From NCBI GenBank assembly GCA_035533015.1, contig DATLUQ010000013.1:1-64000 (forward strand): 64,000 nt of DNA, in the 5' to 3' direction. Origin of the DNA: Gemmatimonadaceae bacterium. Lineage in GTDB: Bacteria > Gemmatimonadota > Gemmatimonadetes > Gemmatimonadales > Gemmatimonadaceae. A model generated the notes under the pieces. It saw nothing but the letters and a program-made list of their open reading frames with translations. It was not told where the DNA came from and made no database searches. Made by a program: the position numbers and the translations under genes. Below, piece by piece: positions 1 through 64,000 of this stretch. Position 1 is the stretch's first letter; each line of letters begins with the position of its first letter.

Positions 1-375
1 GTCAACGCCGTGCTGGTATCGGCGGCGTGCTACTCGGTGTTCGTGCTCGTGCCGTTCGGGCGGTTGGTGGTGGCCGACGTGGTGCTGTACTCCCTGGCCC
101 TGTTCCTGGAGTTCGGCTCGCTCATCGCGCTGCGCCGCCGCGAGCCCGGCCTGCGCGGCGCGTTCCGCATTCCCGTCGGCCGGGGCGGCGTGATCGCCCT
201 GGCCGTCGTGCCTATGAGTATTCTGTTATTTCTGGTGTACGAGGGGCTGGTCGGGGGTGACTACGCCTGGCCGGCGCTGGCCGGCAGCGCGGGGGCCGTC
301 GCGTGCGGTCCCCTGTGGTTCTACTTCGCGGCCCGTACGCCGCGCGGCGCCCGCCGGCTTCAGGGCCGCTTGTAG
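1..375 (+). CDS. APC-type amino acid permease, C-terminal part (5' truncated)
   Basis: The window opens inside this gene; 124 codons are visible up to the TAG at 373-375. The protein is hydrophobic. It has a transmembrane stretch near the start (ending around the FGRLVVADVVLY segment), a basic cytoplasmic loop (ALRRREPGLRGAFRIP) and at least two further membrane segments before a short basic tail. The loop with the pattern RxxxPxxxxxFxxP before the last helices is typical of APC-superfamily amino acid transporters, in which the final helices follow a 'RPFRVP'-like motif. The substrate cannot be read from the fragment. The nearest gene downstream is on the other strand, so this one ends its transcription unit. 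Confidence 0.75.
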   Translation, partial: VNAVLVSAACYSVFVLVPFGRLVVADVVLYSLALFLEFGSLIALRRREPGLRGAFRIPVGRGGVIALAVVPMSILLFLVYEGLVGGDYAWPALAGSAGAVACGPLWFYFAARTPRGARRLQGRL

Positions 376-484
376 GCCGTCCCGTCCTCCATCACGAACG
401 CCACCCGCCGGGTGGCGGTGATGTCCCGCGTCGGGTCGCCGTGCGCGATGGTATTCACGCCGGCATCGATCCGGGTAGGGAGAT
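360..484 (-). pseudogene. Remnant of an amidohydrolase C-terminus
   Basis: Read on the minus strand, this stretch encodes a peptide ending in AHGDPTRDITATRRV, then a short strand AFVMEDGTAYKRP and a stop at 360-362. The GDPTRDI...RRV...VMxDGxxY pattern is the usual last beta-strand region of secreted imidazolonepropionase-type amidohydrolases, where it follows the Ala-Asp-Leu segment. No HxH, Lys, His or Asp metal site and no full-length frame lie upstream. A signal-peptide-like run (MLPAVFVLFGAA) sits a few codons upstream in a different frame, as though most of a gene had been deleted. It overlaps the end of the permease by 16 nt. The family reading rests only on this short motif. Confidence 0.4.
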
Positions 485-571
485 CGTGGCCGGCACCGCC
501 GCGCCGAACAGCACGAACACGGCCGGCAGCATCGAGAACGGACGATCGAGACGCACGAAACTACCCCTGAA

Positions 572-2002
572 TCAGGAAGGCGCAGGGGTGAGCACCGGGA
601 GCCCGGCCGCCGTCCAGGCGTCGTACCCTCCGGTCATCGGGGTCACGTTCGCAAAACCTCGCCCAACGAGCACGCTGGCGCCAATCACGGCCCGGCTGCC
701 GGCGTGGCACTGCACGATCACCGGGTCCTCCCGCGAGGCCGCGGCAGCCCAGTCGGCCAGGTCGCCCAGTGCCACGCCGATCGACCCGGGGATCACGCCC
801 GCCTCGCGCTCGCCGGCGCCACGCACGTCCACGAGACGCGGAGGCCGCCTTCCCGCCAACCGCCGCCGCACCTCGGCCAGGTCGGCCCGGTCGAGGGTGG
901 CCACCGGAGACCCCGATCGGCGCCGCGCCGCGAGCACCTCCGCCGCCACCGCCCATCCCGCCACGCGGTCAAAGCCGATGAGCCGCAGCCGCTGGACGAG
1001 GGGCGACACGTCGCTGGCGTTGTCGACCAGCACCACCACCGGCGCTTCCTCGGGGGCCACGGTGCCGAAATAGCCGCTGAACGATTTCGACTTTGGTACA
1101 CAGATCGCGCCGGGCACGAACCCCGTGCAGAACGCGGCCGACGGTCGGGTGTCGATCACCAGGACGCCGCCGCGGATGGCCGCGTCCACCTCGCCGGCGT
1201 CGAGGCGCCGCGTCAGGTCCCCGGTCGGCGCCGCAGGCGCACCGTCGCGGTTCACGCGCTTCATGCGGGCGAAGTAACGCGGCGGCTCGGGCTGCGCGGC
1301 GAGGATCTCGCGCACGAATGCCGTCTCGTCGGTCTGGCGCAGCGCCGCGTTGACCAGCCGCTCGTAACCCAGCGTGGACTGAGGCATCGCGCCCAGCGCC
1401 TTGCCGCAGGCCGATCCCGCGCCGTGCCCGGGCCACAGTTGCAGATGGTCGGGGAGCGACGCGGTGCGGCGCAGCGACGCGAACAGCTGCCGCGCCGAGG
1501 TGTCCATCGTGCCGGCCACGTGCGCCGCGCGCTCGAGCAGGTCGGGGCGCCCCACGTCGCCCACGAAAATGAAATCGCCGCTCAACATGCCGACCGGCTG
1601 ATCGGACACCGCCGTGTCGGTGACGAGAAAGGACAGATGTTCCGGGGTGTGTCCGGGGGTGTGCAGCGCGGTGAGGTGGATCGCGCCGACGTGGATCTCG
1701 TCGTTGTCGTGAACAAGCGTCGCACCGTCAGGCACCCGGTACTGCCAATCCGGTCCCCCCTCCGCCGACACCAGCAGGCGGGCACCCGTGGCGGCCGCCA
1801 ACGCCCGCACCCCCGACACGAAGTCGGCGTGGATGTGGGTTTCCGTCACGTGCGTGATGGCGAGACCCTCGTCTTGCGCGGCGTCGATGTATCGCTGGAT
1901 GTCCAGATTGGGATCCACGACAACGGCTTCGTGCGTGGCCTCGCAGCCGAGCAGATAGCCGGCCTGCGCCAATTCGTCGTCGTACAGGCGTCGAAGAATC
2001 AT
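572..2002 (-). CDS. CstB-like persulfide dioxygenase with two rhodanese domains
   Basis: This 476-residue protein is a three-domain fusion. The N-terminal metallo-beta-lactamase fold (about 1-250) carries THIHADFVSG at 55-64, where H56, H58 and D60 are metal ligands, and a later GHTPEHLSF and GDVGRPDL. A central rhodanese-like domain (about 260-360) has no Cys in its active-site loop (VVVLVDNAS). The C-terminal rhodanese (about 370-476) has the catalytic Cys432 in VQCHAGSR. This dioxygenase / pseudo-rhodanese / rhodanese order is known from staphylococcal CstB, which oxidises low-molecular-weight persulfides and makes thiosulfate. A role in sulfide or persulfide detoxification follows by homology. 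No signal peptide is seen. ATG start; it diverges from the peptidase gene across 151 bp that should hold both promoters. Confidence 0.88.
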   Translation of the reverse strand: MILRRLYDDELAQAGYLLGCEATHEAVVVDPNLDIQRYIDAAQDEGLAITHVTETHIHADFVSGVRALAAATGARLLVSAEGGPDWQYRVPDGATLVHDNDEIHVGAIHLTALHTPGHTPEHLSFLVTDTAVSDQPVGMLSGDFIFVGDVGRPDLLERAAHVAGTMDTSARQLFASLRRTASLPDHLQLWPGHGAGSACGKALGAMPQSTLGYERLVNAALRQTDETAFVREILAAQPEPPRYFARMKRVNRDGAPAAPTGDLTRRLDAGEVDAAIRGGVLVIDTRPSAAFCTGFVPGAICVPKSKSFSGYFGTVAPEEAPVVVLVDNASDVSPLVQRLRLIGFDRVAGWAVAAEVLAARRRSGSPVATLDRADLAEVRRRLAGRRPPRLVDVRGAGEREAGVIPGSIGVALGDLADWAAAASREDPVIVQCHAGSRAVIGASVLVGRGFANVTPMTGGYDAWTAAGLPVLTPAPS

Positions 2003-2153
2003 GGAATTTGGGGAGGTGATGCCTCGGCCAATCTAGCCGGCGGTAGCGCCGCGACGCCATGCGCCTCTGGCGCGCCCGGCGCACGGATGAGACGTTTCGT
2101 GCGCCGCTCCGGATTGCGCTCCCCCCATCGCCCTCTGCCGAGGTCGTCCCGTC

Positions 2154-5111
2154 ATGCGCCGAGTCTTCCCCTCCGTCTCGTGGTCTTCTGCCGTCGCACT
2201 GCTCGCGGTCGCCGCGTCGGCCGCCGCCGCGCAAGCGCCCAAACGCCCGCTCACGCCAGCCGACTGGGACCACTGGCGCTCGATCACCGGCACCGCGATT
2301 TCGCCGGATGGCAAGTGGGTGGCGTACTCACTCACCCCCCAGGTGGGCGACGGCGAATTCGTCGTGCGCAGCACGGTTGGCCCCATCGAATACAGGGTGC
2401 CCCGCGGATTCATCGGGCGGCCCAACGTGACGCCGGGCTCTACCGGCCGCGGCGGCGGCCAGCCCGCCGGACGCATCGCGGCCGACTCGCGGTTCGCGGC
2501 CGTGCTGACGTACGCGCCGATGACGGCCTTCGATTCGGCGCGCCACAGTGGGCGGGGCGGCCGTCCCGGGCGGCCGCCCAAGTCGAAGCTCGCCATCATC
2601 GATCTCGCCACCGGGCACGTGACCATGATCGACGACGTGCGAGGCTTCGAGATGCCCGCCGACGCCGGCGGATGGATCGCGTATCAGCTCGACTCCGGCG
2701 ATTCGACCGCCGGCGGTGGAAACGCGGCTGGGGAACCCGCAGGCGGGGGTGGCGGCCGCGGAGGTGGTCGGGGCGGTGTATCGCCGGTGGCTGAAGCGGG
2801 CCCGAGCGGGCGGCGCAAGCTTCCCGGGAGCACGCTGGTGCTGCGCGACCTTGCCACGGGTGCGGAAACGCGTATCGACAGCGTCACGACGTACGCCTTC
2901 GACGACAGTGCGAAGTGGCTCGGGTACGTCGTCTCGACCCGCGGCGGGGAGGGGGATGGCGCGTTCGTGCGCGTTCCTGGGAAGGACGCCCCCATCGCGC
3001 TCATGACGGGCAAGGGTGACTACCGGGGCCTGTCGTTCGATCGTGCGGGATCGCAGGTGGCGTTCATGACGGACCGCGACGACTTCGCCGCGCGGGTGCC
3101 GAGGTTCACGCTCTATTACGCTTCGCTCAAGGACGCGAAGCCGGTCGCGGTGGCCGGGGCAGGAAGCGTGGGCCCGGGCCTGCTCGTGGCCGACTACGGC
3201 CGCGTGGCGTTCTCGCGCTCCGGAACGGCGATCGAGTTCGGCGTGGCTCCACCACGCCCCGACACCGTGCCGCACGACTCGCTCTACGACAAGGCGATCT
3301 TCGATCTCTGGGCGTGGAACGACCCGCACATCATGCCGCAGCAGAAGGTGGACGCGGCGCGCGACCGCGACCGGACCTTCCTCGCGCTCTACCAGATCGC
3401 ATCGAAGAGCCTGGTGCAGCTCACCGACGACTCGGTCCCCAACGCCACCGTATCCGAGGACGCGCGCGATGCGATGGAGACGAGCGACGTGCCGTATGCG
3501 ATCCCCGCGATGTGGGGGGAGGGCGGGAGCGACGTGTATGCGGTCGACGCCGCCACGGGCCGGCGGTCGCTGATCAAGAAGGACCTGCGCGGCTCCCGCT
3601 CGACGCTCTCCCCGGGCGGCCACTTCGTCACCTACATGGACGGCGGGCACTGGTTCGCATACGACATGGCCACCGGGCACACGACCGACCTCACCGGGAG
3701 CCTCAACGGCGATCGGTTCGACAATGAACTGGACGACCATCCCGACATCGCGCCGCCCTATGGCATCGGCGGTTGGACGACGGACGACCGCTCGGTGCTC
3801 CTCTACGATCGGTACGACATCTGGGAGGTGGACCCGACGGGCGCGCGCGCTGCGGTGGTCGCCACCGACTCCGTGGGCCGGCGCGAACACCTGATCTTCC
3901 GCGTCGTCGATCTGGCTCGCGACAATCCATTCATCGACCCGCGCCAACCCGTGCTCGTCAGTGCGTTCAATGCAGACACGAAGGCCGACGGCTTCTACTG
4001 GCTGCGGCTCGGCGCGCGGCGCGCACCGGAGAAGATCCTGATGGCGGACGCCGACTTCGGGATCCCGCTCCAGGCCAAGCACGCGACGCAGCTCGTGGTG
4101 ACGCGCGGAACGTTCGAGGAGTTTCCCGATCTCTACACGGGCGCGGACCTCAGCCATCTGTCCAGGATCTCCGACGCCAATCCCCAGCAGAAGGACTTCA
4201 ATTGGGGTACGGCGGAACTGGTGCACTGGATCAGCGCCGACGGGATTCCCCTGGCCGGCATCCTGTACAAGCCGGAAAATTTCGACCCGGCCAAGAAGTA
4301 CCCGATGATCACCTACTACTACGAGCGCCTGTCCGACAATCTCTACCATTACGTGCCGCCGGGCGGCCGCAACGTGATCAACCCGACGCACTACGTGTCG
4401 AACGGCTATCTGATCTTCGAACCCGACATCCCGTATGAAATCGGATATCCGGGACCGAGCGCGATGAAGGCGGTCGTTCCCGGCGTCGAGATGCTGCTCG
4501 GCCGCGGGTACGTGGACCTGAACGCACTCGGGCTCCAGGGGCACTCCTGGGGCGGCTACCAGACGGCGTACATGATCACGCAGACGCACATGTTCAAGGC
4601 GGCGATGGCCGGCGCGCCGGTGGCCGACATGTTCAGCGCGTATGGCGGGATTCGCTGGCAGTCGGGCCTCAACCGGTCCATGCAATACGAGCACACCCAG
4701 AGCCGCATCGGGGGGTCGATCTGGGAATACCCGCTGCGCTACATCGAGAATTCCCCGCTGTTCTGGGCCGACAAGATCACGACGCCGCTCCTGATGATGG
4801 CCAACGACGGCGACGGCGCGGTGCCGTGGTACCAGGGGATCGAGATGTACGTGGCGCTGCGCCGCCTGGGCAAGGAGGTATATATGTTCGATTATAACGG
4901 CGACGAGCACAACCCCACGAAGCGCGCCAATCAGATGGACATCGCCATGCGCATGCAGCAGTTCTTCGACTACCACCTGCGCGGATTCCCCGAACCCGCC
5001 TGGATGATCCACGGCATTCCCTACCTCCAGAAGGGGCGGGACCAGCTCGGGCATCCGGCCGGCGTGCTCCCGGCGTCCGCCGGCGGCGCCGACTCCTCGC
5101 GCACCCACTAA
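2154..5111 (+). CDS. Secreted S9-family prolyl oligopeptidase-like peptidase
   Basis: The 985-residue precursor has a signal peptide (MRRVFPSVSW...AAAAQA, cleavage near residue 25). A beta-propeller-like half with TolB/WD-like repeats (SPDGKWVAYS and similar) follows, including a Gly-rich low-complexity insert around residues 185-210. The C-terminal alpha/beta-hydrolase domain has GHSWGGYQ with nucleophile Ser798, a probable Asp887 in the NDGDGAVPW loop and His919 in GDEHNP, which is a complete S9 catalytic triad. It is expected to act on peptides outside the cytoplasm. The length is on the long side for the family because of the propeller insertions. It runs into the next gene with a 13-nt gap that contains a ggagcgac ribosome-binding site. 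Confidence 0.92.
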   Translation: MRRVFPSVSWSSAVALLAVAASAAAAQAPKRPLTPADWDHWRSITGTAISPDGKWVAYSLTPQVGDGEFVVRSTVGPIEYRVPRGFIGRPNVTPGSTGRGGGQPAGRIAADSRFAAVLTYAPMTAFDSARHSGRGGRPGRPPKSKLAIIDLATGHVTMIDDVRGFEMPADAGGWIAYQLDSGDSTAGGGNAAGEPAGGGGGRGGGRGGVSPVAEAGPSGRRKLPGSTLVLRDLATGAETRIDSVTTYAFDDSAKWLGYVVSTRGGEGDGAFVRVPGKDAPIALMTGKGDYRGLSFDRAGSQVAFMTDRDDFAARVPRFTLYYASLKDAKPVAVAGAGSVGPGLLVADYGRVAFSRSGTAIEFGVAPPRPDTVPHDSLYDKAIFDLWAWNDPHIMPQQKVDAARDRDRTFLALYQIASKSLVQLTDDSVPNATVSEDARDAMETSDVPYAIPAMWGEGGSDVYAVDAATGRRSLIKKDLRGSRSTLSPGGHFVTYMDGGHWFAYDMATGHTTDLTGSLNGDRFDNELDDHPDIAPPYGIGGWTTDDRSVLLYDRYDIWEVDPTGARAAVVATDSVGRREHLIFRVVDLARDNPFIDPRQPVLVSAFNADTKADGFYWLRLGARRAPEKILMADADFGIPLQAKHATQLVVTRGTFEEFPDLYTGADLSHLSRISDANPQQKDFNWGTAELVHWISADGIPLAGILYKPENFDPAKKYPMITYYYERLSDNLYHYVPPGGRNVINPTHYVSNGYLIFEPDIPYEIGYPGPSAMKAVVPGVEMLLGRGYVDLNALGLQGHSWGGYQTAYMITQTHMFKAAMAGAPVADMFSAYGGIRWQSGLNRSMQYEHTQSRIGGSIWEYPLRYIENSPLFWADKITTPLLMMANDGDGAVPWYQGIEMYVALRRLGKEVYMFDYNGDEHNPTKRANQMDIAMRMQQFFDYHLRGFPEPAWMIHGIPYLQKGRDQLGHPAGVLPASAGGADSSRTH

Positions 5112-5124
5112 CGGAGCGACTCCC

Positions 5125-5922
5125 ATGGCCGACGTCATCGACTACAAGATCATCGGCGACGACCTCCAGGCAGTGATCATCACGCTCGACGCCGGCGAGC
5201 GGGTGATCGCCGAGGCGGGCGCGATGATGTACATGCAGGACGGGATTCGCATGGACACCACGCTCGACCCCAACGCCCAGGGCGGGAGCATGGTGGGCAA
5301 ACTGCTGGGCGGCGCCAAACGGGCCCTGAGCGGCGACTCGTTCTTCATGACCACATTCACGAACGCGGCGGGCGTGCGCCGCGACGTGGCATTCGCCGCC
5401 GTCACGCCGGGCAAGATCCACCCCGTCGATCTCAAGGATTGGGGCGGACGGATCGTCGCCCAGCGAGACGCATTCCTGTGCGGCGCCCGCGGCATGAACG
5501 TCTCGGTGGCGTTCTCGCGCCGATTGGGCGCCGGCTTTTTCGGCGGCGAGGGGTTCATCCTGCAGCGCATCGAGGGCGACGGGCTGGTGTTCCTGCACGC
5601 CTCGGGCACCCTCTGCGAGATGCAACTCGCAGGCGGCGAGAAGATCCAGGTGGACACCGGCTGCCTCGTGGCGTTCGACGAACGCGTAGATTACGACATC
5701 GCGATGGTGCCGGGCATCAAGACCGCGCTGTTCGGCGGGGAGGGATTGTTCTTCGCCACGCTCACCGGGCCTGGCCGCGTGATCCTGCAGTCGATGCCGT
5801 TCTCCCGGTTGGCCGACCGGATCCTGGCCTCGGCGCCACGGGCGGGCGGCGCACGCAAGGAGGAGGGGGGGCTGGGCGGCGCGCTGGGACTGATGGGTGG
5901 CTTGCTCAACAACAGAGACTGA
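5125..5922 (+). CDS. AIM24/TIGR00266-family protein
   Basis: The 265-residue protein matches the bacterial AIM24-like (TIGR00266) family: an N-terminal YKIIGDDLQAV strand, AEAGAMMYMQDGI, GSMVGKLLGGAKRALSGDSFF, then repeated GEGFILQRIEGDGLVF and GGEGLFFATLTGPGRV strands. These form two tryptophan-RNA-attenuator-like beta modules. The family is widespread but has no established biochemical function in bacteria; the yeast relative is a mitochondrial protein. There is no signal peptide or membrane helix. The tail ends in a Gly/Leu-rich segment (GGLGGALGLMGGLL). It follows the S9 peptidase by 13 nt and probably shares its transcript. Family assignment is good; function is unknown. Confidence 0.85.
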   Translation: MADVIDYKIIGDDLQAVIITLDAGERVIAEAGAMMYMQDGIRMDTTLDPNAQGGSMVGKLLGGAKRALSGDSFFMTTFTNAAGVRRDVAFAAVTPGKIHPVDLKDWGGRIVAQRDAFLCGARGMNVSVAFSRRLGAGFFGGEGFILQRIEGDGLVFLHASGTLCEMQLAGGEKIQVDTGCLVAFDERVDYDIAMVPGIKTALFGGEGLFFATLTGPGRVILQSMPFSRLADRILASAPRAGGARKEEGGLGGALGLMGGLLNNRD

Positions 5923-6003
5923 CGCGTCGCGGCCGGCGCGCCGGGCGATCACCGTGGTGGAGGCGAGACTGGAGATGCCGGTGTCCGAAGATCGGGTCAT
6001 TCC

Positions 6004-6603
6004 GTGAACGACGTGCCGTTCGCCGAGCCGTTCGCACGGTTCCGGTCGCTGCTCGACGAAGCCACGGCGTTGGACCGCGCCGTCCTTCCCGAGCCAACGG
6101 CATTCGCGCTCGGCACGGTGGACGCCGGCGGGCGGCCCGCGGTGCGGATCGTCCTGCTCAAGGGCGTCGACGAGCAGGGGTTCGTGTTCTACACGAACTT
6201 CGAGAGCCGCAAAGGGCGCGAACTCCGGGGCAATCCGCACGCTGCCCTCTGCTTCTACTGGCAAGCCCTGGAGCGCCAGGTGCGCGTGGAGGGCCTCGCG
6301 GCGCCGGTGGCCGAGGCCGACGCCGACGCCTACTTCGCCTCGCGGGCGCGGGGCAGCCAGATCGGCGCGTGGGCGTCCACGCAGAGCCGCGAGGAAGCCA
6401 CCGAGGGACTGCTGCAAACGCGGTACGCGGAGTTCGAGCGGAAGTTCGAGGGGCAGGCCGTGCCGCGCCCGGCGTACTGGTCGGGGTTCCGGGTCGCGCC
6501 GGAGCGCATGGAATTCTGGCGCGGGATGCCCAGCCGGCTGCACGAGCGCGAGCTGTACGTGCGCGAGGGCGCGGGGTGGCGCGTGCGGACGCTCTTCCCG
6601 TAA
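6004..6603 (+). CDS. pdxH: Pyridoxamine 5'-phosphate oxidase
   Basis: This 199-residue FMN enzyme oxidises pyridoxamine or pyridoxine 5'-phosphate to pyridoxal 5'-phosphate in vitamin B6 metabolism. The visible family signature includes RIVLLKGVDEQGFVFYTNFESRKG, the FMN-binding RQVRVEG stretch, a SRARGSQIGAWAS segment and the C-terminal dimerisation motif (WSGFRVAPERMEFW, RLHERELY, WRVRTLFP). The length is normal for the family. It starts at GTG (6004) because the conserved N-terminus begins directly after it and no ATG lies nearby. The next gene, speA, makes a PLP-dependent enzyme, so the neighbourhood is metabolically consistent, but the 52-nt gap leaves separate transcription possible. Confidence 0.95.
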   Translation: MNDVPFAEPFARFRSLLDEATALDRAVLPEPTAFALGTVDAGGRPAVRIVLLKGVDEQGFVFYTNFESRKGRELRGNPHAALCFYWQALERQVRVEGLAAPVAEADADAYFASRARGSQIGAWASTQSREEATEGLLQTRYAEFERKFEGQAVPRPAYWSGFRVAPERMEFWRGMPSRLHERELYVREGAGWRVRTLFP

Positions 6604-6655
6604 CGGACGTCGAGCCGCCGTGGCACGCGGGGGCGTGAGGCTGTAAGATTCCGCC

Positions 6656-8629
6656 ATGGCGACACACACGGCGGAGCCGGCCCCTTCCGTGCCGGACGCG
6701 GGCGCGGCCGGCAGCGGCTGGACGATCGAATCGGCGCGGCAACTCTACAACATCGAAGGGTGGGGGGGCGGCTTCTTCGACATCAACGAGAAGGGGCACG
6801 TCGTGGTGCGCCCCGATCGCACGCAGCCGGAACACGAGCTGGACCTGTTCGAGCTCGAACTCGACCTCGAAGAGCAGGGCGTGGCCCTGCCGGTGCTGCT
6901 CCGTTTCTCCGACATCCTCCGCTCGCGCATCGACGCGCTCTCGGGGCACTTCCAGGCGGCCCGCGAGGAATACGGCTACGAGGGCGGGTACACCACCGTC
7001 TATCCCATCAAGGTCAATCAGCAGCGGCACGTGGTGGAAGAGATCGTGCAATTCGGTGCCGCGCACGGCGTGGGGCTCGAGTGCGGCAGCAAGCCGGAAC
7101 TGCAGGCGGTACTCGGGCTGGCCGAGCACACGGCCCACGTGATCGTGTGCAACGGCTACAAGGACGAGGAGTTCATGCGCCTCGCGCTCATGGGCCAGAA
7201 GCTCGGCCACCAGGTGTTCATCGTCATCGAGCAGTTGAGCGAGATCGACGTGTTGCTCCAGGTGGCGGACGAGATGGAAGTGACGCCGACCGCCGGCGTG
7301 CGGATCAAGCTCGCCTCGCGCGGCTACGGGCGCTGGGCGGAGAGCGGCGGCGAGAAGTCCAAGTTCGGACTCAACGCGGCGCAGTTGGTGCAGGCAGTGG
7401 AGAAACTCCGCGCGGCCGGCCGACTCGACATTCTGCGGCTCATCCACTTTCACCTCGGGTCCCAGATCACCGACATCCGGTTCATCAAGTCGGGCCTGCA
7501 GGAGATCGCGCGGTTCTACGTGGAGCTGCGGTCCATGGGCGTGAACATCACGCACGTGGACGTGGGGGGCGGGCTGGGCGTGGATTACGACGGCACCAAC
7601 TCGACGTCGGACGCCAGCGTGAACTACTCGCTGCAGGAATACGCCAACGACGTCATGTACACGCTGGCCGAGGCCTGTCGCGAGCACGAGCAGCCCATGC
7701 CGCACGTGATCAGCGAGTCGGGCCGCGCCCTCACGGCCCACCACGCGCTGCTCCTGCTCAAGGTGATCGACGTCGAATCGGTGGCCGAGCAGCCGCTGCC
7801 GCCGCTCACCGACGACGACCACCAGCTGCTGCACGAAATGGTGGCCGACTACAAGGATGTCTCGCGCAAGAACGCGTCGCGGCGGCGCGTCAAGGAAGTA
7901 TTCCACGACGCGACGTTCGACAAGGAACGCGCCCACGAGTACTTCAATTCCGGCGTCTTGTCGCTCCGCGAGCGCGCGCTGGCCGACCAGATCTACTTCT
8001 CGACGATCAACCTCATCGCGCGGATCTGCCGCCAGAACCGCGACGCGTACGACGACATCATGGCCGACCTCGAGGCGACGCTGGTCGACCGCTACTTCTG
8101 CAACTTCTCGCTGTTCCAGTCGCTGCCCGACAGCTGGGCCATCGACCAGTTGTTCCCGATCATGCCCATCCACCGCCTGGACGAGGAGCCCACGCGGCGC
8201 GGGACGCTGCAGGACGTGACCTGCGACTCCGACGGCAAAATCGACCGGTTCGTGGGCGAGAAGAACGGCGCGCCAAGCCTCGAACTGCACGAGTTCCGCG
8301 ACGGCGAGCCGTACGTGCTCGGGGTGTTCCTCACCGGGGCGTACCAGGAAATCCTGGGCGACCTGCACAACCTGTTCGGTGACACCAACGCCGTGCACAT
8401 CCGGCTCGGACCGAACGGCGGCTACGACGTGAGCGACCTCGTGCACGGCGACACGGTGACCGAAGTGCTCAACTACGTCCAGTTCCGGGCGTCCGACCTG
8501 CTCCAGGTGTTCCGCCGCAAGGTGGCGGCCGCCAAGTATCTCACGCGGCAGGAAGCGAACACGTTCATCGCCGACTACGTCGCCGGCCTCGAAGGCTACA
8601 CGTACCTGGAGGGCGAAGCGGCGCAGTGA
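6656..8629 (+). CDS. speA: Biosynthetic arginine decarboxylase
   Basis: This 657-residue PLP enzyme of fold type III decarboxylates arginine to agmatine, the first step of the agmatine route to putrescine and spermidine. The PLP lysine is K119 in TVYPIKVNQQ. LECGSKPEL, RIKLASRGYGRWAESGGEKSKFGL, HFHLGSQI, DVGGGLGVDYDG and SESGRAL are the expected SpeA motifs in the expected order, and the length is that of the E. coli-type enzyme. ATG start 52 nt after pdxH; a TAAGAT -10-like hexamer lies about 10 nt upstream of the start. The stop overlaps the start of the following antiporter by 4 nt (GTGA), so the two are translationally coupled. Confidence 0.96.
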   Translation: MATHTAEPAPSVPDAGAAGSGWTIESARQLYNIEGWGGGFFDINEKGHVVVRPDRTQPEHELDLFELELDLEEQGVALPVLLRFSDILRSRIDALSGHFQAAREEYGYEGGYTTVYPIKVNQQRHVVEEIVQFGAAHGVGLECGSKPELQAVLGLAEHTAHVIVCNGYKDEEFMRLALMGQKLGHQVFIVIEQLSEIDVLLQVADEMEVTPTAGVRIKLASRGYGRWAESGGEKSKFGLNAAQLVQAVEKLRAAGRLDILRLIHFHLGSQITDIRFIKSGLQEIARFYVELRSMGVNITHVDVGGGLGVDYDGTNSTSDASVNYSLQEYANDVMYTLAEACREHEQPMPHVISESGRALTAHHALLLLKVIDVESVAEQPLPPLTDDDHQLLHEMVADYKDVSRKNASRRRVKEVFHDATFDKERAHEYFNSGVLSLRERALADQIYFSTINLIARICRQNRDAYDDIMADLEATLVDRYFCNFSLFQSLPDSWAIDQLFPIMPIHRLDEEPTRRGTLQDVTCDSDGKIDRFVGEKNGAPSLELHEFRDGEPYVLGVFLTGAYQEILGDLHNLFGDTNAVHIRLGPNGGYDVSDLVHGDTVTEVLNYVQFRASDLLQVFRRKVAAAKYLTRQEANTFIADYVAGLEGYTYLEGEAAQ

Positions 8630-9897
8630 CGCCGCCCCATGCCCTGGTCCTCGCCGCCACCACCGGGCTGATCGGCGAATCGGCGGCGGCGCACCTGCTC
8701 GTCGCGCTGGCCGCGATCCTGGTGGCCACGCGCGCGCTGGGCGAGGTCGCGCAGCGGCTTCGCCAGCCCGCCGTGCTGGGCGAACTCATCGCCGGCGTGC
8801 TCCTCGGCGGGTCGGTGTTGGGCATCGTCGACGCCTCGAGCCCCGTGTTGTCCGCGATGTCGGAACTCGGGGTCATCCTGCTGCTCTTCGAGATCGGCTT
8901 GGAGACCGACGTCCGGAACCTCATCAAGGTGGGCGGCGTGGCCGCCACGGTGGCGTGCGCTGGCGTGGTGTTGCCGTTCGGCGCCGGCTATCTGGGTGCC
9001 GAGTTGTTCGGTCTGGGCCGGGTGCCGGCGCTGGTGTGCGGGGCGGCCCTCTGCGCCACGTCGGTGGGGATCTCGGCCCGCGTGCTGTCGGACCTGGGCA
9101 TGCTCGACACCACGGAGGGTCGCGTCGTTCTGGGCGCGGCGGTGATCGACGACGTCATCGGGTTGGTGATCCTGGCCGTCGTGGCGGGCATCGTGGAGGG
9201 CGGGTCCGTGTCGCTGCCGCGAATCGCCCGGATTGCCGGAGTCGCCGTCGGGTTCGTGGTCGTGGCCGTGGCGGTGGGCTCGCGCGTGGCGCCGCTGGTT
9301 TTCCGGGCGGCCGAGAAGGTACGGGCGGCCGGCGCGCTCGGCCTGGTGGCCATCGCGTTCGCGTTCTTCCTGGCGTGGACGGCGCACCTGGCCGGATCGG
9401 CGATGATCATCGGCGCGTTCGCGGCGGGCGTCGTGCTGCACGATCTGCCGCAGCGCGGCGCCGTGCAGGAATCGACCACCCGCATCGGACAGTTCTTCGT
9501 GCCCATCTTCTTCGCCAGCGTTGGAGCTGCGGTGGATCTGCCCGCGCTCCTCCACGGCAGCGCGCTGCAGGTCGGGGCGATTCTGATCGGGGTGGGCATC
9601 GTGGGCAAGGTGCTGGCCGGGTACGTGCCGTGGTGGTTCAAGGGCGACAAACTGCTCGTGGGGGTGGCCATGGTGCCGCGCGGCGAAGTCGGGCTCATCT
9701 TCGCGCAGATGGGCCTCGCCTCGGGTGGCATCGACAACGGGCTCTTCGGCGCCATCATGCTGATGGTGCTGGTGACGACCTTCGTGACGCCGCCGGCGCT
9801 GGGCCGGCGCGCTGCGTCGCGGTTGCGTCAGGCGGCGGAACCTCAGGGTATCGATGACCTGGTCGCCGGACCATCCAGAAACAGAAAAGGGCGCTGA
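8626..9897 (+). CDS. CPA2-family cation:proton antiporter (KefB/NapA-like)
   Basis: The 423-residue protein has about 12 membrane segments and the layout of a CPA2 Na+(K+)/H+ exchanger domain. Visible pieces are LRQPAVLGELIAGVLLGGS (helix 1 Pro-Leu-Gly motif), LGVILLLFEIGLETD, CATSVGISARVLSDLG, VLGAAVIDDVIGLVIL with the two ion-binding Asp residues, and VAMVPRGEVGLIF near the end. There is no C-terminal RCK/TrkA-N domain, so it is the short form. GTG start at 8626 overlaps the speA stop (GTGA). Coupling to arginine decarboxylase, which consumes protons, suggests pH or polyamine-linked ion homeostasis, but that is only inference. The stop codon lies within the terminator stem shared with the convergent sodA. 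Confidence 0.9.
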   Translation: MTPPHALVLAATTGLIGESAAAHLLVALAAILVATRALGEVAQRLRQPAVLGELIAGVLLGGSVLGIVDASSPVLSAMSELGVILLLFEIGLETDVRNLIKVGGVAATVACAGVVLPFGAGYLGAELFGLGRVPALVCGAALCATSVGISARVLSDLGMLDTTEGRVVLGAAVIDDVIGLVILAVVAGIVEGGSVSLPRIARIAGVAVGFVVVAVAVGSRVAPLVFRAAEKVRAAGALGLVAIAFAFFLAWTAHLAGSAMIIGAFAAGVVLHDLPQRGAVQESTTRIGQFFVPIFFASVGAAVDLPALLHGSALQVGAILIGVGIVGKVLAGYVPWWFKGDKLLVGVAMVPRGEVGLIFAQMGLASGGIDNGLFGAIMLMVLVTTFVTPPALGRRAASRLRQAAEPQGIDDLVAGPSRNRKGR

Positions 9898-9920
9898 CGC
9901 GGATTCCGCGTCAGTGCCCT
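9888..9920 (-). terminator. Terminator between the antiporter gene and sodA
   Basis: A 15-bp stem is formed by agggc-g-ctgacgcgg (9888-9902) and ccgcgtcag-t-gccct (9906-9920) around an ATT loop, with a single G-U pair. Read leftward, as for sodA, it is followed by ttttctgtttctgg, a T-rich tail, so it works best as the rho-independent terminator of the minus-strand dedA-sodA unit. Read rightward it lacks a T-tract, so it would be a weaker stop for the speA-antiporter transcript. Confidence 0.8.
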
Positions 9921-9939
9921 CGATCGCGAAGGGCGCCGA

Positions 9940-10536
9940 TTACATCCGGTCGGCCACCGCCTGCCAGTTCACCACGTTCCACCAGGCCTTGATGTAGTCC
10001 GGACGGCGATTCTGGTAGTGCAGGTAATAGGCATGCTCCCAGACGTCGAGTCCCATCACGGCGTGCTTGCCTTCCATGAGCGGGTTGTCCTGGTTGGGCG
10101 TGCTGGTAATCGACAGCTTGCCGCCGTCGGTGATCAGCCAGGCCCATCCCGACCCGAAGCGGCCGGCGCCCGCCGCGGCGAACTGCTCCTGGAACTTGGC
10201 AAAGTCGCCGAACGACTTCTTGATCGCGTCGGCCAGCTTGCCGGTGGGCTCGCCGCCGCCCTTCGGCCCCATGATCTGCCAGAACATGGAGTGATTCCAA
10301 TGGCCGCCGGCGTTGTTGCGCACCGCGGTCCGCACCGCTTCGGGCACGGCGTTGAGATCCTTGAGCAGATCGTCCAGCGACTTGCCCTGGAACGCCGGCG
10401 CTTTCTCCAACGCCGCATTCAGGTTGTTGACGTAGCCACCGTGATGCTTGTCGTGGTGGATCTCCATCGTCCGCGCGTCGATGTGCGGCTCCAGCGCGTT
10501 GTTCGCGTAGGGCAGAGCGGGGAGGGTGAAAGCCAT
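9940..10536 (-). CDS. sodA: Superoxide dismutase, Mn-type by sequence
   Basis: The 198-residue protein converts superoxide to oxygen and hydrogen peroxide. Metal ligands are H27 (EIHHDKHH), H82 ([10 protein letters not shown]) and the Asp/His pair in [10 protein letters not shown]. The Gly-Gly before HWNH together with Gln in TPNQDNPLM is the Mn-type pattern; Fe-type enzymes have Gln in the first position. Actual metal use can differ. The ATG at 10536 is preceded by a strong ccaaggaga site, which decides the start against a longer open frame upstream. It has no signal peptide, so it is cytoplasmic. It begins 17 nt after the dedA stop and ends at the T-tailed hairpin, so dedA-sodA is probably a two-gene operon. 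Confidence 0.96.
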
Positions 10537-10553
10537 AGCGGTCTCCTTGGACG

Positions 10554-11201
10554 TCAGGCGTCCGATGCGATATCCGGAGCAGTCGCTCGGCGGCGCGCGC
10601 GCCACCATGCGATGGCGCCGGGCATGAGCGAGAGAACAATCACCACCATGATGACCACGTCGATGTGGCGATCGATCCCTGGAATGTAACGACCGAGGAA
10701 ATATCCGGTGAACAGCATGCCCCAGATCCAGAGCAGACCGCCGACCACGTTGTATACGGTGTAGCGCCACCAGTCCATGGTGGCCACGCCGGCCACCACG
10801 GGCACGAAGGTGCGCACGATGGGCATGAACCGCGCGATCAGCACGGTTGCGCCACCGCGGCGCTCGTAGAAGTCGTGGGCCCGCAACAGATGCTTGCGCT
10901 TGAACAGCAGCGAATCGGGCCGGGAGTACAGTGCCCGGCCGGTAACCCTTCCGATGCCATACCCCGACGTGTTGCCGGCGATCGACGCCACCGACAGCAG
11001 GAGCCCCAGCAGATAGACGTCGAACTGGCCGAGCGCCGCGAACAGCCCCGCCGTGACGATCAGCGAATCACCCGGCAGGAAGAACCCCACGAGCAGCCCG
11101 GTTTCGGCGAAGATCACCAGCGTGAGCCCGACGTAGCCGCCCCAGGTGATCAACTCATGGACGTTGGTCAGGCGATGGAAGAGATCGAGAAGTTGGTCCA
11201 T
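10554..11201 (-). CDS. DedA-family membrane protein
   Basis: The 215-residue protein has the DedA/SNARE-associated fold: an N-terminal re-entrant region with [24 protein letters not shown], the Gly-rich [16 protein letters not shown], then [28 protein letters not shown] with the conserved F/R-x3-R-x3-P core. Four to five helices follow, ending in a basic cytoplasmic tail. DedA proteins are inner-membrane scramblases or transporters implicated in lipid carrier (undecaprenyl phosphate or phospholipid) movement and envelope homeostasis. ATG start. It is divergent from the GH38 gene and lies directly upstream of sodA. Confidence 0.92.
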
Positions 11202-11352
11202 GAGGTGACGGGTAGGAGTGGCCCTGCCGCGAACCAGTGAACTTCGGCCCTCATGGAGGCCGGGTCAATGGGATAGGGCGCGCCCGCCTTGCCGCGGCGA
11301 CGGCGGCGGAGCGAACTTCGCAGGGCCCGTCGTTCCCCTCTCGCCCGCTGCC

Positions 11353-13968
11353 GTGCTGTCCATCCACGTCGTTTCACACACCCACTGGGACCGCGAGTGG
11401 TACCACCCGGCGGCGCGCTTTCGCCAGGGCCTCGCCGCGTTGGTGGACGACTTGCTCGACGATCCGCCGGCGGGCGGCGCGAGCTTCCTGCTCGACGGCC
11501 AGGCGGTGCTGCTCGGCGACTACCTTGCCGTCCGGCCGGAACGCGCGCTCGACCTCACCACGCTCCTGCGCCGCGGAGCGCTCGAGGCGGGGCCCTGGTT
11601 CGTACTCGCCGACGAGCTGATTCCGGGCGCCGAGGCGCTCGTGCGCAACCTGATCATGGGCCTCCGCATGCTGCGCGCCTTTGGCGGGGAATCGCCGCCG
11701 GTGCTCTACTGCCCGGACTCGTTCGGGCACCCCGCAGCACTGCCCACGCTGGCCCGAGGATTCGGCCTCGAGATGGCCGTCGTGTGGCGTGGCTTCGGCA
11801 GCCGTCGGTGGCCCGCCGGCGACGCCTGCTGGTGGCGCGCGCCGTCAGGCGACCGCGTGCTGCTCTACCATCTGCCCCGGAGCGGCTACGAGTTCGGCGC
11901 CGACCTGCCGCCCGATCCCGTTGCCGCCGCAGCGCGGTGGCAGTCGATGCGCCACGAGCTGGCCGCGCGCAGCACGGTCGGCGCCGTGCTCCTGCCCAAC
12001 GGCGCCGACCACCATGCCCGGCAACGGCGGCTGGGCGAGGCCGTGGCGGCGCTGGCCGATGCCGCGGCGCCCACGCGGGTGGAGGCGAGTTCTCTGCGTG
12101 TCTTCGCCGCCGCGGCGCTCGACGGCGCCGCGCATTCCGATCTGCCGGAGGTGCAGGGCGAACTGCGCGACTCCTACGGCTATACGTGGACGTTGCAGGG
12201 AACCTTGGCCACGCGGGCCCATCAGAAGCGCCGAGCCGCCCGTCTCGAGCGGTTGCTGGTGCGCGAGACGGAGCCGTGGGCGGCGCTCGCCGCCCGCCGG
12301 CCGGGGCGCTCGCGCCTGGGGTTGGTCCGCGCGGCGTGGCGCGACCTGCTGCTCGGCCAGCCGCACGACACGCTCTGCGGCTGTTCCATCGACGCCGTCG
12401 CGCGCGCATTCGACGGGCGCATGGACGAAGCGGGGGCGCAGGCGGCAGGGCTGCGCGACGACGCCGTGGCCGAGCTGGTCGGCCACGACCCCGAGCGCGC
12501 CAGCGCGTCGCGCGACGCGTGGCGGCCGCACCTGGTGGTGCGTAACCCCGCGGCGCGCCCGCGCGGCGGCGTGGCGATCGTCCAACTCTCGCGGTTTCTG
12601 GCACACGTGCGGGTGGGCCCTGGCTCGGGCGACGGTCCGCCGGTGCCACCGCGCCGAGCCGTGGCGCGGGTTCACGGGGCAGTGGCTGTGCAGGTGCTCG
12701 AGCGCGCGCTGGTGCACGAACGCTTCGAGTCGCCGCGCGCATACCCCGACGACGATCTCGTGGATCGCGCCCTGGCCGCCGTGTGGCTGGGCGAGCTGCC
12801 GGGCTACGGGCTTCGCGCCCTGCCGCTCGGCGGAGGACGCAATGCGGCGCAGGCCGTGCCGAATCCGGTGCGCGTTACCGAGCGGACGCTTTCCAATGGG
12901 CGGCTGTCGGTGGCCGTAGGCGACGAGGGTCGCGTGACGCTGCGCCACGAGGCCAGCGGTCGCGTGATCGATGACCTGTTGCGGCTCGAAGATCAGGACG
13001 ACCTCGGCGACCTCTACACGCCTTCGTTGCGTGGCGAGGTTCGCTCGGCGCGCCTCGCCGGCATGCGCATCGTGTATCGTGGGCCCCTGCGCGGCGCCAT
13101 CGAGACCCGATGGCGCGTGCGCGTGCGGACCGGCCAGGCTGTCACGGTGCGCGTGCGCTTCACCCTCGATGCCGACGCTGACATGTTGCGGCTGAGCGTG
13201 CGCGGCGAGAACGCGGCGGCCGATCACCGGCTGCGGCTCGATGTGGCGACGGACGTCGCGACGCCCACCGTGCGCGCCGACGCCGCGTTCGGGCCCGTGG
13301 AACGCGTGCCGCTGGTCCTCGCGCCCGACGAGGCGGCCATGGAAGCCGCCCCACCCACCGCACCGCTGCATCGGTATGTCTCGCTCAGCGGCGCGCTCGG
13401 CGGCGCCACGCTGTTCTCCGATGGTCTGGCCGAATACGAGGTGGACGGTGACGGCCGTGTTCACCTGACGCTCGTGCGCGCCGTCGGTGAACTCTCCCGC
13501 AACGATTTGCCCGAGCGGCCCGGACACGCGGGGTGGCCGTCGCCCACCCCCGAAGCGCAGTGCCGGGGTCCATTTGCCGCGGAGTGCGCGCTCATGCTGC
13601 ACGACGCCTGGGGCGATGAGACGGCCGATCTCGTGGAGCGGGCGGCCGACGACGCGCTCGTGCCGCTCACCGGAGCCACGATCCGGTCGCTGACCTCGAT
13701 CGCCCCGGAGATGCCGGGCCTCGAATTGCAGGGAAGGGGGCTCGCGTTCTCCGCGGCCAAGGAGAGCGAGGACGGCGCGTGGCTCGTGCTGCGCTGCGTG
13801 AATCTCCTCGACCGGGCCGTGCGCGGGCGGTGGGTGGTGGCGGGAGGCGTGCGCGAAGCGTGTCTGTCGCGGCTGGACGAGACGCCGGGTGAGGGGATCC
13901 CGGTGCGCGATGCCGCCGTGGAGTTCGCGGCGCCGGCCTGCGGGGTCGTAACCCTGTTGGTACGCTGA
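11353..13968 (+). CDS. Glycoside hydrolase family 38 alpha-mannosidase
   Basis: The protein is about 871 residues with the GTG start used here. The N-terminus VLSIHVVSHTHWDREWY is the first GH38 strand with its Zn-binding His and Asp (H9, H11, D13). CPDSFGHPAALP holds the probable nucleophile Asp122, NGADHHARQ resembles the second Zn/substrate loop, and LLLGQPHDTLCGCSIDAVARAFDGRMDEA is the family's middle signature. A long beta-rich C-terminal half (about 400-871) is the mannosidase C-terminal domain. The open frame extends 45 codons upstream to 11218, but that part is Pro/Arg-rich and unlike the family, so 11353 is preferred although no clear ribosome-binding site precedes it. No signal peptide; it probably trims mannosides imported into the cytoplasm. 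Confidence 0.88.
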   Translation: MLSIHVVSHTHWDREWYHPAARFRQGLAALVDDLLDDPPAGGASFLLDGQAVLLGDYLAVRPERALDLTTLLRRGALEAGPWFVLADELIPGAEALVRNLIMGLRMLRAFGGESPPVLYCPDSFGHPAALPTLARGFGLEMAVVWRGFGSRRWPAGDACWWRAPSGDRVLLYHLPRSGYEFGADLPPDPVAAAARWQSMRHELAARSTVGAVLLPNGADHHARQRRLGEAVAALADAAAPTRVEASSLRVFAAAALDGAAHSDLPEVQGELRDSYGYTWTLQGTLATRAHQKRRAARLERLLVRETEPWAALAARRPGRSRLGLVRAAWRDLLLGQPHDTLCGCSIDAVARAFDGRMDEAGAQAAGLRDDAVAELVGHDPERASASRDAWRPHLVVRNPAARPRGGVAIVQLSRFLAHVRVGPGSGDGPPVPPRRAVARVHGAVAVQVLERALVHERFESPRAYPDDDLVDRALAAVWLGELPGYGLRALPLGGGRNAAQAVPNPVRVTERTLSNGRLSVAVGDEGRVTLRHEASGRVIDDLLRLEDQDDLGDLYTPSLRGEVRSARLAGMRIVYRGPLRGAIETRWRVRVRTGQAVTVRVRFTLDADADMLRLSVRGENAAADHRLRLDVATDVATPTVRADAAFGPVERVPLVLAPDEAAMEAAPPTAPLHRYVSLSGALGGATLFSDGLAEYEVDGDGRVHLTLVRAVGELSRNDLPERPGHAGWPSPTPEAQCRGPFAAECALMLHDAWGDETADLVERAADDALVPLTGATIRSLTSIAPEMPGLELQGRGLAFSAAKESEDGAWLVLRCVNLLDRAVRGRWVVAGGVREACLSRLDETPGEGIPVRDAAVEFAAPACGVVTLLVR

Positions 13969-13989
13969 AGGACGGAGCGCGCTTCGCTC

Positions 13990-15693
13990 ATGCTTGACTC
14001 CCCCGCTTCTCTGGTCCTGACCGCGCTCGCGGCGGCGTTGGTCATCGTCATGATTCCCCGCCTCGTCGCGGCGGTCCGGATCGCGTTCGGTGTTCGCCGC
14101 CAGGAACGCGCGCGCCTCGCGGCGCGCGAACCCGACTTCGACAGCGCGCGGGCGTATCACGAACGACTCCCGGACGCGGAGACACGGCAAGCGTTGGACG
14201 ACCGCACCTGGCGCGACCTCGACCTCGACGACGTGTTCTGCCGGCTCGACTTCACGGTGAGCGAGCCCGGCCGTCAGCATCTCTACCACCTGCTGCGCAC
14301 GCCGCGGTTCACGGCGGAGCCGCTCGCACGACTCGACCGGGCGGCGCGCCGGCTCAGTGACCGCGACGGGGCGGATGAACGCGTGAGAACCCCCCTGCGT
14401 GCCCTCCGGGATCCTCGGGCCGCCCGCCTCGTGGACCTCTGCTTCGACGAGCTGCCACCCCGTCCGCGACTCTGGCTGCTCTTCCCGGTCCTGACGACGG
14501 CGTCCGTGATGTGCCTGGCCCTCGTTCCCGTCTGGCCGCGAGCGGCGGTGTGGTGGGTTGGCGTGTGCCTCGTGAATGTGCTCGTGCAGCTCGCCTATAA
14601 GCCGCGGGTGAAGCGGTTCGTGCCGGCGCTGCACGAGGTCCCGGCCCTCCTGCGCGCCGCGGGGCAACTCGCGCGGCTCGACCTCGATGAATTCGCCCCC
14701 GAGCGCGCGGTGCTCGCCGAGGGAGTGCGGAGCCTGCGTTCGTTGGTCCGCCCCACCCGGTGGCTCATGTTCGAGCCCGGCCAGGCCGGCGGCATGATGA
14801 GCGACGTTTCCGGCAGCGCGTACGAGTACGCGAACATGCTCTTTCTGCTCGACGTGAATGCCTTCGTGTTCACGGTCGAGATCCTGCGGGCGTCCCGCGA
14901 TCGCATGCGGGCGATGCTCGAAGCGATCGGCTACCTCGACGCGGCGCAGTCGGTGGCGACGTGGCGCGGCACGCTCTCACGCTGGTGCGTCCCGGAATTC
15001 ACGCCGCCACAAAAGGCCATGCACGTCGAAGGACTCGTCCATCCCCTGGTCACCGACGCGGTGCCGAACGCGCTGGAGATCGACGGCGCGAGCGTCCTCA
15101 TCAGCGGCTCGAACATGGCGGGCAAGACGACCTTCGTGCGAGCCTTGGGGGTGAACGCCGTACTGGCCCAGACGCTCTCCACCGTGTGCGCCGCGTCCTG
15201 GCAGGCCCCGTTCCTCCGCGTCCGCTCGTCCATCGGGCGGATGGACAGCGTCCTCGAGGGCAAGAGCTACTACCTGGCCGAGGTCGAGTCGATCCTCGCG
15301 CTCATCCGGGCCAAGGAGAGCGGCGACCAGCACCTGTTCCTGCTCGATGAGACGTTTCGCGGAACCAACACCACCGAGCGGGTGGCGGCGGCCTACGCCG
15401 TCCTGCGGCATCTGAATCGGGGCCGCGACCTCGTGGTGGTGGCCACGCACGATCTCGAGGTGCTCGATCTGCTCGACGGCGCGTTCGCGCCTCATCACTT
15501 TCGCGAGCAGATTGCGGGCGAGGCGTTGACCTTCGACTACCTGCTCCAACCGGGGCCGTCGTCCACCCGCAATGCCATCGCGCTCCTCCGGTTCATGCGG
15601 TACCCGGATGCCGTGGTTGCCGACGCGACCGCCCATCTTGACTGGCAGGCGCGGCGCGGCCCGCTCCCCGGCCGCGATCGCGAGCCTGGGTGA
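13990..15693 (+). CDS. Membrane-associated MutS-like ATPase
   Basis: The 567-residue protein has an N-terminal membrane helix (about 5-30), a pair of helices in the middle (about 158-200) and a C-terminal MutS domain V ATPase. The ATPase has Walker A GSNMAGKTTF (K379), the D453-E454 Walker B in LLDETFRGTNTTERVAA, and the MutS H-loop region VVVATHDLEVLDLLDG. It lacks the mismatch-recognition domain I, so it is not the classical repair MutS. It belongs to a little-studied group of membrane-tethered MutS homologues, and its role is unknown. It begins 21 nt after the GH38 gene in the same direction, so the two are probably cotranscribed. It is convergent with the ABC permease genes, with an 18-nt gap. 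Confidence 0.85.
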   Translation: MLDSPASLVLTALAAALVIVMIPRLVAAVRIAFGVRRQERARLAAREPDFDSARAYHERLPDAETRQALDDRTWRDLDLDDVFCRLDFTVSEPGRQHLYHLLRTPRFTAEPLARLDRAARRLSDRDGADERVRTPLRALRDPRAARLVDLCFDELPPRPRLWLLFPVLTTASVMCLALVPVWPRAAVWWVGVCLVNVLVQLAYKPRVKRFVPALHEVPALLRAAGQLARLDLDEFAPERAVLAEGVRSLRSLVRPTRWLMFEPGQAGGMMSDVSGSAYEYANMLFLLDVNAFVFTVEILRASRDRMRAMLEAIGYLDAAQSVATWRGTLSRWCVPEFTPPQKAMHVEGLVHPLVTDAVPNALEIDGASVLISGSNMAGKTTFVRALGVNAVLAQTLSTVCAASWQAPFLRVRSSIGRMDSVLEGKSYYLAEVESILALIRAKESGDQHLFLLDETFRGTNTTERVAAAYAVLRHLNRGRDLVVVATHDLEVLDLLDGAFAPHHFREQIAGEALTFDYLLQPGPSSTRNAIALLRFMRYPDAVVADATAHLDWQARRGPLPGRDREPG

Positions 15694-15711
15694 TCGGGCG
15701 CGCGGCCGGCG

Positions 15712-16590
15712 CTACGCCCGGTCGCGCAGCAGGCCCCCCGCCTCGCCCGACAGCCGGTCGCGCAGCCAATCCCCGAGCAGCGTGCAGGCGCACACCGTGG
15801 CGATGAGCGCGAGGCCGGGCGCCAGCGCCACCCATGGGGCGGTCACGATGGCGTCTCGCCCGCCGGCGATCATGTTGCCCCAGCTCGGCGCCGGCGGCTG
15901 CACGCCCAGCCCGAGAAACGACAGTCCGCTCTCCAGCAGGATGGCATTGCCCACGCCGAGCGCCGTGGCTACGATGGCGGGCCCCAGCGCATTCGGCACC
16001 GCGTGCCGCCACAACACCCGCCCGCTCCGCGCGCCGAGCGCTCGTGCCGCGTCGATATACGGATGCGTCCGCACGCCCAACACTTCGGCCCGCACCATGC
16101 GTGCCACGCCCATCCACCCTGTGGCGATGAGTACGACGACCACGCTCGTGAGGCCGGGCCGCCACAACGCGGCGCATACTAAAAGTAGTATAAGACGCGG
16201 AACGGCGAGCAGCGCGTCGGCGACGGCCATGACCAGGCGGTCCGTGAGCCCGCCCATCCAGGCGGCCGTCGCCCCGACGGCCGTGCCCAGTGCCGCGGCC
16301 GCCCCCGAGCCCACGAGGCCCACGGCCAGCGAGATCCGGCCTGCCAGCATCATGCGCACGAACAGGTCGCGCCCGAACCCGTCGGTGCCCAGCAGATGGA
16401 ACGCGCCCGTCGCATCGCGTGCCCCGGGCGGCAGGTCGCGCAGCGCGAGCACGTCGCCGATCGCCAACGGGTTCTGATGCGACAGCATGGGCACGATGAT
16501 CACCGCCAGCGCCATCGCCCCGAGCAGGCCGAGCGCTCCGAGGGCGATCGGGTCGCGTCGCCGCGCGGTGGGCGGGCCGGCGCTCGTCAC
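15712..16590 (-). CDS. Peptide/oligosaccharide ABC transporter permease, DppC-like
   Basis: This 292-residue inner-membrane permease has the N-terminal DppC-type helix followed by HLLGTDGFGRDLFVRMMLAGRISLAVGL, the family's OppC signature, and the EAA loop ALGARSGRVLWRHAVPNALGP that contacts the ATPase. It ends with SFLGLGVQPPAPSWGNMIAGGR, also typical of DppC/OppC. GTG start at 16590 overlaps the dppB-like stop by 4 nt (GTGA), so the pair is translationally coupled and acts as a heterodimer. No ATP-binding subunit is encoded in the window, so the ATPase must come from elsewhere. Confidence 0.9.
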   Translation of the reverse strand: MTSAGPPTARRRDPIALGALGLLGAMALAVIIVPMLSHQNPLAIGDVLALRDLPPGARDATGAFHLLGTDGFGRDLFVRMMLAGRISLAVGLVGSGAAAALGTAVGATAAWMGGLTDRLVMAVADALLAVPRLILLLVCAALWRPGLTSVVVVLIATGWMGVARMVRAEVLGVRTHPYIDAARALGARSGRVLWRHAVPNALGPAIVATALGVGNAILLESGLSFLGLGVQPPAPSWGNMIAGGRDAIVTAPWVALAPGLALIATVCACTLLGDWLRDRLSGEAGGLLRDRA

Positions 16591-17576
16591 GGCGCGGCCC
16601 GCCGCGGGTCGAGGAGCGTGAGCGCGAGGTCGGCGGCGAGGTTGGCCGCAATCACCACGCCAGCGTACAGCATCGCGCACGCCATCACCACGGGGTAATC
16701 GCGCGACGCGATCGCGGTCAGCATCGCCGTTCCCATTCCGGGCCACGCGAACACCGCCTCCACGAACACCGAGCCCGCCACGAGGCCCGGCAGCGAGAGC
16801 GCGAGGAGCACGATCAGCGGGGGCAGCACGTTCCGCAGCACGTGGCGACCGAATACCCGGCTCGGGGCGGCGCCCTTGGCCCTCGCCGTGCGTACGAAAT
16901 CCAGTCGCATCACGTCGGCCACGCTGTTGCGCGCGTACCGCGCGATGCCGGCCGCGCCGATGGCCGCCAGAATGGAAACCGGAAGTACGGCATGGCGCAC
17001 GAGGTCGCGCGCCGCGGCCCAGCCGCTCAGTTCGGCCCCGGGGGTGTGCAGCCCGAACGCCGGCAGCCGCAGCCATTCCGGGAACCCCAGTAGGCTCGCG
17101 CCGTACGTGAACACCGCGACCAGGGCGAGTGCGATCCAGAAGGAGGGCATGGCAAAAACCGCCGTGGTGGCCACGGTCAGAGCGCGATCGACGGCGGTGC
17201 CGCGCCGCGCGCCCTGCACCATGCCGATCGGGACGCCGATCAGGAACGTCAACGCCAGCGACATGGCGCCGAGGCCCAGCGAGATCGGGGCCGCGCGGGC
17301 GAGAACCTGCGTCACCGGCTCGTGGCTGGCAAAGCTCTCCCCAAGGTCGCCCGTGAGCACGTCGCCGAGCCAGCGTGCATATTGCACGGGCCACGGCGCG
17401 TCGAGTCCGAACTGCTGGCGCAGCTGCGCCACGTCGGTCGGCGACGCGTTGGGGGGCACGAGCATCGTGGCCGGGTCGCCCGGCGCCAGCCGGACGAGCA
17501 CGAACACCAGGCTCACCACGAGCCAGATCAGCACCAGCGCGTCGCGTACGCGGCGCGCAACCGGGAGGGCGGACAC
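16587..17576 (-). CDS. Peptide/oligosaccharide ABC transporter permease, DppB-like
   Basis: The 329-residue permease has six predicted helices. The N-terminal helix precedes RLAPGDPATMLVPPNAS, the DppB/OppB signature, and FGLDAPWPVQYARWLGDVLTGDLGES is the matching periplasmic loop. The EAA motif is RAKGAAPSRVFGRHVLRNVLPP. It pairs with the DppC-like protein, which is translationally coupled to it. GTG start; no other suitable start precedes the first helix. Its start codon lies only 9 nt from the divergent start of the lipoprotein gene, so its promoter must sit inside that gene's coding region or upstream of it on the other side. Confidence 0.9.
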   Translation of the reverse strand: MSALPVARRVRDALVLIWLVVSLVFVLVRLAPGDPATMLVPPNASPTDVAQLRQQFGLDAPWPVQYARWLGDVLTGDLGESFASHEPVTQVLARAAPISLGLGAMSLALTFLIGVPIGMVQGARRGTAVDRALTVATTAVFAMPSFWIALALVAVFTYGASLLGFPEWLRLPAFGLHTPGAELSGWAAARDLVRHAVLPVSILAAIGAAGIARYARNSVADVMRLDFVRTARAKGAAPSRVFGRHVLRNVLPPLIVLLALSLPGLVAGSVFVEAVFAWPGMGTAMLTAIASRDYPVVMACAMLYAGVVIAANLAADLALTLLDPRRAAP

Positions 17577-17585
17577 GCGTTGATT

Positions 17586-19160
17586 ATGCGAGTGGCGCGG
17601 CGCGCGTCAATCGTGGCGACGGCGGCGGTGGTCGCGTGCGGGGCGCCCCCGCGGGCTCCGGGCGTGGTGGTCTACGCCTCGGGAACCGATCTCGAATCGG
17701 CCAATCCGCTCGTCACGATCCACCCGCTGTCGCGCCAGGTCCAGCGCTACGCGCTGTTCACCACGCTCGCCCGCTACGACTCGTCCCTCCGGCCGGTGCC
17801 CTACGCGGCGCGCGCGTGGACCTGGAGCGCCGACCGCCGCACGCTGCGCTTCGATCTCGAACCGGCGCTCCGCTGGGACGATGGCCGGCCGACCACGGCG
17901 CGCGACGTGGCGTTCACGCTGCTCGCCGCCAAGGACCCGGCCACCGGCTACCCGCGCGCCGGAGATCTCGCTGCGGTCGATACGGTGATCGCCGTCGACG
18001 ACTCCACGGTGGACGTGCGCTTCGACGCACCGCAGCCGGGGTTTCCGCTCGTGCTGTGCGAGCTGCCCATCCTGCCCGCGCACCTCCTGGCCGCGGTACC
18101 GAGGCGCGCGATGCGCACGGCGGCGTTCGACGTGGCGCCGGTGGGCAACGGTCCCTTCCGGTTCGTGTCGCGCGAGCCCGGCCAGCGATGGGTGTTCGCT
18201 CGAAACGACGACTTTCCCGCTGCACTCGGCGGGCCGCCCTTGCTCCGTGGGCTCGTGATCGCGGTGGTGGACGAGGCAACCACCAAGTTCGCCGGCCTGG
18301 CAAGCGGCGAGCTGGACGTGGCCGGCGTCTCGCCGAACATGGCCGCCCTCGTCCGGCGCGATCCGACGCTCCGCCTCGTCGACTATCCGATCCTGTTCGA
18401 GACCGGCATCGTGCTCAACACCCACAGGCCGCCGTTCAATGACGTGCGCGTGCGGCAGGCGATCTCCCTCGCCATCGACCGCGAGCGGATCGTGCAAGCG
18501 GCGCTCGATGGGTTCGGCCGGCCGGCGGCGGGACCCGTCGCCCCCGAGGTTCCGTACGCCGACACCACGCCCCCGGTGTTCGATCCGGCGCGGGCCGACT
18601 CGCTGCTCGATGCGGCCGGTTGGCGCCGCGGCGCCGACGGACGCCGGATGCGCGGAGGCCACGCATTCGCCTTCGACCTGCTCACCGTGGGCACGTCCGA
18701 CGACGCGCTGGAGCAGCTCGTCCAGGCGGATCTCGCGGCGCGGGGCATCACCATGGGCATCAGACAGATGGAATTGGGCGCGTTCCTCAGCGAGGCGCGC
18801 GCGCGGCCCAAGCGGTTCGACGCGCTCGTCACCGGCGTGTCGGGCGACCTCTCGCTGGCCTTCCTGCGCGCCATGTTCGAATCGCGGCAGGCCGGCGGGG
18901 CGCTGGACTACGCCGATTTTCACGAGCCGGCGCTCGATGCGGATTTCGCGCGCGCGTCGTTGGCGCGCACCGACAGCGCGCGCGGAGCGGCGTGGCGCAG
19001 CGTGCAAGCGGAGCTGGCTCGGCAGGAGCCCGTGGTCTGGCTGTACCATGCGAGGGGCGTTCAGGGTGTGACGCGACGGCTGCGCGGGGTCACGATGGAT
19101 CTGCGCGGCGAACTCGCCACGCTAGCGCGATGGCGCCTCGTGCCGAGAGATTCCGGGTGA
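17586..19160 (+). CDS. SBP_bac_5-type ABC solute-binding lipoprotein
   Basis: The 524-residue protein belongs to family 5 extracellular solute-binding proteins (DppA/OppA type). A short basic N-terminus and a hydrophobic run end in the lipobox VVAC (Cys18), so it is a lipoprotein. Family motifs follow: ANPLVTIHPLSRQVQRYALFTTLARYD, LEPALRWDDGRPTTARDVAFTL, VGNGPFRFV, and VRQAISLAIDRERIVQAALDGFGRPAAGPV. Substrates of this family include peptides, nickel and oligosaccharides. The neighbours (GH38, heparinase-like) suggest an oligosaccharide here, as inference. It is the only binding protein near the divergent permease pair. Its stop overlaps the heparinase-like start by 1 nt (TGATG). Confidence 0.9.
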   Translation: MRVARRASIVATAAVVACGAPPRAPGVVVYASGTDLESANPLVTIHPLSRQVQRYALFTTLARYDSSLRPVPYAARAWTWSADRRTLRFDLEPALRWDDGRPTTARDVAFTLLAAKDPATGYPRAGDLAAVDTVIAVDDSTVDVRFDAPQPGFPLVLCELPILPAHLLAAVPRRAMRTAAFDVAPVGNGPFRFVSREPGQRWVFARNDDFPAALGGPPLLRGLVIAVVDEATTKFAGLASGELDVAGVSPNMAALVRRDPTLRLVDYPILFETGIVLNTHRPPFNDVRVRQAISLAIDRERIVQAALDGFGRPAAGPVAPEVPYADTTPPVFDPARADSLLDAAGWRRGADGRRMRGGHAFAFDLLTVGTSDDALEQLVQADLAARGITMGIRQMELGAFLSEARARPKRFDALVTGVSGDLSLAFLRAMFESRQAGGALDYADFHEPALDADFARASLARTDSARGAAWRSVQAELARQEPVVWLYHARGVQGVTRRLRGVTMDLRGELATLARWRLVPRDSG

Positions 19161-21997
19161 TGGGTCTTCTCGTCGATTCCGAATTGCTGGCCGCGCGCCG
19201 CCTCGTGGCGGCCAGCGGCCTCGCACCGCTGGCCGACTCGCTGGCCGCTGATCTCGAGCGCCCGCTCGCGGCGCAGCTGCGTGTGCCGCGCGACAAGGCG
19301 CTGCTCTCGCGCGCCGGCGGCTATTGTGAACGCGACGGTTCGCCGCTCACCTTCGACCCGTGGACGCCGCACGAACACCACTGTCCTGCCTGCGGACTCG
19401 CGCACCGCGGCCCACTCCACGACCGGTGGTGGTTGTATCCATATCAGCTCTGGCTGGCCGAACGCGCGGTGCACGGCGCCGCGCTCTATGCGGTGCGCGG
19501 CGACGAACGCCACGCGCGATTCTCCGCCGACATCCTGTCGCAATACGCCGACGCGTATCTGCAATATCCCAATCGCGACAACGTCCTCGGCCCCACGCGC
19601 CCGTTCTTCAGCACGTACCTCGAATCGATCTGGCTGCTGCAGCTGTGCGTGGCGCTCGATCTGCTCGAGACCGCGGGATGGGCCGCGCCCGGTGCTGCGG
19701 TGCGCGAGCGGCTCATCGAGCCCAGTGTCGCGCTGATTGCCGGCTACGACGAGGGGGCGTCCAATCGCCAGGTGTGGAACAACGCGGCAATGCTCGCTGG
19801 CCGTCTGCTCCTGGGGCAGGAGTACGCGGTCGACCCGATCGTCTTCGGGCCGTCAGGCTTGCTGGCGCACCTCGAGGACGGCCTGCTGGACGACGGCACC
19901 TGGTACGAGGGCGAGAATTACCACCAGTTCGCGCACCGCGGCCTCTGGTACGGCGTGCAACTGGCGGAACGCGCCGGCTCTCGGCTGCCGGCCCACGTCG
20001 TGCCGCGCTTCGACCGCGGCTTCTCCGCGACGTTCGCCACGGCCCTTCCCGACCTCACGCTGCCTTCGCGCAAGGATTCTCAATACGCAATTTCGCTCCG
20101 CCAATGGCGATTCGCGGAGGTGTGCGAACTCGGGCTGGCCCGCGGTGACGATCCCGTGCTGGTCGCGACGCTCGCCGCGCTCTACGATCCCGCTGCCGCC
20201 GCGGCCACCGGCGACACGGGGCGCTCCACGTCGAGCGCCGAAGCGGAACGCAATGGCCGCGGCGTGCGCCTGACCCGGGCCGATCTGGGCTGGAAATCAC
20301 TGCTTTTCGCTCGTGAGCATCTTCCCCCCCGCCGGCGGCTCGGACTGGAGAGCGTCCTACTCCACGGCCAGGGCATCGCCGTATTCCGACGAGAGCACGC
20401 CCAGGTGTTCGCCGCGCTCGACTACGGACAATCGGGCGGTGGGCACGGCCACCCCGATCGCCTGAACGTGCTGTTCTCGGTGGGCACCACGCGATGGCTC
20501 GACGACATGGGGACGGGGTCGTACGTGGATCCATCGCTCCATTGGTACCGCAGCACGCTGGCCCATAATGCGCCGTTCGTGGATGGCCACTCCCAGTGGC
20601 GCGTGGACGGCGTGCTCGAAGCCTTCGACGAACAGGACCAGGTGGGCTGGGCGCGCGCGCGGGTGTACGTCTGGCCCGACGTGCTTGCCGAGCGCACGCT
20701 CGTCGTCATGCCCGAGTACTTCATCGACCGGTTGCGGTGGCGCGCCGGCCATGCCGCGACGGTGGCGCTGCCCGTGCATTTCGACGCAGAGCTGGGGGGC
20801 GAGATCAAGAACGCCCGCGGACGATTCGCCGGTGCCGGTGGCCTCGAAGACGGCGACCAGTTCGTCACCACCGAACGCGTGCAACGCGCCGATGCGGGCG
20901 CCCGCGTGCTTCTCACCCCGCGCCGCGCCGACAGTGATCAACTTCGGTGCCTCGCGCGCGCCGGGACACCCACGACCTGGTACACGCTGTCGGGGCCCGG
21001 CCAGCCGCCGGCCGCGCGCCGCCGCTTCCTCGTGATCGAATCCACGAGCGCGCCCGTCGGCGAGGTGTGCATGGTGTGGGCCTGGTCGCCCGAAATCGAA
21101 TCGGTGGAATGGATCGGCGACACGGTGCTCGTGCACTTTCGCGATGGGTCGCGTCACCGCCACGAGCCCGCGGTGGACGGGTGGCACGTCGAGATCGACC
21201 AGCAAGGCGCGTCGCACCACGTGGCGCTCGGCGGCATCATTCCCGAAGACGAATCACTCGAGGCAACCGCGGAACGAATGGGCACGCCGATTCCCGCCGA
21301 GGCGCGTGCGGCCGAAGCCGACGCCACGGTGGAACGCCCGCCCGACGATCACAACGGCGTACTCCTTTCGCCAGCCAAGTTCCAAGCCGGGTGGTGGGCG
21401 GACGCCACGCCGAGCGAACGGGCGCGGTATGCCGTGTACCACCTGGGCGCGTCCACCTACCGCCGGTCGGAGGAAACGTGGGAGGAGGCCGGCTCTCCCG
21501 TGGCCCGTGTGGCGGTTGCCGCCACGCCGAAGTCGCTGATCGTCGACATGCAGGTCACGACCCCGAGTCCGCGGTTCGTACCCGCCGACGCGGTCAATCC
21601 GTACGATAACGAAGCGCCCGACATCAACGGCGACGGCGTGCAACTCTACCTGCAGGCCAACGACAATGGCGGCGCGTGGGTGCTCGTGCCCGAGGTGCCC
21701 GGCCGGCCTGGCACCGTACGCGCCCGTCCGATCGACGGGTGGGGCAGCCTGAAGCTGTCCCGCGCGACGTGGCGCCGCACGAGCCACGGCTACGAATTGC
21801 GCGCTGAGGTGGCCCTGCGGGAGCCGCTGGAGGTGGGACACCAGTTCGCCCTCGACGTGCTGATCAATGAGACCGCGCCGGGCCGCGAACGGCGGCGAGG
21901 CCAGCTGATTCTGAGCGGGCCCGATGGGGAATTCGTGTATCTGCGCGGCGACCGCCACGATCCGTCGCGGCTCCTTCGCTTCACCATCGTCACGTGA
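19160..21997 (+). CDS. Heparinase II/III-like protein with C-terminal carbohydrate-binding-type domain
   Basis: The 945-residue protein has no signal peptide. An N-terminal segment has a possible zinc knuckle (YCERDG then HHCPACG). An alpha-helical toroid region follows (about 90-400) with NAAMLAGRLLLG and WYEGENYHQFAHRG. The heparinase II/III beta-domain begins at GQSGGGHGHPDRLN, with LDDMGTGSY and TLAHNAPFVDGHSQ, where the conserved His and Tyr residues of these lyases occur. The last about 190 residues form a separate beta-sandwich (DINGDGVQLYLQ, WGSLKLSRATW, GYELRAEVAL) like CBM9/DOMON-type domains. It may cleave uronate-containing glycans by beta-elimination, but the substrate is not readable. 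ATG start overlaps the lipoprotein stop by 1 nt. Confidence 0.82.
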   Translation: MGLLVDSELLAARRLVAASGLAPLADSLAADLERPLAAQLRVPRDKALLSRAGGYCERDGSPLTFDPWTPHEHHCPACGLAHRGPLHDRWWLYPYQLWLAERAVHGAALYAVRGDERHARFSADILSQYADAYLQYPNRDNVLGPTRPFFSTYLESIWLLQLCVALDLLETAGWAAPGAAVRERLIEPSVALIAGYDEGASNRQVWNNAAMLAGRLLLGQEYAVDPIVFGPSGLLAHLEDGLLDDGTWYEGENYHQFAHRGLWYGVQLAERAGSRLPAHVVPRFDRGFSATFATALPDLTLPSRKDSQYAISLRQWRFAEVCELGLARGDDPVLVATLAALYDPAAAAATGDTGRSTSSAEAERNGRGVRLTRADLGWKSLLFAREHLPPRRRLGLESVLLHGQGIAVFRREHAQVFAALDYGQSGGGHGHPDRLNVLFSVGTTRWLDDMGTGSYVDPSLHWYRSTLAHNAPFVDGHSQWRVDGVLEAFDEQDQVGWARARVYVWPDVLAERTLVVMPEYFIDRLRWRAGHAATVALPVHFDAELGGEIKNARGRFAGAGGLEDGDQFVTTERVQRADAGARVLLTPRRADSDQLRCLARAGTPTTWYTLSGPGQPPAARRRFLVIESTSAPVGEVCMVWAWSPEIESVEWIGDTVLVHFRDGSRHRHEPAVDGWHVEIDQQGASHHVALGGIIPEDESLEATAERMGTPIPAEARAAEADATVERPPDDHNGVLLSPAKFQAGWWADATPSERARYAVYHLGASTYRRSEETWEEAGSPVARVAVAATPKSLIVDMQVTTPSPRFVPADAVNPYDNEAPDINGDGVQLYLQANDNGGAWVLVPEVPGRPGTVRARPIDGWGSLKLSRATWRRTSHGYELRAEVALREPLEVGHQFALDVLINETAPGRERRRGQLILSGPDGEFVYLRGDRHDPSRLLRFTIVT

Positions 21998-22740
21998 CTC
22001 ACTCGCGATTGGCGCAGATCCGGGTCGTCCTCTACGAGCCGCAGGATCCGGTGAATATCGCCGCGACCGTTCGCGCGATGAAGAACATGGGCCTCGGCAC
22101 GCTGCACCTCGTGCGCCCGGTGGAATACGACCCCCACCGCCTGGAAGGCATCGCCCACGGCACGCGCGACCTGATCGACCGCATCGTGACGTTCCAGGAT
22201 TTCGATGCCGCGATCGCCGGCTGCGTGCGCGTGGTGGGGTTCACGGCACGCCGCCGCGCCGCGCGCTGGGCCGTGACCACCCCGCGCGACGAAGCCGCGG
22301 CCACCCTCGGTGCGGTGGAGCAGGGGCCCGTAGCCTACGTGTTCGGCCGCGAGGACAGCGGCCTTCCCAATGACGTGCTCGACCGGGTGCACGCCGCGGT
22401 CATGATCCCCACCACCGACCACGCCTCGCTCAACCTCGCGCAGGCGGTGCTCGTGGGGCTCTACGAACTGCACCTCGCGGCCGCCGACGCCACGCGCGCC
22501 GTGGCGCCGTCCCGCAAGGCCGCGCCCCCGCCCTCGGCCGAGCAGTTCGAGCAGTACTTCGCCGATCTCGAGCGGTCCCTCGACGGCATCGAATTCTTCA
22601 AGACGCGTGTTTCGGAGCACATCATGCGCACGCTGCGGTCGCTGACCTACCGCGCGGCGCCCGATGCCCGGGAACTGTCCCTCATCCGCGCCATGGCGCT
22701 CGAGGTCCTGAACTACCTTCGCCGCACCGATCGGGCTTGA
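21994..22740 (+). CDS. TrmJ/SpoU-type RNA 2'-O-methyltransferase
   Basis: The 248-residue SPOUT-class enzyme transfers methyl from S-adenosylmethionine to RNA ribose. Its N-terminal VVLYEPQDPVNIAATVRAMKNMGL is the first SpoU/TrmH motif, with the catalytic Arg and Asn. YVFGREDSGLPNDVLDRVHA and MIPTTDHASLNLAQAVLVGLYEL are motifs 2 and 3 that form the trefoil knot. A helical C-terminal extension (about 180-248) resembles TrmJ, which methylates position 32 of tRNA; exact target not established. GTG start at 21994 overlaps the heparinase-like stop (GTGA). The link to a glycan operon is probably readthrough of a housekeeping gene. Confidence 0.9.
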   Translation: MTHSRLAQIRVVLYEPQDPVNIAATVRAMKNMGLGTLHLVRPVEYDPHRLEGIAHGTRDLIDRIVTFQDFDAAIAGCVRVVGFTARRRAARWAVTTPRDEAAATLGAVEQGPVAYVFGREDSGLPNDVLDRVHAAVMIPTTDHASLNLAQAVLVGLYELHLAAADATRAVAPSRKAAPPPSAEQFEQYFADLERSLDGIEFFKTRVSEHIMRTLRSLTYRAAPDARELSLIRAMALEVLNYLRRTDRA

Positions 22741-22771
22741 CGCGACTTCCACACCCCGCATTCTTCACGCC

Positions 22772-24091
22772 ATGGTATTCAAACGATTTTTCGATCGCAG
22801 CGCCGCCGCCCCTCCCGCCGAGGTGGGCGACGCGTCCCCCGAGGAGTCCGACGACGGGGCGACGGAACCCGAAGACGACAGCGGCCTGCCCGAAGAGGCC
22901 CCTGATCGTTCGTGGGCGGAGCGCGCCGCCGCGGTCATCGCCGGCGGCGCGTCCACGGGCAGCAAGCGCACGGCGGCGCTCTACGGCACCGACGCGAGCG
23001 AAGCGCCCACGCACTTCATTCATGCGTCCGGGTGCCGGCTGGTCGCCACCGACGGTGATACCTACGTCGACTGCTCCATGGCCCTCGGCGCCGTCGCACT
23101 GGGGTACGCGGAGCCCAACGTGACCCGCGCCGTGCTCGATGCGATCGGTGGGGGCCACGTCTCGGCCCTCAACAGCACGTTCGAGGTCGCGGTGGCCGAG
23201 CGGCTGTGCGACGTCGTTCCTTGTGCCGAGCGTGTGCGGTTCATGAAGACGGGCGCCGAAGCGACGTCGGCGGCCGTCCGCATCGCGCGCGCCTACACCG
23301 GGCGCGATGTCGTGATCGCATCGGGATATCTCGGCTGGCACGACTGGGCGAGCGAAGGCACGGGGGTGCCGGAGGGTGCGCGGCGCGACGTCATCCGCGT
23401 ACCGTACGACGACACCGCGGCACTCGAGACGGCCGTGCGCACGGCCGGCGACCGCCTGGCGGCGATCATTCTCGAACCTGTCGTGGAACGCATGCCGTCC
23501 ACCACCTGGACAGCCCGTGCCCGCGAACTGTGCACGCAGCGTGGCGCGGCGCTCATCTTCGACGAGATGAAAACCGGATTTCGGCTGGCGCCCGGCGGAT
23601 ACCAGGAAGTCGCGAACGTCACCCCCGATCTCGCCACTTTCGGCAAGGCGCTCGCCAACGGGTTTCCGCTCTCGGCGGTGTGCGGCCACAAGGATATCAT
23701 GGAGGCTGCGGCCAGGACTTGGATCTCATCCACGCTGGCCGGCGAAGCGAGCGCGCTCGCGGCGGCCATGACCGTGCTCGAGTGGCACGCCCAGGCCGAC
23801 ATCTGCGACACACTGGCCAAGAACGGAGCCGAGATGCGACGCGTGGTGTCGGCGGCGGTCGCGGCCAGCGGCATTCCCGGGGTGTCGGTGGAGGGACTCG
23901 ACCCGATGTGGTTTCTGCGCTTCGAAGACGCCGCCGTGGAGGCCGAGTTCCTGCGGCGCGCCGCAGCGCACGGCGTCCTGTTCAAACGCGGTGCCTACAA
24001 CTACGCGTCGATGGCCCACGACGAGCAGGCGATCCAGGAAATCGAACACGCAGCCAGCGCCTCGTTCGTCGAGATTCTCGAGGAGACGTGA
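22772..24091 (+). CDS. Class III aminotransferase, glutamate-1-semialdehyde mutase-like
   Basis: The 439-residue PLP enzyme is of fold type I. The PLP Lys is K292 in TFGKALANGFPLSA. Upstream are FMKTGAEATSAAVRIARAYTGRD (PLP phosphate site), YLGWHDWASEGTGVP and LIFDEMKTGFRLAPGG with the Asp that binds the pyridine nitrogen. It resembles glutamate-1-semialdehyde 2,1-aminomutase and the related sugar or acyl aminotransferases. The first about 50 residues are an unusual acidic, low-complexity extension (DASPEESDDGATEPEDDSG) not found in HemL. Two amidohydrolase-fold genes follow with 4-nt overlaps, so it is probably a dedicated pathway enzyme, not the heme enzyme. ATG start 31 nt after the methyltransferase. 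Confidence 0.85.
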   Translation: MVFKRFFDRSAAAPPAEVGDASPEESDDGATEPEDDSGLPEEAPDRSWAERAAAVIAGGASTGSKRTAALYGTDASEAPTHFIHASGCRLVATDGDTYVDCSMALGAVALGYAEPNVTRAVLDAIGGGHVSALNSTFEVAVAERLCDVVPCAERVRFMKTGAEATSAAVRIARAYTGRDVVIASGYLGWHDWASEGTGVPEGARRDVIRVPYDDTAALETAVRTAGDRLAAIILEPVVERMPSTTWTARARELCTQRGAALIFDEMKTGFRLAPGGYQEVANVTPDLATFGKALANGFPLSAVCGHKDIMEAAARTWISSTLAGEASALAAAMTVLEWHAQADICDTLAKNGAEMRRVVSAAVAASGIPGVSVEGLDPMWFLRFEDAAVEAEFLRRAAAHGVLFKRGAYNYASMAHDEQAIQEIEHAASASFVEILEET

Positions 24092-24945
24092 GCCCCGTTT
24101 CGGCGCCTCCGTTGGGCGGCCCGGAGCCGCTGATCGACGTGCACGCGCACTTCCACCATGCCGGCGGTCCGCGCGCCGACTGGGCGGCCGTGAACGACGC
24201 CCGGTTCCGCGCCGGGGCGCGCATCGGCATCACGTATCACGTGGCGTCGGTCCTCGGCAGCTGGGGGTTCTCGTCGCCAATCTATTTCCCGTCGCCGCGT
24301 GACGTCACCGCCGGCAATGATGCCATGCTCGCCATCGCCGAGCGCGAACCGGCGTGCGTGCGTGCGTATGTGACGGTGAATCCCAATCACACGGCCCACG
24401 CCGTCCAGGAGATCGCGCGGTGCGCCGCGCGTGGAGCCGTGGGTCTCAAACTCGCCGCCAGCCGCCGCGCCGACGACCCGTTGCTCGATCCGGTGTGCGA
24501 AGCGGCCGCGCGACACGGGTTGCCGGTGCTGCATCATGTCTGGCAGCATCGGACGCGCGACTGGCCCACGCAGGAGATTTCCGACGGCGTGGACCTCGCC
24601 GCGTTGGCCCGCCGCCACGTGGGCGTGTCGTTCATCCTCGCCCATATCGGCGGGGGCGGGGATTATCTGCACACCCTTCCGGCCATCGCCGACACGCCCA
24701 ACATCCTGGTCGACGTCTCGGGCAGCGGGGTCGATCGTGGAATGCTCGACGAGGCCATCCTGCAATTGGGCGCCGAGCGCATTCTCTGGGGATGCGACGT
24801 TACCATGGAAACCGGGATCGCCAAGCTCATGGGATTCGAGGCCATTCGCCTCGACGCGGGCCAGCGCCGGCTCATCCGCTACGGCAACGCGGTGCGGATA
24901 TTCCCGGCGGGCAGCTTTCCCCTGGCCGAGCCGGCACCCGCATGA
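24088..24945 (+). CDS. Amidohydrolase-family protein with intact metal site
   Basis: The 285-residue protein is a TIM-barrel amidohydrolase of the amidohydrolase_2 type (as in ACMSD-like decarboxylases and lactonases). Metal ligands are readable in order: HxH in LIDVHAHFHH, a later Lys-containing VGLKLAASRR, His in VLHHVWQHR, His in FILAHIGGGG and the Asp in ILWGCDVTMETG. The substrate is unknown. GTG start at 24088 overlaps the aminotransferase stop (GTGA), and its own stop overlaps the next start (ATGA). It contrasts with the following paralogue, which has the same fold but has lost these residues. Confidence 0.83.
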   Translation: MSPVSAPPLGGPEPLIDVHAHFHHAGGPRADWAAVNDARFRAGARIGITYHVASVLGSWGFSSPIYFPSPRDVTAGNDAMLAIAEREPACVRAYVTVNPNHTAHAVQEIARCAARGAVGLKLAASRRADDPLLDPVCEAAARHGLPVLHHVWQHRTRDWPTQEISDGVDLAALARRHVGVSFILAHIGGGGDYLHTLPAIADTPNILVDVSGSGVDRGMLDEAILQLGAERILWGCDVTMETGIAKLMGFEAIRLDAGQRRLIRYGNAVRIFPAGSFPLAEPAPA

Positions 24946-25703
24946 TCGACGTCAATGCGCTCATCGGATCGTACCCGTTCCGATACGTGCCGCACCCCGA
25001 TCCCGATGTCCTGACGCGCGTGCTGGAACGCGAAGGACTGAGCGGAGCGTGGGTGGGCCATCTGCCGAGCGCGTTCTATAGGGATCCGTCGGCCGGAAAC
25101 GCGCAGTTGTACACGGCGCTGGCGCCGTATCAGCCCACCCTGCGCCCGGTGCCAGCCATCCGTCCCGATTGGCCAAAATGGGAGCAGGCCGTGCGCACCG
25201 CGGTAAAGGCGGGCGCTCCTGCCGTGCGCGCCTACCCTACCATCTGGCAATTCGGTCCGCACGATCCACGGATGAGGGAGCTTGCCCAGGCGTGCGGCGA
25301 CGCTCGTTTGGCGCTCGTGCTCACCGTCCGGTTCGAGGACCTGCGCCAGCGCCATCCGCTCGATGCCGCCGGCGACCTCACCGCCGCTGCCATCCGCGAC
25401 CTGGCGCGCTGCGGGCCCGGGGTGCGGCTCGTCGTGGCGGCCGCCGGCCGCGAGATGATCGAAGAGGTGCACTGGGGTCTCACCCCAGAAGAGCAACGCC
25501 GCGTGGTGTGGGACATCTCGTGGATCTGGGGTCCCCCGGAGGATCATCTGGCCAGGCTGTTTCGAACGATCGGCGCCGACCGGTTCGTGTACGGCACGCA
25601 GTGGCCCCTGCGCCTCACGCAGGCGCCGCGCGGGAATCTCGCGCTCCTGCCCGACGATGTCGCGGGGAAACCGCTTGCGGATCCCGATCGACTGTTCGTG
25701 TGA
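24942..25703 (+). CDS. Amidohydrolase-like protein lacking metal ligands
   Basis: The 253-residue protein looks like a shortened relative of the preceding amidohydrolase: MIDVNALIGSYPFRY in place of IDVHAHF, VRAYPTIWQFGPHDP in place of the Lys strand, RLVVAAAGREM where the second His should be, and FVYGTQWPLRLTQA where the catalytic Asp strand (GSDxP) should be. So HxH, the later His and the Asp all appear to be absent. The DVNxxIG...PFR start is seen in a group of uncharacterised amidohydrolase-like proteins. It could be a non-catalytic partner of the upstream protein. ATG start overlaps the upstream stop by 4 nt, which argues for a fixed stoichiometry of the two products. Function not known. 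Confidence 0.75.
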   Translation: MIDVNALIGSYPFRYVPHPDPDVLTRVLEREGLSGAWVGHLPSAFYRDPSAGNAQLYTALAPYQPTLRPVPAIRPDWPKWEQAVRTAVKAGAPAVRAYPTIWQFGPHDPRMRELAQACGDARLALVLTVRFEDLRQRHPLDAAGDLTAAAIRDLARCGPGVRLVVAAAGREMIEEVHWGLTPEEQRRVVWDISWIWGPPEDHLARLFRTIGADRFVYGTQWPLRLTQAPRGNLALLPDDVAGKPLADPDRLFV

Positions 25704-25815
25704 CGCCGAGACCGCGCGGTGGGGTCTGGCCCTCAAAGTCTTAATACGAACGAAATCGTCGACAATACTTGCGCGAATCCGTTGCCACGGTGAAATTTTT
25801 CCGTCGCCCGCAGAC

Positions 25816-25854
25816 TTGTGAATTTGTTCACAATATCGCCTCGCCCATTCACAA
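25816..25854 (+). promoter_or_regulatory. CRP/FNR-type palindrome before the ACIII operon
   Basis: The 193-bp A/T-richer gap before actA holds TTGTGAATTTGTTCACAA (25816-25833), a perfect 7-bp inverted repeat. Its core TGTGA-N6-TCACA is the consensus of CRP-family operators. A second TTCACAA half-site lies at 25848-25854, 21 bp (two helical turns) after the first. The palindrome ends 63 nt before the actA ATG. No convincing sigma-70 -35/-10 pair was located nearby, so the position relative to the start point is unknown. Confidence 0.55.
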
Positions 25855-25896
25855 GGCTTCCGTTTTCCACGTGATACCCTTCCGCACCCGATCGCG

Positions 25897-26583
25897 ATGA
25901 CCAAGCGCAGGAAGTGGACCGCCATCCCGGGGCTGATCGCGCTCGCCACCGGGGCGGTGATGCTCTCCGCATACAGCGGCGCGTCGTCGTCGCAGAACAG
26001 TTCGCCCACGCAGCCCATCCCGTTCCAGCACGCGGTGCACGTCGGGAAACTGGGCATCAACTGCGTCTACTGTCATTACACGGCCAACAAGTCGCCCGAT
26101 CCCGGATTCCCCGCCGTGTCGACGTGCATGGGGTGCCACTCGATCATCGGGCCCGACCGGCCGGCCAGCGACCTCGGGCCGGCGCGCAAGAGCGCCGGCA
26201 TCCAGAAGCTGTGGGACTACGCCGGATATCCCGCCAAGCTCGCCAGCGCCAAGCCCATCCCGTGGGTGCGCATCCACAAGCTGCCCGAATACGTCCACTT
26301 TCCGCACATGCGCCACGTCAACGCAGGCGTCACCTGCCAGACCTGCCACGGGCCCATCCAGACCGAGGCCAAGGTGTACCAGTATGCCTCGCTCAACATG
26401 GGGTGGTGTGTGAGTTGCCACGTGAACGGCTACGACCCGGCCCAGGGCGAGGCGATGACGTCGATGGTCGCCGATGCACAGGGCCGCGCGGTCCTGCCGG
26501 CCGGCTACAAGATGTCCGCCGCGGCCACGCCCGATTCGGCGCGCACGAAGGCGCGTTACGACTGTTCCGTCTGCCACTACTGA
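25897..26583 (+). CDS. actA: Alternative complex III subunit A, pentahaem cytochrome c
   Basis: The 228-residue protein has an N-terminal membrane anchor (PGLIALATGAVMLSAY) and five CxxCH haem sites: CVYCH, CMGCH, CQTCH, CVSCH and CSVCH. This fits the five-haem ActA of ACIII, which is bound to the periplasmic side and passes electrons from the Fe-S subunit to the cytochrome c or oxidase. Several free His residues (HAVHVGK, HFPHMRH) can serve as distal ligands. ATG start; it is the first gene of actABCDEF and follows the CRP/FNR-type palindrome. Confidence 0.93.
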   Translation: MTKRRKWTAIPGLIALATGAVMLSAYSGASSSQNSSPTQPIPFQHAVHVGKLGINCVYCHYTANKSPDPGFPAVSTCMGCHSIIGPDRPASDLGPARKSAGIQKLWDYAGYPAKLASAKPIPWVRIHKLPEYVHFPHMRHVNAGVTCQTCHGPIQTEAKVYQYASLNMGWCVSCHVNGYDPAQGEAMTSMVADAQGRAVLPAGYKMSAAATPDSARTKARYDCSVCHY

Positions 26584-26671
26584 TGACCGCCCCGTTGATG
26601 CGTGGCTCCCGCTCGCTGATCTGCATCCTGACGCGCGCCCGGCGCGCCGTTCGCCGTTCGAGGACAACTTC

Positions 26672-29600
26672 ATGAGCAAGGCTTCGGAACCGAAGGGGAA
26701 GGGCGTCAAGCGCCGGGATTTCTTGAAAATCCTTGGGGTGAGTGGCGCCGCCGTCGGTGCTGCCGGCTGTAGCCCTGAGAATGCCGGCAAGCTGATTCCG
26801 TATCTCGTGTCGCCGGATCAGACGGTGCCGGGGGTCGCCACGTACTACGCCACCACATGTCGTGAGTGCGCCGCCGCGTGCGGCGTCATTGCCGTGACGC
26901 TCAACGGGCGCACCATCAAACTCGAGGGTAATCCCGACCATCCTACCAGTCGCGGCGCGATCTGCGCTCGGGGCCAGTCGGCGCTCCAGGCACTCTACAA
27001 CCCCGACCGCTTGCGCACGCCGCTCGTCAAGAAGAGCGGCGTATGGACGGCCATCTCGTGGGACGATGCCCTCACCCTGGTGAGCCAGAAGCTGGGGGAG
27101 GCCAGGAGCCGCAACGCGGCGGGCAGCGCGGTCTTCCTGAATCAGCACGAGAGCGGCAGTTTCCCCGACTTCGTCGATCAGTGGCTGGCGGCGTTCGGCA
27201 TGAAGCCCCACGTGCGCGTGGACTTCGAGGCCGACCAGGCGGCCATGGAAGCCAACCGCCGCGCGTACGGCGTGTCATGGCCGCGGCTGGCGTTCACGGC
27301 TGCGCGGCTCGTCGTGTCGTTCGGCGCCGACTTCCTCGACGGCTGGGGCGCCTCCGTGCCGCAGCAACTCGACTTTGCCGACGCCAGGGCCAACATCGCC
27401 ACGGCGCCGCGCGCCGTGTACATCGGCCCCCGGCGCACACTCACGGGGCTCAACTCGGACCAGTGGATTCCCTGCAAACCGGGCTCCGAGCTGGCCATCG
27501 CGCAGGCCCTTCAGGGCAAGTTGTCGCCGTCCCAGGCCGCAGAGGCGAGTGGCGTGAGCGCCGACGTGATCGGCGCGCTCGCCAAAGAAGTCGCCTCGGC
27601 CACGCCGAGCCTCATCGTCTCGGGCGTACGCACCGGCAATGCGCTCGACCTCGCACTGGCGGTGGCCGACCTCAACAAGTCACTGGGCAACGTGGGCAAG
27701 ACGGTTCTGCCCGCCGAGCCGGTTACCGCGTTCGACGGCATCTCGCGCTACACGGAGCTGGCCGATGCCGTGGAGGATATGCGCGGCGGCAACGTCCCGT
27801 TGGCATTCGTGCGCGGCACGAACCCGGCGTACTATCTGCCCGCGTCGCTCCATTTCGCCGAGGCGTTCGCCAAGGTGCCGTTCAAGGTGGCGTTCGCCAC
27901 GCAGCCCGACGAAACGGTGGAACTGTGCGACCTCGTGCTGCCCGACCTGCACTCGCTCGAGAGCTGGGGCGACGCGCAGCCGGTGAAGGGCACCCTCGGG
28001 TTGCAGCAGCCGACGATGGACCCGGTGTTCACCGGCACGCGGGGCGCCGGCGACGTGATGCTCGTGCTGGCCCAGAAGGATCCCACGGTGGCGGCCAGGT
28101 TCCCGCAGAAAGACTACCGGTCGTGGCTCATGGCGCATTTCGTCGGGGGCCCCGCGGCCTTCGCGGCGGGATTGCCCAAGGGCATCTCGGCGGGCACGAT
28201 GCCCGTGCGCGCGACGCCCGCCGCAACCGCGGCGGCCAACGCTCCCGCGCTCGATTCCGCGTCGGGAGACTTCTATCTGATCACGTACCCGCATCCGCTA
28301 CTCGGTGACGGACGCGGCGCCAACCGCCCGTGGCTGCAGGAACTTCCCGACCCGGTGGCCAAGATCGTGTGGAGTTCGTGGGTCGAGATCCATCCCGAGA
28401 CCGCCACGCGGCTCGGCATCGAGCGCGGCGACATCGTCGAGGTGAAAACGGCGGACGGGACGGTGAAGGCGCCGGCGTATCTGTACCTCGGCGTGCGGCT
28501 CGACACGATCGCCATTCCGCTGGGGCAGGGGCATCGCTCGGCCACGCCGATCGCGGCCTGGGATCCGACACACCAGGATGCGACGCGGGACATCCAGTGG
28601 GGGTACGGGCGGTACGCGCGCAACGTGGGCGTGAATCCGTTCGATCTCATGCCGGGCGCTTCCGACGCGGCCGGTGGATTCGTGTGGACGGCGACCAAGG
28701 CCTCGCTCACCAGGACGGGTGACAGCGAGGTCATCCCCTCCACCGAAGGATCGGCGCGCCAACACGGTCGCGGAATCGCGCAGGCGATCTCGATCACCGA
28801 CCTGCTCAGCGGCAAGGCCGAGGGTCCCACCGAAGTGCCGCTGCCCGGGGATGTGTCGCACGACTACCTGCCCGGCATGCGCGCGCCCGTCGCGGCCGAC
28901 GCGCAGGGAGAGCTCGGCGCGCCGACGGCGGCCGATTCCGGCACGCACCTCGGGATGTACGATCCCAAGAACCCGCTCGGCATGGCCAAGCGGCGCTGGG
29001 CGATGACGATCGACCTGGCGCGATGCACCGGCTGCTCGGCGTGCGTCACGGCCTGCTATGCCGAGAACAACATTCCCACGGTGGGCGCGCACTGGCAGAA
29101 CGCCACGGTCTACGCGGTGCAGAAGACCGGATATAACGTGGTCCGCGGCCGCGAGATGAATTGGATTCGCATCGAGCGGTACTTCGAGGGTGCCGATGAC
29201 GCCAAGTTCGGCGAGGAGTTCGAGGGCCGCGTCGTGCCGATGCTGTGCCAGCAGTGCGGCAACGCGCCGTGCGAGCCGGTGTGCCCGGTCTTCGCGACGT
29301 ATCACTCGCCGGACGGGCTCAACATCCAGGTCTACAATCGCTGCGTGGGCACGCGCTACTGCTCCAACAACTGCCCGTACAAGGTGCGCTACTTCAATTG
29401 GTTCGGGTACGGCGAGAAGGATCGCCGGCAGTACGCGTTCCCCGACCCGCTGAACTGGCAACTCAATCCCGAGGTCACGGTGCGCGGCAAGGGTGTGATG
29501 GAGAAATGCACGTTCTGCGTGCAGCGCATCCGCGCCGCCGAAAGCCGCGCCACGCTGGAGCATCGCGAGCTCATCCCCGATGAGTTCACGTCGGCGTGCG

Positions 29601-29782
29601 CGGCCAGTTGTCCATCCCGTGCCATCACGTTCGGCGACGCGGCGGACGAGCGCTGGTCGGTGAACCGGCTGATCGAGGACAGACGCGCCTATACCGTGTT
29701 CAAGGAAATCAACACCTACCCCGCGGTGGTCTACTTGAAGAAGGTCAACCATCCCTCGCCGGCAACGGCGGGTAACGCTTAA
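26672..29782 (+). CDS. actB: Alternative complex III subunit B, Fe-S protein with molybdopterin-fold domain
   Basis: The 1036-residue protein starts with a twin-arginine signal (KRRDFLK at 13-19, then a hydrophobic run to Cys33), so it is exported folded by Tat. The N-terminal half has the molybdopterin-oxidoreductase fold, with a CRECAAACG motif and GAICARGQ that resemble the Cys set around a molybdoenzyme 4Fe-4S cluster. The C-terminal half has the ferredoxin-type domain: CTGCSACVTACY, CQQCGNAPCEPVCP, CVGTRYCSNNCPY and CTFCVQR...CAASCPSRA. ActB is the quinol-side electron wire of ACIII. ATG at 26672 is chosen because the Tat signal begins there; longer frames upstream are not family-like. 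It lies 88 nt after actA. Confidence 0.93.
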   Translation: MSKASEPKGKGVKRRDFLKILGVSGAAVGAAGCSPENAGKLIPYLVSPDQTVPGVATYYATTCRECAAACGVIAVTLNGRTIKLEGNPDHPTSRGAICARGQSALQALYNPDRLRTPLVKKSGVWTAISWDDALTLVSQKLGEARSRNAAGSAVFLNQHESGSFPDFVDQWLAAFGMKPHVRVDFEADQAAMEANRRAYGVSWPRLAFTAARLVVSFGADFLDGWGASVPQQLDFADARANIATAPRAVYIGPRRTLTGLNSDQWIPCKPGSELAIAQALQGKLSPSQAAEASGVSADVIGALAKEVASATPSLIVSGVRTGNALDLALAVADLNKSLGNVGKTVLPAEPVTAFDGISRYTELADAVEDMRGGNVPLAFVRGTNPAYYLPASLHFAEAFAKVPFKVAFATQPDETVELCDLVLPDLHSLESWGDAQPVKGTLGLQQPTMDPVFTGTRGAGDVMLVLAQKDPTVAARFPQKDYRSWLMAHFVGGPAAFAAGLPKGISAGTMPVRATPAATAAANAPALDSASGDFYLITYPHPLLGDGRGANRPWLQELPDPVAKIVWSSWVEIHPETATRLGIERGDIVEVKTADGTVKAPAYLYLGVRLDTIAIPLGQGHRSATPIAAWDPTHQDATRDIQWGYGRYARNVGVNPFDLMPGASDAAGGFVWTATKASLTRTGDSEVIPSTEGSARQHGRGIAQAISITDLLSGKAEGPTEVPLPGDVSHDYLPGMRAPVAADAQGELGAPTAADSGTHLGMYDPKNPLGMAKRRWAMTIDLARCTGCSACVTACYAENNIPTVGAHWQNATVYAVQKTGYNVVRGREMNWIRIERYFEGADDAKFGEEFEGRVVPMLCQQCGNAPCEPVCPVFATYHSPDGLNIQVYNRCVGTRYCSNNCPYKVRYFNWFGYGEKDRRQYAFPDPLNWQLNPEVTVRGKGVMEKCTFCVQRIRAAESRATLEHRELIPDEFTSACAASCPSRAITFGDAADERWSVNRLIEDRRAYTVFKEINTYPAVVYLKKVNHPSPATAGNA

Positions 29783-29794
29783 GGAGGGCACGGC

Positions 29795-31201
29795 ATGGCC
29801 ACGACTGCAGCGCCCTTCCCGGGTGCCGAGGAGCTGGGTCCCAACGTCGCTTCGGCGGATGTCCATTTCCCGGCGATCAAGAGCTACGAACAGGTCGATC
29901 GCGAGATCATCGCGACGATGCGCCCCACGTTGGGGTGGTTCGTGCTGCTCACGCTCGCCATCCTGTGCATGCTCATCGGGGCGGCGACCTGGACCTACCA
30001 GATATATGCAGGCCTCGGGGCGGCGGGCTACCAGCCCCCGGTGATGTGGGGCGTGTACATCGTCAGCTTCGTGTTCTGGGTCGGTATCGGTCATGCCGGC
30101 ACGCTGATTTCCGCCATCCTCTATCTGTTCCGCGCCGGCTTCCGCACCAGCATCTACCGGGTGTCCGAAGCGATGACCGTGTTCGCGGTCATGACCGCCG
30201 GCCTGTTCCCGATTCTGCACCTCGGGCGCCCCTGGAAGTTCTTCTATCTGATCCCGTACCCGAACTGGCGGTTCATCTGGCCCAACCCGAAGAGCCCGCT
30301 GGTGTGGGACGTATTCGCGATTCTCACGTACCTCACCGTGTCGGCGACCTTCCTGTTCGTGGGACTGATCCCCGATTTCGCCGTGATGCGCGACCGCGAG
30401 AAGAACCCCATCCGCCAGCGGCTGTTCGCCACGCTCTCGCTGGGATGGCGCAACTCGGACAAGGAGTGGCGCCACTTCGCGCGGGCGTACCTGTTCCTGG
30501 CGGCCTTCGCCACGCCGCTCGTGCTGTCCGTGCACTCGGTCGTGTCGTTCGATTTCGCCATGGCCAACATGCCGGGCTGGCACGAGACCATCTTCCCGCC
30601 GTACTTCGTGGCCGGCGCGATCTATTCGGGCCTCGGGATGGTGTTCACCATCGTCATCCCGATGCGCAAGTTCTTCAAGCTCGAGCATTACATCACGCTC
30701 AACGATCTCGACGCCGCGGCCAAGATGTGCCTGTTCGTGTCGATGGTCGTGGGGCTCGCCTACCTCACCGAGTTCCAGATGGGGTGGCTGGCCGGCACGA
30801 GCTTCGAGCAGGAATACTGGTGGCAACGCGCCTTCGGTCAGTGGGCCTGGGCCGAGTGGATCATTCTCACCTGCAACTGCATGCTTCCGCTGTCGCTGTT
30901 CTCGCAGAAGCTGCGCCGCAACCCGACCTGGCTGTTCATCCTCTCGATCTTCATCAACATCGGGATGTGGTTCGAACGGTTCGTGATCATCGTCCCATCG
31001 CTGTCGCACGAGTTCGAGCCCTGGCAGTGGGGTACCTACGCGCCCACGTGGGTCGACTACTGCATCCTGCTCGGCAGTTTCGGGTGGTTCTTCATGTGGT
31101 TCCTGCTGTTCATCAAGCAGATGCCGGTGATGGCGATCTCCGAGTTCAAGGAACTCATTCCGGCGCGGCTGAAAGGCGCCGCTGAGGGAGGGGCCCATTG
31201 A
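29795..31201 (+). CDS. actC: Alternative complex III subunit C, NrfD/PsrC-like membrane protein
   Basis: The 468-residue integral membrane subunit has about ten helices and belongs to the NrfD/PsrC superfamily. VILYSL-type and HGxxLxxxxYxxR-like helix ends are visible, for example GIGHAGTLISAILYLFRAGFR, VVSFDFAMANMPGWHETIFPPYFVAGA and RKFFKLEHYITLNDLD. ActC and ActF form the quinol-oxidising membrane pair of ACIII and resemble proton-conducting subunits. ATG start 12 nt after actB with an aaggaggg ribosome-binding site. Its stop overlaps actD by one nucleotide (TGATG). Confidence 0.94.
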   Translation: MATTAAPFPGAEELGPNVASADVHFPAIKSYEQVDREIIATMRPTLGWFVLLTLAILCMLIGAATWTYQIYAGLGAAGYQPPVMWGVYIVSFVFWVGIGHAGTLISAILYLFRAGFRTSIYRVSEAMTVFAVMTAGLFPILHLGRPWKFFYLIPYPNWRFIWPNPKSPLVWDVFAILTYLTVSATFLFVGLIPDFAVMRDREKNPIRQRLFATLSLGWRNSDKEWRHFARAYLFLAAFATPLVLSVHSVVSFDFAMANMPGWHETIFPPYFVAGAIYSGLGMVFTIVIPMRKFFKLEHYITLNDLDAAAKMCLFVSMVVGLAYLTEFQMGWLAGTSFEQEYWWQRAFGQWAWAEWIILTCNCMLPLSLFSQKLRRNPTWLFILSIFINIGMWFERFVIIVPSLSHEFEPWQWGTYAPTWVDYCILLGSFGWFFMWFLLFIKQMPVMAISEFKELIPARLKGAAEGGAH

Positions 31202-31701
31202 TGCAAGGCGTCATCGCGGCCTTTCATGAACTGGACTCCGCCGTGCACGCGGTGGAGGACCTGAAGAAGGAGCGGTTCGGGGAGATCACGGTCTATACTC
31301 CCACGCCGCACCACGAGTTCGACGAGGTGCTGGCGCGTCCGGAGAGCCACGTGCGGCGCTGGACGCTCATCGGCGGCGTGCTTGGCTGCACGTTCGGGTA
31401 TTGGATCTGGGTGTGGATCTCGCGCTACTGGCCACTCGTCGTGGGCGGCAAGGCGATCGTCGCCTGGGTGCCGTACACGATCTTTGGATTCGAGGTGATG
31501 GTGCTCGTGGGCTCGCTTGCCACCGTGATCGGCATGTTCGCCAATTCGCGCCTGCCGCGGCTCACGATGACCGTGGGCTACGACCCGCGGTTCAGCGGGG
31601 GGCACTTCGGCGTGTGGGTCGAGACGACGCCCGACCGGGCCGACGCCGCGGCCGATCTCATGCGCCGCCACGGCGCGGAGGAGGTGCGGCATGAGCGCTG
31701 A
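31201..31701 (+). CDS. actD: Alternative complex III subunit D (DUF3341)
   Basis: The 166-residue protein has a soluble N-terminal part (VIAAFHELDSAVHAVEDL, EITVYTPTPHHEFDEVL), two membrane helices (about 60-80 and 97-117) and a C-terminal RLTMTVGYDPRFSGGHFGVWV segment. This is the ActD/DUF3341 layout; the subunit stabilises the complex and carries no cofactor. ATG at 31201 overlaps the actC stop (TGATG). The end overlaps actE by 11 nt. Confidence 0.9.
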   Translation: MQGVIAAFHELDSAVHAVEDLKKERFGEITVYTPTPHHEFDEVLARPESHVRRWTLIGGVLGCTFGYWIWVWISRYWPLVVGGKAIVAWVPYTIFGFEVMVLVGSLATVIGMFANSRLPRLTMTVGYDPRFSGGHFGVWVETTPDRADAAADLMRRHGAEEVRHER

Positions 31702-32431
31702 CCTCCGACGCCATTTCGTGCGGGCGGCGGCCTTCGGCTACGCCGCGGTCGTGCTCACCGGGTGCTCCTGGTTCAGCGACTTCAAACGCCAGCCGAGCTG
31801 GCACCCGTGGCAGAGCGAGGCCGACACGATTCCGGCGCGGGCCAACCCGCAGAACTCGGTGTCGGTGTACGGCTCCGTGGCGCCAGGATTCATCTATGGC
31901 CGTGGACACCTGCCGGCGTCCATCGATTCGATGTCGGGACTCGTGAATCCCATTCCGCCGGACGCGCGCTCGCTGGCCAACGGCCACAAGTACTTCGCCA
32001 TCAACTGCTCCGTGTGCCACGGGTACACGGGGGCGGGCGACGGCGTGGCGACCAAGTACGGCATGGTGCCCATGCCGCTCACGTCCGATCAGGCCAAGTC
32101 GCTCTCCGATGGCTACATCTTCGGTATGATCCGTAATGGACGCGGCGTCATGCCGACCTACAACCGTATCGAGGAGCCCGACCGCTGGGACATCGTGAAC
32201 TACGTTCGCGCGCTCCAGGGCAAGTTCCCGGGCGTGACGGTGGCCACGGGACCCGTAGGCAAACCGGGCGAGACCGGCACCACGCTGCCGGGCGTCACGC
32301 AGATGGGCCCCACGCGGCCCGCGCCCTACTATCACCAGGTCGGATCGCAGGCGATGATGACGCTCGATTCGGTGCAGCACGCCGTGGTCGGAACGCCGGC
32401 TGACACCACGAAGCAGGGAGGGCAACTGTGA
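31691..32431 (+). CDS. actE: Alternative complex III subunit E, monohaem cytochrome c lipoprotein
   Basis: The 246-residue protein has a lipobox VLTGC (Cys25), so it is a lipoprotein on the periplasmic side. A cytochrome c domain has CSVCH at about residues 111-115, GMVPMPLT with possible Met ligand, and a downstream DRWDIVNYVRALQ helix. ActE is the monohaem subunit that hands electrons onward. The C-terminal tail (after about residue 180) is Gly/Pro/Thr-rich. ATG start overlaps actD by 11 nt. The stop overlaps the actF start by 4 nt (GTGA). Confidence 0.92.
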   Translation: MSADLRRHFVRAAAFGYAAVVLTGCSWFSDFKRQPSWHPWQSEADTIPARANPQNSVSVYGSVAPGFIYGRGHLPASIDSMSGLVNPIPPDARSLANGHKYFAINCSVCHGYTGAGDGVATKYGMVPMPLTSDQAKSLSDGYIFGMIRNGRGVMPTYNRIEEPDRWDIVNYVRALQGKFPGVTVATGPVGKPGETGTTLPGVTQMGPTRPAPYYHQVGSQAMMTLDSVQHAVVGTPADTTKQGGQL

Positions 32432-33753
32432 GCCTCCACGAACCGCACGTCCCGACGCGCGACGAACTCCTCGCGGCCACCAGCAAGCCGCTGCCCAGGT
32501 CGCTCACCACGGTCAGCCTCGCCCTGACGGCCATCGGCGCCGCGGTGTTCATTGCTGGCTTGTTCGTCGACCCCGACCGTGCCTGGCACGCCTGGCATTT
32601 CAACTGGCTCTTCTTTGCCGGCGTTTCGTCCGGCGGTGCGACCATCGTCGCCGTCCAGCGCATCACCACCGCCCGCTGGTCGCGTCCGGTGGTGAGGATG
32701 CTCGAAGGCTACGTCGCCTTTCTGCCGGTCGCCTTCGTATTTCTGCTCATCTCGTTGTTCCTGGGCAAGGGACACATCTTCCCGTGGGCCCACGGCGGGT
32801 ATCCGAATCCGGAAAAGGCGTTCTACTACAGCCCGCTGTTCCAGACCGTTCGCGATATCGTGGCCTTCGCGTTCCTGACCGTGTTGCCGCTCTGGTTCGT
32901 GTACAAATCGGTGCGGCTCGACGTAGGACAGATCCCCGAGAGCGGGGCGGGGTGGGCGGCCGGCATCCGCGCCCGCATGCGCCGCGGCTTCGGCGAGGAG
33001 CGCCGCGAGATCCACTCCACGCACTCCGTCCAGGGCAAGATCGCCGTGGCCATGGTGATCTTCTTCGCGTTCGGGTGGTCGGTGCTCGCCTGGGACCTGT
33101 CGATGAACCTGTCCATGCACTTCGAGAGCGACCTGTACGGCTGGTGGTTCTTCATGGGTGCGTGGCTCTCGGCGCTCATGGCGTTCACGATGATCGTCAT
33201 GGCGTGGCGGCGGTACCTGGGCGCCGACGACCTGATCACCGAGCAACAGATTCACGATATCGGCAAACTCTGCTTTGCGTTCACCGCCTTCTGGGGCTAT
33301 CTGACCTTCGGCCAGTACCTGGTGATCTGGTACGGCAACATGGGCGACCAGACGTTCTTCATGCGCTTGCGGCTCATCCATCCGTGGAAGGTGATCACCC
33401 TCGCCTCGATCTGGCTGGTGTTCGTGCTGCCGTTCTTCGGGCTGATCTCGAAGACCGCCAAGATGTACCTGCCCACGCACATCCTGTTCGCCACGTGCAG
33501 CCTCGTCGGCCTCTGGCTCATGCGCTATATCGAGGTTTATCCCTCGGCGTACGGTGTGACCGCCACGGCGCCGTTCGGCATGTGGGAAATCGGCGTCGGC
33601 GCGCTCTATCTCGGCCTCTGGGGCCTGTGCTACGCGAAATTCATGGACGCCTTCCCCCGCATGCGCCTCACCTTCATGACGTCCGAGTACCGCGACGAAG
33701 TGCAGGTTCCCGTGGACCCGAAGACGATGGAGCCGCTGCCGGCGCATGAGTAG
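32428..33753 (+). CDS. actF: Alternative complex III subunit F, quinol:cytochrome c oxidoreductase membrane protein
   Basis: The 441-residue integral membrane protein belongs to the ActF branch of the NrfD-like family. It has about ten helices, including HAWHFNWLFFAGVSSGGAT near the start, WDLSMNLSMHFESDLYGWWFFMG in the middle and RYIEVYPSAYG near the end. It is the second membrane partner next to ActC. GTG start at 32428 overlaps the actE stop (GTGA). No actG, actH or terminal-oxidase gene follows; the operon ends at the strong terminator 29 nt downstream. Confidence 0.93.
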   Translation: MSLHEPHVPTRDELLAATSKPLPRSLTTVSLALTAIGAAVFIAGLFVDPDRAWHAWHFNWLFFAGVSSGGATIVAVQRITTARWSRPVVRMLEGYVAFLPVAFVFLLISLFLGKGHIFPWAHGGYPNPEKAFYYSPLFQTVRDIVAFAFLTVLPLWFVYKSVRLDVGQIPESGAGWAAGIRARMRRGFGEERREIHSTHSVQGKIAVAMVIFFAFGWSVLAWDLSMNLSMHFESDLYGWWFFMGAWLSALMAFTMIVMAWRRYLGADDLITEQQIHDIGKLCFAFTAFWGYLTFGQYLVIWYGNMGDQTFFMRLRLIHPWKVITLASIWLVFVLPFFGLISKTAKMYLPTHILFATCSLVGLWLMRYIEVYPSAYGVTATAPFGMWEIGVGALYLGLWGLCYAKFMDAFPRMRLTFMTSEYRDEVQVPVDPKTMEPLPAHE

Positions 33754-33781
33754 GAGGGTAAGAGGAACTCCGCCGTTCGAG

Positions 33782-33812
33782 GGGCCCGGCACCGCCGGGC
33801 CCTTCCTTTTCC
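33782..33812 (+). terminator. Rho-independent terminator of the ACIII operon
   Basis: GGGCCCGGC (33782-33790), loop ACC, GCCGGGCCC (33794-33802), then ttccttttcc. The 9-bp all-GC stem, tight 3-nt loop and T-rich tail make a strong intrinsic terminator 28 nt after the actF stop. Confidence 0.9.
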
Positions 33813-33881
33813 TCGCTGCTTGCCGTTGCGCCGTAGCGGCCCAGCGCTGTACTTGCCATGCGCTTTATATTTGTCATGACT

Positions 33882-33954
<73 letters not shown>

Positions 33955-34059
33955 CTTCCCCTTCCATGAGTATCCGCGCACGAGGACCACGGCTCCTGGG
34001 CCGGCGGGCCTCGTGCCCGTGACGGTCCGTCACGTTCCCTGCTCGCGGTCGCGTGTGCT

Positions 34060-34533
34060 ATGACGATTTCCGTATTGCCCATCCCCACCGCTGGCCAGAC
34101 CGCGCCCGACTTCTCCCTCGCCTCGACGGCCGGCTCGAGCGTCACCCTGTCGTCCCTCCGCGGGCGGCCCGTGCTCCTGGCCTTCTTCCCGCTCGCCTTC
34201 ACCAGCACGTGCACCGCCGAACTGTGCGACATCCGCGACGACTACGACCGGTTCGCGGCCGCCGGTGTCACGGTCTATCCGATCAGCGTCGACTCGGTGG
34301 ACTCCCTGCGCGAGTTCAAGAACAAGCATGGCATGAAGGTCGACCTGCTGAGCGACTTCAAGCGCGACGTATCGCGCCTCTACGGGACTCTCAGAGAAGA
34401 TCGCTTCTACTCCAATCGCGCCTACTTCCTGATCGACGCATGGGGCGTGATCCGATGGGCACACGTCGAGGCAAAACCGAGCGACCGCCGCCAGAATTCG
34501 GAGATTTTCGCCGAGATTTCCAAACTCGGATAG
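34060..34533 (+). CDS. Peroxiredoxin, BCP/AhpE type
   Basis: The 157-residue thioredoxin-fold peroxidase reduces hydrogen and alkyl peroxides. The peroxidatic Cys is C51 in FPLAFTSTCTAELCDIRDDYDRF. Cys56, five residues on, has the spacing of the atypical two-Cys BCP resolving cysteine. N-terminal PDFSLASTAG and VTLSSLRGRPVLLAF are the usual opening strands. No signal peptide; cytoplasmic. ATG start. It lies 105 nt after tRNA-Ala and could follow it on the same transcript, but it may have its own promoter. Confidence 0.93.
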   Translation: MTISVLPIPTAGQTAPDFSLASTAGSSVTLSSLRGRPVLLAFFPLAFTSTCTAELCDIRDDYDRFAAAGVTVYPISVDSVDSLREFKNKHGMKVDLLSDFKRDVSRLYGTLREDRFYSNRAYFLIDAWGVIRWAHVEAKPSDRRQNSEIFAEISKLG

Positions 34534-34586
34534 GCGCGTGGCAGGAGTGCTACAGAGTCGGCAAACGGCAGTGGCTTTCGGTCAAC

Positions 34587-34615
34587 TTGACCGCTCGGTT
34601 TCCGCTCCGTATGTT
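34587..34615 (+). promoter_or_regulatory. Possible sigma-70 promoter of the two-component cluster
   Basis: TTGACC (34587-34592), a 17-nt spacer and TATGTT (34610-34615) match the -35/-10 pattern well. The -35 lies within a perfect inverted repeat CGGTCAA-C-TTGACCG (34579-34593) that could be an operator. The -10 overlaps the first ATG of the kinase frame (34611), so if this promoter is used the true start codon must be further downstream. Confidence 0.45.
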
Positions 34616-36212
34616 GGGCTTTCCTTCCCCACGGAGCCGTCAGCTGCCCCGCGCACCCCGCTCGTTATTGCCGCCCAACCCACCTTCCGCCACGGCGTCC
34701 CTCACCGATCGTCCTCTGCATCGCGTCACGAGGGCGTTCGCGCGCGGCGCCGGGCTCGATCAGGCCATCCCGGCAGCGCTCCGGGTGGTGTGCCGCGAAC
34801 TGCGGGCCGTGGGGGCAAGCATCTGGATGGAAGACGCTGGCGTGTGGCGGCGTGCCTGGGCCACCGGGCGCGACGGGTTCACGGCCGAGGCCGCGCGAGG
34901 CGTCCAGGCCCGGCGGCGACCCGGGGGCGACCCGTATGTCGTGGTGATGCGGGTGGGCGAACGCCCCGTGGGGTTGCTCGTGGTGAAGGTCGGGCGTGAT
35001 CCCGGCGCGGGAGGGCGCGACTTGTTGGGCGATGTGGCCGGCGTGCTCGCGCCGATCCTCGTTCAGTCGCAGCGTGCGCGCCAGCTCGAGGAGTCCGTGG
35101 CCGCCGGCACGCGCGCGATCGAAGCGCAGCGCGCCTTCTTCGAGCGCATCGTCGACGCGCTTCCCGTGGGGCTGTACGTGATCGATCGCGACTACCGCAT
35201 CCGCGCCTGGAACAGCAAGCGGGAGACCGGCCTGCAGGGCGTGGCGCGCACGGAGGTGTTGGGGCACGCGATCTTCGACGTCCTGCACCGGCAGCCCGCC
35301 GATGTCCTCCGCGAGGAGTTCGAGGAGCTGTTCCACACGGGCGCGATCCAGCAGTTCCAGACCGAGTCGAGCGCCACCGGCGAACCGCGCGTGTACCGCC
35401 TGACCAAGATCCCGATGCGCGGCGATGGCGGGGAGATTTCCCACGCCATCACGATCGGTGAGGACATCACCGAGTGGAAGCAGGCCGAAGCGCGCATCGC
35501 CCAGGCGGAGAAGCTCGCCGCGCTCGGCACGCTCGCCGCTGGCGTGATGCACGAGATCAACAATCCGCTGGCCACGATCGCCGCCGCGTCCGAGTCCCTC
35601 GGCCTGCGGGTCAAGGATGGCCGGGTGGCGGGCGACGCGCTGGTGCAGGAGTTGCACACCGTGCTCGGCCTCATCGCCCACGAGGTGCACCGCTGCAGCA
35701 CGATCGTGAACGGAGTGCTCGATTTCAGCCGGCCCACCCACGCCCATCGCGAACCGGTGGCCGTGAACGACATTGTCCGGCGGACGCTCTTCCTGCTCGG
35801 CCACCACGCGCGATTCAAGAACCTGCACGTGGACGTCTCGCTGGCGCCCGACGTGCCGGCCGTCGTCGGCAACGACGAGCAGCTCATCCAGGTGCTGATG
35901 GCGCTGCTCCTGAACGCCATGGACGCCATGCACGACCAGGGGACGATCGGATTGCGCACCGGCACGACGCCCAGTGGCGACGCGATGATCGAGATCGAGG
36001 ACCACGGCGAGGGCATCCGCCGCGCCGACCTGCCGCGCATCTTCGAGCCCTTCTTCACGACCAAACCCGTGGGGCGGGGCACCGGGCTCGGCCTCTCGGT
36101 GTGTTATTCCATCGTCTCCGACCACGGAGGACGCCTGGAAGTGAACAGCGCGTTCGGACGCGGCAGCGTGTTTCGCGTGCTGTTGCCGGTGGCCGCAGGG
36201 GAAGATCGATGA
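34611..36212 (+). CDS. PAS-domain sensor histidine kinase (NtrB-like)
   Basis: The product is about 533 residues if the ATG at 34611 is used. An N-terminal GAF-like segment (about 40-165: LDQAIPAALRVVCREL, PVGLLVVKVGRD) is followed by a PAS domain (about 185-290: FFERIVDALPVGLYVIDRDYRI) and a HisKA domain with phospho-acceptor His314 in GVMHEINNPLATIAA. A HATPase domain follows with NDEQLIQVLMALLLNAMDAM, IEDHGEGI, FFTTKPVGRGTGLGLSV. No membrane helices, so it senses cytoplasmic signals. A possible promoter overlaps the ATG, so a later start such as TTG 34668 is possible. Its stop overlaps the regulator start by 4 nt (ATGA), so it is the cognate kinase of the NtrC-type regulator. Confidence 0.88.
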   Translation: MLGFPSPRSRQLPRAPRSLLPPNPPSATASLTDRPLHRVTRAFARGAGLDQAIPAALRVVCRELRAVGASIWMEDAGVWRRAWATGRDGFTAEAARGVQARRRPGGDPYVVVMRVGERPVGLLVVKVGRDPGAGGRDLLGDVAGVLAPILVQSQRARQLEESVAAGTRAIEAQRAFFERIVDALPVGLYVIDRDYRIRAWNSKRETGLQGVARTEVLGHAIFDVLHRQPADVLREEFEELFHTGAIQQFQTESSATGEPRVYRLTKIPMRGDGGEISHAITIGEDITEWKQAEARIAQAEKLAALGTLAAGVMHEINNPLATIAAASESLGLRVKDGRVAGDALVQELHTVLGLIAHEVHRCSTIVNGVLDFSRPTHAHREPVAVNDIVRRTLFLLGHHARFKNLHVDVSLAPDVPAVVGNDEQLIQVLMALLLNAMDAMHDQGTIGLRTGTTPSGDAMIEIEDHGEGIRRADLPRIFEPFFTTKPVGRGTGLGLSVCYSIVSDHGGRLEVNSAFGRGSVFRVLLPVAAGEDR

Positions 36213-37561
36213 ACCAGGACCCGGGCATTCGCATCCTGATCGCCGAGGACGAAGCCAGACTGGCCGAGATCCTCGCGTCATATCTCAGCGGGCGCGGCCA
36301 TTCGGTGCGCGTGACGTCCAATGGGCGGCAGGCGCTCGACGCGATCCGCACCGATTCGTTCGACGTTGCGCTGCTCGACATCGTGATGCCCGAGCTGGAC
36401 GGCCTCGAAGTCATGCGGCAGGTGCGCGAGGACCCGGCGCCGCCGGAGATCATCATCATCACGGGCAACGGCACGATCGACAACGCGATCGCCGCCATGA
36501 AACTCGGCGCGTACGATTATATGACGAAACCGTACCGCATGGCCGAGATCGACGTCCTCGTGCAGCGGGCGTGGGAGAAGCGTCAGCTCGCGCGCGAGAA
36601 CCAGTTCCTGCACCATCGCCTGTCGCGCATCGATGGCGCGCCTATCGTCCAGACGCGCTTCGCCCCCATGCAGGCGGTGCTCGACGTGATCGAGAAGGCC
36701 GCGCCGAGCGACGCCCCCGTGCTCATCACCGGGGAGTCGGGTACGGGCAAGGACCTGCTCGCCCGGGTCATCCACCATCTGTCGGGCCGCCTGGGGTCGT
36801 TCGTCGATCTCAACTGCGCCATGCTCTCCGACCAGAACCTCGAGACCGAGCTCTTCGGCTACGAACGCGGCGCCTTCGCCGGTGCCGCAGAGAGGAAGAT
36901 CGGCTTCCTGGAGATGGCCACCAACGGCACGCTCTATATGGACGAGGTGAGCGAGCTGGAGTCGCGGATGCAGGGCCGCCTGCTCCGCGCGCTGGAGCAC
37001 GGAAGCTACTTCCGTGCCGGCGGCATGCAGCGCGTGGAGATCCACACGCGGCTCGTCACGGCCACGAATCGCAATCTCGAGACGCTGGTGAGCGAAGGCC
37101 AGTTCCGCGGCGATCTCTTGTATCGCATCAACACCATCACGGTAGCGCTCCCGCCGCTGCGCGAGCGGACGGTGGACATCCCGCTGCTCGCCGAGCACTT
37201 TCTCCAACGGTTCCGGGGCCAGGGCGCGCCCACCCTGGCCAGCGATGCCGTGGAGATGCTGCAGGCGTACGAGTGGCCGGGCAACATCCGGGAGTTGCGC
37301 AACGTCATCGAGCGCGCGCTCCTCCTGCATCGCGGTCCGGTGCTCGCTGCCGCCGATCTGCCGATCACGCAGGCCCGGACGGCGCCCGGCCTGCCGGGCA
37401 GCCGGGTGTCGCTGGCCGACCTGGAGCGGCGACACATCGAATCGGTGCTCGCCCACATGGGGTGGCACCAGGGGCAGGCGGCCGATGTCCTCGGCATCTC
37501 GCCCAAGACGCTCTACCGCAAGATCCGCGAGTACGGCCTGCAACGGCCACGGCGGACCTGA
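36209..37561 (+). CDS. NtrC-family response regulator with variant GAFAGA motif
   Basis: The 450-residue protein has a receiver domain (1-115; phospho-acceptor D57, Lys107 in YMTKPYR). An AAA+ domain follows (about 140-380) with Walker A GESGTGKD (175-182), the sigma-54 contact loop at 221-226, Walker B YMDEVSEL and the sensor region EWPGNIREL. A Fis-type helix-turn-helix (HQGQAADVLGISPKTLYRKI) ends the protein. Sigma-54 activators normally have GAFTGA at the contact loop; here it reads GAFAGA, with Ala224 in place of the key Thr. The rest of the domain is intact. ATG at 36209 overlaps the kinase stop. A 3-nt gap separates it from the OmpR-type regulator. Confidence 0.93.
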   Translation: MNQDPGIRILIAEDEARLAEILASYLSGRGHSVRVTSNGRQALDAIRTDSFDVALLDIVMPELDGLEVMRQVREDPAPPEIIIITGNGTIDNAIAAMKLGAYDYMTKPYRMAEIDVLVQRAWEKRQLARENQFLHHRLSRIDGAPIVQTRFAPMQAVLDVIEKAAPSDAPVLITGESGTGKDLLARVIHHLSGRLGSFVDLNCAMLSDQNLETELFGYERGAFAGAAERKIGFLEMATNGTLYMDEVSELESRMQGRLLRALEHGSYFRAGGMQRVEIHTRLVTATNRNLETLVSEGQFRGDLLYRINTITVALPPLRERTVDIPLLAEHFLQRFRGQGAPTLASDAVEMLQAYEWPGNIRELRNVIERALLLHRGPVLAAADLPITQARTAPGLPGSRVSLADLERRHIESVLAHMGWHQGQAADVLGISPKTLYRKIREYGLQRPRRT

Positions 37562-37564
37562 CCC

Positions 37565-38233
37565 ATGCGTATTCTCGTCATCGAAGACGACCCGACGGTG
37601 GGCCAGCACGTCAAGCGCGGCCTTGAAGAGCAGCGATGGGCGGTGGACCTCGTCCCCGACGGCGAGGAGGGCGAACGCCGCGCCAGTTCCGAGGCCTACG
37701 ACCTGGTGATTCTCGACATGCGGTTGCCTGGCAAGAGTGGGCTCGAGGTGCTGCAATCGCTGCGCGACCGGGGCTTCACGCGGCCGGTGCTCGTACTCAC
37801 GGCGCAGGACGCCGTGGACGCCAAGGTCGCCACGTTGCGCGCCGGCGCCGACGACTACGTGACCAAGCCGTTCGCGTTCGAAGAGCTGCTGGCGCGCGTG
37901 GAAGCGCTGGCCCGGCGCCCGCGGGCCATCGCCTCGCCCGTCCTCCAGGTGGCCGATCTCGAACTCGATCTCGGCACGCGCGAGGTGCACCGCGGTCGCA
38001 AGGTCATCGAACTCACCCCCAAGGAGTTCACGGTTCTCGAATACCTGATGCGTCACCAGGGACGCGTCATGAGCCGCACCCTCATCACCGAGTACGCCTG
38101 GGGATACCACTTCGATCCCGGAACGAACATCGTGGACGTGGTGATCAACCACCTGCGCAAGAAGATCGACGCCGGTCGGCAGCAGCGATTGATCACCACC
38201 GTGCGCGGGGTCGGTTACATGGTCAAGGCCTGA
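37565..38233 (+). CDS. OmpR-family response regulator
   Basis: The 222-residue protein has a receiver domain (1-115) with phospho-acceptor D51 in [13 protein letters not shown], Lys101 in [10 protein letters not shown] and the usual acidic E7-D8-D9 pocket. A winged-helix DNA-binding domain follows ([48 protein letters not shown]). It is a typical PhoB/OmpR-class transcription regulator. It begins 3 nt after the NtrC-type gene and is followed 25 nt later by its likely kinase. Confidence 0.95.
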
Positions 38234-38258
38234 ACGCCGGCCCCGCCGGCCCCCCCGC

Positions 38259-39770
38259 ATGTACAGCACGCGCACGCGGCTGACCACGGCCTACGCGGGC
38301 CTGCTGTTCGCGACGATGATCGCGTTCAGCGCGGCCCTCTACTTCGGGCGGCGCCTCGCCGCGAACGACGAGCTGGCGATCCAGGCGCACGCCGAAGCGG
38401 ACCTCGTGCTGCAGACCATCGTCAACGCGCAGCGAAACGGCCGCGTGCTCACGACCGTGTTGGTCAACCCGCTCACCGGCCCCGTCATCCAGCCCACCAA
38501 GGCCATGGCCGAGGAGCTCGACCAGGTGCCCGGCTTCTTCCTGCTCGTCGATCCGCAGGACCGGCTGCTCTACTCGTCCACCACGCTGCAGCTGTTCAGC
38601 CACCGCGACCAGGACACGGTGTACACGGTCGGCCGCACGCTCACCGCCAACGGTCCCTCGGCCGTCGTCCCGTTGACCCAGGACACGCTGTTCGAGACGC
38701 ACCTTCTCGTGGTGGCCGATTCGGATACCGCCACTGGGCCCAACATCTCGCGCATCGTCGCTGGCCTCCCCACCTCGACCGCCGAATTGGCCCCCCAGCT
38801 GCTCGTCGGCACGATGCTCCTGCTCGCCCCGGTGGTGTTGCTCATCTCGCTCGCCGCAGCGTATTACCTGGCCGGGCGCGCATTCAAACCGGTGGACCTC
38901 CTCATCAATGAAGTCGAGGCGATCACCGACGGTCGCAGCCTCCACCGCCGGCTCCCGACCGAAAACGCCGACGACGAGTTGGGCCGCCTGGCCGAGACGC
39001 TCAATCGCATGATCGCGCGCCTCCAGGCCTCGTTCGGCGCCCTGCGCCGGTTTACCGCCGATGCCAGTCACGAACTCAAGACGCCGCTCACCGTGCTCCG
39101 CGCCGACGTCGAGCGCGCCATGCACCCCACGACACCACAGGCGGACCGCTTCGTGGCGCTGGAAGAGGCCATCCAGGAGATCACCCGCATGGCTGATCTG
39201 GTGGACAGCCTCCTCACGCTGGCCCGCGCCGACGAGGGCCGGTTCGACCTGCACCGCGCGCCCATCCACCTCGAGCCCATCGTGCGCGACGTGACCGAGA
39301 CGGCCACGATTCTCGGCGAGGACGCCGGCCTCGTCGTCACACTGCCGCTCGTCGAGGACGCGGTGGTGCTCGGCGACGCGGCCCGCCTCCGCCAGTTGTT
39401 CCTGAACCTCGTCACCAACGCCATCAAGTACACGCCCCGCGGCGGCAAGGTGGAGATGACGCTGAGTCATCGGAACAACAACGCGGTGGCGTTTGCCGTG
39501 CGCGATACCGGGCTCGGGATTTCGGCCGCGGACCTGCCCTACGTGTTCGAGCGGTTCTGGCGCGCCGACCGGGTGCGCTCCCGGGCCACGGAGCGCGGCG
39601 GGTTCGGCCTCGGGCTGGCCATCGCGCAGTGGATCGTGCAGGCCCATGGAGGCACGCTCAGCGTGCAGTCGCGCTTGGGGCGGGGAAGCGTATTCACCGT
39701 GCTCCTGCCCATGCTCGTCGAAACGGAACCGGCCCCGGAACCCGGCGCCGCCGCCGCTCCAGAGGCATGA
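38259..39770 (+). CDS. Membrane sensor histidine kinase with HAMP domain
   Basis: The 503-residue protein has a first transmembrane helix (about 10-30), a periplasmic sensor region (about 35-180), a second helix (about 185-207) and a HAMP linker. HisKA follows with phospho-acceptor His271 in [19 protein letters not shown]. The HATPase domain has [17 protein letters not shown] (N-box), [22 protein letters not shown] and [14 protein letters not shown]. This is the envelope-type kinase expected for the OmpR-family regulator just upstream. ATG start. The cluster ends here, before a 135-bp gap that leads to the TonB operon. Confidence 0.94.
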
Positions 39771-39905
39771 TGTGGGGGCCATGGCTTTCTAACGGCCGCT
39801 TCATCGACTTTTAATCTGAAGACCATTCCGCTCTCCAGATGAGGTCGTAGCTTACCCCGGGCAAGCTCCGAGCAGTCCTCCCCTCAGGCAGGATTCCCGA
39901 GCATC

Positions 39906-40616
39906 ATGTTCAACAATCTCATCGAGTCGAAGGCCAAGAAGCAGCGAACCCCCGGGGGCATGGCGCTGAGTGTCGTGATTCACGCCGCGCTCATCGGCGG
40001 CGCCGTCTACGGTACGCTCCAGGCCGGCCAGCAGATCGAAAAAGTCCGGGCCGAGAAGGTCGAATTCATGAAGGTCGAGAAGAAGGAGCCGCCGCCGCCC
40101 AAGAAGGTCGCGGCGCCGCCTCCCGACGTGGTCGCTGCGCCGCCACCGCCCAAAGGCTTCCAGGTGCTGACGGCCCCGATCAAGATTCCCGACGTCCTTC
40201 CCAAGATCGACCTCTCCAAGAGTGTCACCAACGCCGCGGATTTCAGCGGCAAGGGTGTGGCGGGTGGTATCGCCAAGGGCGTCGTCGGCGGCACGCCGAT
40301 CAATGAAGGCACCACGTTCTTCTCGTTCCAGGTGGAGAAGCAGGTCGAGATGGCGCCCGGCAATCAGCCGCCGCACTACCCCGACGTGCTCCGATCGGCA
40401 AATGTCGAAGGCGAGGTCATCGCGTCGTTCGTTGTCGACACCAACGGTCGCGCGGACATGAGCACGTTCAAGGTGATCAAGTCCACCCACGACCTGTTCG
40501 TGCAAGCCGTCAAGAACGCGCTCCGTGACTACCGTTTCTACGCTGCCGAGATTGGGGGGCACAAGGTCAAGCAACTCGTCCAGCAGCCCTTCCAGTTCAC
40601 GCTGAACACTCATTAG
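39906..40616 (+). CDS. tonB: TonB energy transducer
   Basis: The 236-residue protein has one N-terminal helix (GMALSVVIHAALIGGAVYG), a proline-rich spacer (KEPPPPKKVAAPPP...VAAPPPPKGF) and a C-terminal TonB domain (HYPDVLRSANVEGEVIASFVVDTNGRADMSTFKVIKS). The layout is that of TonB, which carries proton-motive-force energy from ExbB/ExbD to outer-membrane receptors. No TonB-dependent receptor is encoded in the window. ATG start; the 135-bp leader upstream is A/T-richer (TTTTAATCTG around 39810) but no clear promoter pair was found. ExbB follows after 67 nt. Confidence 0.9.
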   Translation: MFNNLIESKAKKQRTPGGMALSVVIHAALIGGAVYGTLQAGQQIEKVRAEKVEFMKVEKKEPPPPKKVAAPPPDVVAAPPPPKGFQVLTAPIKIPDVLPKIDLSKSVTNAADFSGKGVAGGIAKGVVGGTPINEGTTFFSFQVEKQVEMAPGNQPPHYPDVLRSANVEGEVIASFVVDTNGRADMSTFKVIKSTHDLFVQAVKNALRDYRFYAAEIGGHKVKQLVQQPFQFTLNTH

Positions 40617-40683
40617 TCTCGCTGCGGCCGCCGTCTGGTGGCGGCCGCTCACCCGCATCCTTTCTACCGGAGCTCGTCGAACC

Positions 40684-41421
40684 ATGGATGTCTCACTGCT
40701 TGGCCTCTGGCACCAGATGGGCAATTTCGCCAAGGGGATCGTCTTCATCCTGGCGTTCATGTCCATCTACTCGCTCACCGTCATGGTTTCCAAGTGGTGG
40801 AACCTGCGGCGCGCGCAGAAGGAAACGATCAAGTTCGCGCCCGAATTCTCGCAGTTCCTCGAGGAGGACAACCTCACCGAGGCCATCAACCTGGCCGAGA
40901 GCTACAAGAAATCGCACGTCGCCCTCGTGCTCGGCGGCGCGCTCGGTGAGGTCAAGCCCCTCATCCAGGACGGCTCCGTGACCGTGGCCGACATCAACTC
41001 GGCCGAACGCGCCGTGGAGCGCAACATGCTCCTCGAGATCACCAACCTCAAGCGCGGCCTCGCCGTGCTCGCCACCGTGGGCGCCACCGCGCCGTTCGTC
41101 GGACTGCTCGGGACGACGATGGGTATCGTGAACGCGTTCACGGGCATGGCCGTCTCCGGGTCCGGCGGTCTGGCCGCCATCGGCGGCGGTATCGCCGAGG
41201 CCCTGATCACCACGGCGTTCGGCCTCATCGTCGCCATCCCGGCCGTGTGGGCGTACAACTACTTCACGACCAAGATCGACAATCTGACCGCGGAAATGAC
41301 GTACGTGTCGAAGGAGATGATCGACTACCTGATCAAGGGCGTGTCGGGCGAGTTCGGCCGTTCCCGGTTCACGCGTGAATTCAACGCGTCCACCAGCGCC
41401 GGCGCTCCGATCAAGCAGTAA
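40684..41421 (+). CDS. exbB: MotA/TolQ/ExbB-type proton channel
   Basis: The 245-residue protein has an N-terminal helix (about 10-33) and two helices in the second half (LAVLATVGATAPFVGLLGTTMGIVNAF and LITTAFGLIVAIPAVWAYNYF). A cytoplasmic domain lies between the first and second. The GATAPFVGLLGTVxG motif is the hallmark of the MotA/TolQ/ExbB channel family. It is flanked by TonB and two ExbD-like genes, so it is the motor subunit. ATG start. It lies 30 nt upstream of exbD. Confidence 0.93.
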   Translation: MDVSLLGLWHQMGNFAKGIVFILAFMSIYSLTVMVSKWWNLRRAQKETIKFAPEFSQFLEEDNLTEAINLAESYKKSHVALVLGGALGEVKPLIQDGSVTVADINSAERAVERNMLLEITNLKRGLAVLATVGATAPFVGLLGTTMGIVNAFTGMAVSGSGGLAAIGGGIAEALITTAFGLIVAIPAVWAYNYFTTKIDNLTAEMTYVSKEMIDYLIKGVSGEFGRSRFTREFNASTSAGAPIKQ

Positions 41422-41451
41422 GCCCGTCCCTTCGAACTAGGAGTCAGGCCC

Positions 41452-41936
<485 letters not shown>

Positions 41937-41937
<1 letters not shown>

Positions 41938-42380
41938 TGGCCATGTCAACGGGCGGGTCGGGCGGTCTCAGCAACGAGATCAACGTGACCCCGATGATCG
42001 ACGTGCTGCTCGTGCTGCTGATCATCTTCATGGCGGCGCTGCCCACCATGCGGAAAGCAATCGATCTGCAGCTCCCGCAGCCCAATCCGACGGCAGCTCC
42101 GGCCAATCCGAATTCCGACCAGATCGTGCTCGAGGTCGGGACGAACGGCTGCTACGCCGTGAACAGCAAGATCATCACGCACGATCAGCTGGCGCAGGAA
42201 CTGCACGACATCTTCGATCCACGGCCGGACAAGATCATCTTCATCTCGGGCAATCCCAAGGTGAAGGTCCAGGACGTGATCGATGCCATGGACATCGCGC
42301 GCGGCGCCGGCGTCAAGGTGATCGGCGTCCCGCCAAAGGATGCGCCGGGACAGGGCACTCCGGGCACGTGTAAGGACTGA
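41937..42380 (+). CDS. exbD: ExbD/TolR-family protein 2
   Basis: The 147-residue paralogue has NVTPMIDVLLVLLIIFMAALP with the conserved Asp and a shorter periplasmic domain (NSDQIVLEVGTNGCYAVNSK, KVKVQDVIDAMDIARGAGVKV). It resembles the preceding protein but diverges in the periplasmic part, including a pair of Cys residues (GCYAV and TCKD). Starts at ATG 41937, overlapping exbD 1. Two distinct ExbDs could form a mixed motor with the single ExbB, or serve separate transducers (two TonB genes flank them). Confidence 0.9.
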
Positions 42381-42405
42381 CGCCACCCTCGTACCAGCAC
42401 GACCT

Positions 42406-42447
42406 CACGGCGGCCGATCCGAAATGGGTCGGCCGCTGTGCGTTTGG
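42406..42447 (+). terminator. Hairpin after the second exbD
   Basis: CACGGCGGCCGA (42406-42417) pairs with TCGGCCGCTGTG (42429-42440), with one G-U pair and an extra inner TCC/GGG around a GAAAT loop. Up to 15 bp in all, followed by cgtttgg. The stem is strong but the T-tract is short, so it is a probable but weak intrinsic terminator. It lies in the 176-bp gap before the second tonB-like gene. Confidence 0.5.
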
Positions 42448-42556
42448 CCGGCAATGAGCGCTCGGCACCCGCGCTCGCCGGTCGACGAACCCTTTCCGGC
42501 CGCCCGGTCGTATTACCATTCAGAGTGAGCGACGCCCAGCGCTCCCGCCACACATC

Positions 42557-43411
42557 ATGACGCCTTCCCGCACCGACCAGACCCCGCCCTCGCATTCCGA
42601 GCGGCCGGCCTACCGGCCGCCGGTCGGGCTGCCCGAAGCGCGCGAGAACCGCCGAGCCGGTGCGGTCGTGTCGGTGCTCATCCACCTGCTCGTGATCTAT
42701 CTGATCCTCGTTCCCTACGTTGCCCACCACCCGATTGCGGAGATTGCCCAGGGGGCGGGCGGCCCGGGGCCCGCCGGAGGCGGAGGAGGGGGCCGCGGGG
42801 GCACCGGAGGGCAGACGCGCCGGCAGACCGAGCACCTGGAGTACATCTCAGTGACGCCCGCTCCGGTGCCCCGGGCCGCCACGGTCCAACCCCCGCCCCC
42901 CAAACCGAAGCCGGTGGTCGTGCCGCCGGTGCCGAAGCCCGTGGTCATTCCGGAAGCGGTTTCGCCGGTGCCCACGACAGCTGCGCCGGCCGCCAAACCG
43001 CTCGACGTCGCATCGACGCTCGGCACAGGTGGCGGTTCGGGACATGATGGGTCGTCGGGGAACGGGCCGGGGCGGGGCGGGGGCACAGGGTCCGGCGTCG
43101 GTACCGGCCGCGGTTCGGGCACTGGCCCGGGCACTGGGGGCGGAACGCAGGCCAATTATCCGCCGCAGCCCATTGAGGTCTTCCTGCCACCCTATCCGAT
43201 TCCCGACGACGTGAAGGGCTTCCATCTGGTGGCGGAATTCGACGTTGACTCCACCGGTCGCGTACTGAACATGGATTTCACGCCGACCCGGGATCGCGGG
43301 TACAACCGCCGCCTCACCGATGTGTTGCGCTCGTTCAAGTTCCGGCCCGGGACGACGCCGGACGGGACTCCGGTGCACATGAAGGCGCAGATCGTCGTCG
43401 ATCTCTATTGA
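42557..43411 (+). CDS. TonB-like protein with Gly-rich spacer
   Basis: The 284-residue protein has an N-terminal cytoplasmic part (about 1-38), one helix (VVSVLIHLLVIYLILVPYV), a long low-complexity spacer and a TonB-like C-terminal domain (FHLVAEFDVDSTGRVLNMDF, RRLTDVLRSFKFRPGTTPDG). The spacer is not the usual Pro/Lys type: it starts Gly-rich, then Pro/Val-rich, then a long Gly/Ser/Thr tract (about 155-195). It may span the periplasm in a more flexible way. ATG start. A separate unit downstream of a hairpin, so it is probably a second transducer for the ExbB/ExbD motor. Confidence 0.8.
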   Translation: MTPSRTDQTPPSHSERPAYRPPVGLPEARENRRAGAVVSVLIHLLVIYLILVPYVAHHPIAEIAQGAGGPGPAGGGGGGRGGTGGQTRRQTEHLEYISVTPAPVPRAATVQPPPPKPKPVVVPPVPKPVVIPEAVSPVPTTAAPAAKPLDVASTLGTGGGSGHDGSSGNGPGRGGGTGSGVGTGRGSGTGPGTGGGTQANYPPQPIEVFLPPYPIPDDVKGFHLVAEFDVDSTGRVLNMDFTPTRDRGYNRRLTDVLRSFKFRPGTTPDGTPVHMKAQIVVDLY

Positions 43412-43565
43412 GCACCGGCGGCACCTGATCACAGCCGGCCGAGAACCGAGAGCTGACTGCGGATCGCCGGCGACTCACCGCTTGCCGTTCGGAGACGCTG
43501 CGCGCCGTTTCTGGGCCCGCTAACCTATTGTGGGTCCTTGTATTCCATCCTCCCGCACCAGACGT

Positions 43566-43571
43566 TATAAT
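43566..43571 (+). promoter_or_regulatory. Perfect -10 hexamer before the amino acid permease gene
   Basis: TATAAT stands at 43566-43571, 68 nt before the permease ATG. No good -35 is found at 16-18 nt upstream (TTCCAT at 17 nt matches poorly; TTGTAT is 22 nt away). The call is limited to the -10-like element. Confidence 0.35.
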
Positions 43572-43639
43572 TCCGCGGCTTCCCGCCTCCCGGCGCGGCC
43601 CGATTGCCGGCCGCTCTCCCACATCCATTTGGGATTCGC

Positions 43640-45154
43640 ATGACGAACGTGACCGCCCAGCACGACGAGTCATCGGCGCCCGCGCCCACCGGCTTCGTGA
43701 AGGCAATCACGCTTACCGATGCCACGATGCTCGTGGCCGGGGCGATGATCGGGTCGGGTATCTTCATCGTCTCGGCCGACATGGGCCGCTCGGTGGGGTC
43801 GCCCGGCTGGCTGCTCATGGCCTGGCTGCTCACGGGGGTCATGACCTGCTTCGGCGCGCTGACTTACGGGGAACTCGCCGCGATGTTCCCCCGAGCGGGC
43901 GGACAGTACATCTTTCTGCGCGAATCCATGAGCCCCCTGGTGGGCTTTTTGTACGGATGGACCCTGTTTGCCGTGATTCAGACGGGGACGATCGCCGCCG
44001 TGGGCGTGGCGTTCGGCAAGTTCCTCGGCGTGCTCGCCCCCAGCATCTCGCCCGACCGGTTTGGCTGGTTTCCGCAGTTGGACGTGTGCGCGGCCTGGCT
44101 GGGATGCTCGGATCCGTCCACGGCCATCCAATTCGGACTCTCTGCCCAGCGGCTCGTCGCGCTCGTGGCGATCGCCGTCCTCACCTGGGTAAATCTGCGC
44201 GGCGTGCGCGAGGGGAAGTTCGTCCAGACCTCGCTCACCATCGTGAAGACCGGGGTGCTGATCCTGCTCATGGGCCTCGGCCTCACGATCGGGCGCAATG
44301 CCACGGCGCTGGCCGCCAACTTCGGCCACGGGAATTTCTGGGGCCACGTGGACCTCACCGGCGCCTGGGTTGTGGCGTTCGGCGCCGCGTTCGTGGGGTC
44401 GCTCTTTTCCAGCGACGCCTGGAACAACGTCACCTTCGCCGCCGCCGAGGTGAAGAATCCCCAGCGCAATCTGCCGCGCGCGCTGATCATGGGGACGGGG
44501 CTGGTGACGCTGCTGTACTTCCTGACCAACGTGTCGTATCTGAGTGTGCTGCCCTTCCACGGCGATCCCGCAGGCGCCACCTCGCTTGCCCGCGGGATCA
44601 CCGCCGCGACGCAGGATCGGGTCGGCACGGCGGCCATGGAGCAGATGTTCGGGTCGGCGGGCGGCACGATGATGGCCATCGGCATTCTGATCTCGACGTT
44701 CGGCTGCATGAACGGGCTCATCCTGGCCGGGGCCCGCGTGTACTACGCGATGTCGCGCGATGGGCTGTTCTTCAGAGCGGCGGGCACGCTGAGCGGCCGC
44801 GGTGTGCCGGCGGTGGGCCTGGTGCTGCAGAGCGTCTGGACGGCCGCCCTCTGCCTGAGTGGTACGTACGGGCAGCTGCTCAACTACGTGATCTTTGCGA
44901 ACCTCGTGTTCTACGTGCTGACCACGGCGGGTCTGTTCATCCTCCGGGCCAAGCGGCCCGACGCCGAGCGTCCGTACCGGGTACTGGGATATCCGTTCGT
45001 CCCGGGACTGTACCTCGCCATGGCGGCGGGGGTTATGATTCTAATTCTGATGTCGCCGCAATCCCGGACCGAGGCGGTTTCCGGCCTGGTGATCGTCGCC
45101 GTCGGCGTCCCTGTGTATTTCCTCTGGCGCGCGGTGGAGAAGCCTGCCGCATGA
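43640..45154 (+). CDS. APC-family amino acid permease
   Basis: The 504-residue protein has about 12 membrane helices and the start of an APC transporter: ATMLVAGAMIGSGIFIVSADM (helix 1 with the unwound GSGIF), LLTGVMTCFGALTYGELAAMFPRAGG and SDAWNNVTFAAAEVKNPQRNLPRAL (helix 6 region). The RPDAERPYRVLGYPFVPGLYL segment precedes the last two helices. Substrate is not identifiable; the nearest named relatives are LAT/PotE-like amino acid exchangers. ATG 43640 follows the -10 hexamer. 74 nt separate it from the pyrophosphatase gene. Confidence 0.92.
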   Translation: MTNVTAQHDESSAPAPTGFVKAITLTDATMLVAGAMIGSGIFIVSADMGRSVGSPGWLLMAWLLTGVMTCFGALTYGELAAMFPRAGGQYIFLRESMSPLVGFLYGWTLFAVIQTGTIAAVGVAFGKFLGVLAPSISPDRFGWFPQLDVCAAWLGCSDPSTAIQFGLSAQRLVALVAIAVLTWVNLRGVREGKFVQTSLTIVKTGVLILLMGLGLTIGRNATALAANFGHGNFWGHVDLTGAWVVAFGAAFVGSLFSSDAWNNVTFAAAEVKNPQRNLPRALIMGTGLVTLLYFLTNVSYLSVLPFHGDPAGATSLARGITAATQDRVGTAAMEQMFGSAGGTMMAIGILISTFGCMNGLILAGARVYYAMSRDGLFFRAAGTLSGRGVPAVGLVLQSVWTAALCLSGTYGQLLNYVIFANLVFYVLTTAGLFILRAKRPDAERPYRVLGYPFVPGLYLAMAAGVMILILMSPQSRTEAVSGLVIVAVGVPVYFLWRAVEKPAA

Positions 45155-45170
45155 CTGCCGTGCCCTATGT

Positions 45171-45197
45171 CCGGCCGCAGCGTTTCGCCGCGGCCGG
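45171..45197 (+). other. GC hairpin between permease and pyrophosphatase genes
   Basis: CCGGCCGC (45171-45178) pairs exactly with GCGGCCGG (45190-45197) across an 11-nt loop, just after the permease stop. No T-run follows, so it is probably not a classic terminator. It could stabilise or attenuate the transcript upstream of the pyrophosphatase start. Confidence 0.35.
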
Positions 45198-45228
45198 CCT
45201 CTGCCCGTCAACTTGGAGAACGACAACG

Positions 45229-47760
<2,532 letters not shown>

Positions 47761-47800
47761 TGTACGCCGGTTCGCCGCGGCGCCGGAGGCGACCCTCGGT

Positions 47801-49363
47801 ATGAATTCGCTGTTCGCGAGGAAGTCGGTCGCCGATTTCGAGGCCGACGTCGCCGAGCACGGCGGGCTCAAGCGCTCGCTCGGCAAATGGCATCTGACGG
47901 CGCTCGGCGTCGGCGCCACGATCGGCGCCGGCATCTTCGCGACCACGGGCACGGCGATCGTCGGCGACTCCCTCCGTCCCGGCGCCGGCCCGGCCATCAT
48001 CTTCTCATTCATCCTCACCGCCGTGGCCTGCGGCTTCGCGGCGCTGTGCTACGCCGAGTTCGCGGCCATGGTGCCGGTATCCGGCTCGGCGTACACGTAC
48101 GCGTACGCGTCGATCGGCGAGTTCGTGGCCTGGATCATCGGCTGGGACCTGATCATCGAGTACGCGGTGGGCAACATCGGCGTGGCCATCGGCTGGTCCG
48201 GGTACTTCCGCGAACTGGTGGGCCATTTCGGGATCAACCTCCCGGCCTGGACGGCCACCGACTACCGGTCGGCGCACGACGCGTTCAATCAACTGACCTC
48301 GGCAGGCGCGTCCGGCGTGGACGCCACCACGAAATACCTCGCCTCTGCATGGACGGCGGCGCCGCACCCGTTCGGCATTCCGGTGATCGTCAACCTCCCG
48401 GCCGTGCTCGTGGTGGCCCTGATCACGGTGATTCTCGTGATCGGCATCAAGGAATCGGCCGACGCCAACAACGCGATGGTGCTGCTCAAGGTGGCGATCA
48501 TCCTGTTCTTCATCGGCGTCGGCATCTTCCTCATCCACCCGCACAATTGGACCAACCCGGCCACCGGCGGATTCAATCCCAACGGCGTCAAGGGTATCAG
48601 CGCCGCGGCGGCGATCATCTTCTTCAGCTATATCGGCTTCGACGCCGTGTCCACGGCCGCTGAAGAGACCAGGGATCCGCCCAAGGACATGCCGTTCGGC
48701 ATCATCATGAGCCTCGTCATCTGCACGGTGCTCTACATCGCCATCTCGATCGTCATGACGGGCATGGCGCCGTGGAAGACGCTCGGGACGGCGGAGCCGA
48801 TGATCACGGCGCTCCAGTTCGCCCAGGGCCCGGCGGCCCTCATCAACGCGTCGCGGTTCATCGTGTCACTCGGCGCCGTCATCGCCATGGGGAGCGTGCT
48901 GCTCGTCTTCCAACTCGGCCAGCCGCGCATCTTCTTTTCGATGTCGCGCGACGGATTGCTGCCGCCAGTGCTGGCCAAGGTTCACCCGAAGTACAAGACG
49001 CCGTACGTGGGCACGATCCTCACCGGCATCTTCGTGGCCGCCTTCGCCGCCTTCGCCAATATCGCGGAAGTGGTGGACCTCACCAACATCGGGACGCTCT
49101 TCGCGTTCGTGCTCGTGTCGGCCGGCGTGATCTTCCTGCGCCGCCTCGAGCCAGACCGCTACCGGCCGTTCCGCGTGCCTTGGGTGCCCCTCACTCCGCT
49201 CATTTCGATCGTCGCCTGCTTCTACCTGATGTGGCAGCTGCCGACGATCACCTGGATCAGGTTCGGGGTCTGGTTGGTGATCGGACTCGTCCTCTACTTC
49301 ACCTACGGCTACACCCACTCCACGCTGCGCCTCCGCGAAGCGGCGCGGGGCGACCGGGCGTGA
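47801..49363 (+). CDS. APC permease of the CAT/YfnA type
   Basis: The 520-residue protein starts MNSLFARKSVADFEADVAEHGGLKRSLGKWHLTALGVGATIGAGIFATTG, a typical cationic amino acid transporter opening. EYAVGNIGVAIGWSGYF and FFSYIGFDAVSTAAEETRDPPKDMP follow at helix 3 and helix 6-7. About 12-14 helices and the VRRLEPDRYRPFRVPWVPL-like loop before the end complete the layout. Probably transports an amino acid with H+ or Na+. ATG 47801 is preceded by ccggaggcg. It lies 40 nt after the pyrophosphatase gene and overlaps the next gene by 4 nt (GTGA). Confidence 0.92.
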   Translation: MNSLFARKSVADFEADVAEHGGLKRSLGKWHLTALGVGATIGAGIFATTGTAIVGDSLRPGAGPAIIFSFILTAVACGFAALCYAEFAAMVPVSGSAYTYAYASIGEFVAWIIGWDLIIEYAVGNIGVAIGWSGYFRELVGHFGINLPAWTATDYRSAHDAFNQLTSAGASGVDATTKYLASAWTAAPHPFGIPVIVNLPAVLVVALITVILVIGIKESADANNAMVLLKVAIILFFIGVGIFLIHPHNWTNPATGGFNPNGVKGISAAAAIIFFSYIGFDAVSTAAEETRDPPKDMPFGIIMSLVICTVLYIAISIVMTGMAPWKTLGTAEPMITALQFAQGPAALINASRFIVSLGAVIAMGSVLLVFQLGQPRIFFSMSRDGLLPPVLAKVHPKYKTPYVGTILTGIFVAAFAAFANIAEVVDLTNIGTLFAFVLVSAGVIFLRRLEPDRYRPFRVPWVPLTPLISIVACFYLMWQLPTITWIRFGVWLVIGLVLYFTYGYTHSTLRLREAARGDRA

Positions 49364-50706
49364 CGGATGGCGCGGGGCAGGGGCCGACGCCGCTGGGCGG
49401 GCATCGCCCCGGCGGTGTTCCGACGGCGCCGCCCGCGCGCCGCAGCTTCCTCCGCCGCATCAGCCTTTCGCAGTGGATCCTCATCTCGATGGTCGTCGGC
49501 ATTTTCATCGGATGGGCGTATCCCGAGAGCGCCAGGGCGCAGCACGGGTGGGCGGCCCCCGATCTCAAGATCTGGGCGACGCTCTTTCTTCGCATGATCA
49601 AGTCGCTCATCGTGCCCCTCATCTTCGGCACGCTGGTGGTCGGCATTGCCGGCCATGGCGACGATATGAAACGCGTGGGCAAGCTCGCCCTCCGGTCGAT
49701 CATCTACTTCGAGGTCGTGACCACGCTGGCGCTCGTGGTGGGGCTCGCCGTGGTCAACATCGTGAAGCCGGGATCCGGCGTGCGGTTGGGCGCTCCCGAC
49801 GCTGCGGCCGAGAGCGCGCTGACGGGCACGCACGCCACGTTCAGCAACGTCCTCGTGCACACCGTGCCGCAGAGTTTCTTCGAGGCCGCCGCCAACAACG
49901 AAGTACTGCAGATCGTCTTCTTCGCGATCATCTTCGCCGTGGCGCTCTCCCAGGTGCCGTCGGGCGGCGCCAAGAGCGCCATGCTCGCGTTCTGCGACGG
50001 GCTCTCCCAGGTGATGTTCAAATTCACGGGCATCGTGATGAAATTCGCGCCCATCGGTATCGGCGCGGCGATCGCGGTGACCGTGGGGACGAGCGGCATG
50101 GACGTGCTGCGCCAACTGGCCGTGCTCGTGCTCTCGCTGTACGCGGCGCTGATCATCTTCGCCGTTGCCGTGCTCCTGCCCGTGGCCCTGGTGTTCAAGG
50201 TGCCGATCAGGCGGTTCGTCGCCGCGGTCAAGGAACCGTGGCTCATCGCGTTCACCACCGCCTCGTCCGAGGCCGCGCTGCCGCTGGCCATGGAGCGCAT
50301 GGAGGAGATGGGGGTGCCGCGCCGCATCGTGGCGTTCGTGATCCCCACCGGCTACTCGTTCAATCTCGACGGCACCACGCTGTATCTGGCGCTCGCCTCG
50401 GTGTTCGTGGCCCAGGCCGCCGGGGTGCACATGACGGTGGGCACGCAGATCGTCATGATGCTCACGCTGATGCTCACCAGCAAAGGCGTGGCCGGTGTGC
50501 CGCGCGCCGCGCTCGTGATCCTCTCCGGGGCACTGACCCAGTTCAACCTGCCGCTCGAGGGTGTGGCCATCCTGCTCGGCGTGGACGCATTCATGGACAT
50601 GGCGCGCACGTCCATCAACGTGCTGGGCAATTGCCTGGCGTCGGCGGTGATGGCGCGCGTCGAGGGGGAACTGCCGGCCGCGGGAACGGAGCGGCGCGCG
50701 GCCTAG
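49360..50706 (+). CDS. Dicarboxylate/amino acid:cation symporter (DAACS, GltP/DctA-like)
   Basis: The 448-residue protein has a soluble N-terminal tail (about 1-35) then the glutamate transporter fold. FLRMIKSLIVPLIFGTLVVGIA is the first signature, FTTASSEAALPLAMERMEEMGVP is the helical hairpin 1 Ser-rich loop, PTGYSFNLDGTTLYLALASVF the helix 7 NMDGT-like motif (here NLDGT), and SKGVAGVPRAALVIL the second hairpin. It imports glutamate, aspartate or C4-dicarboxylates with Na+ or H+. GTG start at 49360 overlaps the CAT stop (GTGA). Its stop TAG (50704-50706) abuts the convergent kinase stop at 50707. Confidence 0.94.
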   Translation: MTDGAGQGPTPLGGHRPGGVPTAPPARRSFLRRISLSQWILISMVVGIFIGWAYPESARAQHGWAAPDLKIWATLFLRMIKSLIVPLIFGTLVVGIAGHGDDMKRVGKLALRSIIYFEVVTTLALVVGLAVVNIVKPGSGVRLGAPDAAAESALTGTHATFSNVLVHTVPQSFFEAAANNEVLQIVFFAIIFAVALSQVPSGGAKSAMLAFCDGLSQVMFKFTGIVMKFAPIGIGAAIAVTVGTSGMDVLRQLAVLVLSLYAALIIFAVAVLLPVALVFKVPIRRFVAAVKEPWLIAFTTASSEAALPLAMERMEEMGVPRRIVAFVIPTGYSFNLDGTTLYLALASVFVAQAAGVHMTVGTQIVMMLTLMLTSKGVAGVPRAALVILSGALTQFNLPLEGVAILLGVDAFMDMARTSINVLGNCLASAVMARVEGELPAAGTERRAA

Positions 50707-51633
50707 CTACACCGCGTTGCCCAGGAAGTGCATCGCCGACCGCACCGCCCCCCGCGCTCCCACCACTTCGTCCAGGCGCACCTGCGCCCCGGGCACCGCG
50801 TGCTTCAGACGGTGGGTCAGTCGCTTGCGCAGCGGCATCCGCGCGCCGAGCAATCCGCCGGTGAGAGCGATCGGCACGGCGGCCCGCTCGTCGGTGAACA
50901 GTTGCCGGGCCAGGGCGCGCGCATGGAGCGCCAGTTCTTCCGTGGCGATGTCGAGCAGCGCATTGGCCCGGAGGTCGCCGGTGTCGGCCACCTGGAACAC
51001 CACGGGCGCCAGGGTGGCCAGCCTGGCCGGCGACGCATCGGCGCCCCAGCTGATCAGGTCGGTGACGTCGGGCGACTCGGTGGCCGTGAGAATGGCGCCG
51101 GTGAGCGCCGTCTCCGGCTCGCGGCCGTCGCTCGCCGCAGCCACGATGGAGAGCGCGCGCCGCCCGATCCAGGCGCCACCGCCTTCGTCGCCGAAGTCGG
51201 GGCCCCAGCCGCCGCACCGCGCCGTGGCTCCCGTAGGGCCGCGCCCGAGAGCCACCGAGCCTGTGCCGGCGAGCAGGAGAATGCCCGGGCCGTGCGGGAA
51301 CGCGTCGTCGAACGCCACCGCGACATCGGTATGGATCACGACCTCGTCGGCGATCTGGCGCGCCGTGAGCGCCTCCCAGAGTTCGAGCCGCAGCGCCTCG
51401 CGCCCCGTGCCGGCAACCCCCGCGCACACGACGCGCGGCGTTTCGTCAATGCCGGCCTGGGCCAGCGCACTGCGCACCACGGCCGCAATGGCATCAGCGC
51501 TCGCGTCCACGCCCCCCGAGCGTACGGCGCTCGCGACGCCCGTCACTTCCACGATGGCGTGGCCCTGCTCGTCCGCCAGCAGCGCGGTCGTCTTGCTGCC
51601 CCCGCCGTCGATGCCGATTACGTATGCCGTCAT
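50707..51633 (-). CDS. BadF/BadG-type sugar kinase (N-acetylglucosamine kinase-like)
   Basis: The 308-residue protein has the ASKHA ATPase fold: phosphate 1 motif GIDGGGSKTTALLAD at the N-terminus, CAGVAGTGREALRLEL, VIHTDVAVAFDDAFPHGPGILLLAGTGSVALG (phosphate 2 and adenosine region) and GWGPDFGDEGGGAWIGRRAL (sugar-site Gly-Asp-Glu). These match the GlcNAc/MurNAc kinase branch of the BadF/BadG/BcrA/BcrD family. It lies 1 nt after the symporter gene and is the last gene of the minus-strand set serine hydrolase - ErpA - symporter - kinase, so an amino-sugar substrate is plausible. ATG start. Confidence 0.88.
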   Translation of the reverse strand: MTAYVIGIDGGGSKTTALLADEQGHAIVEVTGVASAVRSGGVDASADAIAAVVRSALAQAGIDETPRVVCAGVAGTGREALRLELWEALTARQIADEVVIHTDVAVAFDDAFPHGPGILLLAGTGSVALGRGPTGATARCGGWGPDFGDEGGGAWIGRRALSIVAAASDGREPETALTGAILTATESPDVTDLISWGADASPARLATLAPVVFQVADTGDLRANALLDIATEELALHARALARQLFTDERAAVPIALTGGLLGARMPLRKRLTHRLKHAVPGAQVRLDEVVGARGAVRSAMHFLGNAV

Positions 51634-51634
51634 G

Positions 51635-53155
51635 TCATACCCGCGCCGCTCGCGGGCCGGGGCGCGTGAGCGACGAAAGAGTTCCGGTGAGCAGGGTGAT
51701 GGTCGTGCCGATCAGCACGTACCACGGCCACGCGATCGCCCCCAGCGGGCCGAGCATCGCAGCGAGGGAAGGATACGCACTGGCCAGTGGTTTCGCGAAC
51801 ACCACCACCGCCATCGCCGTGATCCCCACCGACATGCCGAGGATCGCGTCGCGCTGGGCGGCCCGGGGAACGAACAGCGCCAGGAAGAAACCTCCCAGCA
51901 GGCCGCCGTATGTGAACGATGCGATCGAAAGGGCGATCACGACCACCGGCGTTCCCTGCTGGCGAAAAGCCAACGCGCCCGCCGTCAGCACTACGCCCCA
52001 GAACAGCGCGAACAGCTTGCCCACGCGCAACGTGCCGGGGTCGGATGCCGAGTGGCCGGTGAGCGGCAGGTAGATGTCGTGCGTGGCCGAGGCGGCCAGC
52101 GCATTGATCGCGGCCGAGTGCGTGCTCATCGTGGCCGCGACGATCGCCGCCACCACCAGTCCTAATAGCCCCGGCGGCATGGCCTGGATGATGAACGTCG
52201 GGAACACGTCGTCGGGGGTGGAGAAGGGGCGGCCGGCGAAGTGGGCCCAGAGACCCACGCCGATGATGAGGAAGAGAGCCATCTGCGCGATCACCACCAC
52301 TCCACTGCCGATCACCGCCTTCTGCGCGTCGCGCAGCGAACGGGCCGAGAGCAACCGCTGCACGATCAACTGGTCGGCGCCGTGCGACGCCATGGACAGG
52401 AATCCGCCGCCGAGCAATCCGGCCAGCATGGTGTACGGCCGGTCGAATCCCGTATACCAGTCGATCATGTGCAGCTTGCCTGCCGCGCCCGCCGAGTGCC
52501 AGATGGCCGGCCATCCCCCCGGCGCGGCGCGCCCGAGCAGCACGAGCGCCACCAGCCCGCCGAACACGTAGATGCCCGCCTGGATCAGCTCCGTCCACAC
52601 CACGGCGCGCATGCCGCCCTTGTACGTGTACAGCACGGTGAGCGCGCCGAGGACGAGGATCGCTGCCGGCATCATGTACCGCGGTGGCACCGCGCCCGTG
52701 CCGCTGAGGATCATCGCCACGGGAATCGCCGTCGCGAATACGCGCACCGAGTCGGCCATGGCGCGCGTGCCCATGAACACCACCGACGTGAAGCGCCGGG
52801 TGGCCAGGCCGAAGCGCTGTTCGAGCATCGCATAGGCGGTGACGATCTCGCCCTGGTAGTAGCGGGGCAGCAGGGTGAAGGCCAGCGCGATGCGCCCCAG
52901 CAGGTAGCCGGCCACCACTTGCAGGAACCCCAGATTGCCGATGTACGCCAATCCGGGAACGCTGATGAACGTGAGGGCGCTGGTCTCGGTGGCGACCACC
53001 GAGAACATGACGGCCGGCCACGGGATGTCGCGGCCGGCCACGAAATAGTCCTTGGCGCTCTTCTGGCGGCGTCCGAGCCAGATGCCGAACGCCGTCGTCC
53101 CCGCGAGATATGCGACGAGGACGACGGCGTCGAGAAGGGTAAAACCGCGACTCAA
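51635..53155 (-). CDS. Sodium:solute symporter (SSS family)
   Basis: The 506-residue membrane protein has about 13 helices. WLGRRQKSAKDYFVAGRDIPWPAVMFSVVATETSALTFISVPG is the SSS opening, and TYKGGMRAVVWTELIQAGIYVFGG and MASHGADQLIVQRLLSARSLRDAQKAV are internal signatures. These Na+ symporters carry sugars, amino acids or sialic acid. Its position before a BadF/BadG sugar kinase suggests an amino sugar. It starts with TTG at 53155, overlapping the ErpA stop by 4 nt (TTGA), and has no other plausible start. Ends 1 nt before the kinase. Confidence 0.92.
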   Translation of the reverse strand: MSRGFTLLDAVVLVAYLAGTTAFGIWLGRRQKSAKDYFVAGRDIPWPAVMFSVVATETSALTFISVPGLAYIGNLGFLQVVAGYLLGRIALAFTLLPRYYQGEIVTAYAMLEQRFGLATRRFTSVVFMGTRAMADSVRVFATAIPVAMILSGTGAVPPRYMMPAAILVLGALTVLYTYKGGMRAVVWTELIQAGIYVFGGLVALVLLGRAAPGGWPAIWHSAGAAGKLHMIDWYTGFDRPYTMLAGLLGGGFLSMASHGADQLIVQRLLSARSLRDAQKAVIGSGVVVIAQMALFLIIGVGLWAHFAGRPFSTPDDVFPTFIIQAMPPGLLGLVVAAIVAATMSTHSAAINALAASATHDIYLPLTGHSASDPGTLRVGKLFALFWGVVLTAGALAFRQQGTPVVVIALSIASFTYGGLLGGFFLALFVPRAAQRDAILGMSVGITAMAVVVFAKPLASAYPSLAAMLGPLGAIAWPWYVLIGTTITLLTGTLSSLTRPGPRAARV

Positions 53156-53508
53156 GCGGTGAACGAGCTACCGCATCCGCACCCGCCAGTCGCGTTCGGA
53201 TTCTTGAATGTGAAACCGGAGCCCTGCATCGACGACACGTAGTCGATGGTCACCCCGTTGAGGTACTGCGCCGAGAATGGATCGACCAGCACGCGCCAGC
53301 CGCCCTGGTCCACCACGAAATCGTCGTCCGCCGCCGCGTCCTCGATGAGCAGGCCGTACTTGAACCCGCTGCACCCGCCCGGCTGTACGCTCACGCGAAG
53401 GCCGCCCACCGTGGGATCGACGCCTTCCTGATCCATGAACTTCTTGACCTCGGTGCTGGCGACGTCGGTGACGACCACCATCACGTCGGGTTGCTGTGCC
53501 GTGCTCAT
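53152..53508 (-). CDS. erpA: ErpA/HesB-type iron-sulfur carrier
   Basis: The 118-residue A-type carrier has the three cluster cysteines Cys46 (VQPGGCSGFKYG), Cys110 and Cys112 (ATGGCGCGSSF). The sequence is close to ErpA/IscA: VKKFMDQEGVD, DFVVDQGGWRVLVD, LNGVTIDYVSSMQGSGFTFKNPNA. It inserts Fe-S clusters into target proteins. The ATG at 53508 is preceded by ggaggattcg; a longer frame upstream is not family-like. The stop overlaps the TTG start of the symporter gene, so the carrier and the symporter share a transcript. No isc or suf gene is nearby. Confidence 0.92.
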   Translation of the reverse strand: MSTAQQPDVMVVVTDVASTEVKKFMDQEGVDPTVGGLRVSVQPGGCSGFKYGLLIEDAAADDDFVVDQGGWRVLVDPFSAQYLNGVTIDYVSSMQGSGFTFKNPNATGGCGCGSSFTA

Positions 53509-53611
53509 CGAATCCTCCAAGTCGTTGGGTGGCATGAACTCCCACCCTCTCCAACGGCGAAATATAGCGGGGCCCGTCGGCGCTTCAAGCGCCGCGGCTC
53601 CCCACCGCCGC

Positions 53612-54832
53612 TCAGTGCGAGCCGCCCGTGCTTTGCACCGCCGCCGCTCGCTCCACCCGGTCGAGCACCGTCTCCACGGCATCGGCCACCTCGATGCGCA
53701 CCGGCCCGATCTTGCTGTTCGCCCGCGTGGGGTCCACACGGTTGGTGAGGAGCACAATGAACAGGTCCTGCGCCGGATCGATCCAGATCGAGGTGCCCGT
53801 GAACCCGGTGTGGCCGAACGCCGCCGGCGACATCAGGTGGCCGGCCGAGTTGGTCCCATTGGGCTTTTCCCATCCCAGGGCGCGGTTGGAAAGCGCCCGA
53901 TCCTGGACGGTGGTGAATGCGATGATCGTCTGCCGACGGACCACCCGCACGGGACCCAGCGCCCCGCCGTTCAGGTACATTTCGGCGAAGCGGGCAAGAT
54001 CGTACCCGCTGCTGAACAGCCCGGCGTGCGCCGAAATGCCACCCAGATAGTACGCCCGCTCGTCGTGCACCTTGCCGCGCAGCTTGCCGCCGCGCCGCGG
54101 ATCGACCTCGGTGGGCGCGATGCGCGGCCGCAGTGAGTCGGGCGGGTTGTACATGGTGTCGTGCATGCCGAGCGGCCCGAACACGTGCGCGGCCAGGTAC
54201 CGGTCGAGGCGCTCGCCCGACACCCGTTCCACGATCTTCCCCGCCAGATACGCGCCGATGTCGCTGTACACGAATCTCGTCCCGGGCAGCGCCTCGAGCG
54301 GTTCGGCCATCATCAACTTGGCGATGCTGTCCCCGTTGGTGGTGATGCGATCGTAGGCGCGGAAGGCGGGGAGTCCCGATGTGTGAGTGAGCAGCTCCCG
54401 GACGGTGACCTCGGCCTTGTGCGGGCCGGTCCATTCCGGGAGGTAACGTTGGACCGGCGCGTCCAACGACACCTTGCCTTGCTCCACCAACTGCATCATC
54501 GCCGACGTCATCCCCACGACTTTGGTCAGCGACGCCAGGTCCCACATGGCGTGCGCATCGGGGCGGGGCGACGGATCCCAGTCGAGGTGCCCGGCGCCGT
54601 ACTCGGCCACGATTCCGGCGTGATTGCCGACCACGGCATACGCGCCGGGAAAGGCGTGGTCCCGCACGGCTGCGTCGAGCACGAGCCGGAGCGTGTCGGA
54701 CAGGGCGCGTCCGACCGTCGCCGACGACACCGTGGGGGCGGATGGCCCCCCCTGGGCGTACGCGGGGTGGGGCAGGGCGAGTAACGCCGCGGCGAAAGGA
54801 GTCCACGCCCGGGCACTAGGAAGGTGACGCAT
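53612..54832 (-). CDS. Secreted serine hydrolase of the beta-lactamase (class C) fold
   Basis: The 406-residue protein has a signal peptide (MRHLPSARAW...PAYAQ). The SxxK motif is S101-L-T-K104 in MWDLASLTKV. YSD in RFVYSDIGAYLAGKIVE is the YxN-like element, and HTGFTGTSIWIDPAQD is near the KTG-like third motif (here HTG). The family includes esterases, DD-peptidases and muropeptide hydrolases (AmpH/EstB type); exact role is open. Location upstream of a kinase and symporter suggests it may release a cell-wall sugar or peptide. ATG start. It is divergent from the CDP-alcohol gene and lies 103 nt upstream of erpA. Confidence 0.88.
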   Translation of the reverse strand: MRHLPSARAWTPFAAALLALPHPAYAQGGPSAPTVSSATVGRALSDTLRLVLDAAVRDHAFPGAYAVVGNHAGIVAEYGAGHLDWDPSPRPDAHAMWDLASLTKVVGMTSAMMQLVEQGKVSLDAPVQRYLPEWTGPHKAEVTVRELLTHTSGLPAFRAYDRITTNGDSIAKLMMAEPLEALPGTRFVYSDIGAYLAGKIVERVSGERLDRYLAAHVFGPLGMHDTMYNPPDSLRPRIAPTEVDPRRGGKLRGKVHDERAYYLGGISAHAGLFSSGYDLARFAEMYLNGGALGPVRVVRRQTIIAFTTVQDRALSNRALGWEKPNGTNSAGHLMSPAAFGHTGFTGTSIWIDPAQDLFIVLLTNRVDPTRANSKIGPVRIEVADAVETVLDRVERAAAVQSTGGSH

Positions 54833-55012
54833 GAAGGAAGAATAAGCCCGCCGGCCCCGGCCCGAAACACTGTCGTTCCAGTTGCTACAAGTTGGTGAAC
54901 TGGATACTTTTAGCCGCCGGGGCGTCGCTCCGGCTCTTTACTTTTTTGCCCCCCCGCCCCCGCCTGCAGTTCGCGCGGCGAGGCGTATGCCGAGTGCGCG
55001 TCTCGGAGCCGA

Positions 55013-55726
55013 ATGAAGATTCTGCCGGACTGGCTGAAGAACGGATACCTGCGCCTCATCGATCCCGTCGCGGATTGGTGTGTCCGACACGGTGTGCACC
55101 CGAATACCATCACGGTGATCGGGACCGCGTGCACGGTAACGGGTGGAGTGGTGTACGGCACCGGGCATATCAGTGTGGGCGGGTTCTTTCTGGGGCTCAC
55201 GGCCATCTTCGACGTACTCGACGGGACGGTCGCGCGCCGGTCCAACACCGCCTCGACGTTCGGGGCCTTCCTGGATTCCACGCTCGACCGGCTGGCCGAC
55301 GGGTTCGTGCTCGGCGGACTGGCAGTGTTCTACGCGTTGAATTCGGTGCACCACTCATGGGCGAGCGTTCCGATGGTCGTGATGTGCCTGCTCGGGCTCA
55401 TCGGCTCGTTCCTCACCTCGTACACCCGGGCGCGGGCTGAGGCGTTGGGAATCGACGCGAAGGTGGGCATGCTGCAGCGGCCGGAGCGCGTCGTGTTACT
55501 CTCGGTTCCGCAAGCGTTCTTCGGCCTGGCTCTTGACGGGGTCGTGCTGGCCGTCATCATCGTGGTCCTGACCGTCACGGCCTGGATCACCGTCTATCAG
55601 CGTGTGATGTGCGTCTACCACGCCACCACACCCACGGATGCTCCGTCGTCGGCGGGTTCCGGACAGCCATCGGCACCGCTGTCCACGCCGTCGTACGACG
55701 CGCATCCCTTGCTCAAAGGAGATTAA
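55013..55726 (+). CDS. CDP-alcohol phosphatidyltransferase
   Basis: The 237-residue membrane protein has the exact DG-x2-AR-x8-G-x3-D-x3-D motif: D70, G71, A74, R75, G84, D88 and D92 in VLDGTVARRSNTASTFGAFLDSTLDRLAD. This defines enzymes joining CDP-diacylglycerol to an alcohol, such as phosphatidylinositol-phosphate, phosphatidylglycerol-phosphate or cardiolipin synthases. An inositol-3-phosphate synthase gene follows after 4 nt, which suggests that the alcohol is inositol phosphate. ATG start. It is divergent from the serine hydrolase gene across a 180-bp A/T-richer gap. Confidence 0.9.
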   Translation: MKILPDWLKNGYLRLIDPVADWCVRHGVHPNTITVIGTACTVTGGVVYGTGHISVGGFFLGLTAIFDVLDGTVARRSNTASTFGAFLDSTLDRLADGFVLGGLAVFYALNSVHHSWASVPMVVMCLLGLIGSFLTSYTRARAEALGIDAKVGMLQRPERVVLLSVPQAFFGLALDGVVLAVIIVVLTVTAWITVYQRVMCVYHATTPTDAPSSAGSGQPSAPLSTPSYDAHPLLKGD

Positions 55727-55730
55727 CGTC

Positions 55731-57058
<1,328 letters not shown>

Positions 57059-57062
<4 letters not shown>

Positions 57063-57484
57063 CGCGATTCGCGCGTGCGGTGGCGATGGCGGCAGCCGCG
57101 GCAGTCCTCGCGGCCTGCGGGGGAGAATCGCGTCCGCTGCTGCACCTCCCCTCCAAGAGCTACGACTTCGTCATCGAACCGTCGGACATCCCGCCGCACG
57201 CCCGCGAGAGCATCACGTACAAGGTGATCGTTCGCGATCGCCAGACCCAGCAGCCCATCGAGAACGGCGAGGGCCAGATCTTCGCCAACACGCGCGACGG
57301 CGCCAGCACGTGGGACGGCTTCACCAACGGCCCCGAGCTGGGGACCTATTACGGCAAACTCAACTTCGTGATCGCCGGCCAGTGGGCCATGGCCATCCGC
57401 TTCCGGCGCGACTCCCTGCACCCATTGGAGCGCGTCGACTGGATGCAGGACGTATTCAACGAACGCCCCGATTCCACCCCGTGA
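57059..57484 (+). CDS. Small lipoprotein, FixH/YtkA-like
   Basis: The 141-residue precursor has a signal peptide with lipobox VLAAC (Cys20), so it is a lipoprotein. The rest is a small beta-rich domain (ITYKVIVRDRQTQQPIENGEGQIFANTRDG, GTYYGKLNFVIAGQWAMAIRFRRD) that resembles the YtkA/FixH-like immunoglobulin-type fold. Its role is unknown. GTG start overlaps the inositol-phosphate synthase stop (GTGA), and its own stop overlaps the next start by 1 nt (TGATG), so it is cotranslated with both neighbours. Confidence 0.7.
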
Positions 57485-57777
57485 TGCGACACTTCTACCG
57501 GAGTCATCTCGTTCCCGCCCACGTGGTCGCCGCCGCCGACCGGTTCTTTCCTGAATTGGGCCTGGCGAGCACGGCCACGGCCGCGCGGTCGCGCACCTAT
57601 TCCGGCCCGCTCGGCGCGGCGCGCGTCAACGTCAGGGCCGAAGGGGGCCACTACACCTTCATCGAGGTCGACACCGACCAGATGGGGGAGAGTCGCCTCG
57701 ACCGCAACGTGAAGCGTTTCTTTTTGTCGCTCCATCGCGAGGAAGATCCGCGGCACGTGCTCGAAGCGGCGTACTGA
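57484..57777 (+). CDS. Conserved-looking hypothetical protein, 97 residues
   Basis: Not recognised. The 97-residue protein begins MRHFYRSHLVPAHVVAAADRFF and continues with a short alternating region (SRTYSGPLGAARVNVRAEGGHYTFIEVDTDQMGES) and a basic helix (RLDRNVKRFFLSLHREEDPRHVL). No signal peptide, membrane helix or Cys. The start is fixed by the TGATG overlap with the lipoprotein gene. It is probably cytoplasmic and part of the inositol-lipid operon by position only. Confidence 0.65.
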   Translation: MRHFYRSHLVPAHVVAAADRFFPELGLASTATAARSRTYSGPLGAARVNVRAEGGHYTFIEVDTDQMGESRLDRNVKRFFLSLHREEDPRHVLEAAY

Positions 57778-57787
57778 GGCGGCAACG

Positions 57788-58114
57788 GTGCACCACGCCG
57801 AAGACCGTCCCGGCGGCCAAGCGAACGCGCCCGCACGGCCCCCGGTCGAATCCGGTGGCGTTTGGCAGTATGTTGGATTGGGGTGCATCACGCTCACCGC
57901 CGGTCTGTTCGGCGGTGGCATGCTGGGCGTCTTCGCGGCCAAGATCGTGGGTTGGGCGACGCACTGCGTCGCCGACCCCAACACGGGCGCGCCCTGCGCG
58001 TGGGGAAGCTATTGGTTCATCGGAGCGGCGGCGGGTGCGATTGCATTCCCGACGACCGTCTTCGTACTGAGAAGCCGCGGCCGCGCCGCGGCTGCCAAAT
58101 CGGACAGAGGGTGA
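57788..58114 (+). CDS. Small membrane protein, two helices
   Basis: Not recognised. The 108-residue protein has a polar N-terminal part (about 1-22), then one helix (VGLGCITLTAGLFGGGMLGVFAAKIVGWA), a short periplasmic loop with two cysteines (THCVADPNTGAPCAWG) that could form a disulfide, and a second helix (FIGAAAGAIAFPTTVFVL). It ends in a basic tail. GTG start at 57788, 10 nt after the previous gene. The E2 subunit gene follows after 4 nt, so it is in the same run of genes. Confidence 0.6.
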   Translation: MHHAEDRPGGQANAPARPPVESGGVWQYVGLGCITLTAGLFGGGMLGVFAAKIVGWATHCVADPNTGAPCAWGSYWFIGAAAGAIAFPTTVFVLRSRGRAAAAKSDRG

Positions 58115-58118
58115 TCCC

Positions 58119-59420
58119 GTGGCCCGCATAGATGTCATCATGCCGCAGATGGGCGAGTCGATCGCCGAAGGCACGCTCTCGAAGTGGCTCAAGAAGGTCG
58201 GCGATGCGGTCAAGCGCGACGAACCGATCTTCGAGATCTCCACCGACAAGGTCGACGCCGAGATTCCGTCACCGGAGGCGGGGATAATCGCCGAGATCCT
58301 GGTCACCGAAGGCCAGACGGTGGCGGTGCAGACGGTCGTCGCACGGCTCGAGACCGAGAAGGGGGCCGTGGTCGACGCGGCTGCCCCGGCGCCGGCCCCC
58401 GCTGCCGTCGCGGCGGCGATTTCGGCCCCCGTGACCCCGGCCGCACCCGTCGCCCCGCCGCCTGTCAGCGCTCCGATGGTCCCTTCCGGCAACGGCCATT
58501 CCCTCGAGGAGCGGCTCCGCACCAAATCGTCACCCCTCGTGCGCAAGATCGCGGCCGAGCACGGCATCGAGATTGCGGCCATGACGGGCTCCGGCATGAA
58601 CGGCCGCGTCACCAAGCGCGACCTCCTGCAGTACCTCGACTCGGGCGCGCCGCGCCCGTCGATGCCCGCGCTGCCGGGCGCCGCGCATGTCGCGCCTACC
58701 CCCGAGCCGTGGCCGGGGGACCGCGTGGAACCGATGAGCAAGATGCGCGCGCTGATCAGTGAGCACATGGTGGTCTCGCGGCACACGTCGGCCCACGTGA
58801 CGTCGATCATGGAGATGGACTTCACGCGCGTGGCCCGCATCCGCGCCGTGCACAAGGCGGAGTTCGAGGCCACCACGGGACAGAAGCTCTCGTACATGCC
58901 GTTCATCATCCGAGCCACCGTCGACGCGCTCAAGGCGTTCCCGGTGGTGAACGCATCGGTGGCCGGGGCCAGCGTGATCTACCGGAAGCCGATCAACCTC
59001 GGCATTGCGGTGGCGCTCGATTGGGGCCTCATCGTGCCGGTCATCCGGAACGCCGACGACCTCTCGCTCAGCGGCGTCGCCAAGTCCCTCAATGATCTGG
59101 CCGGGCGCGCCCGAGCCAAGAAGCTCGATCCGCGCGAAGTCCAGGACGGGACGTTCACGATCACCAATCCCGGCGTGTTCGGATCGCTCACCGGCACCCC
59201 GATCATCAACCAGCCGCAGGTGGCCATCCTCTGCGTGGGGGCGATCGAGAAGCGGCCAAAGGTGCTCACCGGTCCCGACGGCGAGGACACGATCGCCATC
59301 CGCACCTGTTCCTACCTCTCGCTCTCGTTCGATCACCGGATCGTCGACGGCGCCGTGGCCGACCAGTTCCTCGGTCACATCAAGCGCACGATCGAGTCGT
59401 TCCCCGACTCCGCCCTCTGA
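58119..59420 (+). CDS. 2-oxoacid dehydrogenase E2 acyltransferase
   Basis: The 433-residue protein is the acyltransferase core of a 2-oxoacid dehydrogenase complex. One N-terminal lipoyl domain carries Lys44 in EISTDKVDAEIPS. An Ala/Pro-rich linker follows (about 90-125), then an E3/E1-binding domain (SSPLVRKIAAEHGIEIAAMTGSGMNGRVTKRDLL) and a catalytic domain ending in SLSFDHRIVDGAVADQFL, with the active-site His and Asp. It could belong to a branched-chain, 2-oxoglutarate or pyruvate complex; sequence alone does not decide. No E1 or E3 gene is in the window. GTG start 4 nt after the small membrane protein. Confidence 0.9.
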   Translation: MARIDVIMPQMGESIAEGTLSKWLKKVGDAVKRDEPIFEISTDKVDAEIPSPEAGIIAEILVTEGQTVAVQTVVARLETEKGAVVDAAAPAPAPAAVAAAISAPVTPAAPVAPPPVSAPMVPSGNGHSLEERLRTKSSPLVRKIAAEHGIEIAAMTGSGMNGRVTKRDLLQYLDSGAPRPSMPALPGAAHVAPTPEPWPGDRVEPMSKMRALISEHMVVSRHTSAHVTSIMEMDFTRVARIRAVHKAEFEATTGQKLSYMPFIIRATVDALKAFPVVNASVAGASVIYRKPINLGIAVALDWGLIVPVIRNADDLSLSGVAKSLNDLAGRARAKKLDPREVQDGTFTITNPGVFGSLTGTPIINQPQVAILCVGAIEKRPKVLTGPDGEDTIAIRTCSYLSLSFDHRIVDGAVADQFLGHIKRTIESFPDSAL

Positions 59421-59421
59421 C

Positions 59422-59682
59422 ATGCCGCGCGCGCTCACCGTTCAGCGTACTCTCATCCCGCCGCAGGAGCGCAAGCGGTACGCCGAACGCCTGGCGCGGC
59501 GGCGGGAGTACTACGCCAAGGCGAACTGCCACTTCTGGGTGTTCGAGGAGGAGGCGTTGCCGGGAGCCTTTCTGGAATTCTTCGAAGCCCCTGACGTCGA
59601 GACATTGACGCGCGCCCACGCCGGCGCGCCGGATCCTGTCCTCGATGCCGGGCGCGTCTACATTGAAGTGGAGTTGGACTAG
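59422..59682 (+). CDS. Hypothetical protein, 86 residues
   Basis: Not recognised. The 86-residue protein has a basic helical start (ERKRYAERLARRREYYAKANCHFWVF) then FEEEALPGAFLEFFEAPDVETLTRAHAG and an acidic C-terminus ending VYIEVELD. The pattern (beta strand with FWVFEEE then helix) recalls dimeric alpha/beta-barrel proteins, but this is only a shape guess. The ATG lies 1 nt after the E2 stop. The next gene starts immediately after its TAG. Confidence 0.65.
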   Translation: MPRALTVQRTLIPPQERKRYAERLARRREYYAKANCHFWVFEEEALPGAFLEFFEAPDVETLTRAHAGAPDPVLDAGRVYIEVELD

Positions 59683-59949
59683 ATGCCCATCCGCACACTG
59701 AACGTGAACGGGAAGACGTGGCGCGTCATGCCGTCGGGCCGCGTCACGCAGAGCGACCACGACGAGTTCTCGCTGCTCTTCGTCACCGGCGCCGGCGATG
59801 ACCGCGAAGTGCGCGTCACGCGCTACTCACCCCAGGGCGCCCGCTCGCGCCAGCAGTCCCTGGCGCAGATGAACGACGCGGAATTGCAGCGCCTGTTCGG
59901 GTATTCGCAGCCGAGCTTCACGTCGCCCGAAGCCGACTACTCGGCGTGA
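59683..59949 (+). CDS. Hypothetical protein, 88 residues
   Basis: Not recognised. The 88-residue protein has a compact beta-rich N-terminus (IRTLNVNGKTWRVMPSGRVTQSDHDEFSLLFVTG, REVRVTRYSPQG) and a helical end (SLAQMNDAELQRLFGYSQPSF). No signal or membrane segment. It starts directly after the preceding stop with no gap and overlaps the PHP gene by 4 nt (GTGA), so it is cotranslated with both. The SLAQMNDAELQRLF-type end is common in small proteins of unknown function that modulate other factors. Confidence 0.65.
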   Translation: MPIRTLNVNGKTWRVMPSGRVTQSDHDEFSLLFVTGAGDDREVRVTRYSPQGARSRQQSLAQMNDAELQRLFGYSQPSFTSPEADYSA

Positions 59950-60821
59950 CGACACCGGCCGGCGCCACACCCGGTGGGGAGCGCGCCGCGTACGTCGATC
60001 TCCACACCCACTCCACGGCATCGGATGGTGCGCGCTCGCCCACCGACGTGGTGGCCGCGGCGCACCAGGCAGGGCTCGCCGCCGTTGCACTCACCGACCA
60101 CGATACGGTGGCCGGCATCGCTGAAGCCCAGGCCGCGGCCGCCGAACTCGGCCTCCGTCTCGTGGCCGGCGTCGAGTTGAGTGCCGTGGAAGGCGACACG
60201 GAAACGCATGTCCTGGGCCTGCACCTCTCGCGCGTCTCGGAGATCGAGGCCGGCCTGATCGCGCTACGCGAGATGCGCCGCCAGCGGGCCGTGCGCATCG
60301 TGCAGCGACTCAACGACCTGGGCGTGCGCATCAGCTTCGAGTCGGTCGTGGAGCAGGCGGCCGGCGGCGCGATCGGCCGCCCTCACGTGGCTCGCGCACT
60401 CGTCCAGGAAGGCTGGGCCACCGACCTGCGCGACGCCTTCGACCGCTATCTCGGCAACGGCCGTCCGGCATTCGTGGCCAAGGACCGGCTGACGATGATC
60501 GACGCCGTGGCGATGATCCACCGCGCCGGCGGCATCGCCGTGATGGCGCACCCCGGGCACACCGGCAGCCGGACACGGCTGGAATCGCTGGCCGCGCACG
60601 GCATGGATGGGGTCGAAGTGCTCCACCCCAGCCATAGTGCCGAAGACGTGGCTCGCCTGCGCGCGCTGACCGAGCACCTCGGGCTCGTGCCCAGCGGCGG
60701 GTCCGACTGGCACGGCTCCGAGGACGGTCCGCGTACGCTTGGTTCCATGCACGTGCCGCAAGGCTGGCTGGCGCGCCAGGACGCGTACCTCGCCGCCATG
60801 GCGGCGAGCGCCGTCACGTAG
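59946..60821 (+). CDS. PHP-domain phosphoesterase (RNase AM/YciV-like)
   Basis: The 291-residue protein has the PHP metal site in order: YVDLHTHSTASDG, ALTDHDTVAGI, LVAGVELSA, TETHVLGLHL, GIAVMAHPGHTG and SGGSDWHGSE. This full set matches the YciV/TrpH group that dephosphorylates 3',5'-nucleoside bisphosphates and acts as a 5'-exoribonuclease. No polymerase domain is attached. GTG start overlaps the small-protein stop (GTGA). It is followed 21 nt later by the reductase gene. Confidence 0.92.
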   Translation: MTTPAGATPGGERAAYVDLHTHSTASDGARSPTDVVAAAHQAGLAAVALTDHDTVAGIAEAQAAAAELGLRLVAGVELSAVEGDTETHVLGLHLSRVSEIEAGLIALREMRRQRAVRIVQRLNDLGVRISFESVVEQAAGGAIGRPHVARALVQEGWATDLRDAFDRYLGNGRPAFVAKDRLTMIDAVAMIHRAGGIAVMAHPGHTGSRTRLESLAAHGMDGVEVLHPSHSAEDVARLRALTEHLGLVPSGGSDWHGSEDGPRTLGSMHVPQGWLARQDAYLAAMAASAVT

Positions 60822-60842
60822 TCCGTCTACACCGGAGGGACG

Positions 60843-61577
60843 ATGGAACTGCGCGGACGGGTGGCACTGGTAACCGGAGCCGGAAGGCGCGTCGGACGCG
60901 CCATCGCCGTCGGACTCGGCGCGCGCGGCATGCGCGTGGCCGTCCACTACCACGGCTCGCCGACCGACGCCGAGGAGTCGGTGCGTCTCATCCGCGCGGC
61001 CGGCGGCGAAGCCGAGCCTCTGCGCGCCGACCTCGGCGACCCGGGCGCGCCCGGGCCGCTCATCGATGCGGTGGTGGGCCGGTTCGGCACGCTCGACGTG
61101 CTCGTCAACTCGGCCGCGATCATGGAGCGCACGCCCTTCGGCCAGGTGACCGCCGGACAGTGGGAGCGCATCTTCGCACTCAATCTGCGCGCTCCGTTCT
61201 TTCTCGCGCAGGCCGCGGCACCCCACCTGGCGGGCGGCGCCGGCGGCGCGATCGTGAATATCGCGGACCTGGCGGCGTTCGAGACGTGGCCGGGCTATCT
61301 GCCGCACGGCCTCTCCAAACTCGGCGTCGTGCGGCTCACCGAGTCGCTGGCCCGGATCATGGCGCCTGCCGTGCGGGTGAACGCGGTCGCGCCCGGCAAC
61401 GTGCTGCTCCCCGATGGCTGGAGCGACGCCGACGCCGAGCGGCTACGGTCCACCACGCCGCTCGCGCGGAACGGTTCCCCGGCTGACGTCGTGCAAGCGG
61501 TGGCGTACTTGCTCGAGGCGGACTTCGTCACCGGCGAGACGATCGTCGTCGACGGCGGCCGTCGTGTCCGCGGCTAA
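60843..61577 (+). CDS. Short-chain dehydrogenase of the pteridine-reductase type, catalytic Tyr replaced by His
   Basis: The 244-residue protein has the Arg variant of the cofactor motif seen in PTR1-type reductases, TGAGRRVGRAIA, then NSAAIM and IVNIADLAAFETWPGYLPHGLSK. PTR1 uses Asp, Tyr and Lys with spacings of 13 and 4. Here Asp142 and Lys159 fit, but position 155 is His (codon CAC at 61305-61307) where Tyr (TAC) is expected. The rest, including LARNGSPADVVQAVAYLL and GETIVVDGG, is intact. It may reduce pteridines poorly or use His as acid. ATG start with a ggaggg site. It overlaps the next gene by 14 nt. Confidence 0.85.
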   Translation: MELRGRVALVTGAGRRVGRAIAVGLGARGMRVAVHYHGSPTDAEESVRLIRAAGGEAEPLRADLGDPGAPGPLIDAVVGRFGTLDVLVNSAAIMERTPFGQVTAGQWERIFALNLRAPFFLAQAAAPHLAGGAGGAIVNIADLAAFETWPGYLPHGLSKLGVVRLTESLARIMAPAVRVNAVAPGNVLLPDGWSDADAERLRSTTPLARNGSPADVVQAVAYLLEADFVTGETIVVDGGRRVRG

Positions 61578-62355
61578 CCCGCGGTTCTCCGCGCCGCAGG
61601 CGTTCGGCCGCATCACGGTGGTCGGGGGCGGATGCTATGGGGGGTATTACGTGCGCCAGCTCCGGCGCGCGGTGGCGGCCGGCGCGGTGCGGTGCGCTGG
61701 CGTGACCGTCGTGGATCGCGATGCCGCGTGCCCGGTCGCGCGCCGCGTTGGCGCCGGTGACCCGCTGGTCCGCGTGGAGATCGCCGATTGGCGCGCGCAC
61801 TTCGCTCGCTACCTGGCGGCGGCGCGCCGCGACGGTGACGCCGCCGAGGATGCCATCGTGCCGTCGCCGCTCATGCCGCACCTGCTGCGGGACTGGCTCG
61901 TGGACGCGGCGCGCACGCGGTGGCCCGGCCGCGACGTAAGGGTGGCGCCGCTCCGGGCGACGCCTCACGTGCCCTGGGAGCGGGCCGCCCCCGACGGCAC
62001 GCACTACGTGAGCTTCGCGACGTGGATGTGTCCCATCAACTGCATAGAACCGGCGGTGTGCCCGCATACCAAGGGACCTCGCGACTGGAGCATGGCGCCC
62101 GCGATCCGCGAATACGCGGCCGCTCAGGCCGACCCGGGTACGGCGCGGGAGCCGATCCTCTTCCAGTGCACCCACCGCGCGTACGGCGTCGGTATGATCG
62201 ATGTGCGCGACGTGCTGGCCGCCGACGCGGCGATCGCCGCATCGGGCGCGATCGGCGCGCCCGTGGATGTGCTGGTGGGCACGGTGTCGCACTGCCACGG
62301 CGCGCTCAGCCGCGTCGTCGTCGCGGCGGAGCCCGCCGTCGGGCAATTGCCCTAG
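61564..62355 (+). CDS. Rossmann-type protein with cysteine cluster, function unknown
   Basis: The 263-residue protein begins with a Rossmann-type nucleotide-binding strand (ITVVGGGCYGGYYVRQLRRA, GxGxxG like). A C-x3-C-x5-C motif follows in MCPINCIEPAVCPHTKGPRDWSM at about 158-180, with further Cys and His in LFQCTHRAYGVGM and GTVSHCHGAL. The set looks able to bind an Fe-S cluster or a metal. No named family is recognised. GTG start at 61564 is chosen because it directly precedes the conserved-looking strand and overlaps the reductase end by 14 nt. It lies upstream of trxB. Confidence 0.65.
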   Translation: MSAANPRFSAPQAFGRITVVGGGCYGGYYVRQLRRAVAAGAVRCAGVTVVDRDAACPVARRVGAGDPLVRVEIADWRAHFARYLAAARRDGDAAEDAIVPSPLMPHLLRDWLVDAARTRWPGRDVRVAPLRATPHVPWERAAPDGTHYVSFATWMCPINCIEPAVCPHTKGPRDWSMAPAIREYAAAQADPGTAREPILFQCTHRAYGVGMIDVRDVLAADAAIAASGAIGAPVDVLVGTVSHCHGALSRVVVAAEPAVGQLP

Positions 62356-62376
62356 CAGGGCGGGGCCACGGTTCCC

Positions 62377-62397
62377 CTCGCCGAGCAAACCGGCGAG
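62377..62397 (+). other. Short hairpin upstream of trxB
   Basis: CTCGCCG (62377-62383) pairs with CGGCGAG (62391-62397) around an AGCAAAC loop, followed by ATTCC and the small palindrome CCATACCTATGG (62401-62412). There is no T-tract, so it may be a weak terminator for the upstream gene or a leader structure of trxB. The 106-bp gap holds nothing else clear. Confidence 0.3.
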
Positions 62398-62461
62398 ATT
62401 CCATACCTATGGTAACGCCGGCGACCATCGGCTGCGCGCCGGCCCAAACGGTGAGAGACCA

Positions 62462-63430
62462 GTGGCCCATACCTACGAATATGAGGTCGTGATCATCGGT
62501 GCCGGGCCCGCGGGCCTGTGCGCGGGAATGTACGCCGGTCGCGGCATGCTCAAGACCGTCGTCCTGGAGCGCGGCGCGCCGGGCGGCGAGTTGCTCAATA
62601 CGGAGTTGATCGAGGATTATCCCGGCTTCGAACACATTCTCGGCTATGAACTGGCCCAGAAGTTCGCCGACCACGCGACCAAGTTCGGCGCCGAGTTGCG
62701 CACGGGGGTCGTCGTCATGTCCGTCAAACGGCGCGATGACGGCCAGTTCGAAACCATTACGGAGGAGGGCGACGTCTATCTCTCGCCGACGGTGATCGTC
62801 ACGGCGGGCGGTACTCCCGTGAAACTCGGCATTCCCGGCGAGTTGGAATACGCCGGCAAGGGCGTGTCGTACTGCGCCGTGTGCGACGGGGCGTTCTTCC
62901 GCGGGCACACGATCGCCGTGGTGGGCGGCGGCGATGCCGCGGTGGAGGAAGCCGACTACCTCACGCGCTACGCGGACAAGGTGTATCTCGTGCACCGCCG
63001 CGGCGAACTGCGCGCCTCGAAGATCCTGCAGGAGCGCGCGTTCGCCAATCCGAAGATTGAATTCATCTGGAACACGATGGTCAACCGCGCCGTGGGCGAC
63101 GACCATGGGCTGCTCCACCATCTCGAACTGCACGACACCGTGACGGGCGCGCACCGCGATCTGCCCGTTACCGGCCTGTTCATCTTCGTCGGGTTCAAGC
63201 CCAACACCGGGATCATCGGCGAGCACGTGGACCACGATGAATTCGGCTACCTGCGCACCGACTGGAGCATGCAGACATCGGTGCCCGGATTATTTGCAGC
63301 GGGCGACGTGCGCGTGCAGATCACGCGCCAGGTGACGACGGCGGTGGGCGATGCCACGACGGCCGCCATTGCGGCCGAGAAGTACCTCAAGGCACGGGCC
63401 GACGCCGCTACCCCCGTGGGCGCGGCCTGA
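62462..63430 (+). CDS. trxB: Thioredoxin reductase
   Basis: The 322-residue flavoprotein reduces thioredoxin with NADPH. The FAD motif is VVIIGAGPAGLCAGMYAGRG, the redox-active CxxC is C138-A-V-C141 in SYCAVCDGAFFRG, the NADPH motif is IAVVGGGDAAVEEADYLTRY, and the final FAD segment is VPGLFAAGDVRVQITRQVTTAVGDATTAA. Length is typical. GTG start at 62462; the conserved N-terminal strand begins a few residues later and no ATG fits. Its substrate thioredoxin is not encoded in the window. Confidence 0.95.
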   Translation: MAHTYEYEVVIIGAGPAGLCAGMYAGRGMLKTVVLERGAPGGELLNTELIEDYPGFEHILGYELAQKFADHATKFGAELRTGVVVMSVKRRDDGQFETITEEGDVYLSPTVIVTAGGTPVKLGIPGELEYAGKGVSYCAVCDGAFFRGHTIAVVGGGDAAVEEADYLTRYADKVYLVHRRGELRASKILQERAFANPKIEFIWNTMVNRAVGDDHGLLHHLELHDTVTGAHRDLPVTGLFIFVGFKPNTGIIGEHVDHDEFGYLRTDWSMQTSVPGLFAAGDVRVQITRQVTTAVGDATTAAIAAEKYLKARADAATPVGAA

Positions 63431-63443
63431 AGATGCGGGTTCC

Positions 63444-64000
63444 GTGATCACGATTCGCTTCGAGACCGTTGGCCCGTTCCAGGAGAACAGCTACCTGGTC
63501 GTCGATGACGCCACCGAGCGTGCGGCGCTGGTCGATCCCGGGGACGAACCCGAGCGGCTGCTTGAAATGGTGGCCCGCTCGGGCGCGACGCTTGATGCCA
63601 TCTGGCTCACCCACGCCCACCTGGACCACGTCGGCGCCATCAATGGCGTGCGGCGGGTGCATCCGGTGCCGGTGTTCCTGCATCCGCTCGACCGGCCGCT
63701 CTACGATCGGGCGGCCGAGATCGCGGCGGCCTACGGGGTCCCGCTCGAGCAGCCCGATCCCCCCGACCGCACGCTCGCCGACGGTGACGTGGTCACCGTG
63801 GGTGCGCTGCGCTTCAACGTGCTCCACACGCCGGGTCACGCGCCCGGCCACGTGGTCTTTGTGGGCCCCGGGCTCGCGCTCGGTGGTGACCTCCTGTTCC
63901 GGGGATCGGTGGGTCGCACCGATCTCCCATTCTGCAACGGAGCCGACATGGAGGCATCGCTCGCCCGCGTGAGCGCACTCCCCGGCGAGATCGTCGTCTA
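63444..64000 (+). CDS. Metallo-beta-lactamase-fold hydrolase (glyoxalase II-like), 3' truncated
   Basis: The window ends inside this gene, so about 185 residues are visible. It opens with VGPFQENSYLVVDD, a glyoxalase II-like start, and VDPGDEPERLLEMV. Metal ligands are in LTHAHLDHVG, and HTPGHAPGHVVFVG and GDLLFRGSVGRTDLP give the later His and Asp. Members hydrolyse thioesters (hydroxyacylglutathione) or related compounds; the substrate here is not fixed. GTG start at 63444, 13 nt after the trxB stop, so it is probably in the same operon. Confidence 0.85.
   Translation, partial: MITIRFETVGPFQENSYLVVDDATERAALVDPGDEPERLLEMVARSGATLDAIWLTHAHLDHVGAINGVRRVHPVPVFLHPLDRPLYDRAAEIAAAYGVPLEQPDPPDRTLADGDVVTVGALRFNVLHTPGHAPGHVVFVGPGLALGGDLLFRGSVGRTDLPFCNGADMEASLARVSALPGEIVV

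Follow-up and report, generated by a model that had tools for sequence, protein, structure and literature searches.

Two adjacent genes of a Gemmatimonadaceae bacterium, AH1 and AH2, encode amidohydrolase-type barrels that quite probably make up one obligate two-barrel enzyme, in which AH1 would be catalytic and AH2 a metal-free partner with a conserved pocket, acting in the metabolism of carbohydrate-derived (amino)acids. We infer the physical complex, its stoichiometry, the role of AH2, the substrate, and the pathway from sequence, predicted folds, and gene context. The pair lies in a window of 64,000 nucleotides, the whole stretch that was analyzed, on contig 13 of the source genome (G000; 3.03 Mb in 66 contigs), and follows the gene for a class III aminotransferase (AT); the genome has one copy of each (Table 1). 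The initial annotation had described the trio as joined by 4-nucleotide overlaps, and its coordinates, reading frames, and GTGA and ATGA junctions proved exact to the base, with AH1 starting at the GTG at position 24088 and AH2 at the ATG at 24942. Such overlaps are frequent, but not universal, among relatives; translational coupling at them may fix the stoichiometry of the two barrels, as the initial annotation assumed.

Table 1. Features of the trio and of the gene run upstream, in window coordinates
Feature	Position	Strand	Evidence
Extracellular solute-binding protein family 5, first in the conserved run	17322..19160	+	Pfam SBP_bac_5, E 4.7e-75
Heparinase II/III- and PL17 alginate lyase-like protein	19160..21997	+	Pfam Hepar_II_III_C, E 4e-14; PL17 matches
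TrmJ-like RNA methyltransferase	21994..22740	+	TIGR00050
AT, class III (glutamate-1-semialdehyde aminomutase-like) PLP aminotransferase	22772..24091	+	Pfam Aminotran_3, E 9e-44
GTGA, overlap of AT stop and AH1 start	24088..24091	+	Sequence
AH1, catalytic-type amidohydrolase (PF04909)	24088..24945	+	H19, H21, H150, H186, D237, K121
ATGA, overlap of AH1 stop and AH2 start	24942..24945	+	Sequence
AH2, ligand-less amidohydrolase paralogue	24942..25703	+	Orthologue alignment, AF2 model

AH1, a protein of 285 amino acids, matches Pfam Amidohydro_2 (PF04909) with 74 bits against a cut-off of 26.4 (E 2.3e-20). It was said to retain all metal ligands, and the full set of HxH, beta-5 His, beta-6 His, and beta-8 Asp is indeed present; its five residues, H19, H21, H150, H186, and D237, and likewise K121, do not vary among 44 orthologues. 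The AF2 model (pLDDT 92.7) has its closest folds in ACMSD, gamma-resorcylate decarboxylase, and 3cjp (Z 22-24). ACMSD and the gamma-resorcylate and 2,3-dihydroxybenzoate decarboxylases, all PF04909 members, share the mononuclear ligand set of AH1. These enzymes, however, are homo-oligomers with a metal in every subunit, and AH1 is shorter than they are and only ~17-21% identical to them.

AH2 matches the same Pfam family weakly, at 23.4 bits, under the gathering cut-off of 26.4 (E 5.9e-5). Its predicted fold is an amidohydrolase-type TIM barrel (AF2 pLDDT 95.5; Z 20.4 and rmsd 2.8 over 240 residues to 2dvt), and, as for AH1, the best structural matches belong to the ACMSD/resorcylate decarboxylase group. 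The motifs first reported for it, VNAL, VVAAAGREM, and VYGTQWP, were all found as quoted: compared with AH1, DVNAL stands for DVHAH, VVAAAGREM for ILAHIGGGG, and VYGTQWP for LWGCDVT, and the beta-5 His is replaced by Thr. None of 51 AH2 orthologues has a ligand set in the equivalent columns, which read N/T/S/A/C at position 5, W/F/L/Y at 7, T at 128, A at 168, and W/Q/H/M/G at 220. Because the set is gone from all 51, while the AH1 ligands are invariant in 44 orthologues, the loss of ligands in AH2 is, as judged from these alignments, more than chance.

Loss of the metal site did not go along with relaxed constraint. Between the window and two relatives (NG86), dN is 0.12 to 0.16 for AH2 and 0.13 to 0.17 for AH1, with dS at 0.80 to 0.87; the resulting dN/dS of AH2, ~0.15 to 0.18, is similar to that of AH1. 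In the 51 orthologues, 39 AH2 columns are invariant, including P12, R14, R30, W37, D48, F131-E132-D133, R135-Q136-R137-H138, D141, R152, R156, E175, E184, D191, the WGPP of residues 196 to 199, and R224; R96 is near-invariant. R14, R96, E132, D133, R135, Q136, R137, H138, D141, D191, the WGPP, and R224 were assigned to the predicted pocket. By these measures of sequence conservation, AH2 is under strong selection and shows no decay. The active sites of amidohydrolases lie on the side of the C-terminal strand ends. When AH2 columns conserved at 98% or more were mapped on the AF2 secondary structure, they took up 30 of the 90 positions on this beta-alpha (catalytic) face, defined as the segments after the C-terminal strand ends, against 19 of 163 elsewhere (p 4e-5, an approximate figure, with the segments set by hand from the DSSP string); E132, D133, H138, E175, and D191 are among the conserved residues on or near it. 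The conserved columns of AH1 show a similar trend.

Within Gemmatimonadota, AH2 occurs in 94 and AH1 in 93 of 249 genomes, all of them members of Gemmatimonadales, the order to which the window belongs, outside of which there were 3 weak AH2 matches. A survey of the gene order, proposed in the initial annotation as a check, did not find the third gene mostly alone: in 90 of the 94 genomes with AH2, AH1 lies directly upstream on the same strand. The non-adjacent cases, whose loci include L114 and L115, are three that involve contig ends, namely two genomes with AH2 at a contig end (G267 and G273) and one in which the full AH2 is on a separate contig and an AH2 fragment adjoins AH1 (G037), and a single real separation, in which the two genes are ~32 kb apart and both kept (G215). 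These four aside, AH1 and AH2 are absent together. Part of this stable order inside Gemmatimonadales is due to descent.

The wider distribution was sampled in plasmid records and in this one phylum. When AH2 was used as the tblastn query against plasmids, five haloarchaeal records were returned, and AH1 as query returned the identical five. Each match is one annotated protein of ~560 amino acids, homologous to AH1 plus AH2, with the AH1-like half first, the AH2-like half second, and the metal set confined to the first half; the annotation (e.g., for WP_224270999.1) is "amidohydrolase family protein." What is a pair in the window is thus a single polypeptide in haloarchaea, ~30% identical to it, and in two of the haloarchaeal loci a class III aminotransferase with 35 to 36% identity to AT is encoded within 10 kb of the fusion. 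The ED-x-R-x-RHP motif of AH2 recurs in five of six haloarchaeal second halves, the variant being EDKRQHHS, and AH2 residues R96, E175, and D191 also have equivalents there. Halomontanus additionally has a second type of fusion in which the ligand-less half comes first, and a reverse-order fusion from another Gemmatimonadota lineage (G176, L124:6927-8582) is 30% identical to the Halomontanus type along its full length, over 556 amino acids. Two-gene forms with the ligand-less gene first were found in the actinomycete Nonomuraea gerenzanensis, where the genes overlap by 4 nucleotides and adjoin a gene for a DegT-type aminotransferase instead of a class III AT, and in the clostridium Subdoligranulum variabile, where they sit beside a sugar ABC transporter and genes resembling NagA and NagB. 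When the Subdoligranulum and Nonomuraea partners were used to search plasmids, no pairs turned up other than those of Halomontanus, and no AH2 was found in the phage collection.

Across these lineages, all 24 active partners have the H, H, H, H, D set and a Lys at the beta-4 position, whereas the set is missing from every one of the 24 ligand-less partners, none of which retains more than a single isolated ligand-type residue and all of which have Arg for the beta-4 Lys. The motif ED-x-R-x-RHP is missing in the reverse-order fusions, Subdoligranulum, and Nonomuraea, and because this pocket motif is not retained, the role of the ligand-less partner may differ in them. In the full trees, all ligand-less halves fall on one side of a branch (support 99/96 and 97/94). 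When the ligand columns and their neighbors were masked, the Gemmatimonadales, haloarchaeal, and Nonomuraea partners still grouped together (97/82), but the reverse-order group and Subdoligranulum fell elsewhere with weak support. We therefore do not claim one origin for all ligand-less partners; since only the former three cluster after masking, it is at most for these that the trees support a single ancient origin.

The nearest precedent, by analogy, is AibH1H2, the hydroxylase of the 2-aminoisobutyrate monooxygenase from Rhodococcus wratislaviensis, purified as a heterotetramer that combines a catalytic with a non-catalytic PF04909 barrel (PMC7782822, PMC10401708). The metal site retained by AibH1 is mononuclear; that of AibH2 is a dinuclear Mn/Fe site that starts with Asp-x-His (PMC7782822, PMC10401708), its ligands being Asp-x-His, His, Glu, Asp, and His (PMC7782822). 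Both systems comprise a catalytic and a non-catalytic PF04909-type barrel encoded together, the complex being deduced from the genes in our case, and the AF2 model of AH2 matches the AibH1H2 chains with Z 18 to 19. The two differ in that AH1 has the usual HxH-H-H-D set and in that AH2 is without ligands, whereas AibH1 binds metal. AH1 was also considered as an AibH2-like oxygenase (ARO) and rejected, as its ligand set is mismatched, with H19 in place of the first Asp of the ARO set and H186 at beta-6. Among those neighbors that were annotated in the window, L073, and L074, no gene for a small Rieske protein or a ferredoxin partner was seen. In the ACMSD dimer, an essential Arg239 in the active site is contributed by the adjacent subunit (PMC11650718). 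Our literature search found no description of the AH1-AH2 pair.

The occurrence of a split form together with fusions in both orders is a classic sign of cooperating domains, and since AH1 and AH2 are linked as split genes and fused in both orders, they would be expected to work together. The initial annotation had left the choice between a heteromeric enzyme and a regulatory subunit. Adjacency in 90 of 94 genomes and the fusions lend good support to the heteromer, and the regulatory role is less likely, because the conserved residues of AH2 lie at the expected pocket, which favors a structural or substrate-binding half. In the mechanism we propose, AH1 would hold a mononuclear metal site and act as the catalyst. 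Hydrolysis, hydration, and non-oxidative C-C cleavage are the most likely types of reaction, each on a carboxylated substrate of sugar origin. AH2, whose metal site is lost while the barrel and a conserved, arginine- and acid-rich pocket on the catalytic face are retained, would most likely pack against AH1 and provide substrate-binding or gating residues, comparable to Arg239 of ACMSD. The linkage and fusions, the AibH1H2 and ACMSD precedents, and the conserved AH2 pocket together make such a substrate-binding heteromer the most likely arrangement.

The main rival, which we consider unlikely, is that AH2 is a separate, metal-independent enzyme for a neighboring step, with substrate channeling, so that fusion and adjacency would reflect consecutive steps. 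Fusions can also join consecutive enzymes, characterized PF04909 members without a cofactor exist (PMC10811679), and the invariant polar residues on the catalytic face of AH2 are dense, with some common across domains of life; such a conserved cluster would suit an independent metal-free enzyme no less than the binding partner that we prefer. What speaks against a second enzyme is that no partner has kept the beta-8 Asp, which throughout the superfamily binds the metal and carries protons, and that the pocket residues of the Gemmatimonadales and haloarchaeal partners differ from those of the reverse-order group, which would be odd for a shared second activity. Still less probable is that AH2 is a mere scaffold for the assembly or stability of AH1, without a role in the active site, as proposed for AibH1. 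The lost ligands and the precedent of AibH1 as an essential, non-catalytic subunit (PMC7782822; reviewed in PMC12141560) agree with a scaffold, but it predicts conservation at the interface, and conservation in AH2 favors the catalytic face, which would count against a scaffold, depending on where the interface lies.

That AH2 is a true metalloenzyme with a non-canonical site, built from conserved carboxylates and H138, appears very improbable. E132, D133, H138, E175, E184, and D191 are invariant, and counterparts to the first four and to D191 exist in the haloarchaeal halves; yet the canonical ligands are lost at all five positions, the conserved acids lie amid many conserved arginines, which favors salt bridges or ligand binding, and the reverse-order partners are without the ED-x-R-x-RHP motif. 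As for a degenerate duplicate on its way to being lost and carried along by its neighbors, the loss of every ligand and the weak Pfam score would be expected of one, but the low dN and dN/dS, the invariant columns, the retention with AH1 in ~90 genomes, and the fusion in archaea leave this reading with next to no probability, and we reject it.

AT belongs to the pair more loosely. Its best NCBIfam models are glutamate-1-semialdehyde aminomutase (GSAM)-like, all below cut-off (241 bits for the best GSAM model, with a cut-off of 486), and its closest solved structures are GSAM and the C-6' aminoglycoside aminotransferases. With GSAM-like class III aminotransferases it shares the fold and the PLP lysine, K292, which is invariant in 41 orthologues along with other class III residues, but it differs from GSAM in scoring far under all curated GSAM cut-offs. 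Because of these scores, an identity as HemL was rejected, and AT is probably not an enzyme of the heme pathway. The acidic N-terminal extension singled out in the initial annotation is present here (residues ~1 to 45) but clade-limited, occurring in 16 of the 36 orthologues that could be scored and missing from the rest; it is therefore neither a general feature of AT nor part of the unit. Likewise, the grouping of AT with the pair in one unit stands as a usual, not an obligate, association: AT adjoins AH1 in 17 of 19 loci from more distant members of the order and lies apart from it in the other two (L104 and L105).

In loci with enough flanking DNA, the recurrent order is solute-binding protein, (GHMP kinase), heparinase-like protein, (TrmJ), AT, AH1, AH2, (DHDPS-family aldolase, unknown protein Y). 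The upstream run of the window, from the solute-binding protein through the TrmJ-like gene to AT, is nearly gapless, and the true start of the solute-binding protein is probably inside the frame given in Table 1. The heparinase/alginate lyase-like gene is conserved with the AH1-AH2 pair. The TrmJ-like gene, in contrast, varies in presence among relatives, and about a dozen loci (L033, L063, L098, L100 to L102, L109 to L113, and others) lack it but are intact in other respects; it is for this reason probably a passenger in the run, and we rejected it as a member of the pathway. Among the 19 loci of the more distant order members, 15 have the GHMP kinase, which resembles D-glycero-D-manno-heptose 7-phosphate kinase, and 11 have the DHDPS gene; in the genome of the window, the kinase has one match elsewhere, at 38% identity, and the DHDPS-family gene has none.

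The gene context is of a carbohydrate type in four lineages, with alginate lyase/heparinase-like proteins, the heptose kinase-like kinase, aldolase, sulfatases, aldose epimerase, NagA/NagB, sugar transport, and aminotransferases, among its members; together these genes suggest substrates that derive from carbohydrates and bear an amino or keto group. In such a pathway, AT would act immediately before or after AH1-AH2; in Gemmatimonadales, the solute-binding protein and the alginate lyase/heparinase-like protein would also take part, and relatives would add the heptose kinase-like GHMP kinase and the DHDPS-family aldolase.

More tentatively, and with somewhat less confidence than we place in the two-barrel enzyme itself, the pair may represent an undescribed bacterial and archaeal family of two-barrel amidohydrolases, in which one barrel, having lost its entire metal site, has become a dedicated substrate-binding half, which exists in split, active-first, and inactive-first forms, and which belongs to a new aminotransferase pathway acting on a carbohydrate-derived acid. 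Because annotation pipelines give genes of either kind the name "amidohydrolase family protein," what is probably an obligate two-part enzyme goes unnoticed. If our reading is true, assays of isolated AH1 would either fail or give misleading results, and the family would be a case in which one of a pair of paralogous barrels took over catalysis. Since fusions in either order occur in nature, the function of the metal-free barrel can be tested directly; the same question applies to the non-catalytic subunit of AibH1H2.

The run of metabolic genes upstream of the class III aminotransferase gene (AT) includes a TrmJ-like RNA methyltransferase gene, which overlaps the heparinase-like gene by 4 nt in the window; roughly a dozen relatives whose loci share this gene run nevertheless lack it. 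The N-terminal extension of AT was found in 16 of the 36 scorable orthologues. Downstream of the DHDPS-family aldolase gene of relatives lies a conserved gene for a protein of about 400 aa, here called protein Y. Searches with protein Y against Pfam and NCBIfam returned no match, and none that was credible against PDB; its start (HPFGKASGQLS...VLKTVI) faintly recalls a dihydroorotate dehydrogenase barrel.

Coordinates of features in the window and in related loci
Feature	Location	Description
Protein Y	L074:9715-10929; L073:9735-10262	3' of DHDPS-family gene
TrmJ-like gene	window 21994-22740	within metabolic gene run
AT N-terminal extension	window 22772-22910	MVFKRFF-type start, then about 40 acid-rich residues
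GH38 alpha-mannosidase-like gene	window 11218-13968	adjoins the next gene
567-aa protein	window 13990-15693	MutS domain V ATPase
Downstream genes	window 25897-29782	multihaem cytochrome c7-type protein; large iron-sulfur/molybdopterin-like protein

In the 567-aa protein, Pfam found no MutS domains besides domain V. The downstream genes resemble the beginning of an alternative complex III operon.

Two contigs of the survey (L062, L075) are titled Candidatus Kuenenia and Proteobacteria, yet carry locus versions typical of Gemmatimonadales; probably the titles are wrong or the bins mixed. On the Halomontanus rarus plasmid (L122), two double-barrel amidohydrolases with opposite domain orders adjoin each other. 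In their vicinity are one more amidohydrolase gene, a single one, and a gene for a class III aminotransferase.

Among the surveyed genomes, the metal-ligand-bearing amidohydrolase (AH1) and its ligand-less paralogue (AH2) are truly separated only in genome G215, where both genes are kept on contig 10 about 32 kb apart (L114, L115). There, AH1 retains the AT, TrmJ, heparinase-like and solute-binding protein genes as neighbours, and AH2 lies beside the cytochrome gene. This arrangement is a natural operon break.
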